A DNA stretch of 64,000 nt from Vampirovibrio sp. (lineage in GTDB: Bacteria > Cyanobacteriota > Vampirovibrionia > Vampirovibrionales > JAJTHC01). This document shows, in pieces, positions 1 to 64,000 of the stretch. The notes beneath the pieces were generated by a model. The model saw only the letters and a list, made by a program, of their open reading frames with translations, made no database searches and was not told the origin of the DNA. Numbering within the stretch: the stretch's first letter is position 1; the number at the start of each line of letters is the position of its first letter. The position numbers and the translations under genes are program-made. Location: contig JACEUU010000003.1 of assembly GCA_024998755.1 (NCBI GenBank), positions 620,001 through 684,000 on the forward strand. The letters run 5' to 3'.

Positions 1-95
1 GTCAATGGTCATCTCAATGAACTTATTTTGTGTGTAGGTGTTAGTGATACAACACATCTTTTCTTGCAAAGATGTTGAATGGGGAGATAATAACT

Positions 96-1163
96 ATGAT
101 GATTATGAGCAGCAACTATTCACCAGTATTGAACAACTGGAAAGCTTTTGGCGTAGATTCAAGCACGTCTTTAACCCCTATGACGGGTGGTACATCTGCA
201 GATGATGTATTATTATTTAAAAACAAAGTGGGTCTTTCGGTAGATTTAGGCTTGGGGAATGATACCCTTCGATTGGCGTCTGTTTCTAATAGTGCCTTTG
301 ATTTAGGCGATGGTCAAGATACCTTGACGGCTACGAATGTTGCTCGTACTTTGATTTCTGGTGGGTTGGGTGATGATAAAATGACCGTTACCGGTAGCTA
401 CAACATTTTAGAAGGTGGCGTACACGGCACGGCTGGTAGTGCAGAATTGACGGATTTAACCTTTGGTTTACTACCGGGTGATAGAGAAATGGACTACGCA
501 GACGATTCTGCCCCTCCTTACACCTGTGATAATGACATCATTACAGCTACGGGCCATTTTAACGTAATTAGTGGGCAGGGTGGCGATGATAGACTAACCG
601 CTACGGGTAATGATAACGTATTGATTGGCGGGTATGGGTCTGATTATTTAACCGCTAAGGGGAATCATAACTTTTTGGCTTCGGGCAACTTAGGTGGCTC
701 TGACCCTAGCAATGGCTTGGTGCGTGATTATTTGACCGTTCGTGGTAACGACAACGTTATTCAGGCGGATGCTGGCGATTCCATTTGGATAACTGGCGGT
801 AACAATATAGTTCAAATTACTGAAAGCAGTCAGTTAAAAGGTGTTTTGTATGCTACACAAACATCTAGTGCTTCTGGTAATTTCTTGTTCTTGAATGACG
901 AGCATTCTGATTTCTCCTTCAGTGTGGCTCGTTCTGGGAAGGCAGATTTAGCGATTGTTGATGTGGATACGCCAACATCCTTCTTCACTGTAGCAGGTCA
1001 GTTTGCCAAAAGTGGCTTGTTAGGGGTAGATGCTATTTACACGGCTGATGGCTATGTGTTGGATGCTGCAGGTATTAATCAGGCCGCCCATGGGGTAGAT
1101 GTGAGTGGCTTATGGCAATTGGCTGCCCCGCCAGTACCTGAAGCGGTTATTCCTGTATTCTAG
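96..1163 (+). CDS. RTX-like repeat protein (Gly/Asp-rich, probable calcium-binding beta-roll)
   Basis: The protein (355 aa from this start) carries several units of the type GGxGxDxLT, for example around residues 90, 160 and 185 (GGLGDDKMTV, GQGGDDRLTA, GGYGSDYLTA), each followed by a G-x-x-N-x-[IV]-[IL] strand. This resembles RTX/haemolysin-type calcium-binding beta-roll repeats, though the units are looser than the GGXGXDXUX consensus. No N-terminal signal peptide is visible; RTX proteins are typically exported by type I secretion through a C-terminal signal, which I cannot verify. I chose the ATG at 96 because GGGGAG at 81-86 lies 9 nt upstream; an in-frame ATG at 72 precedes that site. 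The start is ATG ATG ATT ATG. Function beyond the fold is unknown. Confidence 0.72.
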   Translation: MMIMSSNYSPVLNNWKAFGVDSSTSLTPMTGGTSADDVLLFKNKVGLSVDLGLGNDTLRLASVSNSAFDLGDGQDTLTATNVARTLISGGLGDDKMTVTGSYNILEGGVHGTAGSAELTDLTFGLLPGDREMDYADDSAPPYTCDNDIITATGHFNVISGQGGDDRLTATGNDNVLIGGYGSDYLTAKGNHNFLASGNLGGSDPSNGLVRDYLTVRGNDNVIQADAGDSIWITGGNNIVQITESSQLKGVLYATQTSSASGNFLFLNDEHSDFSFSVARSGKADLAIVDVDTPTSFFTVAGQFAKSGLLGVDAIYTADGYVLDAAGINQAAHGVDVSGLWQLAAPPVPEAVIPVF

Positions 1164-1206
1164 TTTAACCACTAACGATTCTTCTTTTATTAGGTACCCT
1201 ATTCAG

Positions 1207-1231
1207 CCTCCGAAATCGTCTTTTTCGGGGG
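1207..1231. terminator. Hairpin between RTX-like gene and pdxJ
   Basis: A 9-bp stem (CCTCCGAAA pairing with TTTCGGGGG, one G-T pair) with a 7-nt loop lies between the convergent RTX-like gene and pdxJ. A short T run follows a few bases later on the plus strand. It probably ends transcription of the rightward gene and may serve both directions. Confidence 0.5.
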
Positions 1232-1299
1232 TTGGATGGTTTTTATTGAAGTCGTTATTGTGTGAAGGGATTATCACAGGCTTTTTTCATTGTGGCGTT

Positions 1300-2046
1300 T
1301 TATTGTCCGGCTAAAATAGCTTTCATTTTTGCTACTGCAGGGCCTAAGCCCATAAAAATAGCTTCAGCTATAAGGCTATGCCCAATGTTGAGTTCTATTA
1401 AATTGGGTAACGCTAAAATGGGTCGAACGTTGCCAAAATGTAAGCCATGCCCTGCATTTAAGCCCATGCCAAGTTGTTTGGCTTGTTTTGCTGCGGCAAA
1501 TAGAATGGCTAGTTCTGCTTCAGGGTTGCCTGTTTCTTCAAACACTTCGCAGTATTGCCCCGTGTGCAATTCAATAAACGGCGACCCAATTTCGGCAGAA
1601 GCCTCAATTTGCGTGGTATCAGGGTCAACAAATAAGCTAACAGGTACGCCAACATCCGCCAATCGTTGGATGGTTTCAGCTAAGGATTGCCTGTTGGCGA
1701 TGACATTTAACCCGCCTTCAGTGGTTACTTCTGCACGGCGTTCAGGCACAAGGGTTACCATATCAGGCCGAACCATTAAGGCGGTTTGTACCATTTCAGG
1801 GGTGTTTGCCATTTCTAAATTGAGGCGTGTTTTTACCCGTCGACGTAGTTCCCGAATATCGCTATCGCGAATGTGTCTGCGGTCTTCCCGAAGGTGAGCG
1901 GTAATGCCATCTGCCCCGAAGGCTTCGGCAACATCTGCTGCCCGAAGTGGGTCTGGGTAGTGGACGCCTCTGGCATTACGAATGGTGGCAACGTGGTCTA
2001 TGTTGACCCCTAATAAAATAGAGCGTTTTTCAGGATTGTTAGTCAT
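1300..2046 (-). CDS. pdxJ: Pyridoxine 5'-phosphate synthase
   Basis: PdxJ condenses 1-deoxy-xylulose 5-phosphate with 3-amino-2-oxopropyl phosphate to give pyridoxine 5'-phosphate in the DXP-dependent vitamin B6 pathway (cytosolic TIM barrel). The 248-aa length fits the family (about 240). The N-terminal GVNIDHVATIRNARG segment, the HLREDRRHI segment near residue 51 and the ELHTGQYCE segment in the middle are family hallmarks. It follows gatC by 27 nt on the same strand and is probably co-transcribed with it. GGAG lies about 11 nt before the ATG. Confidence 0.96.
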   Translation of the reverse strand: MTNNPEKRSILLGVNIDHVATIRNARGVHYPDPLRAADVAEAFGADGITAHLREDRRHIRDSDIRELRRRVKTRLNLEMANTPEMVQTALMVRPDMVTLVPERRAEVTTEGGLNVIANRQSLAETIQRLADVGVPVSLFVDPDTTQIEASAEIGSPFIELHTGQYCEVFEETGNPEAELAILFAAAKQAKQLGMGLNAGHGLHFGNVRPILALPNLIELNIGHSLIAEAIFMGLGPAVAKMKAILAGQ

Positions 2047-2073
2047 GATGATGAGTACTCCGATTTTTTGTTT

Positions 2074-2418
2074 TTAGAGGATGTTGGGAACGACGAAAGC
2101 CCCGTCTTCTTGTTCAGGAGCGTTGCTGAGTAAGGCTTCACGGGTGAGTGGTTGGTGGGGAATGTCTTGCCTGAATCCTGCTTTACCTGTGGCATGAACG
2201 GTGGGTACAACGGGGCTTGCTACTTGTCCTTCAGGGGTGTTTGCCATGTAGGGTTCAAGGGGTAGCTGGTTGAGTTGATCCATAAAGCCTAAAATTTTGG
2301 TTAGGTTTTTTTGGGCATCGGCGGTTTCTGTTGCGGTTAATTCTAAACTGCTTAAAACAGCAATCTTCTTCACCATCTCTTCAGTAATGGTTGGGGTGTT
2401 TGGTGTGGTCATCATCAT
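2074..2418 (-). CDS. gatC: Asp/Glu-tRNA amidotransferase subunit C
   Basis: GatC (114 aa) is the small subunit of the GatCAB complex that converts Glu-tRNA(Gln) or Asp-tRNA(Asn) to Gln- or Asn-tRNA. The N-terminal half (EEMVKKIAVLSSLELT, then a helix ending in MDQLNQLP) and the C-terminal VVPNIL ending match the family. gatA and gatB are not in the window. The gene opens with three ATG codons; the only purine-rich site is GGAG about 11 nt before the first, within a GGAGACCTCC inverted repeat. It lies 22 nt after the HEPN gene, so it may be read from the same transcript as the upstream defence pair. Confidence 0.93.
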   Translation of the reverse strand: MMMTTPNTPTITEEMVKKIAVLSSLELTATETADAQKNLTKILGFMDQLNQLPLEPYMANTPEGQVASPVVPTVHATGKAGFRQDIPHQPLTREALLSNAPEQEDGAFVVPNIL

Positions 2419-2439
2419 TATGGGGAGGTCTCCTAATTT

Positions 2440-3114
2440 CTATATATCTAAGTAATTATTGTTGATTAAGCATTTTTCCATTATATCTATAAAGCGGTTA
2501 ATATTCTCGAAACTATCTTTCAATGTTTTAAGTTCTACTTGAGTTACACTGAAAGTTTCTCTATCTGAAAACACCCCATGCACAAAATTATTTCTAGTTT
2601 GATAAATACTGTTTAATTGAGCCTTAAGAGTAATAAAGAAATCGGATACATCATCTTCAGGATAACTGAAGCCTTTAAAATCCTCTAACAAAGAAGGTGG
2701 CAATATCTTGCCTAAAAAAGAAGTTTTAAAGCTAGTAATCTTTGAATCTTTAAAGAAAAAATCACTGGAAGTACAGGGAGAGAAAGAAACACTCCCTTTT
2801 GTCAAGCCTTCCCATAGTCTGTCATCTACGCTGTTCCAATTATTATTATCGCTATTTTTCAAAGCCTTAATTATAGGTAGGCAAAGTAAATTTACAATAC
2901 TAGGCATTGAAGAAGATTCTTTTTCTAATCTCCTTTGATAATACTTCTTAACTGAAGAGCAAAGTTCTTCACAAAATCCATCCCAATAAAGAGCAATTAA
3001 AGTATTAAGTAAGCGTGAATCTATAATATCTAAATAGTCTAAATTTAAAAATAATTGCTGTATTTTTATTTGAAGAGCATTACGTCTTGCACTAAAAGCG
3101 TTATCAAATAACAT
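2440..3114 (-). CDS. HEPN-domain protein, partner of DUF262 protein
   Basis: A 224-aa, Lys/Asn-rich helical protein whose C-terminal third has an R-x4-H motif (RNNFVH, Arg174 to His179). This is the catalytic signature of HEPN ribonucleases, and the context resembles the MAE_28990/MAE_18760-like HEPN family, which commonly sits next to DUF262 genes. It follows the DUF262 gene by 18 nt on the same strand, so the two form an operon. I infer a toxin or effector RNase controlled by the DUF262 partner. An in-frame TTG at 3117 is an alternative start. The low GC relative to pdxJ and gatC suggests horizontal acquisition. Exact family assignment needs a profile search. Confidence 0.7.
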   Translation of the reverse strand: MLFDNAFSARRNALQIKIQQLFLNLDYLDIIDSRLLNTLIALYWDGFCEELCSSVKKYYQRRLEKESSSMPSIVNLLCLPIIKALKNSDNNNWNSVDDRLWEGLTKGSVSFSPCTSSDFFFKDSKITSFKTSFLGKILPPSLLEDFKGFSYPEDDVSDFFITLKAQLNSIYQTRNNFVHGVFSDRETFSVTQVELKTLKDSFENINRFIDIMEKCLINNNYLDI

Positions 3115-3132
3115 CAAACCGTTGAACCTATT

Positions 3133-4266
3133 TTAGTTGTTTGATTCTAACAATGCTTTAAAAGCATCTTGACCGATTTTAATGTTAGTTGTACGTCGGT
3201 CTAAAGAAAATGAGTTTTTATCTGCTTTGTAATTTTCAGACAATCTTTTAATTTCTTCTAAAATAGTAATATCGTCCAATTTTAGAAGTTCGTCAGCAAA
3301 ACTAGAGTAACCCAAAAAAGTCTGCTCAAAAGCGGCAATAGTGAAGCCACCAGCGAAACGTTGTTTTTGCAAATCCCATTTCTTTAAAATATTAGAGTCA
3401 AGATTATATAATCGGTCTATTGTAGCATTAAATAATGACTCACATCTTTCAATATGTCTTTTGAAAATAGCGTCTGTTGCATATATTTTCGCTTTTTCTT
3501 TTAGGTAAGTGGTCAATAACGTTGCCAAAGAACCCTTGCGTTCAGCATAGTGTTTTTGTAGTAAAGTGTTACAGTCCGAATCCATAAAAAATATAAAACG
3601 GCACACTAATTCCATATCATAACGCTGTTCTTCTTTTAAGTCCGTTAAGGCTATTAATTCTTGAAACTTCTCATTTTTCCCTAAGTTCTCAATACGATTT
3701 AGTAGCTCTTCAGAATATTCTACGATTAAACAATTTCTAACTTCCTGCTCCGTTAAAGGAGCTCCTTTAGTATTGATTAAATTAAATAATTCATAGCGAA
3801 CATTTTCATCTGTACCTTGTAATAATCTAGTAATTTCCAGACGATACGTGCGAAAAGCAAACTTTATTTTAGAGTCTAATTGCTCGTAGGTAGTGTTTTC
3901 CAAGCCAACTATTCTTTCGCCAGACTTAAGTTTTAATGGAAGAAATACAGAACCATCTTCTTTTTTTAAACGACCTTGGAACTCCAAAATTGTACTCAAT
4001 CTCTGAAGTCCATCTATCACATCCCATTTACCATCATCATCTTCTGTTACAAAAAAGTGTGGGATGGGCATACCAATTAAGAGACTTTCTATAAACGACG
4101 TTTTATCTACATCTTTCCATCTGAAAAAGCGTTGATATTTAGGATGAAGATTAATTAACCCATCTTCATACATACTTGTAAACTCACCAATAGAAACAGG
4201 CAATATGCCTGTTTGCAATTTTTTTCGCTCACCAATGATGGCTTCTGTTAAAGTTTGATTAGTCAT
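3133..4266 (-). CDS. DUF262 (GmrSD-like / ParB-Srx fold) protein
   Basis: The 377-aa protein has the DUF262 signature: NLHPKYQRFFRW near residue 40, followed by DVIDGLQRLST near residue 85, a variant of the DGQQR nucleotide-binding motif of the ParB/Srx fold. DUF262 occurs in the GmrSD modification-dependent restriction enzyme and in many defence pairs. The usual C-terminal DUF1524 HNH nuclease is absent, so any nuclease activity probably comes from the adjacent HEPN protein. It is first in a leftward DUF262-HEPN operon inserted between ahcY (61 nt upstream) and gatC. The role in phage defence is inferred from family and context. Confidence 0.82.
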   Translation of the reverse strand: MTNQTLTEAIIGERKKLQTGILPVSIGEFTSMYEDGLINLHPKYQRFFRWKDVDKTSFIESLLIGMPIPHFFVTEDDDGKWDVIDGLQRLSTILEFQGRLKKEDGSVFLPLKLKSGERIVGLENTTYEQLDSKIKFAFRTYRLEITRLLQGTDENVRYELFNLINTKGAPLTEQEVRNCLIVEYSEELLNRIENLGKNEKFQELIALTDLKEEQRYDMELVCRFIFFMDSDCNTLLQKHYAERKGSLATLLTTYLKEKAKIYATDAIFKRHIERCESLFNATIDRLYNLDSNILKKWDLQKQRFAGGFTIAAFEQTFLGYSSFADELLKLDDITILEEIKRLSENYKADKNSFSLDRRTTNIKIGQDAFKALLESNN

Positions 4267-4327
4267 TATTTAAAATTTCCATTAGTATTTTCTTAACTGA
4301 ATCTAAGAACTAAATTATACCACAATA

Positions 4328-5608
4328 CTATTGAGTCCCTTCGCTCCAGCTAGCCATGTAGGCTTCCATCGCAGGAGTCATGGCATCAATCCCAATACCC
4401 AAGCCTTCTAGTTTTAACTGGGCAATTTTATAATCCAATTCATACGGCAACGTCAACATATTGTTGGGCAGTTTGCCATAGTTCTGCACTAAATATTCCA
4501 CACCCAAGGCTTGATTTGAAAAACTCATATCCATCACGCTGGAAGGATGCCCTTCCGCCGCAATGAGGTTGACCAACCGACCTTCACAAAGGCTATAAAG
4601 TGTTCTACCATCTGCTTGTTTGCAAGCCTGCACAAACCGACGTGGCTCTGTAACGGCAACAGATTGTTCCACCAACGCATCGTGGTTATATTCCCAATTG
4701 AAATGTCCTGCATTGCATAAAATCGCTTGATCTTTCATCAGCGAAAAGTGTTGGGCATCAATGGCGTGTTTGTTGCTGGTAATGGTAATAAACAAATCCC
4801 CCAGCGGAGCAGCTTCAGCAATCGGCATCACTCTGTAGCCTTCCATGACGGCTTCTAAGGCTTTCATGTGGTCTACTTCGCACACAATAACATTAGCACC
4901 CATCCCTCTGGCACGAAGGGCAACACCCCGCCCGCACCAGCCATAGCCAACAACTACAACGGTTTTGCCGCTTAATAGAATGTTGCATGCACGAAAAATA
5001 CCGTCTAGCGTGCTTTGTCCTGTGCCGTAGCGGTTATCAAACAAATGTTTGGTTTTAGATTCATTCACGCCAATAGCAGGCCAAGGCAACAAGCCTTGTT
5101 TATCTAATGATTTGAGGCGGGTAATGCCAGCGGTGGTTTCTTCGGTACTACCCATTAAGGTTTTACCTAATTCCGGTTTTTGTTGAAGCACAGCGGCTAC
5201 TAAATCGCCCCCGTCATCCATAATCACGTTGGGGTTATGGTTGAGGGCAATTTCAACGTGATGCTTAAAGGTATCAACCGTTTCACCTGCAAACCCGAAG
5301 GTTGAAATACCGTAATGGGCAACGAGCGAAGCGGCGACATCATCTTGCGTGGAAAGCGGGTTGGAAGCTATGACAACGGCATCTGCTCCGCCGGCTTGCA
5401 TGGTAATGGCTAGGGCGGCTAGTTCTTTGGTTAGGTGTCCGCAAGCGGAAATACGAAGCCCTTTGAAGGGTTGTTCCACTTTAAAGCGGTTGCGAATGCT
5501 GGCTAATACCGGCATATCTTGTAATGCCCAGTTAATTTGATTGAAGCCTTGGGTGGCTAGGGTTAAATCTTTAACTTCATGTTTAGGCAGGGCTTGAATG
5601 GTCTGCAT
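4328..5608 (-). CDS. ahcY: Adenosylhomocysteinase (S-adenosylhomocysteine hydrolase)
   Basis: AhcY reversibly hydrolyses S-adenosylhomocysteine to adenosine and homocysteine, clearing the product inhibitor of methyltransferases, with tightly bound NAD. The 426-aa length matches the shorter bacterial type. Visible are a catalytic-domain region (ETTAGITRLK, near residue 160), an NDNRYGTGQS-like segment (LFDNRYGTGQSTLDGI) and the NAD-binding loop GYGWCGRGVA. No SAH riboswitch is recognisable upstream. The gene marks the left edge of conserved chromosome before the accessory island, whose first recognisable element, an IS, starts 121 bp away. Confidence 0.96.
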   Translation of the reverse strand: MQTIQALPKHEVKDLTLATQGFNQINWALQDMPVLASIRNRFKVEQPFKGLRISACGHLTKELAALAITMQAGGADAVVIASNPLSTQDDVAASLVAHYGISTFGFAGETVDTFKHHVEIALNHNPNVIMDDGGDLVAAVLQQKPELGKTLMGSTEETTAGITRLKSLDKQGLLPWPAIGVNESKTKHLFDNRYGTGQSTLDGIFRACNILLSGKTVVVVGYGWCGRGVALRARGMGANVIVCEVDHMKALEAVMEGYRVMPIAEAAPLGDLFITITSNKHAIDAQHFSLMKDQAILCNAGHFNWEYNHDALVEQSVAVTEPRRFVQACKQADGRTLYSLCEGRLVNLIAAEGHPSSVMDMSFSNQALGVEYLVQNYGKLPNNMLTLPYELDYKIAQLKLEGLGIGIDAMTPAMEAYMASWSEGTQ

Positions 5609-6413
5609 GGGTGAATACTTTCTAAAAAAAAGAGTGAGATAGGATGGACTATTCTATGCTTATTATTCTACCAAAAAAGTATCATTAAACTAATTGTCTA
5701 TTCACAAGGTTGGCTTGAAGGGGTACTTAGAAGCTGTCTTCATAGTGTAGGATTTGTTGTATAATGAAAGGATAGCAAAGGGGAAAGATGATCTATCCAA
5801 CTGATTTAACAGACAAACAATACAACCTGATTGCCGGTTTATTCAATGTAGGAAACTACGGTCAGGCAAGAAAGCACCTTGTCAGAGACCTACTCAACGC
5901 CGTTTTTTATCTCACCAAAACAGGGTGTCAATGGGCAATACTACCCAAAACCTATCCACCCAGAAAAGCCGTTGAAAGCTTCTTTTACCGAGCAAAAAAA
6001 CGAACAACATGGGATGCCATGCTTGAACGTTTCGTGGTTCTCGACCGAGAAGCCTCTGGTAAAAAAGCCGAACCCACTTACGCCTTGATTGATTCCCAAA
6101 GCGTGAAAACCACGCTCAATGCCGAAGAACGTGGTATTGACGGGGAAAAAAAAGGTGAAGGGTCATAAATGGCATATTGTAACCAATACGCAGGGACGGC
6201 TATTGTTTGTTCAAGTACACGCCGCTAATATCCACGATACGAAAGGGGGGTGTGGTGTTTTTGAGCAGGCGGTGAAGATATTTCCTAGCTTAAAGGGTGT
6301 TTGTGCAGATGCTGGGTACCGTAAGACATTTGAGGACTTTGTAAAAGGGATTTTAGGTAAAACGGTTGAGATTGTTGAGCGAATTAAAGAGGCGGGTTGG
6401 GCGGTGATTCCTA

Positions 6414-7342
6414 TAGCTGTTCCAATAATTATTGAGCTATAATAAGGAGGATAACGTTCACGAAAAAGGAGGATTCATCTATGGCATATAGCGTCGATTT
6501 AAGACAACGAGTCGTTGATTGCATCAATCAAGAAAAAGAAACACAACAAGCCACCGTCATCCGATTCAAAGTCAGTCTCGCCACCGTCAAACGATGGGTC
6601 AAACGAACCTGTCTCATCCCCAAAAAACCAGGGGCAACCACCGCAACAAGCATCGACAGAAACCAACTACTCGCCATACAAAAAGCCAACCCCAGTGCCT
6701 ATTTGGACGAATTGGCTCTCTTGCTCGGTTCTAAAAAATCCACCATTTCCTACAACCTCATTAAACTCGGCATTAGCCGTAAAAAAAAGCACGCTCTACC
6801 GAGAACGAAGTGAAGCCAAACGCACAGTTTATAAGCAGGAGATAGAACCGCTAACGCCCGCCAGTCTTGTGTTTGTGGATGAATGTGGGGTTGACCGTAG
6901 AAGCGTTGAACGCTTGTATGGTCGTTCCCCTAAAGGTGAACGGGTGCAGGAGGAAATTAGTGGTCAACGCACCGAACGTACCTCTATTATAGCAGGGTTA
7001 CAGGGTGGAAAGCCATTAGCCCCGTGGTGTTTTAAGGGCTATTGTAATACCGAGGTTATTTTGACGTGGGTTGAACATGAGTTGTTACCGAGTTTAACGG
7101 CGGGGATGACGGTCATTGGGGATAATGCGAGTTTTCATAAATCTTGGGAGATTCAACAGCTGATTGAATCTGCGGGTTGTCGGTTGTTGTTTTTACCGCC
7201 TTACAGTCCTGATTTGAATCCGATTGAGCGATTTTGGTCGGCGTTGAAGGCGAGAATTCGTCGGTTACTAACCGATACCTTATCTTTAGATGAAGCCATT
7301 GACCAAGCCTTTAAAATGGCTCAATAACTTTTGGAACAGCTA
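6414..7342 (+). mobile_element. IS630-family element, copy 1 (nested in the IS5 element)
   Basis: A 929-bp element bounded by imperfect inverted repeats (TAGCTGTTCCAATAATTATT at 6414; complement of TAGCTGTTCCAAAAGTTATT ending at 7342) and a TA duplication (6412-6413 and 7343-7344), as expected for the IS630/Tc1-mariner superfamily. It encodes a two-frame transposase. A second copy of identical length, in the opposite orientation, is at 8393-9321, so the family has been active recently in this genome. Confidence 0.9.
6481..7327 (+). CDS. IS630-family transposase (two overlapping frames)
   Basis: The first frame (6481-6813, 110 aa) supplies the N-terminal helix-turn-helix region ([18 protein letters not shown]). 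The second frame continues from the A8-G tract at 6781-6789 to 7327 and supplies the DDE_3 endonuclease domain: [11 protein letters not shown] (first Asp), [11 protein letters not shown] (second Asp), [16 protein letters not shown] (Glu). Fusion requires a +1 (or -2) shift at the A8 run, which suits programmed frameshifting or transcript slippage known in this family. GGAGG at 6471-6475 precedes the ATG. All three catalytic acids are present, so the enzyme may be functional when frameshifted. Confidence 0.85.
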
Positions 7343-7528
7343 TAAACGGTGGATTGTGGAGCGAACGTTTGCTTGGTTGACTGGGTATCGTCGGTTATCT
7401 AAAGATTTTGAACGAACAATTAGTTCGGCTGAAGCTTTCGTTAAAATTGCTCATTGTAAGCTGTTATTAAATAGACTGTCTAAACTATGAAGACAGCTTC
7501 TAACCACTCATGGGGAATGTTTAGCTTT

Positions 7529-7790
7529 GCAATTAAAGGGGGTAAACTTGATTGTTTGGCATTTATTCAAGTGCTTCTTGAAATAAAAGCAGGAAATCAA
7601 GTTTGAACTATTTTTATATGATTACAAAGTAGCCTAGCCCCATTATTTAAAAGGGTTTACAGGGTTTTTTTAGGGCTTTTTACCCCCGAAAACTTGATTG
7701 TTTACCACTAATTCAAGTGCCACTTGATTTTAAGGAATTATTTCAAGACGCACTTGAAACACTGGCAGACAATCAAGTTGTAAAGCAATC
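7529..7790. repeat. Iteron-like block, copy 1 (ACTTGA/TCAAGT boxes)
   Basis: About 260 bp without a gene contains eight exact ACTTGA/TCAAGT hexamers (7546, 7567, 7597, 7692, 7713, 7722, 7752, 7773) and two one-mismatch versions (7576, 7743) in both orientations. Several carry the extended form AACTTGATTGTTT. The whole block recurs in the same orientation at 24297-24563. Such spaced boxes suggest repeated binding of one protein, as at a replication origin, partition site or recombination enhancer. The rest of the gene-free stretch 7791-7973 shows nothing recognisable. Confidence 0.75.
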
Positions 7791-7973
7791 CATTTTCATC
7801 ACACCGAGGATATTTTTTGAGCGTTTTAGAGTTTGAAATAACTGAGAAAGCGTGTTTATTATGAAGACGTTCGATTATAAGCACTGGGCAATTTTAATTC
7901 TCTAGAATCGCAACGGTTTAGTTTCTCTTATTGAACGATAGGTGTTCTACAATAAATTACCAAAAGATGATTT

Positions 7974-8390
7974 TTAAATATCGACGGTATAGTCTTCATT
8001 ATTCATGACTTTTTTTAATAAAAACAAACATTCTTCAGAGTATTTTCGACAATGACCTTTACCTGTACTAATTCTATTATGGTATTGGTTATCGCTTTCC
8101 TGCAAATCTACGTTCTTGTTTGTTTTGATTGTGTCTAAAAGTTTTTTAGCATTGTGCCAAGTGTCCCCAACTTGTAGCTTAGTGGCTATGTCAAGGAAAT
8201 TTTACTTCCGAGGAACGAGAGGAGCTTGTATCTGCAATACCGAATACTTTGGTAAATTCAGCCTCTTCTGTAGCCAAATTGTTAAAATGTTGCACATTAA
8301 CATTTAAGGTATTCTTGGCTAAATCGCATCTAAATAGTTTATAAGTTTTAGCCATTAAAGCTCGTAAAGTTTTTATTGGTACTCTTGTAG
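7974..8390 (-). pseudogene. 3' remnant of an unrecognised gene, truncated by IS630 and frameshifted
   Basis: A minus-strand reading frame enters from the IS630 boundary at 8392 and runs to a TAA at 7974-7976. It shifts frame once near 8195, where one extra T in the AAAATTT stretch breaks the frame (SSEVK to FLDIATK). The joined product is about 138 aa with lysine- and asparagine-rich helical sequence ending in NNEDYTVDI. I do not recognise the family. Its place next to the iteron-like block matches that of the type IIG restriction gene at the second block copy, so it may be the tail of another cargo gene; that is inference. Confidence 0.6.
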
Positions 8391-8392
8391 TA

Positions 8393-9321
8393 CAGCTGTT
8401 CCCAAAGTTATTGAGCCATTTTAAAGGCTTGGTCAATGGCTTCATCTAAAGATAAGGTATCGGTTAGTAACCGACGAATTCTCGCCTTCAACGCCGACCA
8501 AAATCGCTCAATCGGATTCAAATCAGGACTGTAAGGCGGTAAAAACAACAACCGACAACCCGCAGATTCAATCAGCTGTTGAATCTCCCAAGATTTATGA
8601 AAACTCGCATTATCCCCAATGACCGTCATCCCCGCCGTTAAACTCGGTAACAACTCATGTTCAACCCACGTCAAAATAACCTCGGTATTACAATAGCCCT
8701 TAAAACACCACGGGGCTAATGGCTTTCCACCCTGTAACCCTGCTATAATAGAGGTACGTTCGGTGCGTTGACCACTAATTTCCTCCTGCACCTGTTCACC
8801 TTTAGGGGAACGACCATACAAGCGTTCAACGCTTCTACGGCCAACCCCACATTCATCCACAAACACAAGACTGGCGGGCGTTAGCGGTTCTATCTCCTGC
8901 TTATAAACTGTGCGTTTGGCTTCACTTCGTTCTCGGTAGAGCGTGCTTTTTTTTACGGCTAATGCCGAGTTTAATGAGGTTGTAGGAGATGGTGGATTTT
9001 TTAGAACCGAGCAAGAGAGCCAATTCGTCCAAATAGGCACTGGGGTTGGCTTTTTGTATGGCGAGTAGTTGGTTTCTGTCGATGCTTGTTGCGGTGGTTG
9101 CCCCTGGTTTTTTGGGGATGAGACAGGTTCGTTTGAGCCATCGTTTGACGGTGGCGAGACTGACTTTGAATCGGATGACGGTGGCTTGTTGTGTTTCTTT
9201 TTCTTGATTGATGCAATCAACGACTCGTTGTCTTAAATCGACGCTATATGCCATAGATGAATCCTCCTTTTTCGTGAACGTTATCCTCCTTATTATAGCT
9301 CAATAATTATTGGAACAGCTA
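8393..9321 (-). mobile_element. IS630-family element, copy 2 (at a rearranged junction)
   Basis: A 929-bp element nearly identical to the copy at 6414 but reversed, flanked by TA at 8391-8392 and 9322-9323. The left end is slightly diverged (CAGCTGTTCCCAAAG against TAGCTGTTCCAAAAG). The two flanks belong to different genes: a minus-strand gene remnant on the left and the middle of the serine recombinase gene on the right. The recombinase flank matches the intact gene exactly at its TA (40080-40081), which identifies the original insertion site and implies that the left flank has since been replaced. Confidence 0.9.
8408..9254 (-). CDS. IS630-family transposase, copy 2 (two overlapping frames)
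   Basis: Same two-frame organisation as the copy at 6481: an N-terminal HTH frame (9254-8922) and a catalytic frame ending at 8408, joined at a T8 run on the plus strand (A8-G on the coding strand) near 8947-8954. It differs from copy 1 at a few residues (for example VKRWL for VKRWV, ECGVGRR for ECGVDRR, GEQVQ for GERVQ). The substitution next to the first catalytic Asp leaves DECGV intact, so catalytic acids are retained. Confidence 0.85.
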
Positions 9322-9951
9322 TATTACGGACGCTTTGTTTTTAAAGGACAAGCCTATATCGGTAAACATGAACCACTCATATCCGCTTCACTGTTTCAAG
9401 AAGTCCAACGCAATCTAAAAATTGCAGGAAAATCCGATTATGAAAAACGCACCGTCGCCTTTGCAGGTCTTATTAAATGCGGACACTGTGGCGGGTCTGT
9501 TACAGGCGACATTAAAAAAGAACGCTATGTGTATTATCGTTGCGGGCATCACAAACAAAAATGCCCCGATAAATACATTCGTGAAGAAGCCCTCGAAGTA
9601 CAATTTGAACACCTCGTGGCAAGCCTACGAATGACACCTGAACAAAGCGTTTGGATTCGTCAATCCTTAAAGGAAGTCAATCAAACCAAAGAAGTTGAAA
9701 TCAACGAACGGCGAGACACTATCCAAGTTGAAATTAAACGATTAGAAAATCGACTGAATCGGTTGTATGAAGACAAATTAGACGGCGTTATTAGCGAGTC
9801 ATTCTATCTAATGAAGTCCGCTGAATATAACGCTCAGGTGGCGGATTTAAATGGTACTTGGGAGAAATTATCCATTGTGAATGAAGACCAAATTCGCCTA
9901 GGTCTGATGATTATCGATTTTGCAACCAACACAGTGCAAGCGTTTAAATAA
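9322..9951 (+). pseudogene. Large serine recombinase, 5'-truncated by IS630
   Basis: This is the C-terminal half of a recombinase nearly identical to residues 231-439 of the intact gene at 39390 (one visible difference, IRQS for IRQA). It retains the end of the recombinase domain, the zinc ribbon (KCGHCGG and YRCGHHKQKCP) and the coiled-coil region, but lacks the catalytic resolvase domain. It begins exactly at the TA used by IS630. Together with the following 153 bp it forms a 783-bp direct repeat with 40080-40862. Confidence 0.92.
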
Positions 9952-10116
9952 ATGACTATGTTCGAAAAGGCTGAGTTGCTTAGGATACTCGTTTCGAACT
10001 TTTCCCTACAGGGTGGAGAAGTGCAAGTCCACTGGAAAAAACCGTTCGATGTACTCGCTCAAAAAGACGAATATAAACAAAAATACCCCCAAGGGAATTC
10101 GAATGGGTACGTATAA
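9952..10116 (+). CDS. Recombinase C-terminal tail ORF (copy 1)
   Basis: A 54-aa frame starts with ATG directly after the recombinase TAA and in the same frame. Its sequence (FEKAELLRILVSNFSLQGG, then KPFDVLA) is the kind of C-terminal tail that large serine recombinases carry after the coiled coil, so the TAA splits what is usually one protein. Its last codons (PQGNSN) are encoded by the tRNA-Glu 3' end sequence at the attachment site, then GYV and stop. With the 5' part of the recombinase lost, this copy is unlikely to function. Confidence 0.5.
   Translation: MTMFEKAELLRILVSNFSLQGGEVQVHWKKPFDVLAQKDEYKQKYPQGNSNGYV
10084..10104. other. Attachment-site junction (tRNA-Glu 3' end copy)
   Basis: These 21 bp are identical to 40842-40862, the 3' end of the tRNA-Glu gene through its T-loop. 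Upstream sequence is shared with the intact recombinase copy; downstream sequence differs abruptly (GGGTACG here, CCCTGCC in the tRNA). This is the pattern of an element right end next to the left end of another element, so I read it as the internal att junction of a tandem array. Confidence 0.7.
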
Positions 10117-10267
10117 GGTTTGACGCAATTCTACAGATTTTGCAGGTATTTGATTTTATTGGATTTGAGGCAAAGTAAGTAATGAAATAGGTTGTTATTT
10201 TTCCCGCTAATTTGTTAGGTTTTGCAGAAAAATTACACAGGAATTACACAGAGATTTCACCTAAAAA

Positions 10268-10331
10268 TTACCGAACGGTAACAAATAGTCGTTTTATGCT
10301 AAAAATAGGCTATACTATTACCGTACGGTAA
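10268..10331. promoter_or_regulatory. Paired operators TTACCGNNCGGTAA upstream of the orphan HTH gene
   Basis: Two 14-bp perfect palindromes, TTACCGAACGGTAA (10268-10281) and TTACCGTACGGTAA (10318-10331), have centres 50 bp apart, 32 bp before the HTH gene. A TATACT (10311-10316) abuts the second palindrome and is a likely -10 element, so binding there would block transcription. Autoregulation by the downstream HipB-like protein is the simple reading. The rest of 10117-10362 has no gene. Confidence 0.75.
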
Positions 10332-10362
10332 CAAGGTTGAAACATAGGAATACTCTGCTAAA

Positions 10363-10578
10363 ATGACGGTTTTCATCAAAAAAGTGGCAGATATTGCAAG
10401 GTTAGTAAAAGAAGCCCGTTTGGAACAAGGATTTACCCAAGTACGGCTAGCCCAATTGTGCAATGTAGGCACTCGGTTTATTGTGGATTTAGAAAAAGGC
10501 AAGACCACCTGCCAGCTAGATAAAACGCTCCATGTATTAGTAAATTTAGGTATCCGTCTTGAATATAATCAACTGTAA
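10363..10578 (+). CDS. HipB-like HTH DNA-binding protein (orphan antitoxin type)
   Basis: A 71-aa XRE-type helix-turn-helix protein (EQGFTQVRLAQLCNVGTRFI, then DLEKGK) with the short C-terminal strand seen in HipB-type antitoxins (LVNLGIRLEY). It resembles the HipB encoded 160 bp downstream but is shorter and has no kinase partner of its own. Two palindromic operators precede it. It could be a solitary autoregulator or the remainder of a second hipBA locus. Confidence 0.8.
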   Translation: MTVFIKKVADIARLVKEARLEQGFTQVRLAQLCNVGTRFIVDLEKGKTTCQLDKTLHVLVNLGIRLEYNQL

Positions 10579-10620
10579 CCGCCATGAATCCACCTGTAAA
10601 ATGGCAGAGCTCACATAACA

Positions 10621-10733
10621 ACCCGAACGGGATTATTTTGTAACATCAACAGTTTTTCGGGATAGATTTGTCCCGAACGGGATTATTTACGCCAAAACAG
10701 GATGATTCATGGTAGAATAATCCCGAAAGGGTT
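10621..10733. promoter_or_regulatory. hipBA operator cluster (CCCGAACGGG-type palindromes)
   Basis: Three related sites precede hipB: ACCCGAACGGGAT (10621-10633), TCCCGAACGGGATTA (10671-10685) and AATCCCGAAAGGGTT (10719-10733). The third is 7 nt before the hipB ATG and adjoins a possible -10 element TAGAAT (10713-10718). Multiple operators bound by HipB dimers are typical for autoregulated hipBA loci. The half-site (CCCGA) differs from that of the upstream HTH gene (TTACCG), so the two regulators probably have separate specificities. Confidence 0.78.
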
Positions 10734-10739
10734 GATGAA

Positions 10740-11012
10740 ATGTTTAACACGATTGAAACCGCCTCTTGCATTGGCGAAACCATTAAAACTGTCCGAAAAG
10801 CACAGGAACTGACTCAAGCCCAACTTGCAGCTAGTTGTGGCGTGGGTGTTCGATTTATTCGAGAACTTGAAGGCGGGAAAGAGTCCTGTCATCTTGGTAA
10901 AACATTAACGGTATTACAAGCACTCGGTTTAACCGTTTATACTACTGATTCAGATGTTGAATCACATCAGGTTCTTCAAGAACAATTTTTCGAGGGCGGT
11001 AACGACGAATGA
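10740..11012 (+). CDS. hipB: HipB antitoxin / repressor
   Basis: A 90-aa XRE-family protein: helix-turn-helix at about residues 18-55 (ELTQAQLAASCGVGVRFIRE, then LEGGKESCHLGK), a short strand (LGLTVY) and an acidic C-terminal tail. HipB binds DNA and neutralises the HipA kinase. Its stop overlaps the hipA start by 4 nt (ATGA), as usual for translationally coupled toxin-antitoxin pairs. Operators lie immediately upstream. Confidence 0.9.
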   Translation: MFNTIETASCIGETIKTVRKAQELTQAQLAASCGVGVRFIRELEGGKESCHLGKTLTVLQALGLTVYTTDSDVESHQVLQEQFFEGGNDE

Positions 11013-12313
11013 AACGCTCTTCTGGTATTGACCCAAGTAAAATAATACTGAAACCCATCGAACACCAATTAAGCGTTCTCTTCCATGGCAAGCCAGTGGG
11101 TCTATTGCTGCAACTTCAAGGGGGCGACTTGGCTTTCCAATATCATGCAGATTATCTTAAAAATAAGCCTTTACCGCTTTCAATTTCTTTACCATTACAG
11201 AAAGAACGGCTTGAAGGAACACCCGTAAAGGCTTTCTTTTCAGGCTTATTACCTGATGACGTTTTACTAAAAGGGTTGGCGAAGTATTTAAGAAAATCCC
11301 ATCATAATGCCTTTGCCCTGTTGGATGCTGTTGGGGGGGAATGTGCAGGAGCTATTACCATTCTACCCGCCAATCAAACGGTTGAAGCCCCAACTCTTTC
11401 AGAAAATCAGTTGCTGACTCCGATAGCAGTAGGAGACTTACTAAAACGTTTAGAACAACGCCCTTTGTTAGTAGGGGAAAATGGTGTCCGCCTATCCTTG
11501 GCAGGGGCTCAACGTAAATTAGCAGTTATTTATAAAGAAAACCACCTTTATCTTTCTTATGGGGATGCTCCCACCACCCATATTTTAAAACCAATGATAG
11601 AAAACACCCCGCTGACACAAAGTTGTTATAACGAGCTTTTTTGTATGCGGCTAGCCAAAGTACTTGGCTTTGAAACGCCTGATACCTTGTTATATTGGGT
11701 AGATGACCAAACCCCTTGCTACTTAGTAGAGCGGTACGATAGGCTTCTGAATGAAAATGGCACTATTGAACGTTTACATCAAGAAGATTTTTGTCAGGCA
11801 TTGGGCATTGTACCAGCACTGAAATATGATGTAACTTACCAGCAATGTAAAACGTTATTACATAAAGTATCGTTACAACCTGCCAAAGATAACTTACTGT
11901 TATTACAACGGGTTATTTTCAATTATTTAATTGGTAATTGTGATGCCCACGGGAAAAATTTCTCGTTGTTATACGATAAAATAAAGCCTCGGTTAGCACC
12001 TGTTTACGACGTTTTATGTACTGTTATTGATCCTGCATTATCTAAGCATATGGCAATGAAAATTGGCGGAGAAGCCGACCCCGAAAAATTGTATCTGTGG
12101 CATTGGCATAGCTTAGTAGAGGAAACCAAAACCGCACAACGTTCTCTAGAAAAACAGTTGTTAGTGTTGGCTGAACAAGTGCCTCAAAAAGCCTTGGTGC
12201 TAAAAAAGAGTTTAGCCGAACAGGAGGGCATCGCTTCTAGCGTTTTCGATGATATTTTAGCCGTTATTGCCAAGCGTGCAACCCGACTGATACAGTTAAT
12301 ACAACAGAGGTAA
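11009..12313 (+). CDS. hipA: HipA serine/threonine kinase toxin
   Basis: HipA kinases phosphorylate aminoacyl-tRNA synthetases (GltX in E. coli) and cause growth arrest and persistence. The 434-aa length matches. Visible are the N-terminal subdomain (GKPVGLLLQ, SISLPL, FFSGLLPD), the nucleotide loop region LSLAGAQRKLAV near residue 165, the catalytic NCDAHGKNFSLL (Asp of D-x-H-x-K-N) near residue 310 and the metal-binding VYDVLCT. All key residues seem intact. A G7 run (11333-11339) is a possible slippage site. It is coupled to hipB by overlap. Confidence 0.92.
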   Translation: MKRSSGIDPSKIILKPIEHQLSVLFHGKPVGLLLQLQGGDLAFQYHADYLKNKPLPLSISLPLQKERLEGTPVKAFFSGLLPDDVLLKGLAKYLRKSHHNAFALLDAVGGECAGAITILPANQTVEAPTLSENQLLTPIAVGDLLKRLEQRPLLVGENGVRLSLAGAQRKLAVIYKENHLYLSYGDAPTTHILKPMIENTPLTQSCYNELFCMRLAKVLGFETPDTLLYWVDDQTPCYLVERYDRLLNENGTIERLHQEDFCQALGIVPALKYDVTYQQCKTLLHKVSLQPAKDNLLLLQRVIFNYLIGNCDAHGKNFSLLYDKIKPRLAPVYDVLCTVIDPALSKHMAMKIGGEADPEKLYLWHWHSLVEETKTAQRSLEKQLLVLAEQVPQKALVLKKSLAEQEGIASSVFDDILAVIAKRATRLIQLIQQR

Positions 12314-12381
12314 CTGACCCATTAGATAAATTCTTAACCGTATTGTTAAACCTCAGAGTGGTATTGCGGTACGATCCTAAT

Positions 12382-12451
12382 CTTTAATAAGACCGTCTCG
12401 TTATTAAAGAAAAATGTGCTAAACTTTAATAACGTTGTTCGCTTATTAAAG
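12382..12451. promoter_or_regulatory. Two interrupted palindromes upstream of fic
   Basis: CTTTAATAAG-N8-GTTATTAAAG (12382-12409) and CTTTAATAAC-N8-CTTATTAAAG (12424-12451) are 28-bp interrupted inverted repeats separated by 14 bp, ending 10 bp before the Fic ATG. The half-sites are alike in all four arms. They look like dimer-binding operators that would cover the promoter and ribosome site. The C-terminal winged-helix region of the Fic protein itself is a candidate ligand. Confidence 0.72.
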
Positions 12452-12461
12452 GTTTATTGCC

Positions 12462-13640
12462 ATGCCTCCTGAAACAAATAGTAATCCATTAATTAACCGC
12501 CTAGGCACTTACAGAACCACTGTAACCGCAGACGAAACCGTTAAAGCCTATATCCCCCCTTGCTTGCCCCCAAACCCTGAACTTAATCTGCAACCCTTGC
12601 AAGCACTCATTGAAAAAGCCTCTCTGTTACTAGGGAAACTAAATGCTATTACCAGCCAAGTACCCAATGTAAATTTGTTTTTGTATCACTACATCCGCCA
12701 AGAAGCCCTGTTATCCTCTCAAATTGAAGGCACGCAATCTTCCTACCATGATTTAATGCTCCATGAAGTGAATGAAGCCATTAGCGTACCGTTAGAAGAT
12801 GTAGAAGAAGTTTCAACCTACATTGCGGCTATACAGTACGGGGTTCATCGGTTAAAGCAGGAAGATTTTCCGCTTTCACTACGGTTACTAAGAGACGTTC
12901 ACGCCGTGTTACTAACCAATACCCGAGGACAACACAAACAGCCTGGTGAATTTAGGCAATCTCAAAACTGGATTGGTGGCACCCGTCCTAGCAATGCCCT
13001 GTTTGTACCGCCACCGCCTGAATGGTTACCCGAGGGGTTAGGGGCGTTAGAAGCCTTCATGCACGAAACGGAAAGCAACCTCCCGCACCTCATTAAAGTG
13101 GCGTTATTGCACGTTCAGTTTGAGACGATTCACCCGTTTTTAGATGGAAACGGACGGTTAGGGCGGTTGCTGATTACCCTTTACTTGCTTGAAAAAGATG
13201 TTTTAACCGAGCCTATCTTGTATATTAGTTTGTATTTAAAACGAAACCAAGCGGATTATTATCGGCTATTGAATGAGGTGAGGCTTTCGGGTAATTGGGA
13301 GGCATGGCTAGAGTTTTTCTTGGAAGGGGTGGTGCAAACGTGTCAATCTACCCTAAAAACCACGCAAGCCATTAACGCATTGATTTTACAAGATAGACAG
13401 TTGCTAGCCTCTCAAGCAAGAAAAACGCAAACCAGTTTGCAATTGTATGAGTTACTGTTACTGAAACCTTTACTAACTATTCCGTATGCGTCAAAAGCCT
13501 TAGCATTATCCCAGCCGACGGTTACTAAGGCGTTTCAAAAATTGGAGGCGTTGGGTATTGTGGTAGAAGTAAGCGGTAAGCAACGAGGACGCTTTTTTGC
13601 CTATTCAGCTTATACCGCTTTATTGAGCAACCCTTCATAG
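12462..13640 (+). CDS. Fic-family protein (AMP transferase type) with C-terminal winged helix
   Basis: Fic enzymes transfer AMP or related groups to target hydroxyls. This 392-aa protein has the active-site motif HPFLDGNGRLGR (residues 224-235) with catalytic His224. An N-terminal inhibitory-helix motif SSQIEG (residues 85-90, fitting S-x3-E-G) marks a self-inhibited class II Fic. The C-terminal region (residues 330-385; SQPTVTKAFQKLEALGIV) is a winged-helix DNA-binding domain, as in SoFic-like proteins, which suggests it can act on its own promoter. Family members also occur as solitary toxins. The target is unknown. Confidence 0.9.
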   Translation: MPPETNSNPLINRLGTYRTTVTADETVKAYIPPCLPPNPELNLQPLQALIEKASLLLGKLNAITSQVPNVNLFLYHYIRQEALLSSQIEGTQSSYHDLMLHEVNEAISVPLEDVEEVSTYIAAIQYGVHRLKQEDFPLSLRLLRDVHAVLLTNTRGQHKQPGEFRQSQNWIGGTRPSNALFVPPPPEWLPEGLGALEAFMHETESNLPHLIKVALLHVQFETIHPFLDGNGRLGRLLITLYLLEKDVLTEPILYISLYLKRNQADYYRLLNEVRLSGNWEAWLEFFLEGVVQTCQSTLKTTQAINALILQDRQLLASQARKTQTSLQLYELLLLKPLLTIPYASKALALSQPTVTKAFQKLEALGIVVEVSGKQRGRFFAYSAYTALLSNPS

Positions 13641-13686
13641 ACTAAATTTTTAAAATGCCCCCGTTGCGATTGCGAAAGTTGCGATT

Positions 13687-13881
13687 TTACCCGCCCCCTC
13701 GAACCGCCTCGATGGTGTGCTTAGAATCCTGAAACAACTGTTTAATCATCTGCCATTCTTCTTTTGTTTCTTTGCTATAACAACCGTGCTTAAAATTACC
13801 CAACCGTTGCCCCGCCTTCCCTTGAGGTGTTTTCGCCCCTGTGGATTTTCCACCATGCAACCGACACCGCCTATTTTTCAT
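13687..13881 (-). CDS. Small HGG-motif phage-type protein, probably 5'-truncated
   Basis: The 64-aa product contains RCRLHGGKSTGAKTPQGK followed by NFKHG, a Cys-His-Gly-Gly block seen in small phage and prophage proteins often near terminase genes. In relatives the sequence before the methionine used here (KQPAMKNRRCR) is internal, and the frame stays open upstream to a TAA near 13998 without a clear ATG. I therefore suspect loss of the original start. The function is unknown. It is a possible prophage relic. No gene is seen in 13882-14181. Confidence 0.5.
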   Translation of the reverse strand: MKNRRCRLHGGKSTGAKTPQGKAGQRLGNFKHGCYSKETKEEWQMIKQLFQDSKHTIEAVRGGG

Positions 13882-14181
13882 CGCAGGTTGCTTGCTCGTC
13901 TTTAATTGACGGTAACGTGTTGCACTTAAATCACCTAGTTTGCCTTGCTTGCGGTTATTGCTTGTGCCATGGCGGAAGATGCTCCTGTTTTATGTTTCAA
14001 GATAGTAAACAAATAAATATACTATATTCTACCATAACATGGGGCAATATTCATTGTGAAATAGTTACTTTTTAAAACATAGTTTTTTGCGAAACTTCAA
14101 CTCATGGTTATTTGGGCATTCTTAATAATTGGTGTAAAATAGAGTAAGCATCCTTAAAAACCCTTAGAAAGATCCTATTTC

Positions 14182-15726
14182 ATGGCACAAATCACCGAAC
14201 CTAACGCAATGGAAAAAAAGTTGTGGGAAGCCGCCGATTCTTTACGAAAAAACATTGATGCCGCCCAATACAAATATGTGGTATTAGGCTTGATTTTCCT
14301 CAAATATATTTCAGATGCGTTTGAGGTGCGGTATGAAGAACTAAAAGCAGGTGAAGGGGAGCTTGCAGGAGCAGACCCTGAAGATAAAGACGAATACAGC
14401 GGGGAAAACGTCTTTTTCGTGCCACCTTCCGCACGGTGGGGGTTTTTGAAAAACAATGCGAAAGACCCGAACATCGGTAAATATATTGATGAAGCAATGG
14501 ATGTAATCGAACGAGAGAACCCTTCTTTGAAGGGCGTTTTGCCGAAAGTGTTTGCTCAAGGCAACATAGACCCTGTTAATTTAGGCGGGTTAATTGATAA
14601 ATTTAGCGATTTAGATGTGAACCATGCCCAAAAAGCCACCCCTGATTTACTAGGGCGAGTGTTTGAATACTTCTTAGGGGAATTTGCGTTAGCCGAAGGT
14701 AAAAAAGGCGGGCAGTTTTACACCCCCCGTTCGGTTGTTCAGTTATTGGTGGAAATGCTAGAACCCTATAAAGGGCGAGTGTTTGACCCTTGCTGTGGCT
14801 CAGGCGGGATGTTCGTTCAATCTGAAACCTTTGTGAAAGAACATCAAGGGCGGATTCAAGATATTTCAATTTACGGGCAAGAAAGCAACCAAACCACTTG
14901 GAAGTTAGCCAAAATGAACTTAGCCATTCGGGGGATTGATGCCTCCCAAGTGTGTTGGAATAATGAAGGCTCATTTTTGAAGGATGCCCACCCTGATTTA
15001 AAAGCGGATTTTATTATTGCGAACCCTCCCTTTAACGATAGCGACTGGAGCGGGGATGTATTGCGTTCAGATGGACGGTGGCAGTTTGGCACGCCCCCTA
15101 GCGGTAATGCCAACTATGCTTGGATTCAGCATTTCTTGTATCACCTGAAGCCTACGGGTGGGCTTGCAGGCTTTGTAATGGCAAAGGGAGCATTGACTTC
15201 TAAGTCTTCAGGCGAAGGGGATATTCGCAAAGCCTTGGTAGAGGCGGATTTAGTGGATTGCGTGGTGAATTTACCCGCAAAACTCTTTTTAAATACGCAA
15301 ATTCCTGCTTCGTTGTGGTTTTTACGCAGAGGAAAAACCCAACGCCGAAAAGAGGTATTATTTATTGATGCCCGAAACTTGGGCGTGCTGATTAACCGAC
15401 GCACCAAAGAATTAAGAGATGAAGATATTCAAACCGTGGCACAAGCCTATCGTCAATGGCGGAAGCCTGAGGGCGATTATGAGGATGTGAAGGGGTTTTG
15501 TAAATCGGTTAGTGTGGCGGAAATTGCCGCCTTGGATTATGTGCTAACCCCAGGGCGATATGTGGGCTTGGAAGACACCGAGGATGATTTTAATTTTGAA
15601 GAACGCTTTAACAGCTTGCAAGCCGAATTGATCGCACAAATGCAGGAAGAAGCCCAGCTAAACGACCGCATCAAAGCCAACCTAGCCAAGGTGATGATGC
15701 CAAGTGTAGGGGATAATAGTATTTAA
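14182..15726 (+). CDS. hsdM: Type I restriction-modification methyltransferase subunit (locus 1)
   Basis: HsdM (514 aa) methylates adenine at the recognition site as part of the HsdM2S and HsdR2M2S complexes. The N-terminal helical domain ([24 protein letters not shown]) is followed by the SAM-binding motif [13 protein letters not shown] (near residue 200) and the catalytic IIANPPFND (near residue 275). It is the first gene of a rightward locus that continues with a RhuM gene 1 nt downstream, then ORF94, GIY-YIG, hsdS, DUF559 and, after a 200-bp gap, hsdR. Confidence 0.94.
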
Positions 15727-15727
15727 G

Positions 15728-16771
15728 ATGATGAACGCTGAACAACATCCTATCATTATGTACCAAACCGAAGATGGCGTTACGAAGATTGAAGTGAAGC
15801 TGGAAGAGCAAACCGTCTGGTTAAACCAAGCTCAGTTAGTGGAATTGTTTCAATCGAGTAAATCCAACATTAGCGAACACATTAAAACTATTTTTGAAGA
15901 CGGAGAATTAAGTGAATTGGCAACTGTTCGGAATTTCCGAACAGTTCAAAAAGAAGGTGAGCGAACGGTTTCAAGAGATATTACCCACTACAACTTGGAT
16001 ATGATTATTGCCGTAGGTTATCGGGTAAAGTCAACCCGAGCGACCCAGTTTAGGATATGGGCAACCCAAGTTTTGAAGGAATATATTGTTAAAGGCTTTT
16101 CCTTAAATGATGATTTACTGAAAAATGTAGGCGGGGGCTTGTATTGGGAAGAACTGTTAGAACGCATTCGGGATATTCGTTCAACAGAGACCGTTTTCTA
16201 TAAAGCCATTCTTAAAGTGTTTGCTACCAGCTTGGATTATGACCCAAACACAGACGAGTCTGTGCGGTTTTTTAAGATGGTACAAAACAAAATGCACTTT
16301 GCCGCCCACGGAAAAACAGCGGCAGAAATTATTTATGAACGAGCAGATTCTTCTAAGCCATTTATGGGTTTAACCACGTTTAAGGGTAAAAAACAGCCTG
16401 CTAAATCAGATGTAACAGTGGCGAAAAATTATTTATCGCAAGATGAGTTAAGTATTTTAAATCGTATTTCAACGGCTTATTCAGAATTTGCAGAATTGCA
16501 GGCTTTACGCAAAACCCCCATGTACATGAAGGATTGGATCAAAAAGCTGGATGATTTTATTCAGCTTTCAGGTAGCGAATTATTGACCCATGCAGGGAAA
16601 ATCAGTGCGGCTATAGCAGAATCTAAAGCCTTTAGTGAGTATCAAACCTATAAAGCATTGCCTGTAGAAGCCCTTAGCCCAGTAGAACAACATTTTTTGG
16701 ATACGCTAAAGAAAACGCAACAAGAGCTAGAAGCTAAGCCTAAAAAACGACCCAAACAAGGGGAGCAATAA
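15728..16771 (+). CDS. RhuM-family protein in type I R-M locus 1
   Basis: The 347-aa protein matches the RhuM (virulence protein) family: EEQTVWLNQAQLVELF near residue 25, SNISEHIKTIFEDGEL, then HYNLDMIIAVGYRVKS near residue 95 and RATQFRIWATQVLKEY, with a helical C-terminal half. RhuM genes are frequent passengers of type I R-M loci but have no established biochemical role. It starts ATG ATG one base after hsdM and is surely co-transcribed. A paralogue lies at 22836, so this locus is bracketed by two RhuM genes. Confidence 0.88.
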   Translation: MMNAEQHPIIMYQTEDGVTKIEVKLEEQTVWLNQAQLVELFQSSKSNISEHIKTIFEDGELSELATVRNFRTVQKEGERTVSRDITHYNLDMIIAVGYRVKSTRATQFRIWATQVLKEYIVKGFSLNDDLLKNVGGGLYWEELLERIRDIRSTETVFYKAILKVFATSLDYDPNTDESVRFFKMVQNKMHFAAHGKTAAEIIYERADSSKPFMGLTTFKGKKQPAKSDVTVAKNYLSQDELSILNRISTAYSEFAELQALRKTPMYMKDWIKKLDDFIQLSGSELLTHAGKISAAIAESKAFSEYQTYKALPVEALSPVEQHFLDTLKKTQQELEAKPKKRPKQGEQ

Positions 16772-16774
16772 CCC

Positions 16775-17059
16775 ATGAGTAACACCTTGAAGAACGCTTT
16801 AACGGTGGCGGAATTAATCAAAAAATTGCAAACCCTGCCTCAAAATTTACCTGTGGTGCTGGAAGGCTACGAGGGGGGTTATAACCATGAATTACGCTTT
16901 GAAGAGATCGAAATAGCCTTATATGTCCATACAGAGGATTATTTAGATAACCATGAACAGCCTGACTATATGACTGCAGAAAAGCGGGCAAAAACCTACC
17001 ACTTAGAACAAGCTCTTGTTATTAGAGGAGTGCGTACGGAACAGGAGCAAGCATTATGA
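16775..17059 (+). CDS. Hypothetical protein of 94 aa in type I R-M locus 1
   Basis: A short protein with the opening LTVAELIKKLQTLPQNLPVV followed by LEGYEGGYNH and an acidic middle. The pattern (leucine-rich helix, then a valine strand and a Gly-Tyr loop) occurs in small hypothetical proteins of phages and islands. No catalytic motif is visible. It lies 3 nt after the RhuM gene and overlaps the GIY-YIG gene by 4 nt, so it belongs to the same operon. Function unknown. Confidence 0.7.
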   Translation: MSNTLKNALTVAELIKKLQTLPQNLPVVLEGYEGGYNHELRFEEIEIALYVHTEDYLDNHEQPDYMTAEKRAKTYHLEQALVIRGVRTEQEQAL

Positions 17060-17502
17060 TGGAACAAGCCAGTGTGTATATTCTAACGAATCAGCACAAT
17101 ACAACGTTATACATTGGTGTTACCAGTAACCTTGAACAACGGTTATATGAGCATAGAAATAAAGTAAAACAAGGATTTACGGCTAAATATAATTTAAACA
17201 AATTGGTTTACTTTGAAGTTGGGAATAGTATTCAAACCGCCATTGAACGTGAAAAATACATCAAAGGTAAAACAAGAGCTTTTAAAAATAGTCTTATTGC
17301 TAGTATGAATCCTGAATGGCAAGACTTATTGCCAGTTGACCCTTCTTGTCATTCTGAAAAAACTCGTCATCCTGAGTGTAGCGAAGGATCTCCTCAAAAA
17401 GCAGTCTGTCATGTTGAGTGTAACGAAACATCTCCTCAAACAGCTAGGGGGATTCTTCGCTACGCTCAGAATGACGAATTACGCGGAGGGCAAACCGCAT
17501 GA
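17056..17502 (+). CDS. GIY-YIG nuclease-domain protein with repeat-derived C-terminus
   Basis: Residues 5-90 form a small GIY-YIG nuclease domain of the UvrC/UPF0213 type: VYILTNQHNTTLYIGVTSNL, then LEQRLYEHRN, and the Glu-bearing IEREKYIKG. Tyr, Arg and Glu residues expected for catalysis are present. From about residue 98 the sequence (HPECSEGSPQ, CHVECNETSPQ, ILRYAQNDE) is not domain-like: it is translated from a dispersed intergenic repeat that lies at 17349-17474. The gene overlaps the preceding ORF by 4 nt and hsdS by 4 nt. Confidence 0.85.
   Translation: MMEQASVYILTNQHNTTLYIGVTSNLEQRLYEHRNKVKQGFTAKYNLNKLVYFEVGNSIQTAIEREKYIKGKTRAFKNSLIASMNPEWQDLLPVDPSCHSEKTRHPECSEGSPQKAVCHVECNETSPQTARGILRYAQNDELRGGQTA
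17349..17474. repeat. Dispersed intergenic repeat inside the GIY-YIG gene
   Basis: Terminal inverted repeats TCATTCTGA and TCAGAATGA enclose CGTCATCCTGAGTGTAGCG-type units, a widespread repeat theme. It forms the last third of the GIY-YIG reading frame. A related sequence (GTCATTTCGAGCGTAGCCGA) is at 44861-44880 in an intergenic region. Confidence 0.65.
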
Positions 17503-18761
17503 CCTCCACTGATTGGCAAGAAACCACGCTAGCGGATATTGCATACATAAACCCCATAGAAAAATTGCCTCAAGGAACAGTTGCAAAAAAAATAGCAATG
17601 GACTTATTAAGCCCTTTTACCAAGAAGATAACAGGGTTTGCTTTGGAAAAATACAAGGGGGGTATGAAATTTAGAAATGGCGATACTTTAATTGCCCGTA
17701 TTACACCTTGTTTGGAAAATGGCAAGACCGCTTATGTCGACCTGTTAGAAGAAGACGAAGTGGGTTTTGGGAGTACCGAATTTATTGTATTGCGTGAAAA
17801 ACCAGAGAAAAGTTGCAAACAATTTTTGTATTATTTTGCTATTTCACCTGATTTTAGGGATGTAGCGATGCTTTCTATGACAGGTAGTTCAGGAAGGCAA
17901 CGGGTTCAATCAAAGGTGGTTGAAGAGCATTTGTTTTTACTTCCCCCCCTACCTGAACAACGGGCGATTGCGGATGTGTTAAGCAGTTTGGATGCGAAGA
18001 TTGACTTGCTACACCGCCAAAACCAAACCCTAGAAGCCCTAGCCGAAACCCTGTTTCGTCAGTGGTTTATAGAAGAAGCCAATCCTGATTGGGAGATGGT
18101 AAAACTGGGAGAAGTGATTGAAACCACATCAGGGGGTACGCCTTCACGCAATAAGCCTGAATTTTATGAAAACGGTACTTATCCTTGGGTAAAATCTAAA
18201 GAATTAAATGGAAGTTTATTGTTAGATACGGATGAAAAAATAACAGAAGATGCACTTAAAAAATCTTCAGCTAAATTACTTCCGAAACATTCTATTTTGC
18301 TTGCTATGTATGGTGCAACGGTTGCAGAATATACTCTCATAATGAAGCCGATGACTTGCAATCAAGCGATCTGTGCCTTGCTCCCAAATGAATCATACCC
18401 TTATACATTTATTTTTTTCTACATCAAATCACTTAAGGATGAGATCAAAGGAATGGCTGTTGGGTCAGCACAGCAAAACATTAGTCAAGTTTTAATCAAG
18501 CAGTTAGACATTATATCACCCTCAAATAGAATCTTACAGTTTCATCAACAAGTCGAGTCATATTTTACTAAGATGAAAGAAAATCAACAGCAAATTCAAA
18601 CGCTGGAACGCCTGCGTGATGCGTTGCTCCCCAAGCTCATGGCGGGTAGCGTTCGGGTGGGCGACCTCTCCCCAACCCTCTCCTTAAAAGGAGAGGGAGC
18701 AGAAGAAGAAACCAAGAACCCTCTCCCTTCAGGGAGAGGGCAGGGTGAGGGTATCCTATGA
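17499..18761 (+). CDS. hsdS: Type I restriction-modification specificity subunit (locus 1)
   Basis: HsdS (420 aa) supplies DNA sequence recognition. It has two target-recognition domains: residues 1-150 and 200-345, each ended by a conserved helix (PLPEQRAIADVLSSLDAKID near residue 155; QIQTLERLRDALLPKLMAG near residue 370). The last 30 residues (LSPTLSLKGEG and NPLPSGRGQGEG) come from a palindromic repeat at 18664-18752 and are not part of the ancestral protein. The gene overlaps GIY-YIG upstream and DUF559 downstream (ATGA). Confidence 0.93.
   Translation: MTSTDWQETTLADIAYINPIEKLPQGTVAKKIAMDLLSPFTKKITGFALEKYKGGMKFRNGDTLIARITPCLENGKTAYVDLLEEDEVGFGSTEFIVLREKPEKSCKQFLYYFAISPDFRDVAMLSMTGSSGRQRVQSKVVEEHLFLLPPLPEQRAIADVLSSLDAKIDLLHRQNQTLEALAETLFRQWFIEEANPDWEMVKLGEVIETTSGGTPSRNKPEFYENGTYPWVKSKELNGSLLLDTDEKITEDALKKSSAKLLPKHSILLAMYGATVAEYTLIMKPMTCNQAICALLPNESYPYTFIFFYIKSLKDEIKGMAVGSAQQNISQVLIKQLDIISPSNRILQFHQQVESYFTKMKENQQQIQTLERLRDALLPKLMAGSVRVGDLSPTLSLKGEGAEEETKNPLPSGRGQGEGIL
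18664..18752. repeat. Palindromic repeat in hsdS 3' end (copy 1)
   Basis: Two hairpins, CCCTCTCCTT/AAGGAGAGGG and CCCTCTCCCTT/AGGGAGAGGG, separated by an A-rich spacer, then CAGGGTGAGGG. The same unit is at 19107-19192 in the DUF559 gene. Both copies are read in a similar frame and add near-identical tails to two unrelated proteins. Confidence 0.8.
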
Positions 18762-19225
18762 ACCTTCTATTAAACCGAGCCAAAGCCCTAAGAAAAGAAC
18801 AAACTCCAGCCGAACAACTGTTATGGAAAGCCTTGCGTAACCGCCAATTAAACGGCTTAAAATTTTACCGTCAACGAGTAATTGGTTACTATATTGCAGA
18901 TTTCTATTGCCCAGAACTTAAACTAATTTTAGAAGCAGATGGTGATGTACATTTTACCGATGAACAACAAACCCATGATGCTAAGCGTAACCAATGGTTT
19001 GAAGCAGAAGGGTATCGGGTACTGCGGGTTCTTAATTCAGATGTTATTCAAAATTTGGAAGGGGTACTACAAGAGATTTTAAACCTCTCCCCAGTCCTCC
19101 ATAAAAACCTCTCCCCAACCCTCTCCTTAAAAGGAGAGGGGGTAGAAGAAACCAAGAACCCTCTCCCTTCAGGGAGAGGGCAGGGTGAGGGTGTTTGTAA
19201 CACTATACGAGGGGGGGGCAGATGA
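18758..19225 (+). CDS. DUF559 (Vsr/PD-(D/E)XK-like endonuclease fold) protein
   Basis: The 155-aa product has the DUF559 pattern: RAKALRKEQTPAEQLLWKAL at the start, LKFYRQRVIGYYIADFYCP, LILEADGDVHF and a C-terminal RVLRVLNSDVIQNL. The family shares the Vsr-like PD-(D/E)XK fold; the D (IADF) and E (LEAD) positions are present. Residues after about 110 are encoded by the palindromic repeat (NLSPTLSLKGEG and following) and a G8 run near the stop. It overlaps hsdS by 4 nt and sits between hsdS and hsdR, but DUF559 is not a known R-M subunit. Confidence 0.88.
   Translation: MNLLLNRAKALRKEQTPAEQLLWKALRNRQLNGLKFYRQRVIGYYIADFYCPELKLILEADGDVHFTDEQQTHDAKRNQWFEAEGYRVLRVLNSDVIQNLEGVLQEILNLSPVLHKNLSPTLSLKGEGVEETKNPLPSGRGQGEGVCNTIRGGGR
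19107..19192. repeat. Palindromic repeat in DUF559 3' end (copy 2)
   Basis: Second copy of the unit at 18664-18752, differing by a few bases in the spacer. A partial CCTCTCCCCAGTCCTCC lies just upstream at 19084-19100, perhaps a decayed further copy. Confidence 0.8.
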
Positions 19226-19272
19226 AAATTGAAGTTTAATACAGCTGATGATAATAAAATATTCCCTTAATA

Positions 19273-19308
19273 ACAAGATGAGCCTGCGAAAGCACAGACT
19301 CATCTTGT
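19273..19308 (+). terminator. Hairpin between DUF559 and hsdR
   Basis: A perfect 10-bp stem (ACAAGATGAG with CTCATCTTGT) with a 16-nt loop is followed by a second small stem (GTCGG...CCGAC) and no long T run. It lies in the roughly 200-bp gap before hsdR. It could be a weak terminator or attenuator that sets hsdR expression apart from hsdM-hsdS, or a transcript-stabilising structure. Confidence 0.4.
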
Positions 19309-19441
19309 CGGTAGGGAAAAGCCCGACCCTTAATAAATTATATGTTGACACAGTTTTTACTTTAAATCAATGTTTTTTCTGAAAAGTCAATATATTGTAA
19401 TATAAGTTTTACAATCCCATGCTTTGTTTGAGACAGAACCG

Positions 19442-22400
19442 ATGCCCCCTCTTTCTGAAAATGATATTGAAACCTTCGCTATTCAACACTTTGAAGCCTT
19501 GGGGTATCAATACCTCTACGCCCCCAACATCGCCCCTGATGGGCAAACCCCGTTGCGTACCAGCTTTTCGGATGTGGTGATTGAACAGCACCTACAAACA
19601 GCCATTGATAGGCTAAACCCTACCGTGCCTTTTTCCGCCCGTGCAGATGCCCTACGCCAAGTGCTACGCTTGCACGCCCCAGACGTTAAAACGGGCAACG
19701 AAGCCTTTCATCGCCTGCTAACCGAAGGCGTGAATGTGTCTTTTCGGGATGGAGCAACCGAACGAGGCGATTTTGTCCGCCTGATTGATTTTGACAATGC
19801 CGATAATAACGACTTTTTCGTGATGAACCAATTTACCATCATTGAAAATCATCACACGAAACGCCCCGATGTGATTCTGTTTATTAACGGCTTGCCTTTG
19901 GTTGTAATGGAATTGAAAAACCCAGCGATTGAAAATGCGACCTTAAAATCCGCTTACGACCAGTTGGGGACGTATCAAGGGTTGATACCCTCCTTATTTA
20001 TCTATAACGCCTTTATGGTCATTTCAGATGGGCTAGAAGCCAAAGCGGGGACAATTTCTTCAGGCTTTAATCGGTTTATGGCGTGGAAATCTTCAGATGG
20101 GCAAGTGGAAGCCTCTAAGCTGGTGGGGCAGTTGGAAACGCTCATTAAGGGGATGTTGAATAAGCAAACGTTGCTGGATTTAATTCAGAACTTTATCATC
20201 TTTGAACAGAACAAAAAAGAAGACCCTAAAACGGGTATTACTAGCATTGAAACGGTCAAAAAATTGGCGGCTTATCACCAGTATTACGCCGTTAATAAGG
20301 CGGTTTCTTCGGTGCTTTCCGCCAGTGCGGAACAGGGCAATCGTAAAGGGGGCGTGGTTTGGCATACGCAGGGTTCGGGCAAATCGCTTTCAATGGTGTT
20401 TGCCACGGGTAAATTAGTTCGGCGATTGAATAATCCTACCGTTTTAGTCATTACAGATAGAAATGATTTAGATGATCAGCTTTTTGATACGTTTTCTGCT
20501 GCTAAACAGTTATTACGCCAAGACCCTGTACAGGCAAAGGATAGGCAACAGCTTAAAGAGTTATTACGGGTAGCTTCGGGCGGGGTTGTGTTTACCACCA
20601 TTCAGAAGTTTCAGCCTGATGAAGGCAATGTGTATGAAGCGTTATCTAATCGGTCAAATATCGTGGTTATTGCAGATGAAGCCCATCGCACCCAATATGG
20701 GTTTCAGGCTAAAACCATCACAGAAAAAGATGCCGACGGTATCGAAATAGGGCAACGAGTGGTTTATGGCTTTGCTAAATACATGAGAGATGCCTTACCA
20801 AATGCCACTTATCTTGGGTTTACGGGTACGCCTATTGAAAAACAAGATGTGAATACGGCGGCGGTTTTTGGTCAGTATGTGGATATTTACGATATTGCCC
20901 AAGCCGTTGAAGATGGGGCAACGGTCAGGATTTTTTATGAAAGCCGTTTAGCAAAAATAGCCTTGGGGGAAGAAGGGCGAAAACTGATAGAATCCTTGGA
21001 TAAAGAATTAGGCGAAGCGGATTTATCAGAGGTGCAAAAAGCTAAGGCAAAATGGACGCAACTTGAAGCCTTAATTGGTAGCGAAAGCCGAGTGCAGATG
21101 CTTGCTAAGGATATTGTAACCCATTTTGAAGAGCGTACCGCTGCTTTAGAGGGTAAGGGGATGATTGTTTCAATGTCCCGTCGTATTGCGGTTGCGTTGT
21201 ATGAAGAAATTATCAAGCTAAAGCCTGAATGGCACAGTGAAGATTTATCCAAAGGTGTTATTAAAGTGGTAATGACAGCCAGTTCTAGTGATGGGTTACC
21301 AATGGCAAAACATCACACATCGAAGGAACAGCGTCGTTCATTAGCCGATAGGGTTAAAGATCCTGAGGATGAACTGAAACTGGTCATTGTGCGGGATATG
21401 TGGTTGACGGGTTTTGATGCCCCTTGTTTGCATACCTTATACATTGATAAGCCCATGCAGGGGCATAACCTCATGCAAGCCATCGCACGGGTGAATCGGG
21501 TTTATAAGGATAAGACAGGCGGTTTAGTGGTGGATTATTTGGGCATCGCTTCGGATTTAAAGAAAGCCTTGTCTTTTTATGCAGATAGCGGGGGGAAGGG
21601 CGACCCAACCGAAACGCAAGAAACCGCCGTAGCAACCATGTTAGAAAAGCAGGAAGTGGTTGCTCAGTTATTTAGGGGCTTTGCGTATGATGCGTATTTT
21701 ACCGCAGAGACCGCTCAAAAACTGTCGATTATTTTAGCCGCCGAAGATCATATTTTAGGGTTGGATAATGGTAAGAAACGCTTTTTAGATGAAGTAACCC
21801 GTTTGGCTAAGGCGTTTACGTTGGCAATTCCGCATCCACAAGCCCTAGAGGCTAAAGAAGAACTGGCGTTTTTCCAAGCTCTTAAATCAAGGCTTTCTAA
21901 GTTTGATACAGCAGAGGGTAGTTATTCGGATGTAGCCGTAGAAACCGCTATTCGTCAGGTCATTGATGCGGCTTTGGTTACTAATCAAGTTGTCGATGTG
22001 TTTGATGCAGCGGGGATTAAAAAGCCTGATATTTCGATTTTGTCAGACGAGTTTTTACTTGAATTAAAAGGCATGAAGCATCGTAACATTGCCTTGGAAA
22101 CGCTAAAAAAACTGTTGCATGATGAAGTGAAGGCAAGAATGAAGCGTAATCTTGTACAAGCAAAAAGTCTTATGGAAATGTTGGATACTTCTATTAAGCG
22201 GTATCATAACAAGACCATTACATCGGCTGAAGTGATTGAAGAATTGATCATGCTAGCCAACGAAATTAAGAAACAAGATGTTGAACCTAAGACGCTTGGC
22301 TTGACGGATTATGAGTATGCTTTTTATACGGCGGTAGCCAGTAATGAAAGTGCAAGGGAGTTGATGGGGAAAGAACAACTTCGAGAATTAGCCGTGGTTT

Positions 22401-22585
22401 TAACGGAAAAATTAAAACAAAACGTCTCTATTGATTGGGCTATCAAAGAAAATGTTCGTGCAAAACTGAGGGCGATTGTTAAACGAACATTGAATTTATA
22501 CGGATACCCGCCTGATATGCAACTGCTAACAACGGAAACCATTCTCAAGCAAGCGGAACTGATTATCAAAGATTGCGTCGGTTAA
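19442..22585 (+). CDS. hsdR: Type I restriction-modification ATPase/endonuclease subunit (locus 1)
   Basis: HsdR (about 1047 aa) translocates DNA and cleaves it. The N-terminal nuclease domain has RPDVILFINGLPLVVMELKN (PD...ExK, near residue 150). The SF2 motor has Walker A WHTQGSGKS (near residue 305), DEAHRTQYGF (motif II) and GFTGTPIEK (motif III). A C-terminal helical region of about 250 aa contacts HsdM. An in-frame TTG at 19424 is an alternative start; neither has a strong ribosome site. Expression may be separate from hsdM because of the hairpin gap. Confidence 0.94.
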   Translation: MPPLSENDIETFAIQHFEALGYQYLYAPNIAPDGQTPLRTSFSDVVIEQHLQTAIDRLNPTVPFSARADALRQVLRLHAPDVKTGNEAFHRLLTEGVNVSFRDGATERGDFVRLIDFDNADNNDFFVMNQFTIIENHHTKRPDVILFINGLPLVVMELKNPAIENATLKSAYDQLGTYQGLIPSLFIYNAFMVISDGLEAKAGTISSGFNRFMAWKSSDGQVEASKLVGQLETLIKGMLNKQTLLDLIQNFIIFEQNKKEDPKTGITSIETVKKLAAYHQYYAVNKAVSSVLSASAEQGNRKGGVVWHTQGSGKSLSMVFATGKLVRRLNNPTVLVITDRNDLDDQLFDTFSAAKQLLRQDPVQAKDRQQLKELLRVASGGVVFTTIQKFQPDEGNVYEALSNRSNIVVIADEAHRTQYGFQAKTITEKDADGIEIGQRVVYGFAKYMRDALPNATYLGFTGTPIEKQDVNTAAVFGQYVDIYDIAQAVEDGATVRIFYESRLAKIALGEEGRKLIESLDKELGEADLSEVQKAKAKWTQLEALIGSESRVQMLAKDIVTHFEERTAALEGKGMIVSMSRRIAVALYEEIIKLKPEWHSEDLSKGVIKVVMTASSSDGLPMAKHHTSKEQRRSLADRVKDPEDELKLVIVRDMWLTGFDAPCLHTLYIDKPMQGHNLMQAIARVNRVYKDKTGGLVVDYLGIASDLKKALSFYADSGGKGDPTETQETAVATMLEKQEVVAQLFRGFAYDAYFTAETAQKLSIILAAEDHILGLDNGKKRFLDEVTRLAKAFTLAIPHPQALEAKEELAFFQALKSRLSKFDTAEGSYSDVAVETAIRQVIDAALVTNQVVDVFDAAGIKKPDISILSDEFLLELKGMKHRNIALETLKKLLHDEVKARMKRNLVQAKSLMEMLDTSIKRYHNKTITSAEVIEELIMLANEIKKQDVEPKTLGLTDYEYAFYTAVASNESARELMGKEQLRELAVVLTEKLKQNVSIDWAIKENVRAKLRAIVKRTLNLYGYPPDMQLLTTETILKQAELIIKDCVG

Positions 22586-22626
22586 ATAAGTTTCTAATTC
22601 GCCAAACCTGAACAATGGAGTTTATT

Positions 22627-22839
22627 ATGCCAAAGCACAACCTAACACTAGGCTATGTTCCTGAATCTGAATTATCAAAAGCGTTGTTTGCGGTTAGTGC
22701 CTTAGTGGCGAATGATGTTATTCAAAAGGCAAAACAACACAACACGTTAATTATTGTTGCAGATAAATACGGCAATATACAACGCTTGCAACCTGAAAGT
22801 TTTGAAACCGCTTTCCTCAAGAAGGAATCGCACCCGTGA
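22627..22839 (+). CDS. Small protein of 70 aa between hsdR and RhuM
   Basis: I place the start at the ATG preceded by GGAG (22617-22620) with a 6-nt spacer; an upstream in-frame ATG at 22615 overlaps that site. The protein has a helix (SELSKALFAVSALVANDVIQ) followed by a strand-turn-strand (TLIIVADKYGNIQRL). No family is recognised. The stop overlaps the GTG start of the next gene (GTGA), so the two are translationally coupled. A small partner of the RhuM protein is a possibility. Confidence 0.65.
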   Translation: MPKHNLTLGYVPESELSKALFAVSALVANDVIQKAKQHNTLIIVADKYGNIQRLQPESFETAFLKKESHP

Positions 22840-23849
22840 ATCCCAACGAAGAACAATCTATGCTGTTTTACACTACCCCTACGGGCAATGTGAACGTGCA
22901 GGTTCTATTTAACAACGAAACGTTATGGCTTCCGCAAAAACGCATGGCGGAACTGTTTGGCGTGGATAGAAGTGTCATCACCAAACACCTAAAAAACATC
23001 TTTGAATCGGGCGAATTAGACCCTCAAGTAACTTGTGCAATTATTGCACAAGTTCAAAACGAAGGCGGTAGAAGCGTTTCAAGGAATATCGAATTCTACA
23101 ATCTTGATGCAATCATCGCCGTGGGGTACAGGGTTAATTCTTTTCAAGCCACGCAATTTCGCATTTGGGCAACTCGGGTTTTAAAGGAATTTATCATCAA
23201 GGGCTTTGTGCTAGATGACGACCGCCTCAAACAAGGCAAGCAGTGGGGCGAAGATTACTTTGCACAATTACTAGACCGCATTCGGGAAATTCGGGCTTCT
23301 GAACGACGCTTCTACCAAGCCATTACCGATATTTATCAGCAATGTTCGGTAGATTATGACCCCAAAGCCCCGATGACTCAAACGTTTTTTGCAACCGTTC
23401 AAAACAAACTGCATTGGGCAATTCATGGGCATACCGCCTCGGAACTGATTGCTCAACGGGCGGATGCTTCCAAGCCCAACATGGGTTTAACCACTTGGAA
23501 AAACGCCCCTGAGGGAAAAATCTTGAGTGGGGATGTTACCGTTGCCAAAAATTATTTAGAAGAAGCGGAAATGAAAAAGCTCAATCGAATGGTAACTATG
23601 TATTTGGATTATGCTGAAAGTCAAGCGGAACGCCAAATCCCCATGACGATGCAGGATTGGATAACCAAACTAGATGCGTTTTTGCAGTTTAACGAATATG
23701 AGTTACTGAACGATGCGGGCAAGGTTCAAGCAAAGGTTGCTAAAGCCTTAGCTTTGGAGAAATTCAAGCAATTTCGGGTGGGGCAGGATGCCTCATTTGA
23801 AAGTGATTTTGACAAGATGGTTAAACGCCTCCCGAAAAAACAGCCCTAA
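22836..23849 (+). CDS. RhuM-family protein, second copy
   Basis: A 337-aa RhuM family member (NETLWLPQKRMAELFGVDRS, KHLKNIFESGELD, FYNLDAIIAVGYRVNS, QATQFRIWATRVLKEF) clearly paralogous to the product at 15728 but diverged over its length. It starts with GTG, coupled to the 70-aa gene. Its 3' end overlaps by 29 nt the end of a convergent gene remnant. It closes the R-M locus 1 gene row. Function not established for the family. Confidence 0.88.
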   Translation: MNPNEEQSMLFYTTPTGNVNVQVLFNNETLWLPQKRMAELFGVDRSVITKHLKNIFESGELDPQVTCAIIAQVQNEGGRSVSRNIEFYNLDAIIAVGYRVNSFQATQFRIWATRVLKEFIIKGFVLDDDRLKQGKQWGEDYFAQLLDRIREIRASERRFYQAITDIYQQCSVDYDPKAPMTQTFFATVQNKLHWAIHGHTASELIAQRADASKPNMGLTTWKNAPEGKILSGDVTVAKNYLEEAEMKKLNRMVTMYLDYAESQAERQIPMTMQDWITKLDAFLQFNEYELLNDAGKVQAKVAKALALEKFKQFRVGQDASFESDFDKMVKRLPKKQP

Positions 23850-24285
23850 CCCGATACGCCTTTTCCCGAAGCTTCCCCGCAATGGTAACAGGCTCATCCA
23901 TAGGCACTAGCCACCCGTGGGAGATGAGAACCTCAACAGCAGTGTCTAGCTTGGCTTTGTTGCGTAGTTCATTAGGGGCTTTATTCTGTATGTACGCCGT
24001 AGAAACAAACGGATCTTCCCTCTTGGCTTGCAACCAATCTAGTAATTTTTTACCCAACCGTATCCCCTCATCATCAGGATGGTGGGTGTTCAGGCGTAAG
24101 GCTTCCGCTTGGTAATAGCGGGCAAGCTCAATGCCTCTGTTTATAGCCGTTTCGTCTAATTCATTGATTGCAGGGTTTTCTATAAACGCCATAACCCCCG
24201 CCAACCGAACGGCGTGTTCCGCTAATTTCGCCCCAAACCCAGAAAGTTCATGTAATGCCCCCGCTTCCCCCAGCTCCACTTCCAC
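23821..24285 (-). pseudogene. DUF3987-type primase/helicase, C-terminal remnant
   Basis: About 154 aa match the C-terminal part of DUF3987 proteins: LAEHAVRLAGVMAF, then AINRGIELARYYQAEALRL, followed by a winged-helix-like tail. The intact relative at 35351 is 827 aa, so most of the protein (primase and ATPase parts) is missing. The frame stays open upstream to a TGA near 24338, inside the iteron-like block, with no convincing start codon. It is probably the relic of an older island's replication gene. Confidence 0.72.
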
Positions 24286-24296
24286 CGCATCAGGGT

Positions 24297-24563
24297 AAGC
24301 AATTAAAGGGGGTAAACTTGATTGTTTGGCATTTATTCAAGTGTTTCTTGAAAAAAAGGTAGGGATTCAAGGTTGAGCGATTTTTGCATGATTACAAAGT
24401 GGCGAAACCCTTTTAGATAAGAGGGTTTACAGGGTTTTTGTTAGGGTTTTTTACCGCCGTAAACTTGATTGTTTACCACCCATTCAAGTGCCACTTGATT
24501 TTAAGGAATTATTTCAAGACACACTTGAATTACTGGCAGAAAATCAAGTCGGTAGGCAATCCG
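24297..24563. repeat. Iteron-like block, copy 2
   Basis: Direct repeat of 7529-7790 with the same order and spacing of ACTTGA/TCAAGT boxes (for example 24316, 24337, then a second cluster from about 24463 to 24550). Homology begins at GCAATTAAAGGGGG and ends near CAATCC. On the right, the stop codon of the type IIG gene (TGA at 24544-24546) lies inside the last box. On the left it abuts the DUF3987 remnant. Confidence 0.75.
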
Positions 24564-27312
24564 TTTCGGTCTCGTTTTTCATGGGTGTGTCCGCCAACGT
24601 AGATTTTCGAATGTGATAAAGATCGAGTAAAGTATTTTTAACAGTAGGGTATAGATGAGACACTCCAAAAGAGTCAAATACTAATTGATCAAAAGCAACT
24701 CTATTTACTTCCTGAATTTCTTGCTCTAAAGGTAATACATCTCTATTGCAAACGGTTAACCAGCTTCTTTTCAGGCTTTTTTTAGTGTCCTCTGATAATT
24801 GATTTATATCCCACATCAAAAGGCTTGTCTTCATTCTTTCTGCAGATAAATCCAAAACTCCTAGACCTCTACCAAAGCCATTCGCTTCTATGAAGAATAT
24901 CCCAAGTACTGAATTCAAAAGGGCATGAGCTAAATCGATATCTAAGTTAGATTGCTTAGAAGTGAAACGGATTAAACGTTGATTTACAAATCCTCTTTGC
25001 TGCATTTTTGCAGCGAAGAGACGATCCTCTGGATTCATTCCCATCACAATATCTGCTTGTGCTTCTGTTCTCATCTCATACCAAAAACTATTAGCACGTG
25101 TTAATACTTCGGGAAGTGATTTCCCTTTTTCGTTGCATTGTGATTCGAATTGTTTAACCCAAGCAAAAGCACCTTGTTTATTCATGGATTCCAAGAACTC
25201 CATATCATCCGAGCAACAGAATGCCTGACTATCTGGTTGGGCGAAATACGCCTTAACTGTACTCATGTTTTTCAGTACGGGTCTCAAATATTCAGATTCT
25301 ATGGTGTGATTATTAGAGGGGTAGAATAACTTATCCCAACCTCTCCTTTCACCTCTTGCAATATCGAAAACGGTAGATGCTTTCACTAACTTAGTTTTAA
25401 GAAGATGAAACCAAGATATATTGGTAAAAAAGGGCATCCATGAAGAAAAACATTGGCTATGTTGTGCTATTTGTTGTTTCGTATGTAAAAAAGAAGAGAA
25501 TGTTGAATTATGAACTTCTTGTCTTAAAATCGAGCTATTGAATATATTTTGAATATCTGCCTCAATCCAATCGTCTAAGCACTTGTGCGTTTTCACAAAT
25601 AAAACATCTCCCAAAGAAGAGGAGTCTGAATTCTTACTTAAAACAATCAAGCTAGTAACAACATCAGCATTTTTAAACCATTTACCTTTTGCAGAAATAA
25701 CAACGGTCAAAATCTCAAACTTACCACGCAGACTTTTTAATAACTTTTCTCTCCAATTCGTACCAAGCCATGAATTAGAGACTATTAAACCTACTTTACC
25801 ACCCTCTTTTACTAAATCATATATTTTATGAAGAACATAAGCCCAAAGATCAGATTTCCCATCAAGACCTAAATCCTTTGCCACTGGCAAATTAGGATTC
25901 ACTGCTCCTGCATCTTCAAAGCGTACAAAAGGAAGATTAGAAACTATGCAATCGAATAAAGGTAACTCTCTTCGTATTCTCTCCCCAGAGTTCGGGTCTG
26001 TAAAAGTCAATGACTCTCGATATTCTAAAGTAAAAACATCCTTACAGAAAACTTGAACTACCTCTCCCATGACCTCGGGAAATGCTAAAGATAGCGTACT
26101 TAACTGTAAAGGTAGCTGGAATTTATCCGATGCCCAAACAGTTTTTAAACAGTCCTGAGGGCTTAACGAAGAGTTTCCTTTTTTATACTGATAAACAGCC
26201 TTTGGGATAGTCCCTGTTCCACAACAAGGGTCTAAAACCGTTCCTTCTAAATTATCTAAAGTCAGTGCAACTAATAGTTCAGCCAACTTGTTTGGTGTGG
26301 GATATTGACCTACCATTTTTCTATTAGAGATTTGTATAGATGATTCTAGTACATTCTTAAAAATTTCGTGAGGAATGGATTGTAATTCCAAAGTGCTTAA
26401 AAACTCATTGAGTTGGCAAATCCCATCCCATGCTACTTCGCCTATAAAAGCATCTAAAAAAGCAGGCTCAAATACATGGAAGAAATCACATAAGCTAGTT
26501 AGCTTTTCGAAAACAATAATTGCCTCTTCTATATTACTACCGCATTTAATTTGTTCAATTACCCTAGCTTCATCTCTAAATTGCTTAAGATAGTGGGCAA
26601 ATAAAATTCTATTCGACCAATTAATCAGTGTCGTTTTTGCAAGAATGTTATAATCAAGATCCTTAATTTTATCAGAAAAGTATTCTACTTTAGACTCCTT
26701 CCACCACTGCCCAATGTTTGCACGTAAAACAGCGTCTTTTTGAGAGTTCATTTGGATAGCATCTGCTACTTGACCGCTAAACATATCAATAATGGTTGAA
26801 ACAAGTTGATCATCAAAAAGTTCTTGAACACTCGATGATTTCAAACTGCCGAAATAAAATAAATCATTTAGGTCATCTAGTATTTCATGCAGTAAGGGTA
26901 ACCACTTATGCTTAGAAAATTGAACCTCATTCCGATTCAAAACGCCTATGGTTTCGTAAGTTTTTAAACATTCTAATTGATTTTTAGCGTCAATCTTATA
27001 CAGGCGTGCTTGATCCACATTCCAAAGTAAAAAGCTTTTTGTACCCATCCTAATAGCTTTGGCTTTTGCGTTTTCTATAAAATCCACATTGTCTAAAGAG
27101 GTGTCAGGGAATTTCAATTCCCAACCTTGATAAATTAAATTTTGGTAACTATCCCCAAACAAAATTACGTCCGGGAACAGTGTTGTCCTTCCCCCACCTA
27201 GAGAGGACTCACCCCCAGCACGTACAATTGACTTACTACGCCCTTTAGAATAAGCATTTATTTCAGAAATAACATCTATTGCCCACGACCGTTCATTTTG
27301 CTTAATTATCAT
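24544..27312 (-). CDS. Type IIG-like restriction-modification protein (N6-adenine methylase with N-terminal nuclease)
   Basis: A 922-aa single-chain protein. The N-terminus has FPDVILFG followed by YQGWELKFPD (PD...ExK nuclease pattern, residues 48-72). The middle has SAM motif I VLDPCCGTGTIPKAV (near residue 360) and the catalytic motif as CIVSNLPFVRF (near 460), where N-P-P-[FY] is replaced by N-L-P-F. A long C-terminal region probably holds target recognition. The start overlaps the stop of the preceding methyltransferase gene by 1 nt (TAATG), so both form one operon. Recognition site unknown. Confidence 0.82.
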   Translation of the reverse strand: MIIKQNERSWAIDVISEINAYSKGRSKSIVRAGGESSLGGGRTTLFPDVILFGDSYQNLIYQGWELKFPDTSLDNVDFIENAKAKAIRMGTKSFLLWNVDQARLYKIDAKNQLECLKTYETIGVLNRNEVQFSKHKWLPLLHEILDDLNDLFYFGSLKSSSVQELFDDQLVSTIIDMFSGQVADAIQMNSQKDAVLRANIGQWWKESKVEYFSDKIKDLDYNILAKTTLINWSNRILFAHYLKQFRDEARVIEQIKCGSNIEEAIIVFEKLTSLCDFFHVFEPAFLDAFIGEVAWDGICQLNEFLSTLELQSIPHEIFKNVLESSIQISNRKMVGQYPTPNKLAELLVALTLDNLEGTVLDPCCGTGTIPKAVYQYKKGNSSLSPQDCLKTVWASDKFQLPLQLSTLSLAFPEVMGEVVQVFCKDVFTLEYRESLTFTDPNSGERIRRELPLFDCIVSNLPFVRFEDAGAVNPNLPVAKDLGLDGKSDLWAYVLHKIYDLVKEGGKVGLIVSNSWLGTNWREKLLKSLRGKFEILTVVISAKGKWFKNADVVTSLIVLSKNSDSSSLGDVLFVKTHKCLDDWIEADIQNIFNSSILRQEVHNSTFSSFLHTKQQIAQHSQCFSSWMPFFTNISWFHLLKTKLVKASTVFDIARGERRGWDKLFYPSNNHTIESEYLRPVLKNMSTVKAYFAQPDSQAFCCSDDMEFLESMNKQGAFAWVKQFESQCNEKGKSLPEVLTRANSFWYEMRTEAQADIVMGMNPEDRLFAAKMQQRGFVNQRLIRFTSKQSNLDIDLAHALLNSVLGIFFIEANGFGRGLGVLDLSAERMKTSLLMWDINQLSEDTKKSLKRSWLTVCNRDVLPLEQEIQEVNRVAFDQLVFDSFGVSHLYPTVKNTLLDLYHIRKSTLADTPMKNETETDCLPT

Positions 27313-28202
27313 TATAATTTAACAACCCTTGGATTGCCACCACAAGAGAGAAGACGCTCTTTCGCAATGGAAATAAAATCGATTTCATGGTCTTTAAATC
27401 TATGTGATTCTTGGTTAAGTTCTATACCACAATAACGACGACCTTCTAAATGTGCTGATACTAAGAAAGAACCACTACCAAAAGTATTATCTAAAACAAT
27501 ATCCCCTTTTTTGGTAAAAGTTCTAATTAAATAGCGACCTAGTTCTACTGGTTTTTGAGTTGGATGCCAAACCATTCTTTCCTTCTCACTTTCAGCTGTT
27601 TTAAAATAGATAACATCCGTTGGATAACGCAAACCTTCACTTTTTACATGGCATGGTTCAAAATCACCGTAACTACCTGACAGTTGATTTTTTCTAATCC
27701 CCTTATCATAAGGACTTCCTGAACTCATTTGAGGTTCATAGTAGGGAGGCTTGTTATAAAAAATGCAAATATCCTCATGCTTTCTAAGGGGCTGCTTTTT
27801 TGCATTTAAAAAATTAGTTGCTTTAGACTTTTCCCATACAATTTTATACTTAAACCATTGCTCATTAGATAAAATCAGTTTAGCTGTAAAAATACCTTGG
27901 GAAGTTAAGGCAATAACACCATTAGGCTTTATAATTCTTTTATACTGATACCATAGTTTTTGAAGGTCAATAACAGAATCCCATTTATTTTGAGTCGTTC
28001 CATAAGGCAAATCACATAGAATAAAGTCCATACAAGAATCGGGCAATCGTTCCATCAATTCTAAGCAATCAGCTTGAAAAAGAACATTTTCATAATCAAT
28101 AGAATTTTCTGTAACAAAAGAAGATCTAATAGCATTATTAGGAATTAGAAGAGGTACTGCCATTTTTTGCAACTTCACATTTTGTTTGATAAGAACGACC
28201 AC
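27312..28202 (-). CDS. Site-specific DNA methyltransferase, beta class (N6-adenine or N4-cytosine)
   Basis: The 296-aa enzyme has the catalytic motif first (ILCDLPYGTTQNKWD, a D-L-P-Y variant of D-P-P-Y, near residue 66) and the SAM motif last (VLDNTFGSGSFLVSA near residue 242, then GIELN), the order of beta-class methyltransferases. WHPTQKPVEL lies between them. It starts with GTG at 28202; an in-frame ATG at 28163 is an alternative. It is coupled to the type IIG gene downstream and probably protects the same or an overlapping site. Confidence 0.88.
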   Translation of the reverse strand: MVVLIKQNVKLQKMAVPLLIPNNAIRSSFVTENSIDYENVLFQADCLELMERLPDSCMDFILCDLPYGTTQNKWDSVIDLQKLWYQYKRIIKPNGVIALTSQGIFTAKLILSNEQWFKYKIVWEKSKATNFLNAKKQPLRKHEDICIFYNKPPYYEPQMSSGSPYDKGIRKNQLSGSYGDFEPCHVKSEGLRYPTDVIYFKTAESEKERMVWHPTQKPVELGRYLIRTFTKKGDIVLDNTFGSGSFLVSAHLEGRRYCGIELNQESHRFKDHEIDFISIAKERLLSCGGNPRVVKL

Positions 28203-28361
28203 ATGAAATATATTACATTAGACACAACTAAAATGTAAAACATTCAATATTTTCAAGATCAAAAATTCCTATAGCTACAAAAAATACACTTGGTTGGAAG
28301 CTTTTCGAACTGCTTTAACCGAAACACCGCATTCTGTTTCCTTACAATTATGTAAGATGGG

Positions 28362-31202
28362 CTAATCGACACCTTCCACAAAAGTCAAAAAGAAATTGAT
28401 AATTTTTTCAATAACCCGCTCTGCTATCGTTTTTCGATTCCTTAAACTAGGAGGCGTTTCCATTATAGCAATGACCTCATCACGCATCGGTGGCTTGTTA
28501 GTATAAAGGTAATTGCTGTGGAGCTTCTCTAACCCTTTTAACGCAAGCCCCTCTTCTTTACTAAGGGCAATGAGTGCATTTTGTTTGGCTTCATCCCAGT
28601 AAGCGTCAAACGCTTCACGAATATCCGAATGAGGAGAAATAAACGCTAGATATTCCGACATAAACCGCTCAATCAGTTCTTTTTTGCTCCGTAATTGAAT
28701 AGTAGAATCCAAAACATCCATAATATTTTTACGAATGCTTGCTTGTTCTTCAGGTGGTTTACCAACCATTGCACCAAGCAAGTTAATAATATAACTCACG
28801 TTGATACTATCCCGACTAATCAACTCCATTTCAAAATCAATATCGTTTAAAATAGAAACTTTCTCTGTTTGCTTCTCACTTTTTACCTTGTCGTGAAGAT
28901 CCAAATACTTACTTCGAAAATCCGCAAATAGTTGTTCATCAATGGGTAAATCATCAAACGTAAATTCGGTAAAACATTCCAACACATTTTTTACACGAAT
29001 CACTTCACGAAAAGCTTGTATAAACGAAAGCTCCTCTTTCTCCGTTTGAAGTGCATCAACACTAGCTGCATTAGGCGTGATGTTAAGAAGGTTTGTAACG
29101 GCTTCTTTGAACTTTTCCAGATACGATTCATAAGGGGCAATGACGACGGCTTCAGGAGCATCTTTGTTGGCAAATAACGTGATAGCCTCATCTGTAGCGG
29201 GCTTTAAATTACGGAAGCAAACAACATTCCCCTGAGATTTCAGTTGTTTGAATACACGGTTAGTACGGGAATAAGCCTGTAGCAACCCATGAAACTGTAA
29301 ATTTTTATCCACATAAAGGGTGTTTAATGGTGGGCTATCAAACCCCGTTAAAAACATATTCACCACCAGCAAAATATCAATCTGTTTTTCTTTAACCCGC
29401 TTACCAATATCCTGATAATACTGATAAAATAGCTTACTATCCTTTGTAGAATAATTAGTGGCAAATAGGGCATTATAATCTTGAATATAAGCGTCTAGTT
29501 TTTCTCTGCTGTGTTTGTTGATTGGGGCATCGTCATCAGGTAGTTCAGCCCCTGTAGCCATACCATTGGCATCCGCATCTTCTTCATTGGCTTGATAAGA
29601 GAAAATAGTCGCAATTTTTAGAGTGTGTTCGCCTGCTTCTTTTTTTGCCTTAAATAAATCATAATAGTAGGAAAGGGCTTTAACGCTTGAAACACAAAAC
29701 ATGGCTGTAAATTGACGGTCGTGGGTTTTACGGTTGTGGTTAGCAATAATGTAGTTTGCAATGTTGGTTAACCGTTCAGGGGCATCCATCACTTCGGCGG
29801 TATCAATGGCTTCCACATCAATATCTACAATATGATCTTTCTGTTTGAAGGTACGAATGTATTCCACCGAAAACTTTAAGACGTTCTCATCTCGAATGGC
29901 ATCCGTAATTAAATAAGTGTGAAGCCGTTGTTCGAATAAATCGGCTGTTGTTCGCTTCCCTGCATCGGTTTTAGCGGCGTTTTCGGCTAAGATAGGCGTA
30001 CCCGTAAAGCCAAACATCTGCACATTATTGAAATACGCCTTAATGCGTTGATGCGTTTCGCCAAATTGACTACGATGACACTCATCAAAAATAAAGACCA
30101 TCCGCTTCTCTTTTAACCCTGTCATGGTGGCTAAGTAATGGTTTTTAGTAATAGCCGTATTCAATTTTTGCAGGGTGGTTACAATCAGCGGAGCATCGCT
30201 TGAAAACTGTTTTACTAGCTGAGCCGTATTCGTTGTGGCATCGACACTACCTTCTTGAAAGCTGTTAAATTCTTTAATGGTTTGGAAATCTAAATCTTTT
30301 CTATCCACCACAAATACCACTTTATGGACATGAGGGCTTTGCGTTAAAATTTGGGCGGTTTTAAACGATGTAAGCGTTTTGCCTGAACCCGTTGTGTGCC
30401 AAATATAACCGTTTTTGGTAGTGTTTTTAACGTGTTCCACAATGGCTTCAACGGCGTAATACTGGTACGGACGCAACGCCATAAGTACCTGCCTACTTTC
30501 GTTTAAAACCACATACTTTGTAACCAGTTTGGAAAATTGACATTTTTCTAGAAAAAGCGTGGCAAATTCACTGAGTTGAGAAACCCGTTTATTGTCAAAA
30601 TCCGTCCAGTAGAAGGTTTGTTTGTAATCTCTTGCGGTAACGGGGGTATTAGCGTAATACTTGGTATTAACGCCATTGCTAATAACAAACAACTGAATAT
30701 AGCCAAATAAGCCCGCCCCAGCCCCAAAGCTATGCCGATGGTATCGATTGGTTTGGTTGAAGGCTTCTTTCAGTTCAAGCCCTCGTTTTTTTAGTTCAAT
30801 TTGACACAAGGGTAAGCCATTAACCAGTAACGTAACATCATACCGATTTTTATAATTATCGCCTTCCATGGTTATTTGATGCGTTACTTGGTACTGGTTT
30901 TGACACCACTGAATTTGGTTGATTAAATCAATGTAGCCCGTCGTGCCGTCATCCTTGGTGTAATCAACCTTGCCCCGCAATGTTTTCGCTTTTTCAAAAA
31001 TGTTGCCACGGCTTAGTTTGTTGAGAATTTGTTTAAATTCATACGCTGAAAACAATCGGTTGTTATGGTGTTCCAACTGCTTTTTTAGGTTGGTAATTAA
31101 ATCCGCTTCGTTGGCGATGCTGACCTTTTCCCAGCCCAAGGTTTGCAGTTGGTCAACTAATTCGGCTTCTAGTTGTGCTTCGCTTTGGGTGGTGTTGGTC
31201 AT
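28362..31202 (-). CDS. hsdR: Type I restriction-modification ATPase/endonuclease subunit (locus 2)
   Basis: HsdR of 946 aa, of the EcoR124I-like branch judged by general layout. RYDVTLLVNGLPLCQIELKKRG (nuclease D...ExK) is near residue 130; Walker A WHTTGSGKTLTSF near 265; DECHRSQFGE (motif II) near 355; GFTGTPI near 395; a conserved LTGFDSPPLNTLYVDK region near 620. Its start overlaps the Abi_C gene by 4 nt (ATGA). It ends the leftward locus; 28203-28361 downstream shows no gene. Confidence 0.94.
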   Translation of the reverse strand: MTNTTQSEAQLEAELVDQLQTLGWEKVSIANEADLITNLKKQLEHHNNRLFSAYEFKQILNKLSRGNIFEKAKTLRGKVDYTKDDGTTGYIDLINQIQWCQNQYQVTHQITMEGDNYKNRYDVTLLVNGLPLCQIELKKRGLELKEAFNQTNRYHRHSFGAGAGLFGYIQLFVISNGVNTKYYANTPVTARDYKQTFYWTDFDNKRVSQLSEFATLFLEKCQFSKLVTKYVVLNESRQVLMALRPYQYYAVEAIVEHVKNTTKNGYIWHTTGSGKTLTSFKTAQILTQSPHVHKVVFVVDRKDLDFQTIKEFNSFQEGSVDATTNTAQLVKQFSSDAPLIVTTLQKLNTAITKNHYLATMTGLKEKRMVFIFDECHRSQFGETHQRIKAYFNNVQMFGFTGTPILAENAAKTDAGKRTTADLFEQRLHTYLITDAIRDENVLKFSVEYIRTFKQKDHIVDIDVEAIDTAEVMDAPERLTNIANYIIANHNRKTHDRQFTAMFCVSSVKALSYYYDLFKAKKEAGEHTLKIATIFSYQANEEDADANGMATGAELPDDDAPINKHSREKLDAYIQDYNALFATNYSTKDSKLFYQYYQDIGKRVKEKQIDILLVVNMFLTGFDSPPLNTLYVDKNLQFHGLLQAYSRTNRVFKQLKSQGNVVCFRNLKPATDEAITLFANKDAPEAVVIAPYESYLEKFKEAVTNLLNITPNAASVDALQTEKEELSFIQAFREVIRVKNVLECFTEFTFDDLPIDEQLFADFRSKYLDLHDKVKSEKQTEKVSILNDIDFEMELISRDSINVSYIINLLGAMVGKPPEEQASIRKNIMDVLDSTIQLRSKKELIERFMSEYLAFISPHSDIREAFDAYWDEAKQNALIALSKEEGLALKGLEKLHSNYLYTNKPPMRDEVIAIMETPPSLRNRKTIAERVIEKIINFFLTFVEGVD

Positions 31203-31828
31203 TCTGTTTCTAAATCCTGTTCTAAATTATAGTCCCCAAGTAATATTTCATATGTTTCGGGTTCTTGCTCAAAAAGGGCTTTACTGTATTTTACTTTGGC
31301 GTGTTCTGTTTGGTAACGTTCATCTAGGTAAATGTTAAAGGCTTCATTGTCATCATATTCTAAAACGGATTCTGCTAAATAGTCTAGCCGTTTAAGCATA
31401 TAGGTACACAAACTTTCCGTTATACCAATGATAAACTCTGCGAAATCTGCATCGTTTACTTGCTCTTTTAAAGAAGCCCTGCCATGCCCAATATCAGAAT
31501 GTTTATTGCGAAGTTCTCCAATGCACTGAACGACTGATCCTGCTCTCTTACATAAGTCAAAATCAGAAAAACCACGACCCTCTTGAAGCCTTCTTAAGGC
31601 ATCTTTAAAAAGCGTCTGTAGGTCAGTAGATTTATCTAAAACTTCTATTTTTTCTTTGGCTAGAACGTGGAGTGATAGTTTGGAGATTCCTTCAATAAGG
31701 GCTTTACAGGTTTCTATACTAATATCGGGCTTTTCTTCGATATTTTGTTCTATTATTTCAAGATGGCTAAGGTAATATTCAAGCCGATGCTTTTTAACTC
31801 GACGGATTTCATTTTTGAGCTTTTGCAT
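31199..31828 (-). CDS. Abi_C-domain protein (abortive infection C-terminus type)
   Basis: A 209-aa helical protein whose C-terminal part carries GELRNKHSDIGHG (Arg107 to His115), the pattern of the Abi_C family found in abortive-infection proteins; the R-N-x-x-[HS] element also resembles HEPN-type active sites. It lies between hsdS and hsdR, 9 nt after hsdS and overlapping hsdR by 4 nt, so it is an integral part of the R-M operon. I infer a back-up growth-arrest function triggered when restriction fails; the sequence alone does not show it. Confidence 0.75.
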   Translation of the reverse strand: MQKLKNEIRRVKKHRLEYYLSHLEIIEQNIEEKPDISIETCKALIEGISKLSLHVLAKEKIEVLDKSTDLQTLFKDALRRLQEGRGFSDFDLCKRAGSVVQCIGELRNKHSDIGHGRASLKEQVNDADFAEFIIGITESLCTYMLKRLDYLAESVLEYDDNEAFNIYLDERYQTEHAKVKYSKALFEQEPETYEILLGDYNLEQDLETE

Positions 31829-31837
31829 TATTAAACC

Positions 31838-32998
31838 CTACACAAACAGTTGTTGGAGCAAGCCTTTTTTGAAGGCTTGGGCGTGTTGGATGGCTTGGGC
31901 GGTTAAGCTAATTTTAGCATCTACCGCCGAGAGGCAGGCGGCTATTTTTTGTTGTTCTTCGGGGTGGGGAAATGAAATAGACATTTTTGAAAGCGTACCC
32001 ATAACTATATAAGGCGTGTTTCCTTCTTTCACTTCGGAAAAAATGCGTTTTTTCAAATGTTGATGCAAGTAGTGTTTTACAAATTGAATATTATGTTTAA
32101 AAGCGTCTAAAACATAGGTTCTTTGGTAAGCATTAAATTGACCATTATAATAATGAATATATCCGACATTAGCCCCATTGCCTGATATTAAGAGAGCCTC
32201 AGTGTTAAAAGCAGGTGTATTAATTCTATATACATCACGAGCACAAGTAAAAAACGGATAAATACCATTTATTACCATTGCATTAGCGTCGAGAGCTCCT
32301 GTTGTGATGTTGCAATGTTTACCTAATACGCTGTCTTCCCAAGCGGGGTAGGGGGAGCCATTGGGTTGGGTGAACCGAAGGGCTTGTGAAAACAGTTGTT
32401 GCATTAACCCCTTTTTGTAGGTTTGTAGCAGGGTGTGCTTTTGTTGCAAGTGGGCAATTCTCGCATCTACGGCGGTTAGGAAGCTGGCTATTTTTTGTTG
32501 TTCGGGGAGGGTGGGAAGGGGGAGTTTTAAAAGATTTATATCTTTTATGGTGAAGCCTTTAATTGATGTACCTTGAGATAGTGATATTAATTTCACTTTA
32601 TGCCTTAGTAACCAGTAGGCTATAAAAAAAACATTATCTTTTTTAGGTGTAAAGTTAGTAAAATCTTGACTTGTACAAAGCTCTTGTAGAGTTACCGCCA
32701 ATTTGCCCACACCTACCCTAGAGATGAGTAAAATACTATTTGAGGGTATAATTTTTGTTGCTGATTCTTTAACGGCTATTTTAGTTATAAATCTATTTGT
32801 ATGAATTGTGTGCAGATTATCTTCTTCAATATCAGAACTAGAAATCCAAGGTATATTACCAGACCAATAATGTTCTATTGAAGTATCAGGAGTTCCACCA
32901 CCACGGAATTCACCTAGGCTAGTAAAAGGTTTTTCTTCCCACTCCCCGCTAAACTCAGGGAAGCGAAGGGCGGGGGTGAGGGGGTTTTCTAATACCAC
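31838..32998 (-). CDS. hsdS: Type I restriction-modification specificity subunit (locus 2)
   Basis: HsdS of 386 aa. The start is the GTG at 32998-32996, which overlaps the hsdM stop by 1 nt (TAGTG) and gives VVLENPLTPALRFPEF, the usual opening of this subfamily; a longer reading from 33058 would run back into hsdM. Two target-recognition domains each end in a conserved PEQQKIASFLTAVDARIAHL-like helix (near residues 165 and 350). The locus order is hsdM, hsdS, Abi_C, hsdR. Confidence 0.93.
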   Translation of the reverse strand: MVLENPLTPALRFPEFSGEWEEKPFTSLGEFRGGGTPDTSIEHYWSGNIPWISSSDIEEDNLHTIHTNRFITKIAVKESATKIIPSNSILLISRVGVGKLAVTLQELCTSQDFTNFTPKKDNVFFIAYWLLRHKVKLISLSQGTSIKGFTIKDINLLKLPLPTLPEQQKIASFLTAVDARIAHLQQKHTLLQTYKKGLMQQLFSQALRFTQPNGSPYPAWEDSVLGKHCNITTGALDANAMVINGIYPFFTCARDVYRINTPAFNTEALLISGNGANVGYIHYYNGQFNAYQRTYVLDAFKHNIQFVKHYLHQHLKKRIFSEVKEGNTPYIVMGTLSKMSISFPHPEEQQKIAACLSAVDAKISLTAQAIQHAQAFKKGLLQQLFV

Positions 32999-34602
32999 TA
33001 GTTTTTCTCCTGTTGCAGTGTGCTTGCAAAGGGCGTTGCAATGCCTAATTCCGCACAAAAACGGGCAATGGTGGCATCTGTTTCCACCAGTTGCGTTTCC
33101 AGCCCTGCCAAGGCGTGGGCTACGGCGGTTAAATCCACCGTTTCTTCGGCTTCAAAGGTATCCACATAGCGGGGAATGTTCAGGTTATAGTCGTTTTCCG
33201 CTATTTCACTCAATGGGGCAACGTAGGCGTATTTTTCAATGGTTTTGCGTTGTTTGTAGGTGTGTATAATTTGTGAAACATGGGCATCGGTCAACACGTT
33301 TTGATTGCCTTGTTTCTCAAACTCTTTAGAAGCATCAATAAACAGAATGTTTTCGCTATGTACACGGCATTTTTTTAATACCAACACACAAGCGGGGATA
33401 GAAGTACCGTAGAAAATGTTGGCGGGCAACCCAATCACGGCATCTAAATAATTTTGTTCCCGAATAATATATTCCCGAATCGTGCCTTCGGCTGCTCCTC
33501 TAAACAACACGCCATGGGGTAGCACAATGGCGGCTGTGCCGTTTTCCGCTAGTTGATGAATAATGTGTTGCACAAAGGCAAAATCCGCTTTAGAACTTGG
33601 GGCTAATTTACCATATTGGCTGAATCGGTCATCTGTTTCATTCAGGGGGTTATCTGAACCCTTCCACTTGGCTGAAAACGGCGGGTTGGCAACAATGGCT
33701 TCAAAGCGTCTATCTTTGTGGGCGGGTTCTTCTAGCGTGTCTTCCTGTTTAATATCAAAATGGCTATAATGCACATCGTGCAAAATCATATTCATGCGGG
33801 CTAGGTTGTAGGTGGTTCGGTTGAGTTCTTGCCCAAAAAATTCGCTCACTTCCGCTTCTTTGGCAATACGCAACAATAACGAGCCTGAGCCACAAGTGGG
33901 GTCGTACGCACTACGGATTTTAGTTTTATCCAACGTAACCAGTTTGGCTAAAATTTTAGAAACTTGTTGAGGCGTGTAAAATTCGCCCGCCTTTTTCCCA
34001 GCACCAGAAGCGAATTGCCCAATCAGGTATTCGTAAGCGTCGCCTAGCACGTCGGATTCTACTTGGTCTAACTGGAAGTCAATGGCATCTAAATGGGTTA
34101 ATACTTTGGCAATCAGGGCATTTCTAGCTTCGGCGGTGCGTCCTAATTTGGTGCTGTTTAAGTCAATATCTTCAAACAGTTTATTGAAGTCGTCTTCGCT
34201 TTCGTTGCCCATTGTGCTTTGTTCAATGTCGTTTAAAATGGTCTGTAATTCATCTAAAATAAAATTGTCTGTCGCTTCAGGATTGTTTCCATCCACTTTA
34301 CCATTGCCCTTTTTGCTAATGGCACTAAATAGTTGTGTGGGTTTAAGAAAGTAGCCTAATTTTTCCAAAGAGTCTTCTGCAATATATTTGAGGTCTTCCT
34401 CATCTTGCACCAAGGTATAGTCTTTAATGGTTTCTGTTGCTAGTAATTTATTGGCATAGATGCATTGTTTTTCAGATAAGTACTTGTAGAAGATAAACCC
34501 TAAAATGTAGTCTCGGAATTCATCAGCATCCATTTTTCCCCGTAGTTCGTTGGCAATTTTCCATAATTGGGCTTCTAGCTTTTGCTTCTGTTGTTCAGTC
34601 AT
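32998..34602 (-). CDS. hsdM: Type I restriction-modification methyltransferase subunit (locus 2)
   Basis: HsdM of 534 aa, distinct from the copy at 14182. The N-terminus (LEAQLWKIANELRGKMDADE, ILGFIFYKYLSEK) is typical. The SAM motif AYDPTCGSGSLLL is near residue 235 and the catalytic IVANPPFSAKW near residue 310. It is the first gene of the leftward operon. The different subunit types of the two loci mean they were acquired separately. Confidence 0.95.
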   Translation of the reverse strand: MTEQQKQKLEAQLWKIANELRGKMDADEFRDYILGFIFYKYLSEKQCIYANKLLATETIKDYTLVQDEEDLKYIAEDSLEKLGYFLKPTQLFSAISKKGNGKVDGNNPEATDNFILDELQTILNDIEQSTMGNESEDDFNKLFEDIDLNSTKLGRTAEARNALIAKVLTHLDAIDFQLDQVESDVLGDAYEYLIGQFASGAGKKAGEFYTPQQVSKILAKLVTLDKTKIRSAYDPTCGSGSLLLRIAKEAEVSEFFGQELNRTTYNLARMNMILHDVHYSHFDIKQEDTLEEPAHKDRRFEAIVANPPFSAKWKGSDNPLNETDDRFSQYGKLAPSSKADFAFVQHIIHQLAENGTAAIVLPHGVLFRGAAEGTIREYIIREQNYLDAVIGLPANIFYGTSIPACVLVLKKCRVHSENILFIDASKEFEKQGNQNVLTDAHVSQIIHTYKQRKTIEKYAYVAPLSEIAENDYNLNIPRYVDTFEAEETVDLTAVAHALAGLETQLVETDATIARFCAELGIATPFASTLQQEKN

Positions 34603-34733
34603 GGGGGACTCTTTCTAATTGAGGTTATAAATATCACCTTCATATTACCATAAAGCAACGTACGGCTTTATGCGAGGGTAGAGGTATGGCTTTTAATGAC
34701 TGTAAAATCTCACACACACAGGAGGCATCAGCT

Positions 34734-35266
34734 ATGGGCGGTGAAGGAAGCGGTCGGCAATGTTGGAGTGGTACACCGAAAAAACTTGTTGAAGATTGCG
34801 TCGCACTAGATTTAATAGCCTTCAAAAAAGCGGGCTATTTAAAACCCTACACTACTGGTACAACCAGCAAGGGCAATCAAACCTTCAGGTGGGCTATAAA
34901 CGAAGATTCTCACGGTTTCAATATCAACACGCAATTTTCGGCTACGAATAGCAACGGTACGCACACGCCTTACGCTTTCAATATCCGTTGTAAAACAACC
35001 TCATTAGCCAGCGTGGGCTTCGGTGGTGGTTGGTTTGTCCTAACTGTAAAAGCCTTCGGGGGATGCTTTATCTGCACCCTGTGGCTGTAGGGCGTGGGTT
35101 TCAATGCAGGGAATGCCACAACTTGGTGTACGCCAAAACAAGAGAATCTTCCTTGTATAAGAACCCGTTTTATAAACTAAGTATGGCGATGCTAAAAGGG
35201 GATTTTGAAAAAGTCCAACGGATGGAAGCGTGGATGTTACAAGCGGGCATTACGGATTATTTTTAA
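34734..35266 (+). pseudogene. Zinc-ribbon hypothetical protein, frameshifted
   Basis: The reading starts MGGEGSGRQCW at 34734, eight bases after a strong AGGAGG (34720-34725), the standard start of a conserved island protein family. It runs to about 35035 (FGGGWF) and must change by -1 frame to continue as VCPNCKSLRG, then FQCRECHNLVYAKTRES, to 35266. The two CxxC pairs form a zinc ribbon that lies after the shift. A one-base deletion near 35035 is the simplest explanation. The family is of unknown function and is common in mobile elements. Confidence 0.75.
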
Positions 35267-35283
35267 CTAATCGCCCAAACATA

Positions 35284-35337
35284 ACCCCACAAAACCGTCA
35301 AAAGGGGGCTTCTGTGGGTTTTGTGGGGTCTGTTTTT
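35284..35337. terminator. Strong bidirectional-type terminator
   Basis: A 13-bp perfect stem (ACCCCACAAAACC with GGTTTTGTGGGGT, ending at 35329) with a 20-nt loop, followed by TGTTTTT on the plus strand. It separates the rightward zinc-ribbon pseudogene from the convergent primase-helicase gene. Confidence 0.85.
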
Positions 35338-35350
35338 AAGGTATTTCAAA

Positions 35351-37834
35351 TTAAGCGTTTAATACGTCGGGGTTTATGTAGATAAGTTCTTTGGGTCTGC
35401 CTATGGTGGATTCTTTTACCTGTTGCACTATACCATGAGCTTCTAGCACCTCTACCGCTTGCCTGACTGCTTCAGGCGTGTTTAATCCTGACCACGCTTT
35501 ATGGTATACCTCCCGAAGCGTAAAGGGGTTGTTGAGTTGCTTTTTCTTGATGCGATTTAACAGGCGTTCCGCTGAATCCGTCGGGCTGTTTTCGCCTAGG
35601 CTATAAATGCGTCGGGCGTGTGTTCTTAAATAGGCATCCCATTTCAAGGCTTTTTCTAAGGCGGTTAAAGTTACCGCTCCGTTGCCGTTTTCTGCTAAAT
35701 GAGTAAGCAAAGCCAACGTAGGGATGAGGCTTCTATATTTAGAAAAATGAGCAATCAGGGCGGGGTGTTCTTCGCTACTACGGATTTCATGTTCCAGTTG
35801 TGAACGCCAGTCGTCAAATACCCGTTGGGCTTCTTCTGTAAAGCGTAAGATGGGGAATTTTGCCCCCTCTTCTAAGGTTGCCCCGCATTGATTAAACTCC
35901 AAGGCGTGTAGGCGGTGTATGGTGGCAAATGCTGCTTCTTGCATGGCTTTATTGGGATATTCGTCCACATTTTTCCAGTTGGGTGAAATATCAGGGAACA
36001 CGCCTAGTTGAAAGCGTTGTAACAAGCCATCATTACCACTGCCATTAGATAAGGCTTGTCGAATATAATTGGTTAATGGGCTAGGCTGTATGCCTCCTAA
36101 AATAGACACACACACGGATTCAATATCTACAGTACCTCGTCCAATACGGTCATAAGTAAAGCCTTTATCGCCATTCCATGCTTCTAAATAAAAGGCTCTA
36201 TCCAGTTCATGCCCTGTTTTTTCCATACTATTAAAGAACCCTGTTAGCTCATCTCGAAACATTAAAACGCCGTTTGGATTTTCAGACAGAATTTCTCCCA
36301 ACTTTTCCACGGTGGTATCATTCACAATAAACCGTTTACGGTGTGGTGGGTCTTCCTCCATTGCTTGCAAACTTGCCATAATGGTTTCCATTGGGTCTTC
36401 GTTCTTCTTCAATGATCTTTTAACGCCTTCTTTCAACTGCTTTTTTTGTTCTTCTTGAATCATCTGTTTGGCTTCCCAAGCCTTCAATGCCTGCTTGTGT
36501 TGGCTTGCCCCCGCTTTTTCTAACGTTTCTAAGGCTCGCATGGGTTCACGAAGCGAAGGGGTTTTCATCACACTAGGAGGTCCGACAATCATTCCCCATA
36601 GATTAGGGATCACAAGCCAGTCATCTTTGCGTTTGGGCATGATGCCAATTTTTCTACCCGCTACGGTGGCAAGTACAACCATTGCCCCCACGGCAATATA
36701 ATCAATCGGGCATTGAATACGTTCACTACAATCTATCAGCCATAAACGAAGCGAATCAGGTAGACATTCTACGGGAAAAGGGGCTACTTCTAACATTTTT
36801 TTGCTTAACGGGAGGCTGTCTTCCCACTGTAGGAAGCCTGTAGTTTCGGGGGATTCCGTTCTTAATGCGGTAGCCTCTCCACGATACCCCCCACTAAAGC
36901 CGTTTAGTAAGGTGTTGATCGTTCTATCTCGATAATCCTTGCGTGTTTGCCACTTTTCCCGTTGACCTAAAGCCGACTGATTAAAGAGTGCTTCCATTTG
37001 AGACGCATCGCCATTTGTCCACCACGCTAAGTTGTTTAATAATGCCAAATCTGCACGGCTTTCGTCGTTACCATGTCTTGAAATATCGCCATGCCATAAC
37101 GCTTGAATATCTGTTCCGTGGGTACTTTGAAACATTTTTTCTAGCAAGGCATGGCTAGAAAGTTGGGAAAGATTGGCTTTATTTGTTGGGGGGTTAAAGG
37201 GGACGGTTAGTTTTTCTAATGATTTTGGAAAAAATTTTTCATAGAGATGGTTTAAGGCTTCTTCTCCATCGGCTAAAATCAAAGGGGCATCCTGAAAACG
37301 GTCGGCTGTAAAGGCAATGAAGCGATCTTTTTCGTAGAGTTCAATATGATGCCCCGAAGGCAAGTTCCATCGATTTCTTCGTTGACCGATAACGCCTTTT
37401 AAAAATAAATGTAACCCCTTTCCTGATTGGCTGATTTCTGTAAATGTTGCGGGTATGATTGCTAAAATAGGTAGAACCCATTCAAGTGGCTGTTTGTTTT
37501 CATCAAGTGCGTTGTCTAAATCAACCACCACAATGCCCGATGCAAGGCATAGCCCCAAGCCCTGCAAATGAGGGAACTTGGTTTGCCATGCCTCTAATGA
37601 ATCCACAAAATTGAACCATTGTTTACCATCTTTTACACTGCAATTCATACCTGTGTTAGGAGACGTTGGTAATTTATCCCACTTGCCCCTTTCAGGGTTT
37701 AATACAGTACGGTATAAAATCCATTGTGAAAGCGTTTGTAGCTGTTGTGGTGTGTTTTGTGTATAATTTTTGTACTTATTTATGTTAATTAAGCCAGTAG
37801 TTTCCACCTGCTGGCTTTTTTTATATTCTGTCAT
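35351..37834 (-). CDS. Primase-polymerase / DUF3987 helicase-like replication protein
   Basis: An 827-aa protein. Residues 20-190 resemble the prim-pol N-terminal domain of mobile-element primases: VVVDLDNAL (DxD), TEISQSGKGLHLFLKG, then HIELYEKDRFIAFT. Residues 330-730 are DUF3987, with a Walker-A-like GPPSVMKTPS near 395 and an acidic FRDELTGFF near 535. A winged-helix-like C-terminus follows. Such proteins start replication of phage satellites and integrative elements. It heads the leftward module downstream of a 58-aa ORF (6-nt gap) and an HTH gene. A DUF3987 remnant at 23821 marks an older copy. Confidence 0.85.
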   Translation of the reverse strand: MTEYKKSQQVETTGLININKYKNYTQNTPQQLQTLSQWILYRTVLNPERGKWDKLPTSPNTGMNCSVKDGKQWFNFVDSLEAWQTKFPHLQGLGLCLASGIVVVDLDNALDENKQPLEWVLPILAIIPATFTEISQSGKGLHLFLKGVIGQRRNRWNLPSGHHIELYEKDRFIAFTADRFQDAPLILADGEEALNHLYEKFFPKSLEKLTVPFNPPTNKANLSQLSSHALLEKMFQSTHGTDIQALWHGDISRHGNDESRADLALLNNLAWWTNGDASQMEALFNQSALGQREKWQTRKDYRDRTINTLLNGFSGGYRGEATALRTESPETTGFLQWEDSLPLSKKMLEVAPFPVECLPDSLRLWLIDCSERIQCPIDYIAVGAMVVLATVAGRKIGIMPKRKDDWLVIPNLWGMIVGPPSVMKTPSLREPMRALETLEKAGASQHKQALKAWEAKQMIQEEQKKQLKEGVKRSLKKNEDPMETIMASLQAMEEDPPHRKRFIVNDTTVEKLGEILSENPNGVLMFRDELTGFFNSMEKTGHELDRAFYLEAWNGDKGFTYDRIGRGTVDIESVCVSILGGIQPSPLTNYIRQALSNGSGNDGLLQRFQLGVFPDISPNWKNVDEYPNKAMQEAAFATIHRLHALEFNQCGATLEEGAKFPILRFTEEAQRVFDDWRSQLEHEIRSSEEHPALIAHFSKYRSLIPTLALLTHLAENGNGAVTLTALEKALKWDAYLRTHARRIYSLGENSPTDSAERLLNRIKKKQLNNPFTLREVYHKAWSGLNTPEAVRQAVEVLEAHGIVQQVKESTIGRPKELIYINPDVLNA

Positions 37835-37840
37835 TTTGGG

Positions 37841-38017
37841 TTAATCCTTCTGCATTTGGGGAAGGGGTTTAAATTGGTTTTGGCTTGTCCAATGACTTAA
37901 AAAAGTTAGCAATTGACTGATGCTAGATTTTATTTCCGTAACATCTGAATCAGACAATGGTTGTGGGTAGTAGGGTTGCCAAGCCTCCCGAATACCTTCA
38001 TGGCTAAGCGAGTTCAT
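37841..38017 (-). CDS. Small 58-aa ORF between the HTH gene and the primase
   Basis: This frame (MNSLSHEGIREAWQPYYP at its start, ISQLLTFLSHWTSQNQF in the middle) has an AGGAGG ribosome site 9 nt before its ATG and ends 6 nt before the primase ATG. Its start overlaps the HTH gene end by 14 nt in another frame. The tight packing and strong ribosome site support a real gene that also couples translation to the primase. Function unknown. Confidence 0.68.
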   Translation of the reverse strand: MNSLSHEGIREAWQPYYPQPLSDSDVTEIKSSISQLLTFLSHWTSQNQFKPLPQMQKD

Positions 38018-38237
38018 GGGACTGCCCTCCTTGTTGATTCTTGGGCTGTCTCATTTCTTCTAACAGACGGTTTACATCTTCTTGTCGAATGAGATAGTGT
38101 TTCCCAATACGAACGGCTTGTAAAATACCCTTACGAATATATTTTCTCACGGTGTATGGTGTCATCCATAGTTGCTTGGCAACCTCTTCGGTATTTATAA
38201 ACAATGTATTTCCCTCATAAATCATTCTAATAACCAT
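38004..38237 (-). CDS. Excisionase-type helix-turn-helix protein
   Basis: A 77-aa protein with a MerR/excisionase-like HTH: FINTEEVAKQLWMTPYTVRK, then YIRKGILQAVRIGKHYLI, the DNA-binding domain common in element-borne Xis or regulatory proteins. It is transcribed leftward, divergently from the XRE gene at 38365, and starts the module HTH, 58-aa ORF, primase. It could direct excision with the serine recombinase or regulate the primase. An internal ATG 12 nt downstream is an alternative start. Confidence 0.85.
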   Translation of the reverse strand: MVIRMIYEGNTLFINTEEVAKQLWMTPYTVRKYIRKGILQAVRIGKHYLIRQEDVNRLLEEMRQPKNQQGGQSHELA

Positions 38238-38268
38238 TTGACAATATAAAGCATACGATAATCATATA

Positions 38269-38297
38269 TTGACACGCAAGGGGTTTTTTACTATGAT
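38269..38297 (+). promoter_or_regulatory. Sigma-70-type promoter for the XRE repressor gene
   Basis: TTGACA (38269-38274), 17-nt spacer, TATGAT (38292-38297): a near-consensus promoter in the divergent region between the HTH and XRE genes. A direct repeat ATTCGGTTA/ATTCGGTAA follows at about 38318-38335, a candidate operator. This is the control switch of the intact element. Confidence 0.75.
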
Positions 38298-38364
38298 GTG
38301 TTGTAATGCGTTATCGATTCGGTTAATTCGGTAATGGATGAGAAAAAAGGAGGTTAATTGTTGT

Positions 38365-38748
38365 ATGGAAGCCTATGAATTTGGACAAAAAATAAGAGAG
38401 AGGAGAGAATCTCTCGGTATGTCGCAACACCAGCTTGCGGCTAAAATTGGTATTGATCAAGGTAAGGTCTCCATGCTAGAAAAAGGAGCAAGAAAAATAG
38501 ATGTTGTAAAAGAGTTACCTATTTTAGCAAGGGCTTTGAATTGTTCTGTAGGATGGTTTTACGACGAAAAAGGGGATTCTGTTCCCGCCCACGCATTGGT
38601 GAAACAGTTTTTCCCCGATGTGGAGTTTTCAGAACTAGACTTAAAAAGAGTTGCAAAATTTATTGAACCCATTGTGGAAAGCTATGTAAAAGCAGACCCT
38701 GCCCTTAATGAAAAAGTGCTTAATCACAATAAAGTATCAGGAGAATAA
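38365..38748 (+). CDS. XRE-family transcriptional repressor
   Basis: A 127-aa protein with an N-terminal HTH (SLGMSQHQLAAKIGIDQGKV, then SMLEKGARK) and a C-terminal helical segment. I use the ATG at 38365 because AAGGAGG (38347-38353) is 11 nt upstream; an in-frame ATG at 38338 lies before that site. It faces the HTH/primase genes, as in a lysogeny-type switch, and is followed by the recombinase-linked genes in the same direction. Confidence 0.85.
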   Translation: MEAYEFGQKIRERRESLGMSQHQLAAKIGIDQGKVSMLEKGARKIDVVKELPILARALNCSVGWFYDEKGDSVPAHALVKQFFPDVEFSELDLKRVAKFIEPIVESYVKADPALNEKVLNHNKVSGE

Positions 38749-38751
38749 ACC

Positions 38752-39393
38752 ATGATGACCTCAAAAGAAGCACCCCCCAGTCTCTTAACAAAAATCGTCA
38801 ACCTTCAAGAAGTTCGGGAGTAAAAAGAAGGGCAACAAAAACTTTTTGAAGTACAAGAACAATACGTTCCTTATTCCCTATTTGAAAAGCAAACGAAAGA
38901 GATGAATCGCTTATTCTCCCGTACTCAGAAAGAATTAAAGACCTCTAATTCCCAAGTGGAACGGTTAGCCACATCATTGGAACGTTTAATCCCTGAACTA
39001 ACAGATAAGGCTATTGATAATTATGAGCCGATGTTAAGGGTTGGGGTATTAGAATCAGGGGTAAAGGCGGATGTAGCAGTTGTAGATGGAGCTTCTGTTC
39101 CCTCAGAACAGGTGTACACGTTACTGTCTAACAGTATTGTAGAAAAAATAGGGAAAGATAAATTCACGGCTTCTCAATTAGGAGGTATTTTGAAAGCACT
39201 GAAAATCAAAGGAGATTCGACCTTTCATTATGAAGTAAAAATTGGTAAAAAGTCCTCTGCACAATGTTATAAACCTAGCGTTATTAAAGAGTTGTATCAT
39301 CGGTTAAAAAATTATGAAAAATACGGAATTACTCAAGAAAAAGCCCTCAAATGGCAATCCTATCTAAAGCCCGAAAGTGAGGTTATTCAATGA
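38752..39393 (+). pseudogene. Recombinase-upstream gene with an in-frame TAA
   Basis: ATG ATG at 38752 follows an AGGAG site and opens a frame that continues to 39393 except for one TAA at 38821-38823, after QEVRE. A single CAA-to-TAA change would explain it. The uninterrupted product would be 213 aa with a coiled-coil-like middle (LKTSNSQVERLATSLERL) and a basic C-terminal part. Reinitiation at ATG 38902 could still yield 163 aa. The 3' end overlaps the recombinase start by 4 nt. Family not recognised. Confidence 0.6.
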
Positions 39394-40709
39394 AAAAGGC
39401 GGTTTTATATGCCCGTGTTTCAAGCACGGCTCAAGAAAAAGAAGGGTTCTCAATCCCTGCACAAATTAAACTACTGAAAGAGTATGCACTCAAGCATGAT
39501 TACATCATTGCCCAAGAATTTACCGATGCTGAAACGGCTAAAAAATCAGGGCGTACTAACTTTAAAGCCATGATGGATTTAATTCATAAAGACAAAAGTA
39601 TCAAAACCATCTTGGTTGAAAAAACGGATCGTCTAACCCGAAATTTTCAGGATTATGTGCTGATTGACGAGTTAATCGCTCAGTGTGATATTGAAGTCCA
39701 CTTGGTGAAAGAAAATGAAGTCCTCAGCCAACGGGCTAAAAGCCATACCAAACTCATTCACGGGATTAAAGTGGTATTAGCTAAAAACTTCATTGATAAT
39801 CTGAGTGAAGAAGTTTCCAAAGGAATGCTTGAAAAAGCAAAACAGGGACACTGGCCGAGTCGGGCACCCTACGGCTATAAGAACAACCCAACCACACGCT
39901 TCATAGATGTAGACCCTATTCAATCTGCCTATGTTAGAAAAGCCTATGAATTGTACGCAATCGGGGGTGTTTCATTAAAAGGTGTTGTAGCTCAACTCTA
40001 TCGTGAAGGGCTTCGTTTTCGTCCTGCCACTGCCAAGCCTTCCCTTAGTAATCTTCACCACATTTTAACCAATCCCTTTTATTACGGACGCTTTGTTTTT
40101 AAAGGACAAGCCTACATCGGTAAACATGAACCACTCATATCCGCTTCACTGTTTCAAGAAGTCCAACGCAATCTAAAAATTGCAGGAAAATCCGACTATG
40201 AAAAACGAACCGTCGCCTTTGCAGGTCTTATTAAATGCGGACACTGTGGCGGGTCTGTTACAGGCGACATTAAAAAAGAACGCTATGTGTATTATCGTTG
40301 CGGACATCATAAACAAAAATGCCCCGATAAATACATCCGTGAAGAAGCCCTCGAAGTACAATTTGAACACCTCGTGGCAAGCCTACGAATGACACCTGAA
40401 CAAAGCGTTTGGATTCGTCAAGCCTTAAAGGAAGTTAATCAAACCAAAGAAGTTGAAATTAACGAACGGCGAGATACCATCCAAGTTGAAATTAAACGAT
40501 TAGAAAATCGACTGAATCGGTTGTATGAAGACAAATTAGACGGCGTTATCAGCGAGTCATTCTATCTAATGAAGTCCGCTGAATATAACGCTCAAGTGGC
40601 TGATTTAAATGGTACTTGGGAGAAATTATCCATTGTAAATGAAGACCAAATTCGCCTAGGTCTAATGATTATCGATTTTGCAACCAACACAGTGCAAGCG
40701 TTTAAATAA
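39390..40709 (+). CDS. Large serine recombinase (integrase of the element)
   Basis: A 439-aa site-specific recombinase. The resolvase domain starts YARVSSTAQ (catalytic Ser11) and continues with EKTDRLTRNFQDY. The recombinase domain (APYGYKN near residue 155) is followed by a zinc ribbon (KCGHCGG near 285, RCGHHKQKCP near 310) and a coiled coil (KRLENRLNRLYEDKLDG). It sits 132 bp from the tRNA-Glu 3' end, which it probably uses as attachment site. A TAA splits off the usual C-terminal tail, which is read as the next ORF. The 3' 630 bp are duplicated at 9322. Confidence 0.93.
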   Translation: MKKAVLYARVSSTAQEKEGFSIPAQIKLLKEYALKHDYIIAQEFTDAETAKKSGRTNFKAMMDLIHKDKSIKTILVEKTDRLTRNFQDYVLIDELIAQCDIEVHLVKENEVLSQRAKSHTKLIHGIKVVLAKNFIDNLSEEVSKGMLEKAKQGHWPSRAPYGYKNNPTTRFIDVDPIQSAYVRKAYELYAIGGVSLKGVVAQLYREGLRFRPATAKPSLSNLHHILTNPFYYGRFVFKGQAYIGKHEPLISASLFQEVQRNLKIAGKSDYEKRTVAFAGLIKCGHCGGSVTGDIKKERYVYYRCGHHKQKCPDKYIREEALEVQFEHLVASLRMTPEQSVWIRQALKEVNQTKEVEINERRDTIQVEIKRLENRLNRLYEDKLDGVISESFYLMKSAEYNAQVADLNGTWEKLSIVNEDQIRLGLMIIDFATNTVQAFK

Positions 40710-40895
40710 ATGACTATGTTCGAAAAGGCTGAGTTGCTTAGGATACTCGTTTCGAACTTTTCCCTACAGGGTGGAGAAGTGCAAGTCCACTGGAAAAAAC
40801 CGTTCGATGTACTCGCTCAAAAAGACGAATATAAACAAAAATACCCCCAAGGGAATTCGAATCCCTGCCGCCTCCGTGAAAGGGAGGTGTCCTAG
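40710..40895 (+). CDS. Recombinase C-terminal tail ORF (copy 2, running into tRNA-Glu)
   Basis: The frame begins at ATG directly after the recombinase TAA, in frame, and encodes the tail motif FEKAELLRILVSNFSLQGG and KPFDVLA. Its last 18 codons run antisense through the tRNA-Glu gene. In a free element the tail would be short, so the C-terminal residues depend on the integration site. Whether it is made as a separate peptide or by readthrough cannot be told here. Confidence 0.5.
   Translation: MTMFEKAELLRILVSNFSLQGGEVQVHWKKPFDVLAQKDEYKQKYPQGNSNPCRLREREVS
40842..40862. other. Right attachment site (attR) in the tRNA-Glu 3' end
   Basis: These 21 bp, from the discriminator base of tRNA-Glu through its T-loop, are identical to 10084-10104. 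The shared sequence continues leftward into the element and stops here on the right, so the crossover lies within or at the edge of this stretch. Confidence 0.72.
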
Positions 40896-40914
40896 GCCAC
40901 TAGACGATGGGGGC
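40842..40914 (-). tRNA. tRNA-Glu (anticodon UUC)
   Basis: The minus strand folds as a 73-nt tRNA: acceptor GCCCCCA pairing with TGGGGGT (the first pair is G-T), D-arm GTCTAGTGGCCTAGGAC, anticodon arm CCTCC-CTTTCAC-GGAGG with TTC, T-arm AGGGA-TTCGAAT-TCCCT, discriminator A. CCA is not encoded. The island abuts its 3' end. The weak G-T first pair may reflect an element-supplied 3' end. Confidence 0.95.
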
Positions 40915-41009
40915 ATATGCCAGTGAAGAGTACAAGCCCTTCAACACCTTCTACCATACCCAAAGCAAAAACCCCTGTCAACACCCAATATAACCATCAT
41001 TACACCAAT

Positions 41010-41152
41010 AGACCTCTTGCATGACTAAATATCTGAGGCATCTTCGTTGTCATTTGCGGTACTCAAATCCTCATGTACTTATTTGTACACTCCGGTTTTC
41101 CGTTCCTCATTCCTAGAATCTGCACCCAGCTATTCAGCCATGTAAGCGGTCT
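41010..41152. repeat. MITE-like repeat, family B copy 1, overlapping the nadD 3' end
   Basis: The ends AGACCTCTTGCATGAC and GCCATGTAAGCGGTCT are inverted repeats. The interior (GGCATCTTCGTTGTCATTTG, ATCCTCATGTACTTATTTG, CTAGAATC) matches the copy at 54894-55071. The right end provides the last codons and stop of nadD. Confidence 0.8.
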
Positions 41153-41781
41153 ACAACAGAAATCGGCAACCGCCGTAACGCACCCAACACCCCAAAAGGC
41201 ACACAACCCGACACAAAATCCCAATCGCCCACACGCATAGCCGCACGAACATCCGTCGCCGAAACCACCATCGCCACCATCGGAACCAACCGCACCGCAA
41301 CCCCACGCTCCCCCACCCAAGGCAACGTTTTTATCGCCAACTGCTGGTCTGGACGTGGCACCACCCAAAATCGACAAACCCTAACGATGTCTTCCCACCG
41401 ATGCCAAGCAGGCAAACTAGCAAACGTATCCGCACCCATCAACACATCCACACTACCAGCCTCTAGCTCTTCGAGCGGAGCATGAAATAAGCCCTCCAAA
41501 ACCTTCGCCGTATACAACGGCTGATGTTTATTGCTACCAATGGTCTGTTCAATAGTAGAAATCGCCAAAGCAGGATTGTTAGCCTCCTGCAACGCCAGTT
41601 TCAGCAGTGAAAGCCGAATGTCAAAATCCCACAAGCCCTTTTGCCCAGACTTATTAGGCGGAGCAAGGGCAGGAACGAACAACACCTTTTCAAAGCCCCC
41701 CGCTTTTTGAGCTTCAATCGCCATGGTGAGGTGGGCATTATGAACGGGGTTAAACGAACCAAAATAAAGCAGCACCGCCAT
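41134..41781 (-). CDS. nadD: Nicotinate-nucleotide adenylyltransferase
   Basis: NadD adenylylates nicotinate mononucleotide to deamido-NAD in NAD synthesis. The 215-aa protein has the nucleotidyltransferase motif GSFNPVHNAH at the N-terminus, LFVPALAPPNKS near residue 35, MGADTFASLPAW in the middle and VSATDVRAAM (ISSTxIR motif) near the end. The last seven residues and the stop come from the right end of a MITE-like repeat, so the C-terminus has been rewritten by insertion. Next gene upstream (41810) is co-directional. Confidence 0.93.
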   Translation of the reverse strand: MAVLLYFGSFNPVHNAHLTMAIEAQKAGGFEKVLFVPALAPPNKSGQKGLWDFDIRLSLLKLALQEANNPALAISTIEQTIGSNKHQPLYTAKVLEGLFHAPLEELEAGSVDVLMGADTFASLPAWHRWEDIVRVCRFWVVPRPDQQLAIKTLPWVGERGVAVRLVPMVAMVVSATDVRAAMRVGDWDFVSGCVPFGVLGALRRLPISVVDRLHG

Positions 41782-41809
41782 GGTTGGACATCGTCCCTTG
41801 TTATTGGAG

Positions 41810-42316
41810 TTAAGAAGAAACAGCCACGGATTCTAAAACGACCGGTTCTTCGGCTGGTTCATCGTCTTCAGCTTCTTCAGGGTCTGTTAAGTAGCCTTCT
41901 CTGCGAAGTTGGTCTTGCATACGAGCTTTTCGGCGTTCTTCCTTGGCGTTACGACGTTTTAATTCATCGTCAAATTCTTTGAGGGTCAAAACCGCTTCAA
42001 TTTCCAAGCCATAAGCCTTTACAGATTCCATAAAAACGGGCAATGCTCCCCGCAGGTGAATAATCGCCCCAGCATCTAACGAAAGAATTTTATCGTAAAC
42101 TTCGGGTACGCTGGCTTTGCAAAGCACTTGGGTTTTACCATCAGAAACCACAAAACCAACGGCTTGCCTGCGTGCCATACGAACTTCGGTTAGCATTAAA
42201 GGCCAAGGTTCAGGGCAAGGGCTAGGTGTTTGAATGATGCTTAAATTGGGTAGTTCTGGTAAGTGAGCCGTTAGTAATTGGTATAAGGGCAAGGTGTTGG
42301 TCGTCATCATCATCAT
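41810..42316 (-). CDS. Conserved-looking hypothetical protein with ATG x4 start
   Basis: The 168-aa protein begins with four ATG codons (42316-42305). The middle (RMARRQAVGFVVSDGKTQVL, IIHLRGALPVFMESVKAYGL) suggests a beta-rich fold, perhaps OB-like, followed by a charged helix (DDELKRRNAKEERRKARMQD) and an acidic tail. No family is recognised. The region before the first ATG has CCTCC rather than a ribosome-binding GGAGG. It lies between nadD and rsmH in the same direction. A longer reading from 42424 would have an implausible hydrophobic extension. Confidence 0.75.
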   Translation of the reverse strand: MMMMTTNTLPLYQLLTAHLPELPNLSIIQTPSPCPEPWPLMLTEVRMARRQAVGFVVSDGKTQVLCKASVPEVYDKILSLDAGAIIHLRGALPVFMESVKAYGLEIEAVLTLKEFDDELKRRNAKEERRKARMQDQLRREGYLTDPEEAEDDEPAEEPVVLESVAVSS

Positions 42317-42448
42317 TAGGTGGGAGGTATTCCATAAGCTTGAAAGAAGAAGAATTAAAATGAAAAGACAGTTACTGTTTAATTGTAAGGTTTTAATTAT
42401 AGCTAAAAAATTTGTGCAACACAATTTTCAGTTCGCAAGGTAGGCTAT

Positions 42449-43462
42449 TTAAATTCGTTCGTAAATGCGGAGCTTGGCACTTCGAGACCGAGGATTTACT
42501 AGCTTTTCCGTTTCGTCAGCTTCTATGGGTTTACGAACAATCGCCCGAAAAGTTGGTTGTAGGTTACACTGGCAAACAGGCATCAATGGGGGACAAACGC
42601 AAGGGTTCATCGCTCGTTTGAACCACTGCTTCACAATGCGGTCTTCCAAAGAGTGAAAGGTAATAATCGCCACTGTTGCCCCAACCGCCATCACGCTAGG
42701 CAATACGGCTAGTGTGGTTTCCAAGTGCGAAAGCTCTTCATTGACGGCAATTCGTAAGGCTTGAAAAACCCGAGTAGCAGGGTGTTTGCCTTCTTTTTTG
42801 CTACGCCCTTGCTTTTGCTGATACCGATAAATGCCCTCCACCAAATGGGCAAGCTGATGCGTGCGTTCAAAGGGTTGGCTGGTTCGGCGTTCCACAATTT
42901 TTCGGGCAATGCCACGGCTGAAGCGTTCTTCGCCATAGGTGTAGAAGCAATCGGCTAGGTCGGTTTCGTTCCAAGTGTTGAGGATATCGCTGGCGGTTTG
43001 CGTGGCGAGGGGGTTCATTCGCATATCCAGCGGGCCATCCGCCATGAAGCTAAAGCCTCGTTCGGCCGTATCTAGCTGGTAGGAAGAAACGCCTAAATCC
43101 AGCAGGATGCCTCCTGTAATGTGGGGTTCGTTGATGGAGGCCAAGGCTTCAGGCACTTGGCTATAGTTGCCGTGCCATGTGTGGAATAGCAGGGCTTGTG
43201 GATTTTCTTCTACCAGTGGAGCAAGGCGTTGGGTTGCCATGGCAAGGGCGTTGGTGTCTTGGTCGATACCTAAAAACTGGGCGGGGGAGGCGTGGTTGGC
43301 GATAGCTTGGAGCATCAACGCTTGGGTGTGTCCGCCTAAGCCGAGTGTACCATCGACGTAGAGCTTGTTGGCTTGGATGGGCAGGGCGTTGAGCACGGCT
43401 TCAAGTAAGACGGGTTGGTGTTTTTGGTCGATAGGGGTTTTGGTGATATCAGCTGGTTGCAC
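42449..43462 (-). CDS. rsmH: 16S rRNA (cytosine1402-N4)-methyltransferase
   Basis: RsmH (MraW) methylates C1402 in the P-site region of 16S rRNA. The 337-aa protein has HQPVLLEAVLNAL, the SAM motif YVDGTLGLGGHTQALM, GILLDLGVSSYQLDTAERGF, and ATRVFQALRIAVNEEL, with a C-terminal TFHSLEDRIVKQWF, all family hallmarks. It starts with GTG. In many bacteria rsmH leads the dcw cluster; here no ftsL or murein genes adjoin it. Confidence 0.96.
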   Translation of the reverse strand: MQPADITKTPIDQKHQPVLLEAVLNALPIQANKLYVDGTLGLGGHTQALMLQAIANHASPAQFLGIDQDTNALAMATQRLAPLVEENPQALLFHTWHGNYSQVPEALASINEPHITGGILLDLGVSSYQLDTAERGFSFMADGPLDMRMNPLATQTASDILNTWNETDLADCFYTYGEERFSRGIARKIVERRTSQPFERTHQLAHLVEGIYRYQQKQGRSKKEGKHPATRVFQALRIAVNEELSHLETTLAVLPSVMAVGATVAIITFHSLEDRIVKQWFKRAMNPCVCPPLMPVCQCNLQPTFRAIVRKPIEADETEKLVNPRSRSAKLRIYERI

Positions 43463-43627
43463 GGTGGGGTGGCTTTCTGAAAGAGAAGGTTACATCTTTC
43501 AGATTAGCATAAACAGTAGCTCTATTTGTTTTGTTCTTAGAGGGGGTTGGCACTTGCCAAAAATAAAATATTACTAGTATATCATTAAAATTAAAATTTT
43601 ATTCAATGTAACGCTTTGTAAAAAAAT

Positions 43628-43700
43628 GACTATCCTAGGATAGTCTAAAAAGAATATTTAGACTATCCTAGGATAGTCTAAAAAGAATATTTAGACTATG
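43628..43700. promoter_or_regulatory. 33-bp tandem repeat of an 18-bp palindrome upstream of secreted-protein genes
   Basis: GACTATCCTAGGATAGTC, a perfect palindrome, occurs at 43628-43645 and 43661-43678, and a third half-copy (GACTATG) starts at 43694, with the spacer TAAAAAGAATATTTA repeated exactly. The period of 33 bp is about three helical turns, which would place bound dimers on one DNA face. It ends about 30 bp before the first small secreted-protein gene and is a likely operator. Confidence 0.72.
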
Positions 43701-43729
43701 TCGTGCAGTATGTGATGGGAATTTTAAGA

Positions 43730-44005
43730 ATGACTTTCGTTAAAAAGCTAGTAGTAGCTGTACTTTTCTGTACTTTATTAGTGCCAAATGCATTTGCTTT
43801 AACAGATTCTCAAATTAAGCAACGCCTTGTTTCTCAATCCATTAATAATTATTCGGGTAATTGTGCTTGCCCTTATAACACTGCTCGTAACGGTAGTTCT
43901 TGCGGTAGAAGAAGTGCGTATAGCCGAGATGGTGGTGAAACGCCTTTATGCTATGCCAGCGATGTTTCTACTAGCATGGTACGCCAATATCGCAAAAATC
44001 ATTAA
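43730..44005 (+). CDS. Small secreted Cys-rich protein
   Basis: From the ATG at 43730 the product is 91 aa with a clear signal peptide (FVKKLVVAVLFCTLLVPNAF, cut after AFA). The mature part has CACPYNTARNGSSCGRRSAY and ETPLCYASDVS, a conserved Cys-Pro-Tyr pattern found in small exported proteins of many bacteria, with four cysteines after the signal. GTG 43703 and ATG 43715 are in-frame alternatives. It is first in a run of three exported-protein genes. Function unknown. Confidence 0.72.
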   Translation: MTFVKKLVVAVLFCTLLVPNAFALTDSQIKQRLVSQSINNYSGNCACPYNTARNGSSCGRRSAYSRDGGETPLCYASDVSTSMVRQYRKNH

Positions 44006-44018
44006 GGGAGAAATTGTC

Positions 44019-44267
44019 ATGTTTTTTAAATCGTTTATTATAGCATTTTTACTATTTGTTGTTAGTTTTTTTCCTGCTTTTGGTAATGGTTATACCCGTA
44101 GAGATGGTACTTATGTTCAGCCTCATATGCGTTCAGATAGAGATAGTAGTTTTAGTAATAACTGGAGTACGAAAGGTAACGTAAACCCGTACACCAACGA
44201 ACGAGGCTATAAACAAGAACCTGCTTACAACAATAATAATAACGCTTACCGCCTGAAAGGCTACTAA
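44019..44267 (+). CDS. Small secreted protein (GYTRRDGTYVQPH family)
   Basis: This 82-aa product starts after a GGGAGA ribosome site and has a signal peptide (FFKSFIIAFLLFVVSFFPAF). The mature part contains GYTRRDGTYVQPHMRS and NNWSTKGNVNPYTNERG, a motif pair recurrent in small exported proteins of diverse bacteria, and an Asn-rich tail. It is 13 nt after the preceding gene and 4 nt before the next, so it belongs to one operon. Function unknown. Confidence 0.75.
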   Translation: MFFKSFIIAFLLFVVSFFPAFGNGYTRRDGTYVQPHMRSDRDSSFSNNWSTKGNVNPYTNERGYKQEPAYNNNNNAYRLKGY

Positions 44268-44271
44268 TTTT

Positions 44272-44778
44272 ATGTTCTATTCTCGGTTAAAATGGGGTGT
44301 TGCTTGTTTATTAATTAGCTGTTTTGCTGTTTCTCAAACTAGCTATGCGATAGATTTACCTGTAGGTAGTGCGGTAGATGTTACTTTGGTAGATTCTGTT
44401 TCAAGCCAATACGCAAGAAAAGGCTCTACTGTATTTGGTAAAACCATCAGCGATGTTAAATCAAAAGATAACCAAGTGGTTATTGCTAAAGGTAGTGATG
44501 TACAAATTACTATTTCTGACGTGAAGCATAAAAGAGGGCATGATACAGCTGGTTTTCTTCAGTTAGATGGTGCTACCACAACGGCTTCCGATGGAACACT
44601 TGTCCATTTAGGGTTACAGTATCAAGATGGTAAAGTGAAACAACGCCCCACTTTTGGGACGGTTTTACTTTCAATACTGGGCGTTGGGCTGGTTCTTGTA
44701 CCTTTTGGACTTTTTGTTAAAGGTGATGATGCCTATATTCCTAGCGGTACAAAAATAAGAGCCAGTATTCAAGGTTAA
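44272..44778 (+). CDS. Exported/membrane protein of 168 aa
   Basis: A signal peptide (GVACLLISCFAVSQTSYA) is followed by a beta-rich region (LPVGSAVDVTLVDSVSSQYA, VVIAKGSDVQITISDVKHKR) and a hydrophobic helix near residue 130 (VLLSILGVGLVLVPFGLFV). The repeated G-S-x-V-x-[IV]-x-[IL] strands suggest a periplasmic beta-domain. It follows the two small secreted-protein genes in the same operon. No family is assigned. Confidence 0.7.
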   Translation: MFYSRLKWGVACLLISCFAVSQTSYAIDLPVGSAVDVTLVDSVSSQYARKGSTVFGKTISDVKSKDNQVVIAKGSDVQITISDVKHKRGHDTAGFLQLDGATTTASDGTLVHLGLQYQDGKVKQRPTFGTVLLSILGVGLVLVPFGLFVKGDDAYIPSGTKIRASIQG

Positions 44779-44807
44779 AATAATTCACAGTTTGAACGAC
44801 GTAAGAG

Positions 44808-45058
44808 TTTGTAGGGGAGGGTTTCAAACCCTCCCCTACAAAGTAATATCCTAAAAACTCGTCATTTCGAGCGTAGCCGAGAAATCTCCCTACCTGTCTA
44901 ATACCAATTCAAAGTTAGAATAGCGTATAGCTTTCTCTATGTAGGGGTGCGATTTATCGCATCCGTTTTGGGATTATGGCGGACTGATGCAATGCATAGA
45001 CCGCAGGGCTACTAAATCACGCCCCTACAATACGCCATTTAATCTTTTAATTGGTATT
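44808..45058. repeat. Cluster of palindromic intergenic repeats (gap 44779-45164)
   Basis: This gene-free stretch holds four nested repeat types: a perfect 17-bp-stem hairpin TTTGTAGGGGAGGGTTT (44808-44842), a GTCATTTCGAGCGTAGCCGA unit (44861-44880), a family C element with AATACCAATT/AATTGGTATT ends (44900-45058), and inside it a GTAGGGGTGCG...CGCCCCTAC unit (44941-45028). No gene is visible from 44779 to 45164. It is a hot spot for small repeat insertions. Confidence 0.78.
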
Positions 45059-45164
45059 ACTTCTTGTTCAGCCTAACACAAAAAGGGGCAATCGAGGTTT
45101 TGTGCTAATAAGTGATTTCATTGGAATGTAATTTTTTAGTAATTATTCTTTAAGGAGTATCAAA

Positions 45165-45881
45165 ATGAGTGATTATCGTGTAGGAAATCGTCAAATAACT
45201 AATGCTAGTTATCGGTCGCCTAAGCAGCCATTATCTGGCGAAGAAGAAGCTCAAATAAAAAAAGCGGGTGATACGGCTTATAACCAAAATATGCTTTATG
45301 GTGCAACGGCGTTTACAGGTATTGGTTTAGCATCAGGAGCAACAGCAACGTATTTGAATAGAGAATGGGCATTAGAAAAAAGTGGTATCTTTCAAGAAAA
45401 AGCCATTGCAACATTGAATACTGCTCTTACTGAGGAGCAAAAGAACAGACTTACAAAGAACCGTTTCACAAATTTAACTGATGTAAATATCTACAGTGAA
45501 GGAACGAATATTCATTACGCTAAAGATAAAAACACTATGTTTAACTATTTTTCAGACTATTGTGTGAAAAATAACTTAGAGTTAGATGCCAGCGATGTTA
45601 AAATCAGAGAAGCAGATAGGGCTATTTCTTTTGAAATTTCAAAAGCGAAAGAAGCAGGAAAAACATTTCTAAAGGAAGGTACAAACCGAGCAACAGCTAT
45701 TTCACAAGTGGATAGAAAATGGCATACTGGCTTAAAGGGTGGTGCTTTGGTTGCTGGTGCCATCATTGGGACAGGGCTTTTATGGAGCCATCTGCATACC
45801 TCGACTATCGCCAAAAACAAACAAGCATCAGTACGAAACGATTTACAACTTGCCCCACACGAAGAAGACACTAAAGCCTAA
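45165..45881 (+). CDS. Membrane-associated hypothetical protein (two hydrophobic segments)
   Basis: The 238-aa product starts 8 nt after AAGGAG. A first hydrophobic segment (LYGATAFTGIGLASGATATY) is near residue 45 and a second (GGALVAGAIIGTGLLWSHL) near residue 195; between them lies a charged, mostly helical domain. The layout (soluble domain held between two Gly/Ala-rich transmembrane helices) resembles the product at 55192. No family is recognised. It ends 9 nt before the convergent gene at 45891. Confidence 0.72.
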   Translation: MSDYRVGNRQITNASYRSPKQPLSGEEEAQIKKAGDTAYNQNMLYGATAFTGIGLASGATATYLNREWALEKSGIFQEKAIATLNTALTEEQKNRLTKNRFTNLTDVNIYSEGTNIHYAKDKNTMFNYFSDYCVKNNLELDASDVKIREADRAISFEISKAKEAGKTFLKEGTNRATAISQVDRKWHTGLKGGALVAGAIIGTGLLWSHLHTSTIAKNKQASVRNDLQLAPHEEDTKA

Positions 45882-45890
45882 ATTATTGCT

Positions 45891-46682
45891 CTACATGTCT
45901 TTATCAAACAGGCGGCTCATATCGGGCGGATTGCTAGGGGCTTGAAAGGCATTGCTTTGCCCCGAAAAATTAGGCCAAACCATGAGGTTTCCTTGCTCAT
46001 CTCTCCACCGAAGCCAACCAATCGGGTGTTCAGCACCCATATCCCGCAATTCCACCAACATCCAATTCCCCCGAACGTGCAACACCTTAATACCTTGGAC
46101 TATCGTTACAGGCACTAAGGGGGCGGTATCTTCAGGCTTCAACCGAACAGACCGCTGATAAGCAGGCACACCCGCCAACCACTGAAACCCAAAATTCTTG
46201 GTGTAAAGCCGAATAAAATCTTGCCAAACGTAAACTGTATTGTTGCCGTTAGGAGCTAGCCAAGCCTTACCCGCTTCTGTGGTGGGCAAAGAAACTTCCA
46301 GCCATCCATCAGGGCGTTCATCTAACACGGTTAGTAATGCTAATTGATACTTCGGGTAAAACGCCAAAAATAATTGATTCGCCGAAACCGGCTGTTGGGA
46401 TACTTCGCTAAAAACGGTCGCATTTTCCGCTGAAGTAACCGATTGCCGTTGCCATGTGAAAGCTTCAACCGTTGCTGCCGTGGTGGAAGGTTCAGCATAA
46501 AGCGTTAAAGGGGCTTGCACTGCCACAACGCCCACCGCTTGTTGTAAGCTTTGCGTAGGGTATTGCTGGGGTATCCACCCCAAAGCAGTGGGAGGAAATA
46601 AGCTGGTTGAAAGCGAACTAAAAACGACCGTTAAAATTAGTAATCCTCTTAGAAGTAAGGTGTTTTTAAGCTGGTTGAACAT
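45891..46682 (-). CDS. Exported SH3-like protein
   Basis: The 263-aa product has an N-terminal signal or anchor (LLLRGLLILTVVFSSLS). Two beta-rich regions follow: AVQAPLTLYAEPSTTAATV with LLTVLDERPDGWLEV, and GIKVLHVRGNWMLVELRD with GWLRWRDEQGN. These look like bacterial SH3-type modules with the W-L-x-V signature, typical of periplasmic or wall-binding proteins. Exact family uncertain. Upstream lies a palindromic repeat and the convergent-free 3' end of bamA on the same strand. Confidence 0.7.
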   Translation of the reverse strand: MFNQLKNTLLLRGLLILTVVFSSLSTSLFPPTALGWIPQQYPTQSLQQAVGVVAVQAPLTLYAEPSTTAATVEAFTWQRQSVTSAENATVFSEVSQQPVSANQLFLAFYPKYQLALLTVLDERPDGWLEVSLPTTEAGKAWLAPNGNNTVYVWQDFIRLYTKNFGFQWLAGVPAYQRSVRLKPEDTAPLVPVTIVQGIKVLHVRGNWMLVELRDMGAEHPIGWLRWRDEQGNLMVWPNFSGQSNAFQAPSNPPDMSRLFDKDM

Positions 46683-46717
46683 AGTGAAAACGCTCCGCTG
46701 CTATGTATTTCTTAACT

Positions 46718-46781
46718 GTAGGGGTGGATTGCATCCACCCGTTTTTAAGAGGTTAGGCGGGCGGATGCAATCCGCCCCTAC
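46718..46781. repeat. Palindromic repeat, family A (GTAGGGG...CCCCTAC)
   Basis: GTAGGGGTGGATTGCATCCA and its near complement ending CCCCTAC, with an inner short spacer, form a long hairpin between the SH3-like gene and bamA. Relatives are at 44941-45028 and 55104-55169. Repeats of this type are common in cyanobacteria-like genomes but their mobility mechanism is unclear. Confidence 0.8.
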
Positions 46782-46802
46782 CAATACGACCATAAAGGGT
46801 AC

Positions 46803-48797
46803 TTAGAACTTTTGACCAATACCGAAGCCAAAATGCTGAATGTAATTTTTGTTAGTGGCTGTTAGCGGAATGGCATAATCTAACCGAATAGGCCCTAACC
46901 CAGGGATGTTAACCCGTAAGCCCAAACCGCCCGAATAGCCGTAACCCTTACGTTGAAACAAGTTATTGATGCCATCGTTTTCGTTAATAAGCTGACCACC
47001 ATCAACAAAGGCAACTATCCGTGTAGATTCCAAGAAAGGCACTTTTTTCAACTTATCCAACCCCGGCACTTTTGACCGTAATTCGATTGACCCCAACGCA
47101 AAGCCCGAACCAATACCCAAGCCCCCTTGCTGGAAACCTCGAACGGAATACGCACCACCTAAGTTCAATGCGTTAAAAGCGGGTAAATCGCCCGCAATAC
47201 TGGTGGTAGCTTGCCCGTTTAAGGCTAAGGTTACAAAATTACTCAATTTTAAATACTTCCGCAGGTTGACACTAGCCGTGCCGTAACTATCAGCCCCTAA
47301 GCCAGCCGTTCCGCCGATGCTAACACTGTTAAACCAGCCAGAAGAAGGGTCAAAGCGGTTATCTCGGGTATCATAAGCTACAGTAGGGGTCAGGGTTAAA
47401 AACATGCCTTTATCTAGCTGAGTTTGCCGAAGAGCGGGGGTAATCCCGAATTTGTTTAAATCTACTTGAGCACCACCTTCACGCAAGGCAACATATTCAC
47501 CCCGTAAGCCTAAGCTAGTAGACCAATTGGGTTTGTCTTTCAAAGCTTTACCAATGGTAATACCACTACCAATACGGCGTTCAATAGCCAACGGAATGTT
47601 GAAACTACCCAAATCACGCCCGTAGGCATTGACGGATAAGGCATTATCCGTTTGTAGGAAGGCGGGGGTACTCCAGCCTAAATCAAATTGGTAAGTACGG
47701 GTATTGGCTTGAACATTGGCGTTACGCCCTAAAACACCCGAACCTACGCCTAGCGTTACGTTAAAGTTTTCACCCCGCCCCAAGAAGTTGGGGTCTGAAT
47801 ACCCACCTGAACCGAAGAAGCCCGTAACCGTATCAATACCACCACCCACGTTAAACGCACCGCTTCGTTTTTCGTCCACCTCAATCACCAAGTTATAGTG
47901 GGTTGGGTCGTCAGGGCTTGCGGTTAGTACGCGGCGAACATCATCAAAGGCTTGGGTTGCGAATAATCTTTTCAAGTCATCGTTCAACACCGTTTCGTTG
48001 TAAACTTCGCCTTCTTTAATAGAAAGGCTTCGTTTAATGACAAAATCTTTAGTTTTTCGGTTGCCAATATATTGAATTTTATCGACAATACCTTCGTTTA
48101 CATCCAATTTCACCGCCCCATCCGGGGAATCGGTAATATTGCCTACTTTGGCAAGCACGAAGCCTTTTTCGGCATATTTGGCTTCTAGTTTTTCAATACC
48201 TTTGTTCAATTGCGTTAAGTTTTGCGGCATCCCGATTTGACTGGCGAAAATTTCATCCACTTCCAGTTGGGTTAGCCGGCTATTGCCCTTAATTTCAACA
48301 CCGGTAACAGGGGTGTTTTCTTCCACTTGCAAGGTAACAATAATACCAGAACGGGTGGCTTTAGGTACGGCTTTCATGCGTTCAGTAAAATAGCCTAAAT
48401 CATAAACTTGACGCAAATCTTCCTGCAAGGCTTTTTTACTATAAACCGCACCAGGACGAATGCTCATGGCAGATAAAATTTGTTCAGAAGGGACTAACTT
48501 ATTGCCCAAAATGGTTACTTGGCTCACGGTAATGGTTTTATCATAATTAGCCGTTTCAGCAGCTATTTCACTGCCAGTGGGCGAACCAAGTTCAGTTACT
48601 GGCGTTGCTGCAAACGCTTGAGATTGAGCCCCAAGCACCAGCACTAAAAAAAAGGCTAAGCCTAACAGGTTGGCGATGTTAGTAATAGAAGGCAGTAGCA
48701 GAAGGCGAAAAAGCATAAGTAAGACAAGCACTTTTCTAGGCAGAATGCTTCTATAATTAGCTTGTAAAGCAGCTAACAAGAAAACAAGCAGGAGCAT
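46803..48797 (-). CDS. bamA: Outer-membrane assembly factor BamA / Omp85
   Basis: BamA inserts beta-barrel proteins in the outer membrane. After a long hydrophobic leader (signal cleavage probably after AQSQAFA near residue 64) come three POTRA domains (ITVSQVTILGNKLVPSEQIL; VTGVEIKGNSRLTQLEVDEI; VDKIQYIGNRKTKDF) and a barrel of about 370 aa with VRGFQQGGLG (the conserved VRGF motif) and a C-terminal FGFGIGQKF ending in Phe. Three POTRAs, rather than five, is the cyanobacterial arrangement. An in-frame ATG at 48716 would give a more normal signal peptide. Confidence 0.93.
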   Translation of the reverse strand: MLLLVFLLAALQANYRSILPRKVLVLLMLFRLLLLPSITNIANLLGLAFFLVLVLGAQSQAFAATPVTELGSPTGSEIAAETANYDKTITVSQVTILGNKLVPSEQILSAMSIRPGAVYSKKALQEDLRQVYDLGYFTERMKAVPKATRSGIIVTLQVEENTPVTGVEIKGNSRLTQLEVDEIFASQIGMPQNLTQLNKGIEKLEAKYAEKGFVLAKVGNITDSPDGAVKLDVNEGIVDKIQYIGNRKTKDFVIKRSLSIKEGEVYNETVLNDDLKRLFATQAFDDVRRVLTASPDDPTHYNLVIEVDEKRSGAFNVGGGIDTVTGFFGSGGYSDPNFLGRGENFNVTLGVGSGVLGRNANVQANTRTYQFDLGWSTPAFLQTDNALSVNAYGRDLGSFNIPLAIERRIGSGITIGKALKDKPNWSTSLGLRGEYVALREGGAQVDLNKFGITPALRQTQLDKGMFLTLTPTVAYDTRDNRFDPSSGWFNSVSIGGTAGLGADSYGTASVNLRKYLKLSNFVTLALNGQATTSIAGDLPAFNALNLGGAYSVRGFQQGGLGIGSGFALGSIELRSKVPGLDKLKKVPFLESTRIVAFVDGGQLINENDGINNLFQRKGYGYSGGLGLRVNIPGLGPIRLDYAIPLTATNKNYIQHFGFGIGQKF

Positions 48798-48938
48798 TTT
48801 TAAAACAGGTTGCTTTTTATTCTAACACCTCAAGCTAGGAATTAAAGCCCATTTTTTATAATCTCCTTTAAAAGATAAGGTGTTTGAAGGACAATAGCTT
48901 ATAATGGCTTATATCAATTAGGAGATTAAATTTCTAGA

Positions 48939-49925
48939 ATGTCTAATACCGCATCCAGTTGGAAAACACACGCACTACTATTTGTAATGAGCGGTATTTA
49001 CGGGGCATTTTTTCCGCTACTTAAATTATTATGCCAAACGGTTGCCCCGTTAGATGCCGCCATGTTGCGGTCTATCGGGTTTGCGTTGTGCATTGTAGCT
49101 TTTGGCGGGCTGTGGGGGTTCTGGAAATGGCGAAACATCCCTTGGAAAATGAAGGCTTTAATAGCGTTTAATGCCTTTATAGGGGTATTTGTGGTGCAAA
49201 CCATGGCACCTATTGCCATGCCGTTAACCTCGTCGTTTCATGCTACGCTCATTATGGGGAGCATTCCCCTGCAAACAACCATATTAAGCACCCTGCTGGG
49301 CATGGAAAAATTAACGATTCGTAAATTGGTGGGCGTATTAATAGGGTCTGCTGGGTTGGCGAGCTTAGTTTGGTTGCAACTGCAAGATGGGGCTGGCGGT
49401 TCCGTTCATACCGCAAAAATTTCATTAGCGGGGGGCAGCAACCCCTTGCTAGGCGATGCGATTATCTTCGGGAATGCGTTTATGTTTTCGGGGTTTAATT
49501 TAATCACGAAATATTTGGTTTCAAAATATCGCCCCATTACGCTACTTTCTTATGGGTTTTTGCAATCAGGGATGTTGGCTTTGGCGTTAGTCCTAGTCAA
49601 TGAAATTATTGGCTTGCCGTTGATTCCGAAATTTTCCCATTTGGTGAGTATTATCCCCTCCTTCACCGGACAATCTTGGGCGTTATTGGCTTATATGGTT
49701 CTAATAGCCGGATTTTTTGGATATTGGATTCATCATTCTAGCCTAAAGAAAACCAGTGCGAGCAATGTGGCTTTATATACGTTACTTCAGCCGTTGATGT
49801 CTGCATTTTTGGGCTTTTTTTTACTGAAAGAAGTGTTTACGATTCCCATGGTGTTAGCTGGCGGCTTAATTATTGCTGGTTTATTGGTTGCCACCGGCGG
49901 TAATAGCTCTGCTGTGCCTAAATAA
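48939..49925 (+). CDS. EamA-family (DMT) inner-membrane transporter
   Basis: The 328-aa protein has about ten hydrophobic segments in two EamA repeats, opening with LLFVMSGIYGAFFPLLKLLC and PLDAAMLRSIGFALC, the typical first two helices of drug/metabolite exporters. The second repeat contains NALLGDAIIFGN-like and LGFFLLKEVF segments. The substrate cannot be read from sequence. AGGAG lies about 13 nt before the ATG. It is divergent from bamA. Confidence 0.9.
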   Translation: MSNTASSWKTHALLFVMSGIYGAFFPLLKLLCQTVAPLDAAMLRSIGFALCIVAFGGLWGFWKWRNIPWKMKALIAFNAFIGVFVVQTMAPIAMPLTSSFHATLIMGSIPLQTTILSTLLGMEKLTIRKLVGVLIGSAGLASLVWLQLQDGAGGSVHTAKISLAGGSNPLLGDAIIFGNAFMFSGFNLITKYLVSKYRPITLLSYGFLQSGMLALALVLVNEIIGLPLIPKFSHLVSIIPSFTGQSWALLAYMVLIAGFFGYWIHHSSLKKTSASNVALYTLLQPLMSAFLGFFLLKEVFTIPMVLAGGLIIAGLLVATGGNSSAVPK

Positions 49926-50037
49926 AACAGTCGAATTTTTCTTGGTTTTTCTTTGCTCGCCGTGTTGAATCTTAATAATTGTTATGCTATAATTATTAAG
50001 ATTTTTTACACGTTTGCTTTATGGAATTCGCTTTAGA

Positions 50038-50606
50038 ATGATTGTTTCTCAAATTATATCTCGTACTTTTTCTGAATTAAATAGCTTGTATGCCTTTTGG
50101 GTGTTGCTGTTGGTAGATTGTTTAGGGCACGGCTCTATAGCCAATAGGACTAGGGGCTTGCTGTTAAGTTGGGCTGGGTTTAATTTTGGGAAAGGCTGTA
50201 TTATTCGCCCCGGCTTATATATTCATTCAATTAGGTCTTTGGTTAAAGTAGGCACTGGTACTTCACTTAATAAAAATACTTATTTTGACGCATCTAGCCA
50301 AGTGAATATTGGTAATTTTTGCAATGTTGGGCATGGTGTAAAATTTTCCGCAAATAGTTCTGACGACTTGCTTTTGAGTCTAAAACTAGACGCAGTACCC
50401 CCCCCCCGAGAATTGTTATTGAAGATTTTGTTTGGCTTTCCTGTAATGTGTTAGTTGTAGGCGGTGTTACTATTGGTAAAGGGTCTGTAGTGGGTGCGGG
50501 CAGTGTGGTAACTTCTGATATCCCTTCACATTCTTTCGCAATAGGTAATCCTGCTAAAGTTATTCGTCAATTAAGCCCCCCTTCAGAAGAAACGGCGAAT
50601 GTTTAA
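50038..50606 (+). pseudogene. Hexapeptide (LbH) acyltransferase, off at a C10 tract
   Basis: The N-terminal part (VGTGTSLNKNTYFDASSQVN, IGNFCNVGHGVKF) and the downstream part ([44 protein letters not shown]) together make a typical left-handed beta-helix acetyltransferase of about 189 aa. They lie in different frames on either side of ten consecutive C residues (50398-50407). As sequenced the frame ends at 50454; 8 or 11 Cs would restore it. This is a classical slipped-strand configuration, so the gene may be phase-variable rather than dead. Similar enzymes modify surface polysaccharides. Confidence 0.85.
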
Positions 50607-50924
50607 TTGCTGAAGATTGCATTTTAACCTCGTATCGTTGCTTGACATCCGTTTTTGCTTTAGTTACTGTTAGGGTTATAAATGAAATGCTGGATTATAA
50701 ACTATCGACAGTCATTATTTGTACGCTTTCTTTTGATGTGAATAGTGGTGCGTGCTGCACCAAGGTTTTGAAACAGTGGTTACCTTCCCCAACAGGTAGT
50801 TGCTAGAACTTACAATCATATCAAACAAAGAAAATAAGTGGCTGGCATAGTGGAAGTTGATTCCTTTTTCAAGATTTTTATTAGCTTATTACTGTTTATT
50901 TTACTGCGTTAGGAGATTCACGAA
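50607..50924 (+). promoter_or_regulatory. Leader and promoter region of the rpsL operon
   Basis: TTGACA (50642-50647) with a 17-nt spacer and TACTGT (50665-50670) is a plausible promoter. The remaining 250-nt leader has one short frame (50687-50806, 39 codons, Cys-rich end) without a good ribosome site, which may be a chance ORF, a leader peptide or a gene remnant. No other gene is visible in this stretch. Confidence 0.45.
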
Positions 50925-51323
50925 GTGCCAACTATTGCACAGCTTGTTCGTAAAGAGCGTGAAAAAATTGTTAAAAAAACGAAGTCCCCTGCTTTGATGG
51001 CTTGCCCTCAGCGTCGTGGTGTTTGTACTCGGGTTTATACCACCACGCCTAAAAAGCCTAACTCTGCTTTGCGTAAAGTGGCTCGTATTCGTTTAACCAA
51101 TGGGTTTGAAGTAACTTCTTACATTCCTGGTGTCGGCCATAACTTACAAGAACACTCTGTGGTACTTATTCGTGGCGGACGTGTTAAAGATTTACCCGGT
51201 GTTCGGTATCACATTATTCGTGGCACCTTGGATGCTGAAGGTGTGAAAAACAGAAAGCAATCTCGTAGTAAATACGGGGCAAAAGCAAAACAAGTTGCTG
51301 TGGTTGGCAAAAAACGCAAATAG
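50925..51323 (+). CDS. rpsL: Small-subunit ribosomal protein S12
   Basis: uS12 (132 aa; decoding-centre protein, target of streptomycin resistance). It has [11 protein letters not shown] at the start, [20 protein letters not shown] (with the Lys43-equivalent) and [15 protein letters not shown] near the end. GTG start after AGGAG (50912-50916). First gene of the str cluster, followed 49 nt later by rpsG. Confidence 0.98.
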
Positions 51324-51372
51324 CCTGCAGCTTAATTTTTTAGATTTTTAATTTCTTTGGAGAATCAATCCT

Positions 51373-51843
51373 ATGCCACGTCGGTATCGCCCTGAAAAAC
51401 GAGTCCCCTTACCTGATGCTGTTTTTAATGACGTTCGGGTCGCAAAATTTATTAACTGTATTATGCGTAAAGGCAAAAAAAGCACCGCTGAAAGAATTTT
51501 CTACGATGCATTAACCTTGCTTGAAGGCAAAACAGAAGAAACCAGCATTGAGCTGTTCCATAAAGCGTTAAACAAAGCTCGTCCTTTGGCTCGGGTTAAA
51601 TCTCGTCGGGTGGGTGGTTCTACCTACCAAGTGCCAATGGAAGTAGATGATGTTATCGGTGAAGCGATTGCTTCTCGGTGGGTTATTGCTTATGCCAAAA
51701 ACAGAAGCGGTCGTTCGATGGCTGAGCGTTTGGCTTATGAGTTGCTGGATTGTTACAATGGTTTGGGTGCCACAATGAAAAAACGTGAAGAAACCCACCG
51801 TATGGCAGAAGCCAACAAAGCATTTGCCCACTACCGCTACTAG
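51373..51843 (+). CDS. rpsG: Small-subunit ribosomal protein S7
   Basis: uS7 (156 aa) nucleates assembly of the 30S head and binds the 3' domain of 16S rRNA. PRRYRPEKRVPLPDAVFNDV at the start and VGGSTYQVPMEV in the middle are diagnostic. GGAG lies 9 nt before the ATG. A perfect 13-bp hairpin follows 28 bp after the stop, so rpsL-rpsG can be transcribed apart from fusA. Confidence 0.98.
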   Translation: MPRRYRPEKRVPLPDAVFNDVRVAKFINCIMRKGKKSTAERIFYDALTLLEGKTEETSIELFHKALNKARPLARVKSRRVGGSTYQVPMEVDDVIGEAIASRWVIAYAKNRSGRSMAERLAYELLDCYNGLGATMKKREETHRMAEANKAFAHYRY

Positions 51844-51870
51844 GTTTTGGAAAATAAGGTTGTTTTTTGA

Positions 51871-51903
51871 AATGCTCGTTAAGTACCCCTTAACGAGCAT
51901 TTT
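51871..51903 (+). terminator. Terminator between rpsG and fusA
   Basis: AATGCTCGTTAAG pairs perfectly with CTTAACGAGCATT over 13 bp with a 5-nt loop, followed by TTTT. It implies that fusA has its own promoter. Confidence 0.82.
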
Positions 51904-51954
51904 GATTAAAAGAGAAGATGTATAAAGCCAAGTGTTAAGCAATATAGAAAAAAC

Positions 51955-51983
51955 TTGAGTCTTCGGTTTCTTTTGGTTAGACT
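51955..51983 (+). promoter_or_regulatory. Candidate fusA promoter
   Basis: TTGAGT (51955-51960), 17 nt, TAGACT (51978-51983), downstream of the rpsG terminator and 108 bp before fusA. TATAAT-like sequence lies just after (51991-51996) without a matching -35. The choice is tentative. Confidence 0.35.
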
Positions 51984-52090
51984 GTCTTATATAATAGTAT
52001 TAGTTTTTTAATTTACAGTTCAATCAGCACGGTGTTTGCAGGTTTTAGGAAACTAGCCTGAATTTCACCCCAATTAAAGGAAACGCTACA

Positions 52091-54190
52091 GTGGCTAGGA
52101 AATTTACGTTAGAAAAAGTTAGAAACATTGGTATTGCCGCTCACATTGATGCCGGTAAAACCACCACCACCGAACGGATTTTATTCTATTCGGGGAAAGT
52201 GCATAAAATTGGTGAAGTGCATGATGGTACTGCCGTAACCGACTGGATGGAACAAGAGCGTGAACGGGGTATTACCATTACTTCCGCTGCTATTACCACC
52301 ACTTGGAAAGATTATCAAATTAACATTATTGACACCCCAGGCCACGTAGACTTTACTATTGAAGTTGAGCGGTCTTTGCGGGTTTTGGATGGTGTGGTTG
52401 CCGTTTTCTGTTCAGTGGGTGGTGTTCAATCTCAAACTGAAACCGTTTGGCGTCAAGCAGACCGCTATGCCGTTCCTCGGATGGCATTTGTTAACAAAAT
52501 GGATAGAACCGGTGCCAACTTTGAACGGGTTGTTCACCAAATGAAAGTACGTTTGGGTGCCAATGCAGTGCCTATTCAATTGCCCATTGGTGCAGAAGAA
52601 AACTTCAAAGGCGTTATTGACCTTGTTGCTAACAAAGCCATTGTGTATCATGACGATTTGGGTAAAGATATTCGGATTGAAGACGTTCCCGCTGATATGG
52701 TGGACGAAGTAGCCATTGCCAGAGAAACCTTAATGGAAGGTATTGTTGAAACCGATGACGCTTTAATGGATAGATACTTGGGTGGCGAAGCCATTTCTGA
52801 AGCAGAATTAAAAGCAGCGTTGCGTAAAGCTGTTTGTGCGGTTAAAATCGTCCCTGTTTTGTGTGGTACAGCCTTTAAAAACAAGGGTGTACAAACCTTG
52901 TTGGATGCGGTTGTAGACTACTTGCCAGCCCCTATTGATGTTGCCGCAATTAAAGGCGTTTCAATGGATGGCGAAACAGAAATTTCAAGAAGTGCTAGCG
53001 ATGACGAGCCTTTCGCAGCGTTGGCCTTCAAAATTATGACAGATCCTTTCGTGGGGCGTTTAACATTCTGTCGTTGCTACAGTGGTAAGCTGGAAGCGGG
53101 TAGTTATGTTTCTAACGCAACCAAAGGCAAAAAAGAACGGGTTAGCCGTATTGTGCAAATGCACGCTGACAGTCGTGTTGAAATTGATGAAGTTCGGGCG
53201 GGCGATATTTTCGCCGTTGTAGGCTTCAAAAACACCACCACTGGCGATACCTTGACCGTTGAAGGACAAGAAGTTATTTTGGAATCTATCTTTATTCCTG
53301 AACCTGTTATTGAAGTAGCCATTGAGCCAAAATCAAAAGCAGACCAAGAAAAATTGTCCACAGGGCTTCAGAAGCTAGCTGAAGAAGACCCTACCTTCCG
53401 TGTTAGGGTTGATAGAGAATCTGGTCAAACCGTTATTGCGGGTATGGGCGAATTACACTTGGAAATTATTGTAGACCGTTTATTCCGTGAATTTAAAGTG
53501 GATGCTAGCGTTGGTAAACCACAAGTTGCTTACCGTGAAACCATTACTAAAATGGTTGAAGCTGAAGGCAAATTTGTTCGTCAATCCGGTGGTCGTGGTC
53601 AATACGGACACGTTTGGATGCGGTTTGAACCACTTGAACGGGGCGAAGGCTTCAAGTTTGTTAACAAAATTGTGGGTGGTACTGTGCCACGTGAATTTAT
53701 TAACCCTGTTGAAAAAGGCGTTTTTGAAGCTTTACAAGGCGGCGTTATTGCTGGGTTTGAGATGATTGACGTGCAAGCCACTATTTTTGATGGTAGCTAC
53801 CACGACGTTGACTCTAGCGAAATGGCGTTTAAAATTGCCGGTTCAATGGCCTTAAAAGCTGGTGTACCTAAGGCAGGCCCTCAATTGCTTGAACCTGTTA
53901 TGAAGGTTGAAGTAGAAGTACCTGAAGACTTTATGGGCGACGTTATCGGCGATTTATCGAGCCGTCGTGGACGTGTTGAAGGCATGGAACCTTTAGGTGA
54001 TTTAGGCGTTCAAAAAATTAGAGTTATGGTGCCACTGGGCGAAATGTTCGGGTACGCCACTGATTTACGGTCTAAAACCCAAGGGCGTGGTACGTTCTCA
54101 ATGGAATTTGCTAATTATGAGCCAATGCCCAACAGTATGGCAGAAGCTTTGGCAGCAAAACACAAAGGTAATGCCACTGTAGAAGTTTAA
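52091..54190 (+). CDS. fusA: Translation elongation factor G
   Basis: EF-G (699 aa) is the GTPase that drives tRNA-mRNA translocation. G1 [16 protein letters not shown]2/switch [13 protein letters not shown]3 [10 protein letters not shown]4 [10 protein letters not shown] and the domain IV loop region [11 protein letters not shown] are present. GTG start. tuf does not follow: a strong terminator ends the unit 29 bp after the stop, unlike the usual rpsL-rpsG-fusA-tuf order. Confidence 0.98.
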
Positions 54191-54218
54191 TCGCTTTTTA
54201 CTAGTATTAATGAATAAA

Positions 54219-54275
54219 CTAAAAGTCTCCAAGGCTTCTCTTTCTTTATTGAGAACTTGGGGGCTTTTAGTTTTT
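54219..54275 (+). terminator. fusA terminator
   Basis: CTAAAAGTCTCCAAG pairs with CTTGGGGGCTTTTAG (15 bp including two G-T pairs) around a 22-nt loop, followed by TTTTT. Confidence 0.85.
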
Positions 54276-54323
54276 GCGTTTTTAGCACAAGCTGGTGGCT
54301 TTATGGGTTTTATGCTTGTAATG

Positions 54324-54469
54324 ATACCAATTTCAAATAGAAATGTCGTTAGCGTCTACGTTGTTACCGTCAAGTAAAAAATCCTCAATGTACGTCCGTG
54401 TACACCTGCGGTTTCTCACTTGCCAGTGCCTAGTATCCATCTAACGCTATTCCCATTTGAAAATGGTAT
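54324..54469. repeat. MITE-like repeat, family C copy with family-B core
   Basis: ATACCAATTTCAAAT at the left and ATTTGAAAATGGTAT at the right are inverted ends like those at 44900-45058. The interior (ATCCTCAATGTACGTCCGTG, ACACCTGCGGTTT, CTAGTATCC) matches the core of family B elements instead. It occupies the gap between fusA and the gene at 54555 (54191-54554), which otherwise holds only the fusA terminator. Confidence 0.72.
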
Positions 54470-54554
54470 GAGGAGTCGTGTTATCTTCTTGGAAGTATTT
54501 TAATTGTTATGTGTGTAGGTAATGTAGGATAAAGATAAAGGATTAAGACCGAAA

Positions 54555-54884
54555 ATGATGATGATGAGCGTTTCTGTAACGGGCACTACTGCTATTAACA
54601 AACCATTTTTGCCAACGAATAAACAAGTAGCACAACCTTCGCTACAGGAAACAGAGGCTACCAATGAGGCGGGTTTATCTGTAGCCGATTTACAACTATT
54701 AAATGAACTATTAGCCACTTCAGAAGAGGGTAAGCCTAGTAAAACCGGTGTTTCTTCTGAAAAAATGCCTGTCCCTTCTGGTGCGATGTTACAGGCACAG
54801 TTACCCAATGTGGTTAATAACCCCATTTGTAAACAAGACGGATTGTGCAGTACCTGTGCTACCCAAGAAGATGAGATGGCTTGA
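54555..54884 (+). CDS. Hypothetical 109-aa protein with ATG x4 start
   Basis: Four ATG codons open the frame. The product is mostly Ser/Thr/Glu-rich and probably disordered, with one amphipathic helix (LSVADLQLLNELLATSEEG) and a C-terminal Cys cluster (ICKQDGLCSTCATQ) that could bind metal. No family is recognised. The AAGGA before the start is 12 nt away. Lineage-specific gene, likely real from the start pattern and length. Confidence 0.55.
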   Translation: MMMMSVSVTGTTAINKPFLPTNKQVAQPSLQETEATNEAGLSVADLQLLNELLATSEEGKPSKTGVSSEKMPVPSGAMLQAQLPNVVNNPICKQDGLCSTCATQEDEMA

Positions 54885-54893
54885 ACTTAGTCT

Positions 54894-55071
54894 AGACCTC
54901 TTGCCTGACTCGATATCTGGGGCATCTTCGTTGTCATTTGCGGTACTCGAATCCTCATGTACTTCAGTGTACACCTGCGGTTCTGCGTTCTTGGTTGCTA
55001 AAGCAACCTGTTTGCAGGGCAAACAACATTCCTAGAATCGGCACCCACCTATCGAGTCATGCAAGAGGTCT
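54894..55071. repeat. MITE-like repeat, family B copy 2 (178 bp)
   Basis: AGACCTCTTGCCTGACTCGA and TCGAGTCATGCAAGAGGTCT are inverted ends. The interior matches 41010-41152 but has an extra internal hairpin (GGTTGCTAAAGCAACC) near 54993-55010. It fills most of the gap 54885-55191 together with the family A repeat that follows. Confidence 0.85.
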
Positions 55072-55103
55072 AGTATTTAAATAATTTACCGTCTTTTTTC
55101 TAT

Positions 55104-55169
55104 GTAGGGGTGGATTGCATCCACCCGCTTCTGTTAATCTTCAAACGGGCGGATTCAACCCGCCCCTAC
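55104..55169. repeat. Palindromic repeat, family A
   Basis: GTAGGGGTGGATTGCATCCA with CGGGCGGATTCAACCCGCCC and CTAC, matching the unit at 46718-46781. Confidence 0.8.
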
Positions 55170-55191
55170 AGTCCGGTAACTTTTCAAAAAA

Positions 55192-56388
55192 CTATATACG
55201 GTATTTTTCCCGCATTTTTTCCCAAAAAGCTTGAACAGTCTCTCGTTGCTGAGGGCGTTCTACCATGGTTTTGCCCAACACCTTGTCGGGTTTTTCCTGC
55301 TGGTGTTGATGAGAAAACAACCGTTTTTCCCTAGCTTTGCGTGCTTCAGCTTCATTCTTCGCTTTGCGTGTTTCAAAGGTTTTATCTAACCGGTCTAGGG
55401 CGTTAACTAACGGTTCTTGTGCTAGTTGTAAGCGTTGCAATTCAGATTCTGCCACTTTTTTATTATGGTACTTGGTCATAAAATGCAGACCTACGCTCCC
55501 TAACACTGTACCAACTACTGCAATACCAGCAAACCATGCTTTCGATTTTTCTGCAGCTGCTACTACCTGCTTCTTTTGGGTTTCATTCGTAAGGGATAAT
55601 TTTGAAACATCTTCCATTAGCCACTGTAACGAACTATTTTTAACTTTGGGAGTAGGGAAGGCGTAATCAGACCCGAACTGATCAACGTTTCTACGTCTTT
55701 TAACTTTGTACAGGGCGTCTAGTAGGTCTTCTTCTTCCGTTTTGGCTTCTTTTACTAATGCGTCAAAACACATCGCAATAAAACCGGTACATTCATGCTG
55801 ACTGCTACTATCAATCGTATTTTTTACCGTCGTGCCATCTAAAAAATCAACGCTGTTTTTATTGAACATTAAAATATCTTGAATTGCTTCTGGCAAGGTA
55901 GACTTTACCGTTGTAACGAATCCAAATTCTGCGGCAAGATCTTTTGGTAGACTAGGATCAAATTGTTCTAGCCAAGGGGCTAGTTTATCTAAAAGCTCTT
56001 CATTATACTGAAATGATTTGCCCGAGGCGTTAGCCTCATCCGTCAGTTGATTAAATACCTTAATAAAGCCTTTATCTGTGTGTAATTTTCTTTGTTGGTT
56101 AAAGCTTAAGCCTTCTGGAACAAGCGTTCTAAATGCTTGAGCGTAGCGGGATTTTTTATTAGCCACAGACCCTTCCCGCCCTTGGAAAAGAATATCGCCA
56201 ACCAATGCACCTATCGCACTACTAATTAAACCAGAAACTACTACATTGAGTAGAACATTTTCTTTTTCAGGTATGAGAACAGGTGGGGGCGGGGCGGTCA
56301 ATTTTTCCACTGCTTGACGAGGCACTACCTTAACAGGTAAGGCTTGCTTGGGTTGGTTAAATGCATTGTAAGCAGAAATAGTAGACAA
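55192..56388 (-). CDS. Membrane-associated hypothetical protein of 398 aa
   Basis: A Pro-rich N-terminus (residues 20-40) leads to a hydrophobic Gly/Ala segment (NVVVSGLISSAIGALVGDIL, about 47-66), a helical soluble domain of 210 aa, a second hydrophobic segment (WFAGIAVVGTVLGSVGLHFM, about 288-307) and a charged coiled-coil-like C-terminus rich in Lys/Glu/Arg. The layout recalls the product at 45165. No family is recognised; probably a lineage-specific membrane protein. Confidence 0.7.
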   Translation of the reverse strand: MSTISAYNAFNQPKQALPVKVVPRQAVEKLTAPPPPVLIPEKENVLLNVVVSGLISSAIGALVGDILFQGREGSVANKKSRYAQAFRTLVPEGLSFNQQRKLHTDKGFIKVFNQLTDEANASGKSFQYNEELLDKLAPWLEQFDPSLPKDLAAEFGFVTTVKSTLPEAIQDILMFNKNSVDFLDGTTVKNTIDSSSQHECTGFIAMCFDALVKEAKTEEEDLLDALYKVKRRRNVDQFGSDYAFPTPKVKNSSLQWLMEDVSKLSLTNETQKKQVVAAAEKSKAWFAGIAVVGTVLGSVGLHFMTKYHNKKVAESELQRLQLAQEPLVNALDRLDKTFETRKAKNEAEARKAREKRLFSHQHQQEKPDKVLGKTMVERPQQRETVQAFWEKMREKYRI

Positions 56389-56578
56389 AGGGGTAAAATA
56401 CCAATCTTAATCAAATAAGAAAAACGAACGAGCATTGGTCTCGTACACTCTAGTAGAAAACCTCAAACAATCTTAATTGGAACACCCTTTTTAAAAAATC
56501 TGCTTTAATTTAGGGCTTGCTTTAAGTAAACTAAAATGAACTCCTTTTTTATTCTTTCCTACAAAACTGTATTGGTTT

Positions 56579-57688
56579 ATGATAATAACGATGACAACAA
56601 CTATTCCTGAAACAGTCGACCTTTTTACACTAGAAGCTTACGACTACGTTCTACCCGAAGCCCTCATTGCCAAATACCCCTTACCCCAACGCAGTGCCTC
56701 AAAAATGATGCATATTTGCCGTGAATCCCAAACTTGGGAACACAAACACTTTACAGACCTTGTTAACTGGCTACAACCTGAAGATTTATTGGTTATCAAC
56801 AACACCAAAGTACTACCGGCTAGAATTTTTGGGAATAGGCAAGGCTATGAAGGCAAAGTAGAAGTGCTATTGCTTCACCCCACCGGCGATGAAGCGGATA
56901 CGCACGCACTCACTTGGAATTGCTTACTGAAACCTATCAAAAAACTGAAGGAAGGCACGTTAATTGAATTACCCAATACCACCAGTGTATTAGAAGTGAT
57001 GGAACGCCAAGGCTTGGGGCATGGCGTGGTGAAGGCTCATTTACGGGGCGGAGAAGCTTCTATGACCGAACTAATGGAAAAAGTGGGCGAATTACCCATT
57101 CCTCCCTATTTTGAACGTCGAGCCGAAGCCATTGATACCGAACGGTATCAAACCGTTTACAACAAAGTAGAAGGGTCTCAAGCCGCACCCACGGCGGGCT
57201 TGCACTTTACCCCAGAAGTATTGGAAGCCATTCGAGCAAAAGGGGTTACTATTGCAGAAGTAACGCTTTCCGTTGGTGCGGGTACGTTTCGCCCTGTGCA
57301 GGCAGATGATATTCGGGAACACGCCATGCACGCCGAATGGTATAGCCTTTCGCAAGAAACGGTAGATGCTATTACTGCCACCAAAGCCAATGGTGGTAGA
57401 GTGGTAGCCGTAGGTACAACCAGTGTTAAAACCCTTGAAACCGCCGTTAAAAAACAAGGGGGCACCCTAACCAAAGCGGATACGGGCTGGAGTGAGCTAT
57501 TTATTTACCCAGGGTTTGAATTCCATGTGGTTGATGCGATGTTAACTAATTTTCACTTGCCTAAATCAACCCTTATGATGCTGGTTTCGGCTTTTGCCAA
57601 TCGTGAATTAATGCTAAAAGCTTATGAAGATGCGGTTGCCCAAGCATATCGGTTTTATTCTTATGGCGACTGTATGTTGATTGCGTAA
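56579..57688 (+). CDS. queA: S-adenosylmethionine:tRNA ribosyltransferase-isomerase
   Basis: QueA adds the epoxycyclopentane moiety from SAM to preQ1-modified tRNA in queuosine synthesis. The 369-aa product has YDYVLPEALIAKYPLPQRSA, DLLVINNTKVLPARIFG, QAAPTAGLHFTPEVLEAI and VGAGTFRPVQADDIREH, all diagnostic. Start could be ATG 56579 or ATG 56591; no ribosome site is evident. Other queuosine genes are not in the window. Confidence 0.96.
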   Translation: MIITMTTTIPETVDLFTLEAYDYVLPEALIAKYPLPQRSASKMMHICRESQTWEHKHFTDLVNWLQPEDLLVINNTKVLPARIFGNRQGYEGKVEVLLLHPTGDEADTHALTWNCLLKPIKKLKEGTLIELPNTTSVLEVMERQGLGHGVVKAHLRGGEASMTELMEKVGELPIPPYFERRAEAIDTERYQTVYNKVEGSQAAPTAGLHFTPEVLEAIRAKGVTIAEVTLSVGAGTFRPVQADDIREHAMHAEWYSLSQETVDAITATKANGGRVVAVGTTSVKTLETAVKKQGGTLTKADTGWSELFIYPGFEFHVVDAMLTNFHLPKSTLMMLVSAFANRELMLKAYEDAVAQAYRFYSYGDCMLIA

Positions 57689-57796
57689 CCCAAAAATGCT
57701 ACAATGTTCAATTAAGAGGCAATTTTGTTTAATTACCTGTTTTTATTAAGGTGTTAGTACAATTAAATTCACAACTTCACAAGGTGTTACCCCGCC

Positions 57797-57991
57797 ATGA
57801 TGGCTATACAATCCACGCTAAGCACTACAACTTTATCCAACTCTAACCCTGTAAACCAAACAGTAACCGATGAGCAACGCATTGAAGCGAAGACGGAAAC
57901 TTCTTGGTTGAAGCTGGCTTTAATGGCAAACCCTTTAACAGCAGCTTGCGTATTGTTTTCGGAAGTTTGGCAATCTTGGTTTCGTCGGTAA
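57797..57991 (+). CDS. Small hypothetical protein (64 aa)
   Basis: The frame begins ATG ATG after AAGGTG. The N-terminal 35 residues are Ser/Thr/Asn-rich; the C-terminal part (SWLKLALMANPLTAACVLFS) is hydrophobic and could be a membrane helix. No family is recognised. It lies convergent to the gene ending at 58005. Real-gene status rests on the start context only. Confidence 0.5.
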   Translation: MMAIQSTLSTTTLSNSNPVNQTVTDEQRIEAKTETSWLKLALMANPLTAACVLFSEVWQSWFRR

Positions 57992-58004
57992 AGCTAGACG
58001 TTTC

Positions 58005-58460
58005 TTAGAAGTCTAACCCTGATTCTAGGTACCCGAATTTCCATTGCCCGCCTTCTTTCACCATGGTTAGCTTGGTACTTCCTTTTTGCCCGTTGGGGTA
58101 TTCTAGCCTAACGGCTACTGTGGCTTCGTTGCCCGTGATAGTATCAGGTTCAAAATACCCGAATTGATAGATTTCACCTGCTCCGCTGTTGAAGTAGAAG
58201 TGCTTCCAAAAGCTTTGAATGAGGCTGGGGTCGTTGCGTTTGAACATAATATGAACTTCTTTTGTGCTTAACTCTGAGGCTTCTATGGCTTTGGGGTGTT
58301 GAGCTTTGAGGTGGTTGAATGACCATTCAAGGAAGTGGTTTTGGCTTTTCTTGCTGAAGCATTCAAAGCTGGGTGCAAATTGGTTAGACATAAACAGTTG
58401 AAAGAACTGTTGGGCGGCTTTTTCTGGTGGCATGGCGGCTTGGGCTAGCATCATCATCAT
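58005..58460 (-). CDS. NTF2-like/DUF4878-like hypothetical protein with ATG x4 start
   Basis: The 151-aa product (ATG x4 start, no ribosome-binding sequence before it) begins with PPEKAAQQFFQLFMSNQFAP, a helix typical of NTF2-like folds, and ends with strands (EATVAVRLEYPN, KLTMVKEGGQWKFGYLESG) whose GGQWK turn is common in DUF4878/lumazine-binding-like domains. No signal peptide is evident. Function unknown; fold assignment is from the pattern. Confidence 0.68.
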   Translation of the reverse strand: MMMMLAQAAMPPEKAAQQFFQLFMSNQFAPSFECFSKKSQNHFLEWSFNHLKAQHPKAIEASELSTKEVHIMFKRNDPSLIQSFWKHFYFNSGAGEIYQFGYFEPDTITGNEATVAVRLEYPNGQKGSTKLTMVKEGGQWKFGYLESGLDF

Positions 58461-58565
58461 CGTTTTGTATCAATCCATTCATTGGTAGCGAAAGGAAACA
58501 GGTATTGATACTATCGGCTGGTGGGTTGTTGTTCTTGAGTGGGACAGATTACACAAATAAAGCCG

Positions 58566-59351
58566 TTAGCACAGATCCGCCACAACCCAATGCTGGGTAG
58601 GGCGTAAACACACTGCAACCTTTGGGGTAGGGCAATCTCTAATCGTGGTATTCCAAACACGATTATGATGAGCACAAGCATTGCGTAATTTGTTTAAGCT
58701 ATTTAACACACTAGTCATTTCCACCATACCTAAAGTAAAAATCTCTGAAAATCCTTCAATAAGATGTAAGTCTAAGTTATTAACAATATTCGCAACCTCT
58801 CCGAAAGTCAGTGTTTGCATCATCATCCAAGTATAGGGATTTTGATTAGGATTATTTTCAACGAATTTTTTTAGAAATAGTTCTGAGTGTTTATTGTCTC
58901 TGTTACGTTCAAGTTTCTGTCTTAATTTGGTAAATCCTGAATCCTTAGAATCCTTAGAATCCTGAAATGAACGTTGATAATAGGTTGGATTCCAACACCA
59001 AGATGGATCATCAGTCTCTTGGAAGCCTTTTTTAAGTCGTTCACAAACAGTGTCTACTAAAATAGCTTTCATGGAAATTTCAATTTCTGCTAGAGCTTGT
59101 GTTAGTAGGTATCTTAAGTCTTTATCAGCGTGATAGATGTGAAGCACATCATCCCAAGTTGTGTCTTTTTTAAATTGATGTTCTGGCAACTTCGTTTCGT
59201 CGTAAAAAAACCAAAAATAACCAGAAAGTCGATAATAACCATCTAGCCTCAAGTAGCGTAAAGCTCTATCGGTATTAACGGTATCCGTCAATAACAACCC
59301 TCTATCAAGTAACTGAGTTAATAATTCCGAAGTAGATTGAGAAGGTTTCAT
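58566..59351 (-). CDS. Abi_2 (AbiD/AbiF-like) abortive-infection protein
   Basis: The 261-aa protein carries ALRYLRLDGYYRLSGYFWFF at residues 30-49 and LNKLRNACAHHNRVWN with the R-x4-H HEPN motif (Arg223 to His228), the pattern of Abi_2/AbiD/AbiF proteins, proposed to act as RNases in phage-induced abortive infection. It stands alone between lepA and a hypothetical gene, outside the big island. A 9-bp tandem repeat gives DSKDSKDS near residue 131, and could vary in copy number. Confidence 0.88.
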   Translation of the reverse strand: MKPSQSTSELLTQLLDRGLLLTDTVNTDRALRYLRLDGYYRLSGYFWFFYDETKLPEHQFKKDTTWDDVLHIYHADKDLRYLLTQALAEIEISMKAILVDTVCERLKKGFQETDDPSWCWNPTYYQRSFQDSKDSKDSGFTKLRQKLERNRDNKHSELFLKKFVENNPNQNPYTWMMMQTLTFGEVANIVNNLDLHLIEGFSEIFTLGMVEMTSVLNSLNKLRNACAHHNRVWNTTIRDCPTPKVAVCLRPTQHWVVADLC

Positions 59352-59512
59352 TGCAATGAGAAAAAATCTTTAAAATTAAGCATAAAAAAGACACCCGCAG
59401 ACAAGTTAAAATAAATTAACTCCGGGGTGCTACTATGCGATTATAATATCATAGCTTATATTATAATACAATAGATTTTTACAATTCTTAACCTTACTGG
59501 AGGAGTAAACGC

Positions 59513-61381
59513 CTACTCAGCATCTAGGCTGAGAACCGCCATGAAGGCTTCTTGAGGCACTTCCACCCGCCCAACGGATTTCATCCGCTTTTTACCCTCT
59601 TTCTGCTTTTCCAACAACTTCCGCTTACGGCTAATATCCCCGCCATAACACTTATCCAACACGTTTTTCCGCATGGCTTTAATATTAGTACGAGCAATCA
59701 CCTTCACCCCAATAGCCGCTTGAATTGGCACCTCAAACATCTGCCGAGGAATCACCTCTTTCAGTTTTTCCGTCAACGCACGTCCCATGTTAAACGCCTT
59801 ATCTTCATGCACAATAATACTCAAGGCATCCACTACTTCGCCCGCCAACATAATATCCATTTTCACCAATTTAGACCGCTTATATTCGCTAAAGGTATAG
59901 TCCATAGAAGCATAGCCCTTGGTTTTCGATTTCAAATGGTCGTAGAAATCCGTAACCATCTCCGCCAATGGAAGCTCATATTCCAAGCTGACTCGTTTCG
60001 TATCAATATACGCCATATTGATAAAAATACCCCGACGGTCTTGGGCTAGTTCCATCATCGACCCCACAAATTCTTGGGGCAACATAATACTAACCTTCAC
60101 AAACGGTTCTTCAATAAATTCCCGATGAGCGGTAGATGGCATATCCGCAGGGTTGGAAACGTGCAGAATTTCGCCCTTATTGGTATGCACTTTATAAATT
60201 ACAGAAGGAGCTGTGCGAATTAAGTTGAGGTTATATTCCCGCTCTAACCGCTCTTGGATTATTTCCATGTGAAGCAAGCCCAAAAACCCGCATCGGTAAC
60301 CAAAGCCCAAAGCATCAGAAGTTTCAGGCTCGTAAGTGATAGAAGAATCATTGAGCTTCAGCTTTTCTAACGATTCCTTCAATTGCGTGTAATCGTCATT
60401 ATCTACAGGGTAAAGCCCGCAAAACACCATGGGGACGGCTTGTTTATAACCAGCTAACAATTCCGTGGCGGGGTTGATTTGCGTGGTAACGGTATCGCCA
60501 ACAATCGAGCCAATTTCCTTGATGGAAGCAGCCACATAGCCTACTTCACCCGAAGTGAGTAACTGACGTTTCACCTTGTTACCCGCCATAATCGTACCCA
60601 ATTCGGTAATGGTGTAGTTTTTGCCATTCGCCATGAAGGTAATACCATCGCCTAATTTCAGCGTGCCATCCACAACCCGCAAATAGGCAATGACACCTAA
60701 ATAAGTATCAAAATAGCTATCAAAAACTAACGCTCGGGTAGGGGCATCGGCTTTAATGATGGGGGCGGGGACTCGTTCGACAATGGCTTTTAAAATATCT
60801 TCAATCCCGATACCTGCCTTGGCACTGCATAAAATGGCGTTAGAAGCATCAATCCCGATGACTTCTTCCACTTCTTTTTTCACCCGTTCAGGGTCTGCAC
60901 TGGGAAGGTCTATTTTGTTGATAACGGGAATAATTTCCAAGTTAGCGTCAATTGCCATGTAAACATTGGCGAGTGTTTGGGCTTCTACGCCTTGGGTGGC
61001 ATCTACAATGAGCAACGCCCCTTCGCAGGCTTCTAACGACCTTGAAACTTCGTAGCTAAAATCCACATGGCCTGGGGTATCAATTAGGTTAAGCACGTAG
61101 GTTTCGCCTTCGTAGGTGTAATCCATTCTGGCGGCGTTTAGCTTGATGGTGATACCTCGTTCCCGTTCAAGGTCTAGGGAATCGAGCAATTGGCTTTTCA
61201 TATCTCGTTTTTGTACGGTGCCTGTAAATTCTAGCAGGCGGTCTGCTAGGGTCGATTTGCCGTGGTCGATATGGGCGATAATACAAAAATTGCGGAGCTT
61301 CGGGTTGAAGGGTTCGTTGTAAACTTCTGTTGCGGTAAGCTTACTGGCGGGTTGTGGCGTATTAGGAACGGGCGTCATCAT
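59513..61381 (-). CDS. lepA: Elongation factor 4 (LepA)
   Basis: LepA (622 aa) is a ribosome-bound GTPase that can back-translocate tRNAs and assists 30S biogenesis. G1 [19 protein letters not shown], switch [10 protein letters not shown]3 [10 protein letters not shown]4 [10 protein letters not shown] and the C-terminal domain ending [36 protein letters not shown] are clear. The start is ATG ATG; AGGA is about 13 nt upstream of the first. Confidence 0.97.
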
Positions 61382-61542
61382 ATTGATAAAAATATCCTAT
61401 AGGGGTTTAACAAGGCTTTAATTATTCTATAATTGTGCCATAAAAACACCTAAAATTGAAAGACTCTTCCTTAAACCCTTTCTTCACTATAAGATAGCAA
61501 TAGTCTTATTCATTTTAAAAAATCTTAAAGGATGCAACTGCT

Positions 61543-62169
61543 ATGCCTTCCCCCCTCACAGAAACCGCCACCTTTACAGAATCTTCACAAGCCCTAACCG
61601 CTATTGTAGATCAATTTCGTAACCAAACCTTGCCCCTTGAAGAAGCCTTAGCTCTGTTTGAAAAAGGCATCGGGTATGTTCGTTCTTGCCAAAGCACCTT
61701 GGGTAATGCCAAAGGCAAACTACAAACCCTCAGCCAAGCACTAGCGGAAGTACAAACAACCGCCATGCCTACTACCACGGAAGACTTTACACCCACCGTG
61801 CCTACCGAAGTTGTTGCAGTGGAAAACCCAATACAAAATTGCTACGTTTGGCAACATCAGCAAGTCCTTACCAATACCAGCTTGGTGATGGATGAAGCTT
61901 GGCTTAAACAAGTTTTATTAGCACTAAAAGCAAGCCTTCCGTTTCAAACGCAAGGCTTGCCGAAAATTTACGAACGAGAAAATCAATCGGGGCTAGAAGC
62001 CTTTTTACCCTTGGCTAACGGCTGGTTGATGGCTTCTGTTTGGAAGCCAAAAGCACCCAACCAAGGCACTATTCAGCTTCAACTACAACTAGCAGAAGAT
62101 GCTAGCACTGTGGCTGAAACGTTAGATGCTTCCGTGTTGCTAACAGCACTAACCAAGGCAATTGCTTAA
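61543..62169 (+). CDS. xseB: XseB-like protein with long C-terminal extension
   Basis: Residues 10-65 match the exonuclease VII small subunit: SQALTAIVDQFRNQTLPLEE, then ALALFEKGIGYVRSCQSTL. XseB is normally about 80 aa; this product is 208 aa. The extra 130 residues hold a Thr/Pro-rich linker, then a helix (DEAWLKQVLLALKASLP) and beta strands (GWLMASVWKPKA, IQLQLQLAED). Its xseA partner is not in the window. Whether the extension is a domain fusion or a lineage-specific tail is unknown. Confidence 0.75.
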   Translation: MPSPLTETATFTESSQALTAIVDQFRNQTLPLEEALALFEKGIGYVRSCQSTLGNAKGKLQTLSQALAEVQTTAMPTTTEDFTPTVPTEVVAVENPIQNCYVWQHQQVLTNTSLVMDEAWLKQVLLALKASLPFQTQGLPKIYERENQSGLEAFLPLANGWLMASVWKPKAPNQGTIQLQLQLAEDASTVAETLDASVLLTALTKAIA

Positions 62170-62711
62170 CCCAGCAAGCCTGCTCCGCCACCTAGCGTGC
62201 CACCTGCACCTAAGTTGAATCCGCTCGCCCCTGTAGCAGTCCCAGGTCTAAAGCCGATGGGTATCGTTAAGGCGGGGGGTAAAATACTGCCTTCATTGTT
62301 CATGCCTGAAATGTTACCTGCCCCTACAAAGCCAGCCAAAGTCATTAACGAAGCCAAGTTGCCCGAAGCGGCGGCTGGAATGGTTTTTAATTGGTCTGCT
62401 GAAGTAATTTGGCTAGGCTGGGTTGCTGGTAAAAAACCGTAATTAACCTGATAGTTGGTCAACTGACCATTCGGCCCAATGTAAGCGGTTTGAATAGGGA
62501 CATTGACTAATTGAGGGAATCTCGTTAAGATGGGCGATTGGAAAAGCGATGAATTCAAACTGGAATAATCAAATCCTGGTGCACCACCTGGTGGGATACT
62601 TGTTGTGGGGTTTGCTGGTACTGGGCCTATGCCACTAGAGCTAGCACCTGTGGGAATAAAAACAGGTACCATACCTGCTCCACTAACCGGAGAAAAAGAC
62701 ATCATCATCAT
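62166..62711 (-). CDS. Gly/Pro-rich hypothetical protein with ATG x4 start
   Basis: The 181-aa product opens with four ATG codons and is poor in charged residues, with Pro/Gly/Ser-rich stretches and a C-terminal Gly-rich run (GAGGTLGGGAGLLG). It could be disordered or surface-related; no signal peptide is visible. AAGG lies about 13 nt before the first ATG, and ATTATA on the plus strand (62736-62741) gives a TATAAT -10 on the minus strand. It overlaps the xseB-like gene end by 4 nt (convergent). Confidence 0.55.
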   Translation of the reverse strand: MMMMSFSPVSGAGMVPVFIPTGASSSGIGPVPANPTTSIPPGGAPGFDYSSLNSSLFQSPILTRFPQLVNVPIQTAYIGPNGQLTNYQVNYGFLPATQPSQITSADQLKTIPAAASGNLASLMTLAGFVGAGNISGMNNEGSILPPALTIPIGFRPGTATGASGFNLGAGGTLGGGAGLLG

Positions 62712-62837
62712 ACTAAGTTATTACCTTTGTGTGTTATTATAGAGTTCGAGAAAAAGTCAATCAGTATATCTACATAAGTATAAAAACAATCATGAAGATT
62801 TTTTGTGTTAGCCAATATTTTTAATTGCAAATAAAAA

Positions 62838-62867
62838 TTGTTTCGTTTACTGTTAGTAAAGTATGAT
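62838..62867 (+). promoter_or_regulatory. Candidate rplU-rpmA promoter
   Basis: TTGTTT (62838-62843), 18-nt spacer, TATGAT (62862-62867), 152 bp before rplU. The remainder of the 307-bp gap 62712-63018 has no gene; the rplU ribosome site AAAAAGG is at 63002-63008. Confidence 0.5.
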
Positions 62868-63018
62868 ATAGAAAGCTATTGCTTACGGCACCTCACAGAG
62901 AAGTTTTAGGGATGTTTTTGCACAATAGTTTGAATCTCAGCATTTGGTTTTAATTACGGCTTGTTGCTTTTATTATTAACAGCAGCAAGCACAGAACACT
63001 AAAAAAGGATGGCTTAAT

Positions 63019-63384
63019 ATGTACGCCATTGTAGAAATAAGCGGTAAGCAATACAAAGTGGAACAAGGACGCTACTTAGATGTAGATACCTTTAACGCAT
63101 CGGTAGATGAAGCAGTTTCGTTTGATAAAGTGCAACTTGTAGTGGGCGAAGAAGGCTCTGTTGTTGGGTTGCCTTATGTTGAAGGTGCTGTTGTAACTGG
63201 TAAAGTTTTAGCCCATGGTCGTGAAAAGAAGATTTTGGTTTACAAAATGCGTCCTAAAAAAGGCTACCGTAAGAAAAACGGGCATCGTCAAGGGTATACC
63301 CGCATTTTAATTGAATCAATTGTTGGCTTGGGTTCTAAAGCTGAAGCAAAGCCTGCTAAGGCAAAAAAAGCAGCGAAGGCTTAA
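63019..63384 (+). CDS. rplU: Large-subunit ribosomal protein L21
   Basis: bL21 (121 aa) binds 23S rRNA. YAIVEISGKQYKVEQGRYLD at the start and KMRPKKGYRKKNGHRQGYTR near the end are diagnostic; a Lys/Ala tail follows. AAAAGG lies about 10 nt before the ATG. It is 37 nt upstream of rpmA in the usual L21-L27 order. Confidence 0.98.
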   Translation: MYAIVEISGKQYKVEQGRYLDVDTFNASVDEAVSFDKVQLVVGEEGSVVGLPYVEGAVVTGKVLAHGREKKILVYKMRPKKGYRKKNGHRQGYTRILIESIVGLGSKAEAKPAKAKKAAKA

Positions 63385-63421
63385 CGAAGTTACATTTTTA
63401 ATAATTGGAGTATAGAATGCC

Positions 63422-63700
63422 ATGATGGCTTCAAAAAAGGGTGTAGGTTCTACCCGAAACGGCCGCGACAGTAAAGCCAAACGCTTAGGTGTTAAACGCT
63501 ACGGTGGTCAATTTGTTAAAGCGGGTGAAATCCTCATTCGTCAACGCGGTACAAAGTTTAAGCCCGGTGTTAATGTTGGCATTGGTGGCGATGACACTTT
63601 ATTTGCTTTAAAAGCAGGCAATGTTGCGTTTAAGCATAACAAATTTGGTTGTTTTGTACAAATTGTTGAACAAGTTGTACTTCAAGAAGCGACTGCTTAA
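63422..63700 (+). CDS. rpmA: Large-subunit ribosomal protein L27
   Basis: bL27 (92 aa) lies at the peptidyl-transferase centre. [20 protein letters not shown] and [20 protein letters not shown] are diagnostic. The start is ATG ATG; no cleavable N-terminal extension of the Firmicutes type. A perfect palindrome CGACTGCTTAAGCAGTCG (63692-63709) overlaps the stop codon. Confidence 0.98.
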
Positions 63701-63728
63701 GCAGTCGGTCTTGTACAGTAATTCTCAG

Positions 63729-63772
63729 ATACTCTAGTTTTGTTTTTATTTAAACTGACTAGAGTATTTGCT
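63729..63772 (+). terminator. Terminator after rpmA
   Basis: ATACTCTAGT (63729-63738) pairs with ACTAGAGTAT (63758-63767) around a T-rich 19-nt loop, followed by a T-rich tail. Confidence 0.6.
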
Positions 63773-63812
63773 TTATCTGTTACTTTTTTCAAGAACAAAG
63801 GATTTTTTTCTC

Positions 63813-64000
63813 ATGGATATTTCAACACTGGTTCGCCCGTTAATAATGCTTAGTATTCCCCTTACCCTTTGGGTATTACCCATGAAGGTAGGCTATAAGG
63901 CGTTGGTTATTTTAGCTTTTTTCATTTGGTTTGCAGGCGGTATGATGATGAGCCTTCGGGGGATAGATTTTTTAACCGCTTCGGGGCTGCCTCAAAATCA
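63813..64000 (+). CDS. Partial membrane protein at window end
   Basis: A frame starts ATG GAT ATT and stays open to the end of the window (62 codons). Two hydrophobic stretches (LVRPLIMLSIPLTLWVLPM and ALVILAFFIWFAGGMMMSL) indicate a membrane protein. The rest of the gene is outside the window, so no family is given. Confidence 0.6.
   Translation, partial: MDISTLVRPLIMLSIPLTLWVLPMKVGYKALVILAFFIWFAGGMMMSLRGIDFLTASGLPQN

Follow-up and report, generated by a model that had tools for sequence, protein, structure and literature searches.

The window analysed here, a stretch of 64,000 nucleotides from Vampirovibrio sp., contains two tandem genomic islands, and at the right end of each lies a copy of a large serine recombinase gene interrupted by an in-frame TAA (Table 1). 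Copy 2 contains the catalytic resolvase domain (PF00239; 4.5e-23), with the serine motif (YxRVSS) present as YARVSS at residues 7–12, and its Pfam matches comprise Resolvase, Recombinase (PF07508), and Zn_ribbon_recom (PF13408). As recorded in the first-pass annotation, the TAA and the in-frame ATG directly behind it occur in both copies (TAA at 9949–9951 and 40707–40709) with an identical tail, the frame around the stop being ...QAFK-TAA-ATG ACT ATG TTC GAA... in each. The tail of copy 2 comprises 61 codons (40710–40892) ending in ...YPQGNSNPCRLREREVS, with its stop at 40893–40895, and that of copy 1 comprises 54 codons (9952–10113), with its stop at 10114–10116; the tail frame of the recombinase contains ILVSNFSLQGGEVQVHWK. 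The earlier identification of this tail as the normal C-terminus of large serine recombinases is confirmed: the block E-K-x-x-L-L-x-x-x-x-S-N ... K-P-F is continuous in all homologues reaching the column of the stop, and the phrog_95 score gains 10 bits when the tail is included, the end of the match moving from residue 417 to 476. Based on this alignment and the gain in score, the homology of the open tail to the recombinase C-terminus cannot be put down to chance. A frameshift is needless to explain the tail, which is already in frame with the body, and recoding of TAA as a sense codon is ruled out, TAA being an ordinary stop that ends 12 of the 22 genes checked in the window.

Table 1. Features of the two recombinase copies, the islands, and the attachment site (positions in the window).
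Feature	Position	Strand	Basis
Second IS630-like copy, inverted	6412–7344		DDE_3 transposase match; 99% alike to 8391–9323
IS630-like element at cut end of copy 1	8391–9323	-	Inverted repeat, 99%
Copy 1, recombinase 3' fragment, residues about 231–439, same TAA at end	9322–9951	+	Repeat; comparison of copies
Copy 1 tail frame, 54 aa, ends ...YPQGNSNGYV	9952–10116	+	Translation; comparison of copies
Junction core CCCCCAAGGGAATTCGAAT, island 1 right end to island 2 left end	10086–10104	+	Comparison
Island 2, about 30.8 kb, recombinase at right end	10105–40862	.	Pfam
Copy 2, large serine recombinase body, 439 aa, ends TTT AAA TAA	39390–40709	+	ORF; Pfam; phrog_95 integrase
In-frame TAA of copy 2 (residue 440)	40707–40709	+	Sequence; AlphaFold2 model for structural place
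Copy 2 tail frame, ATG + 60 codons (61 aa), stop TAG	40710–40895	+	Translation; homologue alignment
Right attachment core CCCCCAAGGGAATTCGAAT (tRNA 3' end), common to copy 1 junction	40844–40862	+	Comparison of two copies
tRNA-Glu (TTC), integration target, antisense overlap with copy 2 tail frame	40841–40915	-	ARAGORN

Island 2 carries defence-rich cargo genes spanning 10740–37834, among which Pfam identifies a HipA-like kinase with an HTH partner, Fic, two type I restriction-modification systems, RhuM twice, a GIY-YIG protein, Abi_C, and DUF3987 with an NrS-1-polymerase-like domain. As in integrases, an attachment site and a recognizable element boundary adjoin the recombinase gene, with the core common to tRNA-Glu and the tandem junction; the tRNA-Glu of G004, which has no neighbouring recombinase, has the same sequence as this core. 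The two copies are identical from 9907 and 40665 up to the attachment junction (10104 and 40862, respectively) and divergent thereafter, because copy 2 runs into tRNA-Glu and copy 1 into island 2 at its left end. The separation of the two tails exactly past the core (antisense tRNA-Glu) bears out the earlier proposal that the last residues of the tail depend on the attachment site. A third left island end, 96% identical, is found at another place in the same genome (L053:5879–6368; G000:C1:1321878 onward); its left flank is other than tRNA-Glu, and it lacks a recombinase copy of this kind. In G001, of the same genus, a tyrosine-integrase-like C-terminus (GHKTTQMVMRYAHQH; L099) lies at the same tRNA-Glu, and two integrase types, this one and the serine recombinase, appear to use one tRNA-Glu site.

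The first-pass annotation took both copies to be otherwise conserved, which is wrong for copy 1, a fragment without the resolvase catalytic domain. The repeat with copy 2 begins at position 9322, precisely on the boundary of an IS630-like element, with no recombinase sequence left upstream, and residues 1–225 are matched nowhere else in the genome at this identity, copy 2 excepted. Judging from this arrangement, copy 1 is a gene cut by the IS630-like element; it has no catalytic domain, and therefore copy 2, with its 439-aa body, is the sole possible source of a recombinase. The two IS630-like elements form an inverted pair and carry two overlapping transposase frames each; one sits inside an IS4/5-type transposase gene, and the other borders copy 1 where that copy is cut.

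In an AlphaFold2 model of the read-through protein, built with 22 viral homologues (mean pLDDT, 82.7), the coiled-coil helices span residues 336–383, 389–415, and 418–440, and are followed after the stop by a helix (443–453) and two strands (454–460 and 463–468) forming a β-hairpin. Together with the PF07508 and PF13408 matches, the model helices identify the Recombinase domain and the zinc ribbon with a coiled coil that are typical of integrases. The stop falls in the model at the end of the coiled coil (helix 418–440), before the helix and β-hairpin completing the zinc domain; these final elements are encoded in frame, but past the TAA rather than in the same open frame. The top fold matches are the SPβ, Bxb1, φC31, and A118/LI integrases. 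The A118/LI integrase (PDB ID: 4kis) and the SPβ integrase YokA (PDB ID: 9dxh), among the best fold/profile matches, have the same resolvase and recombinase domains and share with the recombinase here the zinc ribbon with inserted coiled coil and the final helix and β-hairpin; each is one continuous polypeptide, however, whereas here a stop precedes the final helix and hairpin. The φC31 integrase has the same architecture, but is likewise continuous. The best-scoring NCBIfam models are the XisF and Ccr recombinases, also large serine recombinases, with scores far below those required for membership (105.7 versus a cut-off of 375, and 102 versus 900, respectively). In LI integrase, helix M and strands 13–14, after the coiled coil, complete the zinc domain, and flexible linkers are located at the coiled-coil base (PMC3783163); one of these corresponds to the gap between residues 440 and 443 in the model. 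Deletion of the zinc domain abolishes att binding by LI integrase. In φC31 integrase, the C-terminal Val-rich region is needed for attB binding, which is nearly abolished by the V566A and V571A replacements (PMC2810336). By analogy with the LI deletion and the φC31 mutants, the 439-aa body without its tail would probably bind its sites poorly.

Homologues were drawn from the order, class, and phylum, and from viral contigs. More than 60 of them cover the column of the TAA, all without a stop there, and the supposition that the stop might be conserved among homologues fails in this alignment; as a family feature, the stop is ruled out. The closest homologue, the G005 recombinase (L006), is 57–58% identical and has the same target, tRNA-Glu, into which its gene runs antisense as the tail does here, but it consists of 519 aa in one frame, with a sense codon (Thr) where the stop stands here, followed by Met. 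Given the absence of the stop from all of these homologues, the TAA is, on alignment, a nonsense substitution found in this lineage alone; the ATG behind it is probably older than the stop itself, since the nearest homologue also has Met there. The tail is 51% identical to that of the closest homologue (residues 441–475), within the range of the other domains (35–79%), and thus has not decayed. No close relative exceeding 60% identity over the full length was found in genome_contigs, IMG/VR, plasmids, or phages. Three short recombinase frames were rejected as parallel splits: that of G204 ends at a contig edge, that of G239 is truncated without a tail, and that of G123 is frameshifted. Tail-only matches in G013 (L098) and G014 (L097), considered as separately encoded tails, were also rejected, being remnants at tRNA-Glu without a recombinase; these fossil tails (TYKKPFD...YPQGNSNPRRLREREVS) have no matching recombinase body beside them and are probably scars of lost islands.

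Between the two copies, 15 synonymous substitutions and a single non-synonymous one are found over 208 codons (dS, 0.120; dN, 0.002; dN/dS, about 0.02). From this excess of synonymous changes, we infer that strong purifying selection acted on the body during the divergence of the copies and that both were selected as protein for most of that time. The first-pass annotation had set against a maintained split the combination of homologues lacking the stop with recent duplication of one mutated gene; the former were found (>60), but the latter, as stated, is ruled out by the divergence of the copies (dS 0.12, dN/dS about 0.02). A sequencing or assembly error would be conceivable in a single genome, but it is highly improbable, with the same stop standing in both copies despite 16 differences between them elsewhere and dissimilar flanking sequences.

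The tail (153 nt) shows 0 changes between the copies, whereas a tail free of selection would have gathered about 17 (P = 4e-8; Fisher, 7e-6) and one translated under the constraint of the body 3.6 (P = 0.03); in intact homologue pairs, synonymous change in the tail is mostly at or somewhat below the body rate. The copies end in an identical run of 198 nt, with P = 0.015 for such a run at the terminus and 0.17 for it as the longest gap anywhere. Since the tail has somewhat fewer changes than translation alone predicts (P = 0.015–0.03), gene conversion fits better. Either constraint would have acted on the tail ever since the stop appeared, or the copies would have been homogenized over their 3' ends, the stop included. 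It might also be supposed that the 439-aa form works alone and that the tail is dispensable, its DNA being kept by att/tRNA constraint or by conversion; the purifying selection on a body with the stop in both copies agrees with this, as does the last part of the tail, which is att/tRNA sequence and so constrained as DNA. This explanation is nevertheless improbable, because such constraint should span only some tens of the 153 nt, every homologue reaching the column has the tail, and the tail forms the helix and β-hairpin of the zinc domain.

A far stronger contender, to which we assign somewhat less than an even chance, is a recent inactivating nonsense substitution: the gene would have been continuous while the copies diverged, and the stop would then have been copied by gene conversion or by tandem-forming homologous exchange, leaving a 439-aa product that lacks part of the zinc domain and is inactive, and a stranded island. 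All homologues are continuous at the stop column, the identity of the last 198 nt is what a conversion tract would leave and is unusual for a terminal segment, copy 1 is already broken at the IS, and the fossil tails at tRNA-Glu in G013 and G014 indicate that such islands do die. Against this, there is no statistical sign of conversion across the whole alignment (P = 0.17), an extra event is needed, and the linker position and the abutting ATG are left as coincidence. The idea of a maintained split, put forward at first pass, may hold, given the purifying selection on the body and the undecayed tail, but it draws no support from the rest of the family, where the stop is absent, or from copy 1, which is a fragment. 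We tentatively place a maintained two-piece recombinase, the tail of which is re-initiated at the abutting ATG, slightly ahead, likewise at somewhat less than an even chance, because the body was selected while the stop is shared and the cut lies in the linker directly before an ATG; translation of the tail, its binding, and the resulting activity are predicted. The linker position and the abutting ATG were recognized as notable only in hindsight, and a natural split that functions would be out of the ordinary.

Translational coupling is efficient at stop-to-start distances of about −8 to +10 nt, and gene pairs in this range often encode partners of one complex (PMC10666635). The TAA-to-ATG distance here is 0 nt, within this range and as in termination-reinitiation gene pairs (PMC10666635); unlike those pairs, both frames here derive from one ancestral protein, and the coupling is a predicted one. 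Elsewhere in the gene, just 2 of the 181 codons one step from a stop would give a stop abutting an ATG. The upstream frame 38902–39393 overlaps the recombinase start by 4 nt, on the basis of which coupling may already be in use in this operon. No Shine-Dalgarno-like sequence is evident by eye upstream of the tail ATG. Re-initiation at distance 0 is plausible, and of the two routes proposed at first pass, re-initiation and readthrough, it gains from the ATG lying in the coupled range. Programmed readthrough of the TAA, yielding a low level of full-length enzyme, is very unlikely: the tail is in frame and unchanged between the copies, as readthrough would have it, but TAA is the tightest of the three stops in E. 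coli reporters, with means of 0.01–0.05% of control (PMC11126739), and is an ordinary stop here. An 8-bp inverted repeat, GTTCGAAA...TTTCGAAC (40718–40757), starts 8 nt past the stop and could likewise be taken to favour readthrough; this hairpin has a z of −2.1 for a hand-picked stretch, a value that loses significance once that choice is allowed for, and over 151 nt surrounding the stop the RNA is no more stably folded than shuffled sequences (z, −0.01). A structural signal in the RNA past the stop was accordingly rejected, not being significant over the wider region. The motif TTCGAA is also present in the att core at 40856.

For the two-piece gene, the following course of events is proposed. 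A nonsense substitution, confined to this lineage, would have arisen in a recombinase that inserts the defence island at tRNA-Glu, at the linker joining the coiled coil to the last piece of the zinc domain, and both copies would have received the stop by common descent. Ribosomes would terminate at the TAA, releasing the 439-aa body, and a fraction of them would re-initiate at the adjoining ATG to produce the 61-aa tail (helix and β-hairpin), which would bind the body and complete the zinc domain in trans. Completion of the zinc domain by such a re-initiated 61-aa peptide, making this a naturally two-piece large serine recombinase, is possible but rather doubtful. No natural split large serine recombinase was found in the literature searched, and the halves of φC31 integrase split at 307/314 show no complementation without protein splicing (PMC6868429).

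Among 46 homologous loci, 34 (L006, L003, L007, L009, L010, L026–L047, and others) have a recombinase frame that reaches antisense into a tRNA or tmRNA gene at its 3' end, with an overlap of about 6–120 nt, and in 4 further loci the frame comes within 300 nt of one; the 46 include that of the window, where the overlap is carried by the tail and the 439-aa body ends before the tRNA. The targets are varied (Glu, Val, Gln, Pro, Asp, Arg, Ile, Asn, Ala, Ser, and tmRNA). As read from these loci, the recombinase C-terminus in this clade is partly written by the attachment site.

If the recombinase does work in two pieces, it would be, as far as the literature was searched, the first natural split of a serine integrase found, with a split point, at the linker from the coiled coil to the zinc domain, that would be useful for conditional integrases. 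The amount of peptide could then limit both integration and excision, and the C-terminus of the peptide would change with the attachment state of the island. If instead the gene is dead, the stop would be an ordinary inactivating mutation, and the case would illustrate that two copies sharing a stop do not amount to conservation when one is a fragment and conversion is possible. Altogether, the running of recombinase 3' ends antisense into their target tRNA genes is a firmer pattern than the split.

Follow-up and report, generated by a model that had tools for sequence, protein, structure and literature searches.

Among the described mobile elements, the closest counterparts of the locus reported here are the phage-inducible chromosomal minimalist islands (PICMI) of Vibrionaceae, which have an average size of ~6.7 kb, are integrated at fis, a hallmark according to their authors, and carry a gene (iolg) overlapping the integrase gene, mostly by ATGA (PMC10803314). 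In PICMI, AlpA, the overlapping gene, and the DUF3987 primase act in excision and replication (PMC10803314). Islands inserted at tRNA genes (Islander/TIGER class) mostly use tyrosine integrases, which are ~8-fold more common than serine integrases (PMC12884075).

The DNA analyzed here, a stretch of 64,000 nucleotides (the window), is from Vampirovibrio sp., a non-photosynthetic relative of cyanobacteria (Melainabacteria). The window contains a 31-kb mobile island, with a load of mostly anti-phage genes, which was put into a tRNA gene by a serine recombinase (Table 1). The integration target in the host chromosome is an intact tRNA-Glu(TTC) gene at 40841-40915 on the minus strand (ARAGORN and Rfam, 58.6 bits), against which lies a six-gene module (35351-40862); all six genes named in the preliminary description were present at their positions. 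Its placement of the recombinase next to attR was also borne out, as the 22-bp tRNA-Glu 3' end recurs in a 783-bp direct repeat of 98% identity (9322-10104 vs 40080-40862), which spans the 3' half of the recombinase gene together with the 22 bp. This further copy, at 10083-10104, was the single one in the window, with 0 expected by chance, and the left repeat alignment stops exactly at this junction, which sits between the recombinase end of an older tandem element and the left end of the present one. Because this direct repeat maps the left end, the element extends over ~10083-40862, corresponding to 30.8 kb between the att repeats. The older tandem copy is cut by an IS630-type copy (8391-9323). 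As in tRNA-site genomic islands, the integrase lies beside the tRNA, the 22-bp repeat is found at both ends, and the tRNA is whole; insertion into the 3' end of the tRNA, which is rebuilt in the process, direct repeats, and tandem accretion are likewise shared with the Islander/TIGER class, whereas the clade of the present integrase consists of serine recombinases throughout, spread over many tRNA types. An empty tRNA-Glu site was sought in a genome of the same genus (G001), where the flanks were on separate contigs without the tRNA; neither an unoccupied site nor an excised circle was observed. The CRISPR array spacers of the own genome gave no match to any element beyond one 16-bp match at chance level.

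Table 1. Features of the tRNA-Glu island and its flanks (positions in the window).
Feature	Position	Strand	Basis
Older tandem element: recombinase 3' half and att site	9322-10104	+	98% repeat of 40080-40862
attL-type junction, 22-bp tRNA-Glu 3'-end copy	10083-10104		Only other copy in window; alignment end
Two small HTH genes, HipA (11009-12313), Fic (12462-13640)	10363-13640	+	Pfam
Remnant of distal gene pair (HGG protein and 159-aa protein) of related elements	13687-13989	-	DNA matches to L031 and L006
Type I R-M: M 14182-15726, S 17499-18761, R 19424-22585	14182-22585	+	PADLOC, Pfam
PDC-S05/RhuM-like gene inside first type I R-M locus	15728-16771	+	PADLOC, Pfam
RhuM family gene	22836-23849	+	Pfam E 5e-114
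Second DUF3987 gene remnant, 3' end	23821-24285	-	PF13148 positions 296-361, E 1e-10
Type IIG restriction-methylase (24544-27312) and type II methyltransferase (27312-28202)	24544-28202	-	PADLOC E 7e-256, 2e-65
Type I R-M: R 28362-31202, S 31838-33058, M 32998-34602	28362-34602	-	PADLOC, Pfam
Abi_C protein inside second type I R-M locus	31199-31828	-	PADLOC, Pfam
Primase-polymerase/DUF3987 helicase (replication protein)	35351-37834	-	Pfam, PHROGs, PDB sequence matches 7ola and 6a9w
58-aa ORF, no family	37841-38017	-	Between HTH_17 gene and primase
HTH_17, AlpA/excisionase-type	38004-38237	-	PF12728 E 1e-11; best PHROG phrog_66 'excisionase'; homolog in G005
Divergent control region, candidate operator	38239-38297		Promoter-like sites and 10-bp inverted repeat; pattern matches only
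XRE-type regulator, candidate repressor	38338-38748	+	PF01381 E 1e-11; G005 homolog E 1e-36
163-aa gene of unknown function	38902-39393	+	Relatives in other genomes come after XRE-like HTH genes
Large serine recombinase, 439 aa	39390-40709	+	Resolvase, Recombinase, Zn-ribbon domains
61-aa in-frame recombinase continuation	40710-40895	+	Runs antisense into tRNA
attR core, tRNA-Glu 3' end	40841-40862		22-bp repeat, alignment

The payload comprises two type I R-M loci, one of them with Abi_C, a type IIG R-M system, and HipA, Fic, and RhuM genes, and the first type I R-M locus is further interspersed with GIY-YIG and DUF559 genes (PADLOC, Pfam). The type I R-M and Abi_C locus that had been proposed as the payload is thus inside the mapped element, but represents only part of a wider cargo. 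Moreover, the island is, to judge from the remnants of a second DUF3987 gene and of a distal gene pair that it holds, a composite one, and therefore the cargo need not all belong to one element. Over a length of 191 bp, the distal-pair remnant is 94% identical to L031 at the DNA level, with shorter matches past that; identity to L006 is 90%. The tandem tRNA-Glu site illustrates how R-M systems accumulate in one lineage. Among the scanned proteins of the element, neither capsid, portal, terminase, or other structural families nor type IV secretion or conjugation genes were found, in agreement with the earlier view of a replication-switch-integration module devoid of such genes; a conjugative element was rejected on this ground.

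The replication protein was confirmed as a DUF3987 protein (PF13148, E 8e-91) with the HBD domain of NrS-1-type polymerases (E 6e-15), while the Prim-Pol domain also claimed for it gave a weak match (E 0.001) under the curated cut-off. Its motifs are invariant across three homologs. This domain combination and the role of a mobile-element replication protein are shared with NrS-1-type PrimPol and mobile-element primase-helicases (PDB 6a9w, 7ola), whereas the scans made recovered full-length relatives of the same fused architecture (~40% identity) from Melainabacteria genomes alone. The primase query retrieved from IMG/VR one tailed-phage-like contig (L103), which carries a tyrosine integrase and whose similarity is confined to the helicase half. 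The 58-aa ORF, which has a 14-nt overlap with the HTH_17 gene, gave only weak matches elsewhere, and the excisionase-type assignment of the HTH_17 protein was upheld. The near-consensus promoter described ahead of the XRE gene is present (TTGACA-17-TATGAT at 38269-38297, 11/12 to consensus); however, such sites are as common in shuffled sequences (4.8 +/- 2.0, vs six found), and so the site carries no weight on its own.

In the ATGA at 39390-39393, the 163-aa gene terminates and the recombinase gene begins. Homology of the former starts at 38824, after an in-frame stop, its 5' end being cut by an in-frame stop in comparison with its relative, and the reading frame of the recombinase is ended by an in-frame TAA (40707-40709) before a segment that is present in 50/50 homologs. 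For this reason, the cassette, formerly regarded as complete, is not plainly so, and the present island copy may not be fully active any more. Both tandem recombinase copies carry the same in-frame stop, and the 15 synonymous and 1 nonsynonymous sites at which they differ indicate that the recombinase is under purifying selection between the copies. In 41 of 50 distinct cases, members of the recombinase clade adjoin tRNA or tmRNA 3' ends in antisense orientation, with overlap in 40. Fold predictions for the 163-aa protein (pLDDT 49.7) and for a 200-aa distal protein (pLDDT 43.3) were too poor for structure searches.

A conserved gene order and the occurrence of related elements with other defence cargo, points raised for checking in the preliminary description, were observed. 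The exact six-gene order was found in one other genome only (G005, another family of the same order), again at tRNA-Glu; attL of that element was not found in 60 kb. Related elements in the same genome and genus (L006, L007/L031, L100) have exchanged their cargo, bearing type I R-M with Shedu, type IIG/ISP, or type III systems.

Taking these findings together, we regard the locus as most likely a ~31 kb chromosomal integrative element that targets tRNA-Glu without transfer genes of its own, and infer the following steps for its switch, excision, replication, and transfer. The serine recombinase would join attP, at the 3' end of its own gene, to attB, namely the tRNA 3' end; attP includes the 22 bp with which the tRNA ends, and hence the tRNA would be rebuilt on insertion. 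The XRE protein would repress the divergent genes for the HTH_17 protein, the small ORF, and the primase. Once repression is lifted, the AlpA/Xis-like HTH_17 protein, perhaps helped by the 163-aa protein, would switch the recombinase to excision, and the primase-polymerase/helicase would copy the excised circle. The circle would then reach other cells by machinery encoded elsewhere, most likely phage particles, and the host would retain the element because of the R-M, Abi, and HipA/Fic genes that it brings.

A stronger form of this explanation, in which the transfer route is specified, is that the island is a phage satellite; we consider this conceivable, at somewhat less than even chance. All the profiles of the PICMI model (PF00239 and PF07508 for the integrase, PF12728 for AlpA, PF13148 for the primase) exceeded the cut-off within 5.5 kb of the island, which bears out the satellite layout proposed earlier. 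The co-located integrase, AlpA-type HTH, and DUF3987 primase genes, the ATGA overlap with the integrase (assigned to the 163-aa gene by position only), a small gene between alpA and the primase, as is often the case in PICMI, short direct repeats, and defence cargo in an element without structural genes all resemble PICMI. Transfer genes are likewise absent, and a weak similarity to terminase small subunits (E 2e-5) was seen for the distal HGG protein encoded by related elements. The island nevertheless differs in its site (tRNA-Glu vs fis), size (30.8 kb, large for a satellite, vs about 6.7 kb), host (Melainabacteria vs Vibrio), and divergent XRE gene, and no helper, cos/pac site, capsid-remodelling gene, or clear packaging gene was found, nor did the recombinase have a match in IMG/VR. 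If the island is satellite-like, the minimal satellite plan of integrase, overlapping gene, AlpA, and primase would extend beyond Vibrio to the non-photosynthetic sister group of cyanobacteria, paired with serine recombination.

Alternatively, the island could be a decayed, immobile defence island, whose mobility module is a remnant kept along with useful cargo. The in-frame stops in two module genes, the remnants of the second primase and the distal pair, and the IS-cut older copy are in line with such decay, but the tandem recombinase copies, despite sharing the stop, differ almost only synonymously, and the primase, XRE, and HTH_17 genes are intact, as are the tRNA and the att sites, so that this reading seems somewhat unlikely. 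Still less probable is an integrative mobilisable element that borrows the transfer machinery of a conjugative element. Serine integrases and island cargo are known from such elements (PMC5357655), and the size would be compatible, yet Pfam scans of the element proteins detected no relaxase family, which leaves the 'mobilisable' half of the earlier proposal unsupported, and among plasmids on record that carry a DUF3987 relative, 132/142 are classed as non-mobilisable. A defective prophage deprived of its structural genes is very improbable: an integrase, an XRE/HTH switch, and a primase do occur in phages too, but no structural genes were found in the element, on which ground a prophage was rejected, or in the portions read of related elements (G000, G001, G005), and over the full length of the primase no phage record exceeds 25% identity.

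The staphylococcal cassette chromosome (SCC) employs CcrA/CcrB or CcrC at rlmH. Like SCC, the present integrative element is a non-conjugative island with a large serine recombinase, replication enzymes, and R-M cargo, whereas it has only one recombinase, located at a tRNA, and another type of replication protein, and falls outside the ccr/rlmH definition.

It is tempting, although rather doubtful, to extend the present case to a class-wide radiation of Melainabacteria large serine recombinases over most tRNA families and tmRNA, always antisense-ending, which would drive satellite families composed of a PICMI-type core, a serine recombinase, an XRE switch, and R-M cargo; in this reading, the present enzyme would function in two pieces of 439 and 61 aa, which meet at TAAATG. 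In the part of the literature on serine integrases at tRNA genes and on Melainabacteria islands that was covered, no description of the clade was found. As a natural enzyme set with its target switched between tRNAs, the clade could inform on site choice by serine integrases, and its members are possibly useful as tools.

The window holds a real, mappable integrative element whose core can be likened to that of a satellite. One end lies in a tRNA-Glu gene, where 22 bp recur as a single further copy in the window, both copies being contained in a direct repeat that breaks off sharply within the T-loop part of the tRNA. The left repeat copy belongs to an earlier element, of whose recombinase gene it is the end; the present element of approximately 31 kb thus stands second in a tandem array. 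Two IS630-type copies lie in inverted orientation on the left side, one of which truncates the recombinase of the older element, and a dispersed repeat occurs just past the tRNA-Glu and again further on, as well as in the same-genus genome G001.

Features of the integrated element, its surroundings and related loci (window positions unless a fetched locus, L, is named)
Feature	Position	Remark
tRNA-Glu	40841-40915	ARAGORN, Rfam
22-bp repeat	10083-10104; 40841-40862	
Direct repeat	9322-10104; 40080-40862	783 bp, 98%
Present element	~10083-40862	
Six-gene module	35351-40862	
Recombinase end of earlier element	9322-10104	other side cut by IS630-type copy 8391-9323
IS630-type copies	6412-7344; 8391-9323	99% identical
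TAA-ATG junction with in-frame continuation	40707-40895; 9949-10104	
DUF3987 3' remnant	23821-24285	inside island
Distal-pair remnant	13687-13989	up to 94% to L031
hsdS/DUF559 C-terminal repeat	18664-18752; 19107-19192	95% identical
Dispersed repeat	41009-41153; 54893-55072	about 85-88%
GmrSD_N/DUF262 and HEPN-like pair	2413-4331	1.9 kb
Distal gene pair in related elements	L031 9052-9847; L006 2347-3128; L029 12302-13170; L136	
G005 tandem at one tRNA-Glu	L032 15416-16692; L029 6190-6264	
CRISPR locus	L007 1098-8653	
Clade member at tmRNA	L062 19109-19524	

The six-gene module was recovered where the preliminary description had placed it. Pfam and PHROGs matches were obtained for the DUF3987 protein, the HTH_17/excisionase-type gene, the XRE gene and the large serine recombinase (resolvase, recombinase and zinc-ribbon domains), and the 58-aa and 163-aa products gave no convincing family match in either collection. 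The DUF3987 protein is predicted to combine a primase-polymerase with a DUF3987 helicase in one chain; its residues 1-300 match the solved mobile-element primases 7ola and 6a9w in PDB sequence comparison, and its motifs DLD, SQS..GLH and R171 are invariant across three homologs. The near-consensus promoter previously proposed does exist, but such sites were no commoner in the scan than in shuffles. By pattern match, a 10-bp inverted repeat straddles the predicted divergent promoters.

An in-frame TAA splits the recombinase from a 61-aa continuation, the ATG of which is the very next codon, and none of the 50 aligned homologs stops at this position or lacks the downstream segment. Since the stop is common to both tandem copies, either the split or shortened enzyme has been workable, or function was lost before both copies formed. 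The copies differ at 15 synonymous versus 1 nonsynonymous positions, with none in the last 198 bp, and they agree at all 156 bp that come after the stop; by the 15:1 ratio, purifying selection acted on the pre-stop codons during copy divergence. This synonymous bias favours, but does not prove, a workable split or shortened recombinase rather than earlier loss of function, and a serine recombinase split at the TAA-ATG junction is possible. In the 163-aa gene, homology extends upstream of the start, interrupted by another in-frame TAA.

Between its ends the element carries two type I R-M loci, of which one also encodes an Abi_C protein. The cargo further includes a type IIG R-M, accompanied by a second methyltransferase, and HipA, Fic and RhuM genes. 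None of the element's scanned proteins belonged to a capsid, terminase, relaxase or conjugation family. The island is composite: what is left of a DUF3987 gene (its 3' part) and of the distal gene pair known from related elements lies inside it. A repeat shared by the C-termini of hsdS and the next DUF559 gene encodes 'LSPTLSLKGEG...NPLPSGRGQGEG'.

The window's genome belongs to the same genus as a Candidatus Melainabacteria MAG. The cassette had been expected to recur in relatives with other defence cargo, and it did, with the exact six-gene order confined to G005 (JAUIEU010000001.1), a genome from another family of the order. There, also at tRNA-Glu, the recombinase (58%), unknown gene (36%) and XRE gene are followed by the divergent HTH_17 gene, small ORF and primase (about 41%), and then by the distal pair, whose products are a 200-aa protein and an HGG protein of 86 aa, and by a single large gene. 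The other relatives retain recombinase and primase with cargo in between. In the window's own genome, L006 (at tRNA-Val, with a broken primase) and L007 with L031 combine the distal pair with a related primase and a recombinase at 47%. As cargo they hold type I R-M together with Shedu and Fic, and a type IIG/ISP R-M of 1615 aa; in same-genus L100 the recombinase and HTH_17 genes are accompanied by type III R-M, a small ORF and the primase. The G005 tRNA-Glu also serves a neighbouring tyrosine-integrase element, in tandem with the serine-recombinase element, and in the second tandem element the tRNA is represented by just its 3' 48 bp. The conserved distal pair encodes a Cys/His 'HGGxSTGxKT' protein, which weakly matches terminase small subunits (E 2e-5), and a protein of 159-200 aa that falls in no family. 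Adjoining the L007 recombinase is a CRISPR array (about 66-bp spacing) with Cas1-like, Cas2-like and 1110-aa Cas9-family proteins; the spacers of the array had zero matches to the fetched elements.

Recombinase homologs (E <= 1e-60) were detected in 89 of the 382 genomes of the class searched. Surroundings were fetched for 50 distinct recombinases. In 41 of these, the ORF ends no more than 300 nt from a tRNA or tmRNA, which is antisense in every case and overlapped in 40; from tRNA density, we estimate that chance would account for well under one of the 50. The targets were Arg, Ala, Ile, Asp, Asn, Gln, Ser, Pro, Glu and Val tRNAs and tmRNA, and some of the non-abutting cases (L072, L091, L092) represent junctions inside tandem arrays. 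In several clade elements the far end can be recognised by a direct repeat of 17-29 bp; the sequence shared in the tRNA-Arg group comes to only about 'TACCC'. At tRNA-Ala and tRNA-Ile elements (L064, L066, L067, L068, L075, L082, L083, L085, L095), a second serine recombinase, about 30% identical to that of the window, lies immediately upstream of the tRNA-abutting one, an arrangement reminiscent of CcrA/CcrB.

Helper dependence is the defining property of satellites. The phage-inducible chromosomal minimalist islands (PICMI) of Vibrio are defined by an integrase, an AlpA protein (PF12728 allowed) and a DUF3987 primase encoded at one place. They also have a gene that overlaps the integrase gene by ATGA and is required for excision, in many cases a small gene separating alpA from the primase, 17-bp repeats and defence cargo, and their authors report no complete PICMI outside Vibrio (PMC10803314). 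The window core shares the co-located trio, a gene in the ATGA-overlap position, the small gene, repeats and defence cargo, but differs in fis site, size and host range, and therefore its layout is like that of a PICMI-type satellite core without being a member. The element is new in the way it combines parts and host; as a tRNA island that carries R-M systems it is ordinary, such islands being common.

Elsewhere in the window, a GmrSD_N/DUF262 protein and a HEPN-like protein are encoded between gatC and the adenosylhomocysteinase gene. Since these two genes are directly adjacent in G001, the pair looks like a small defence insertion.
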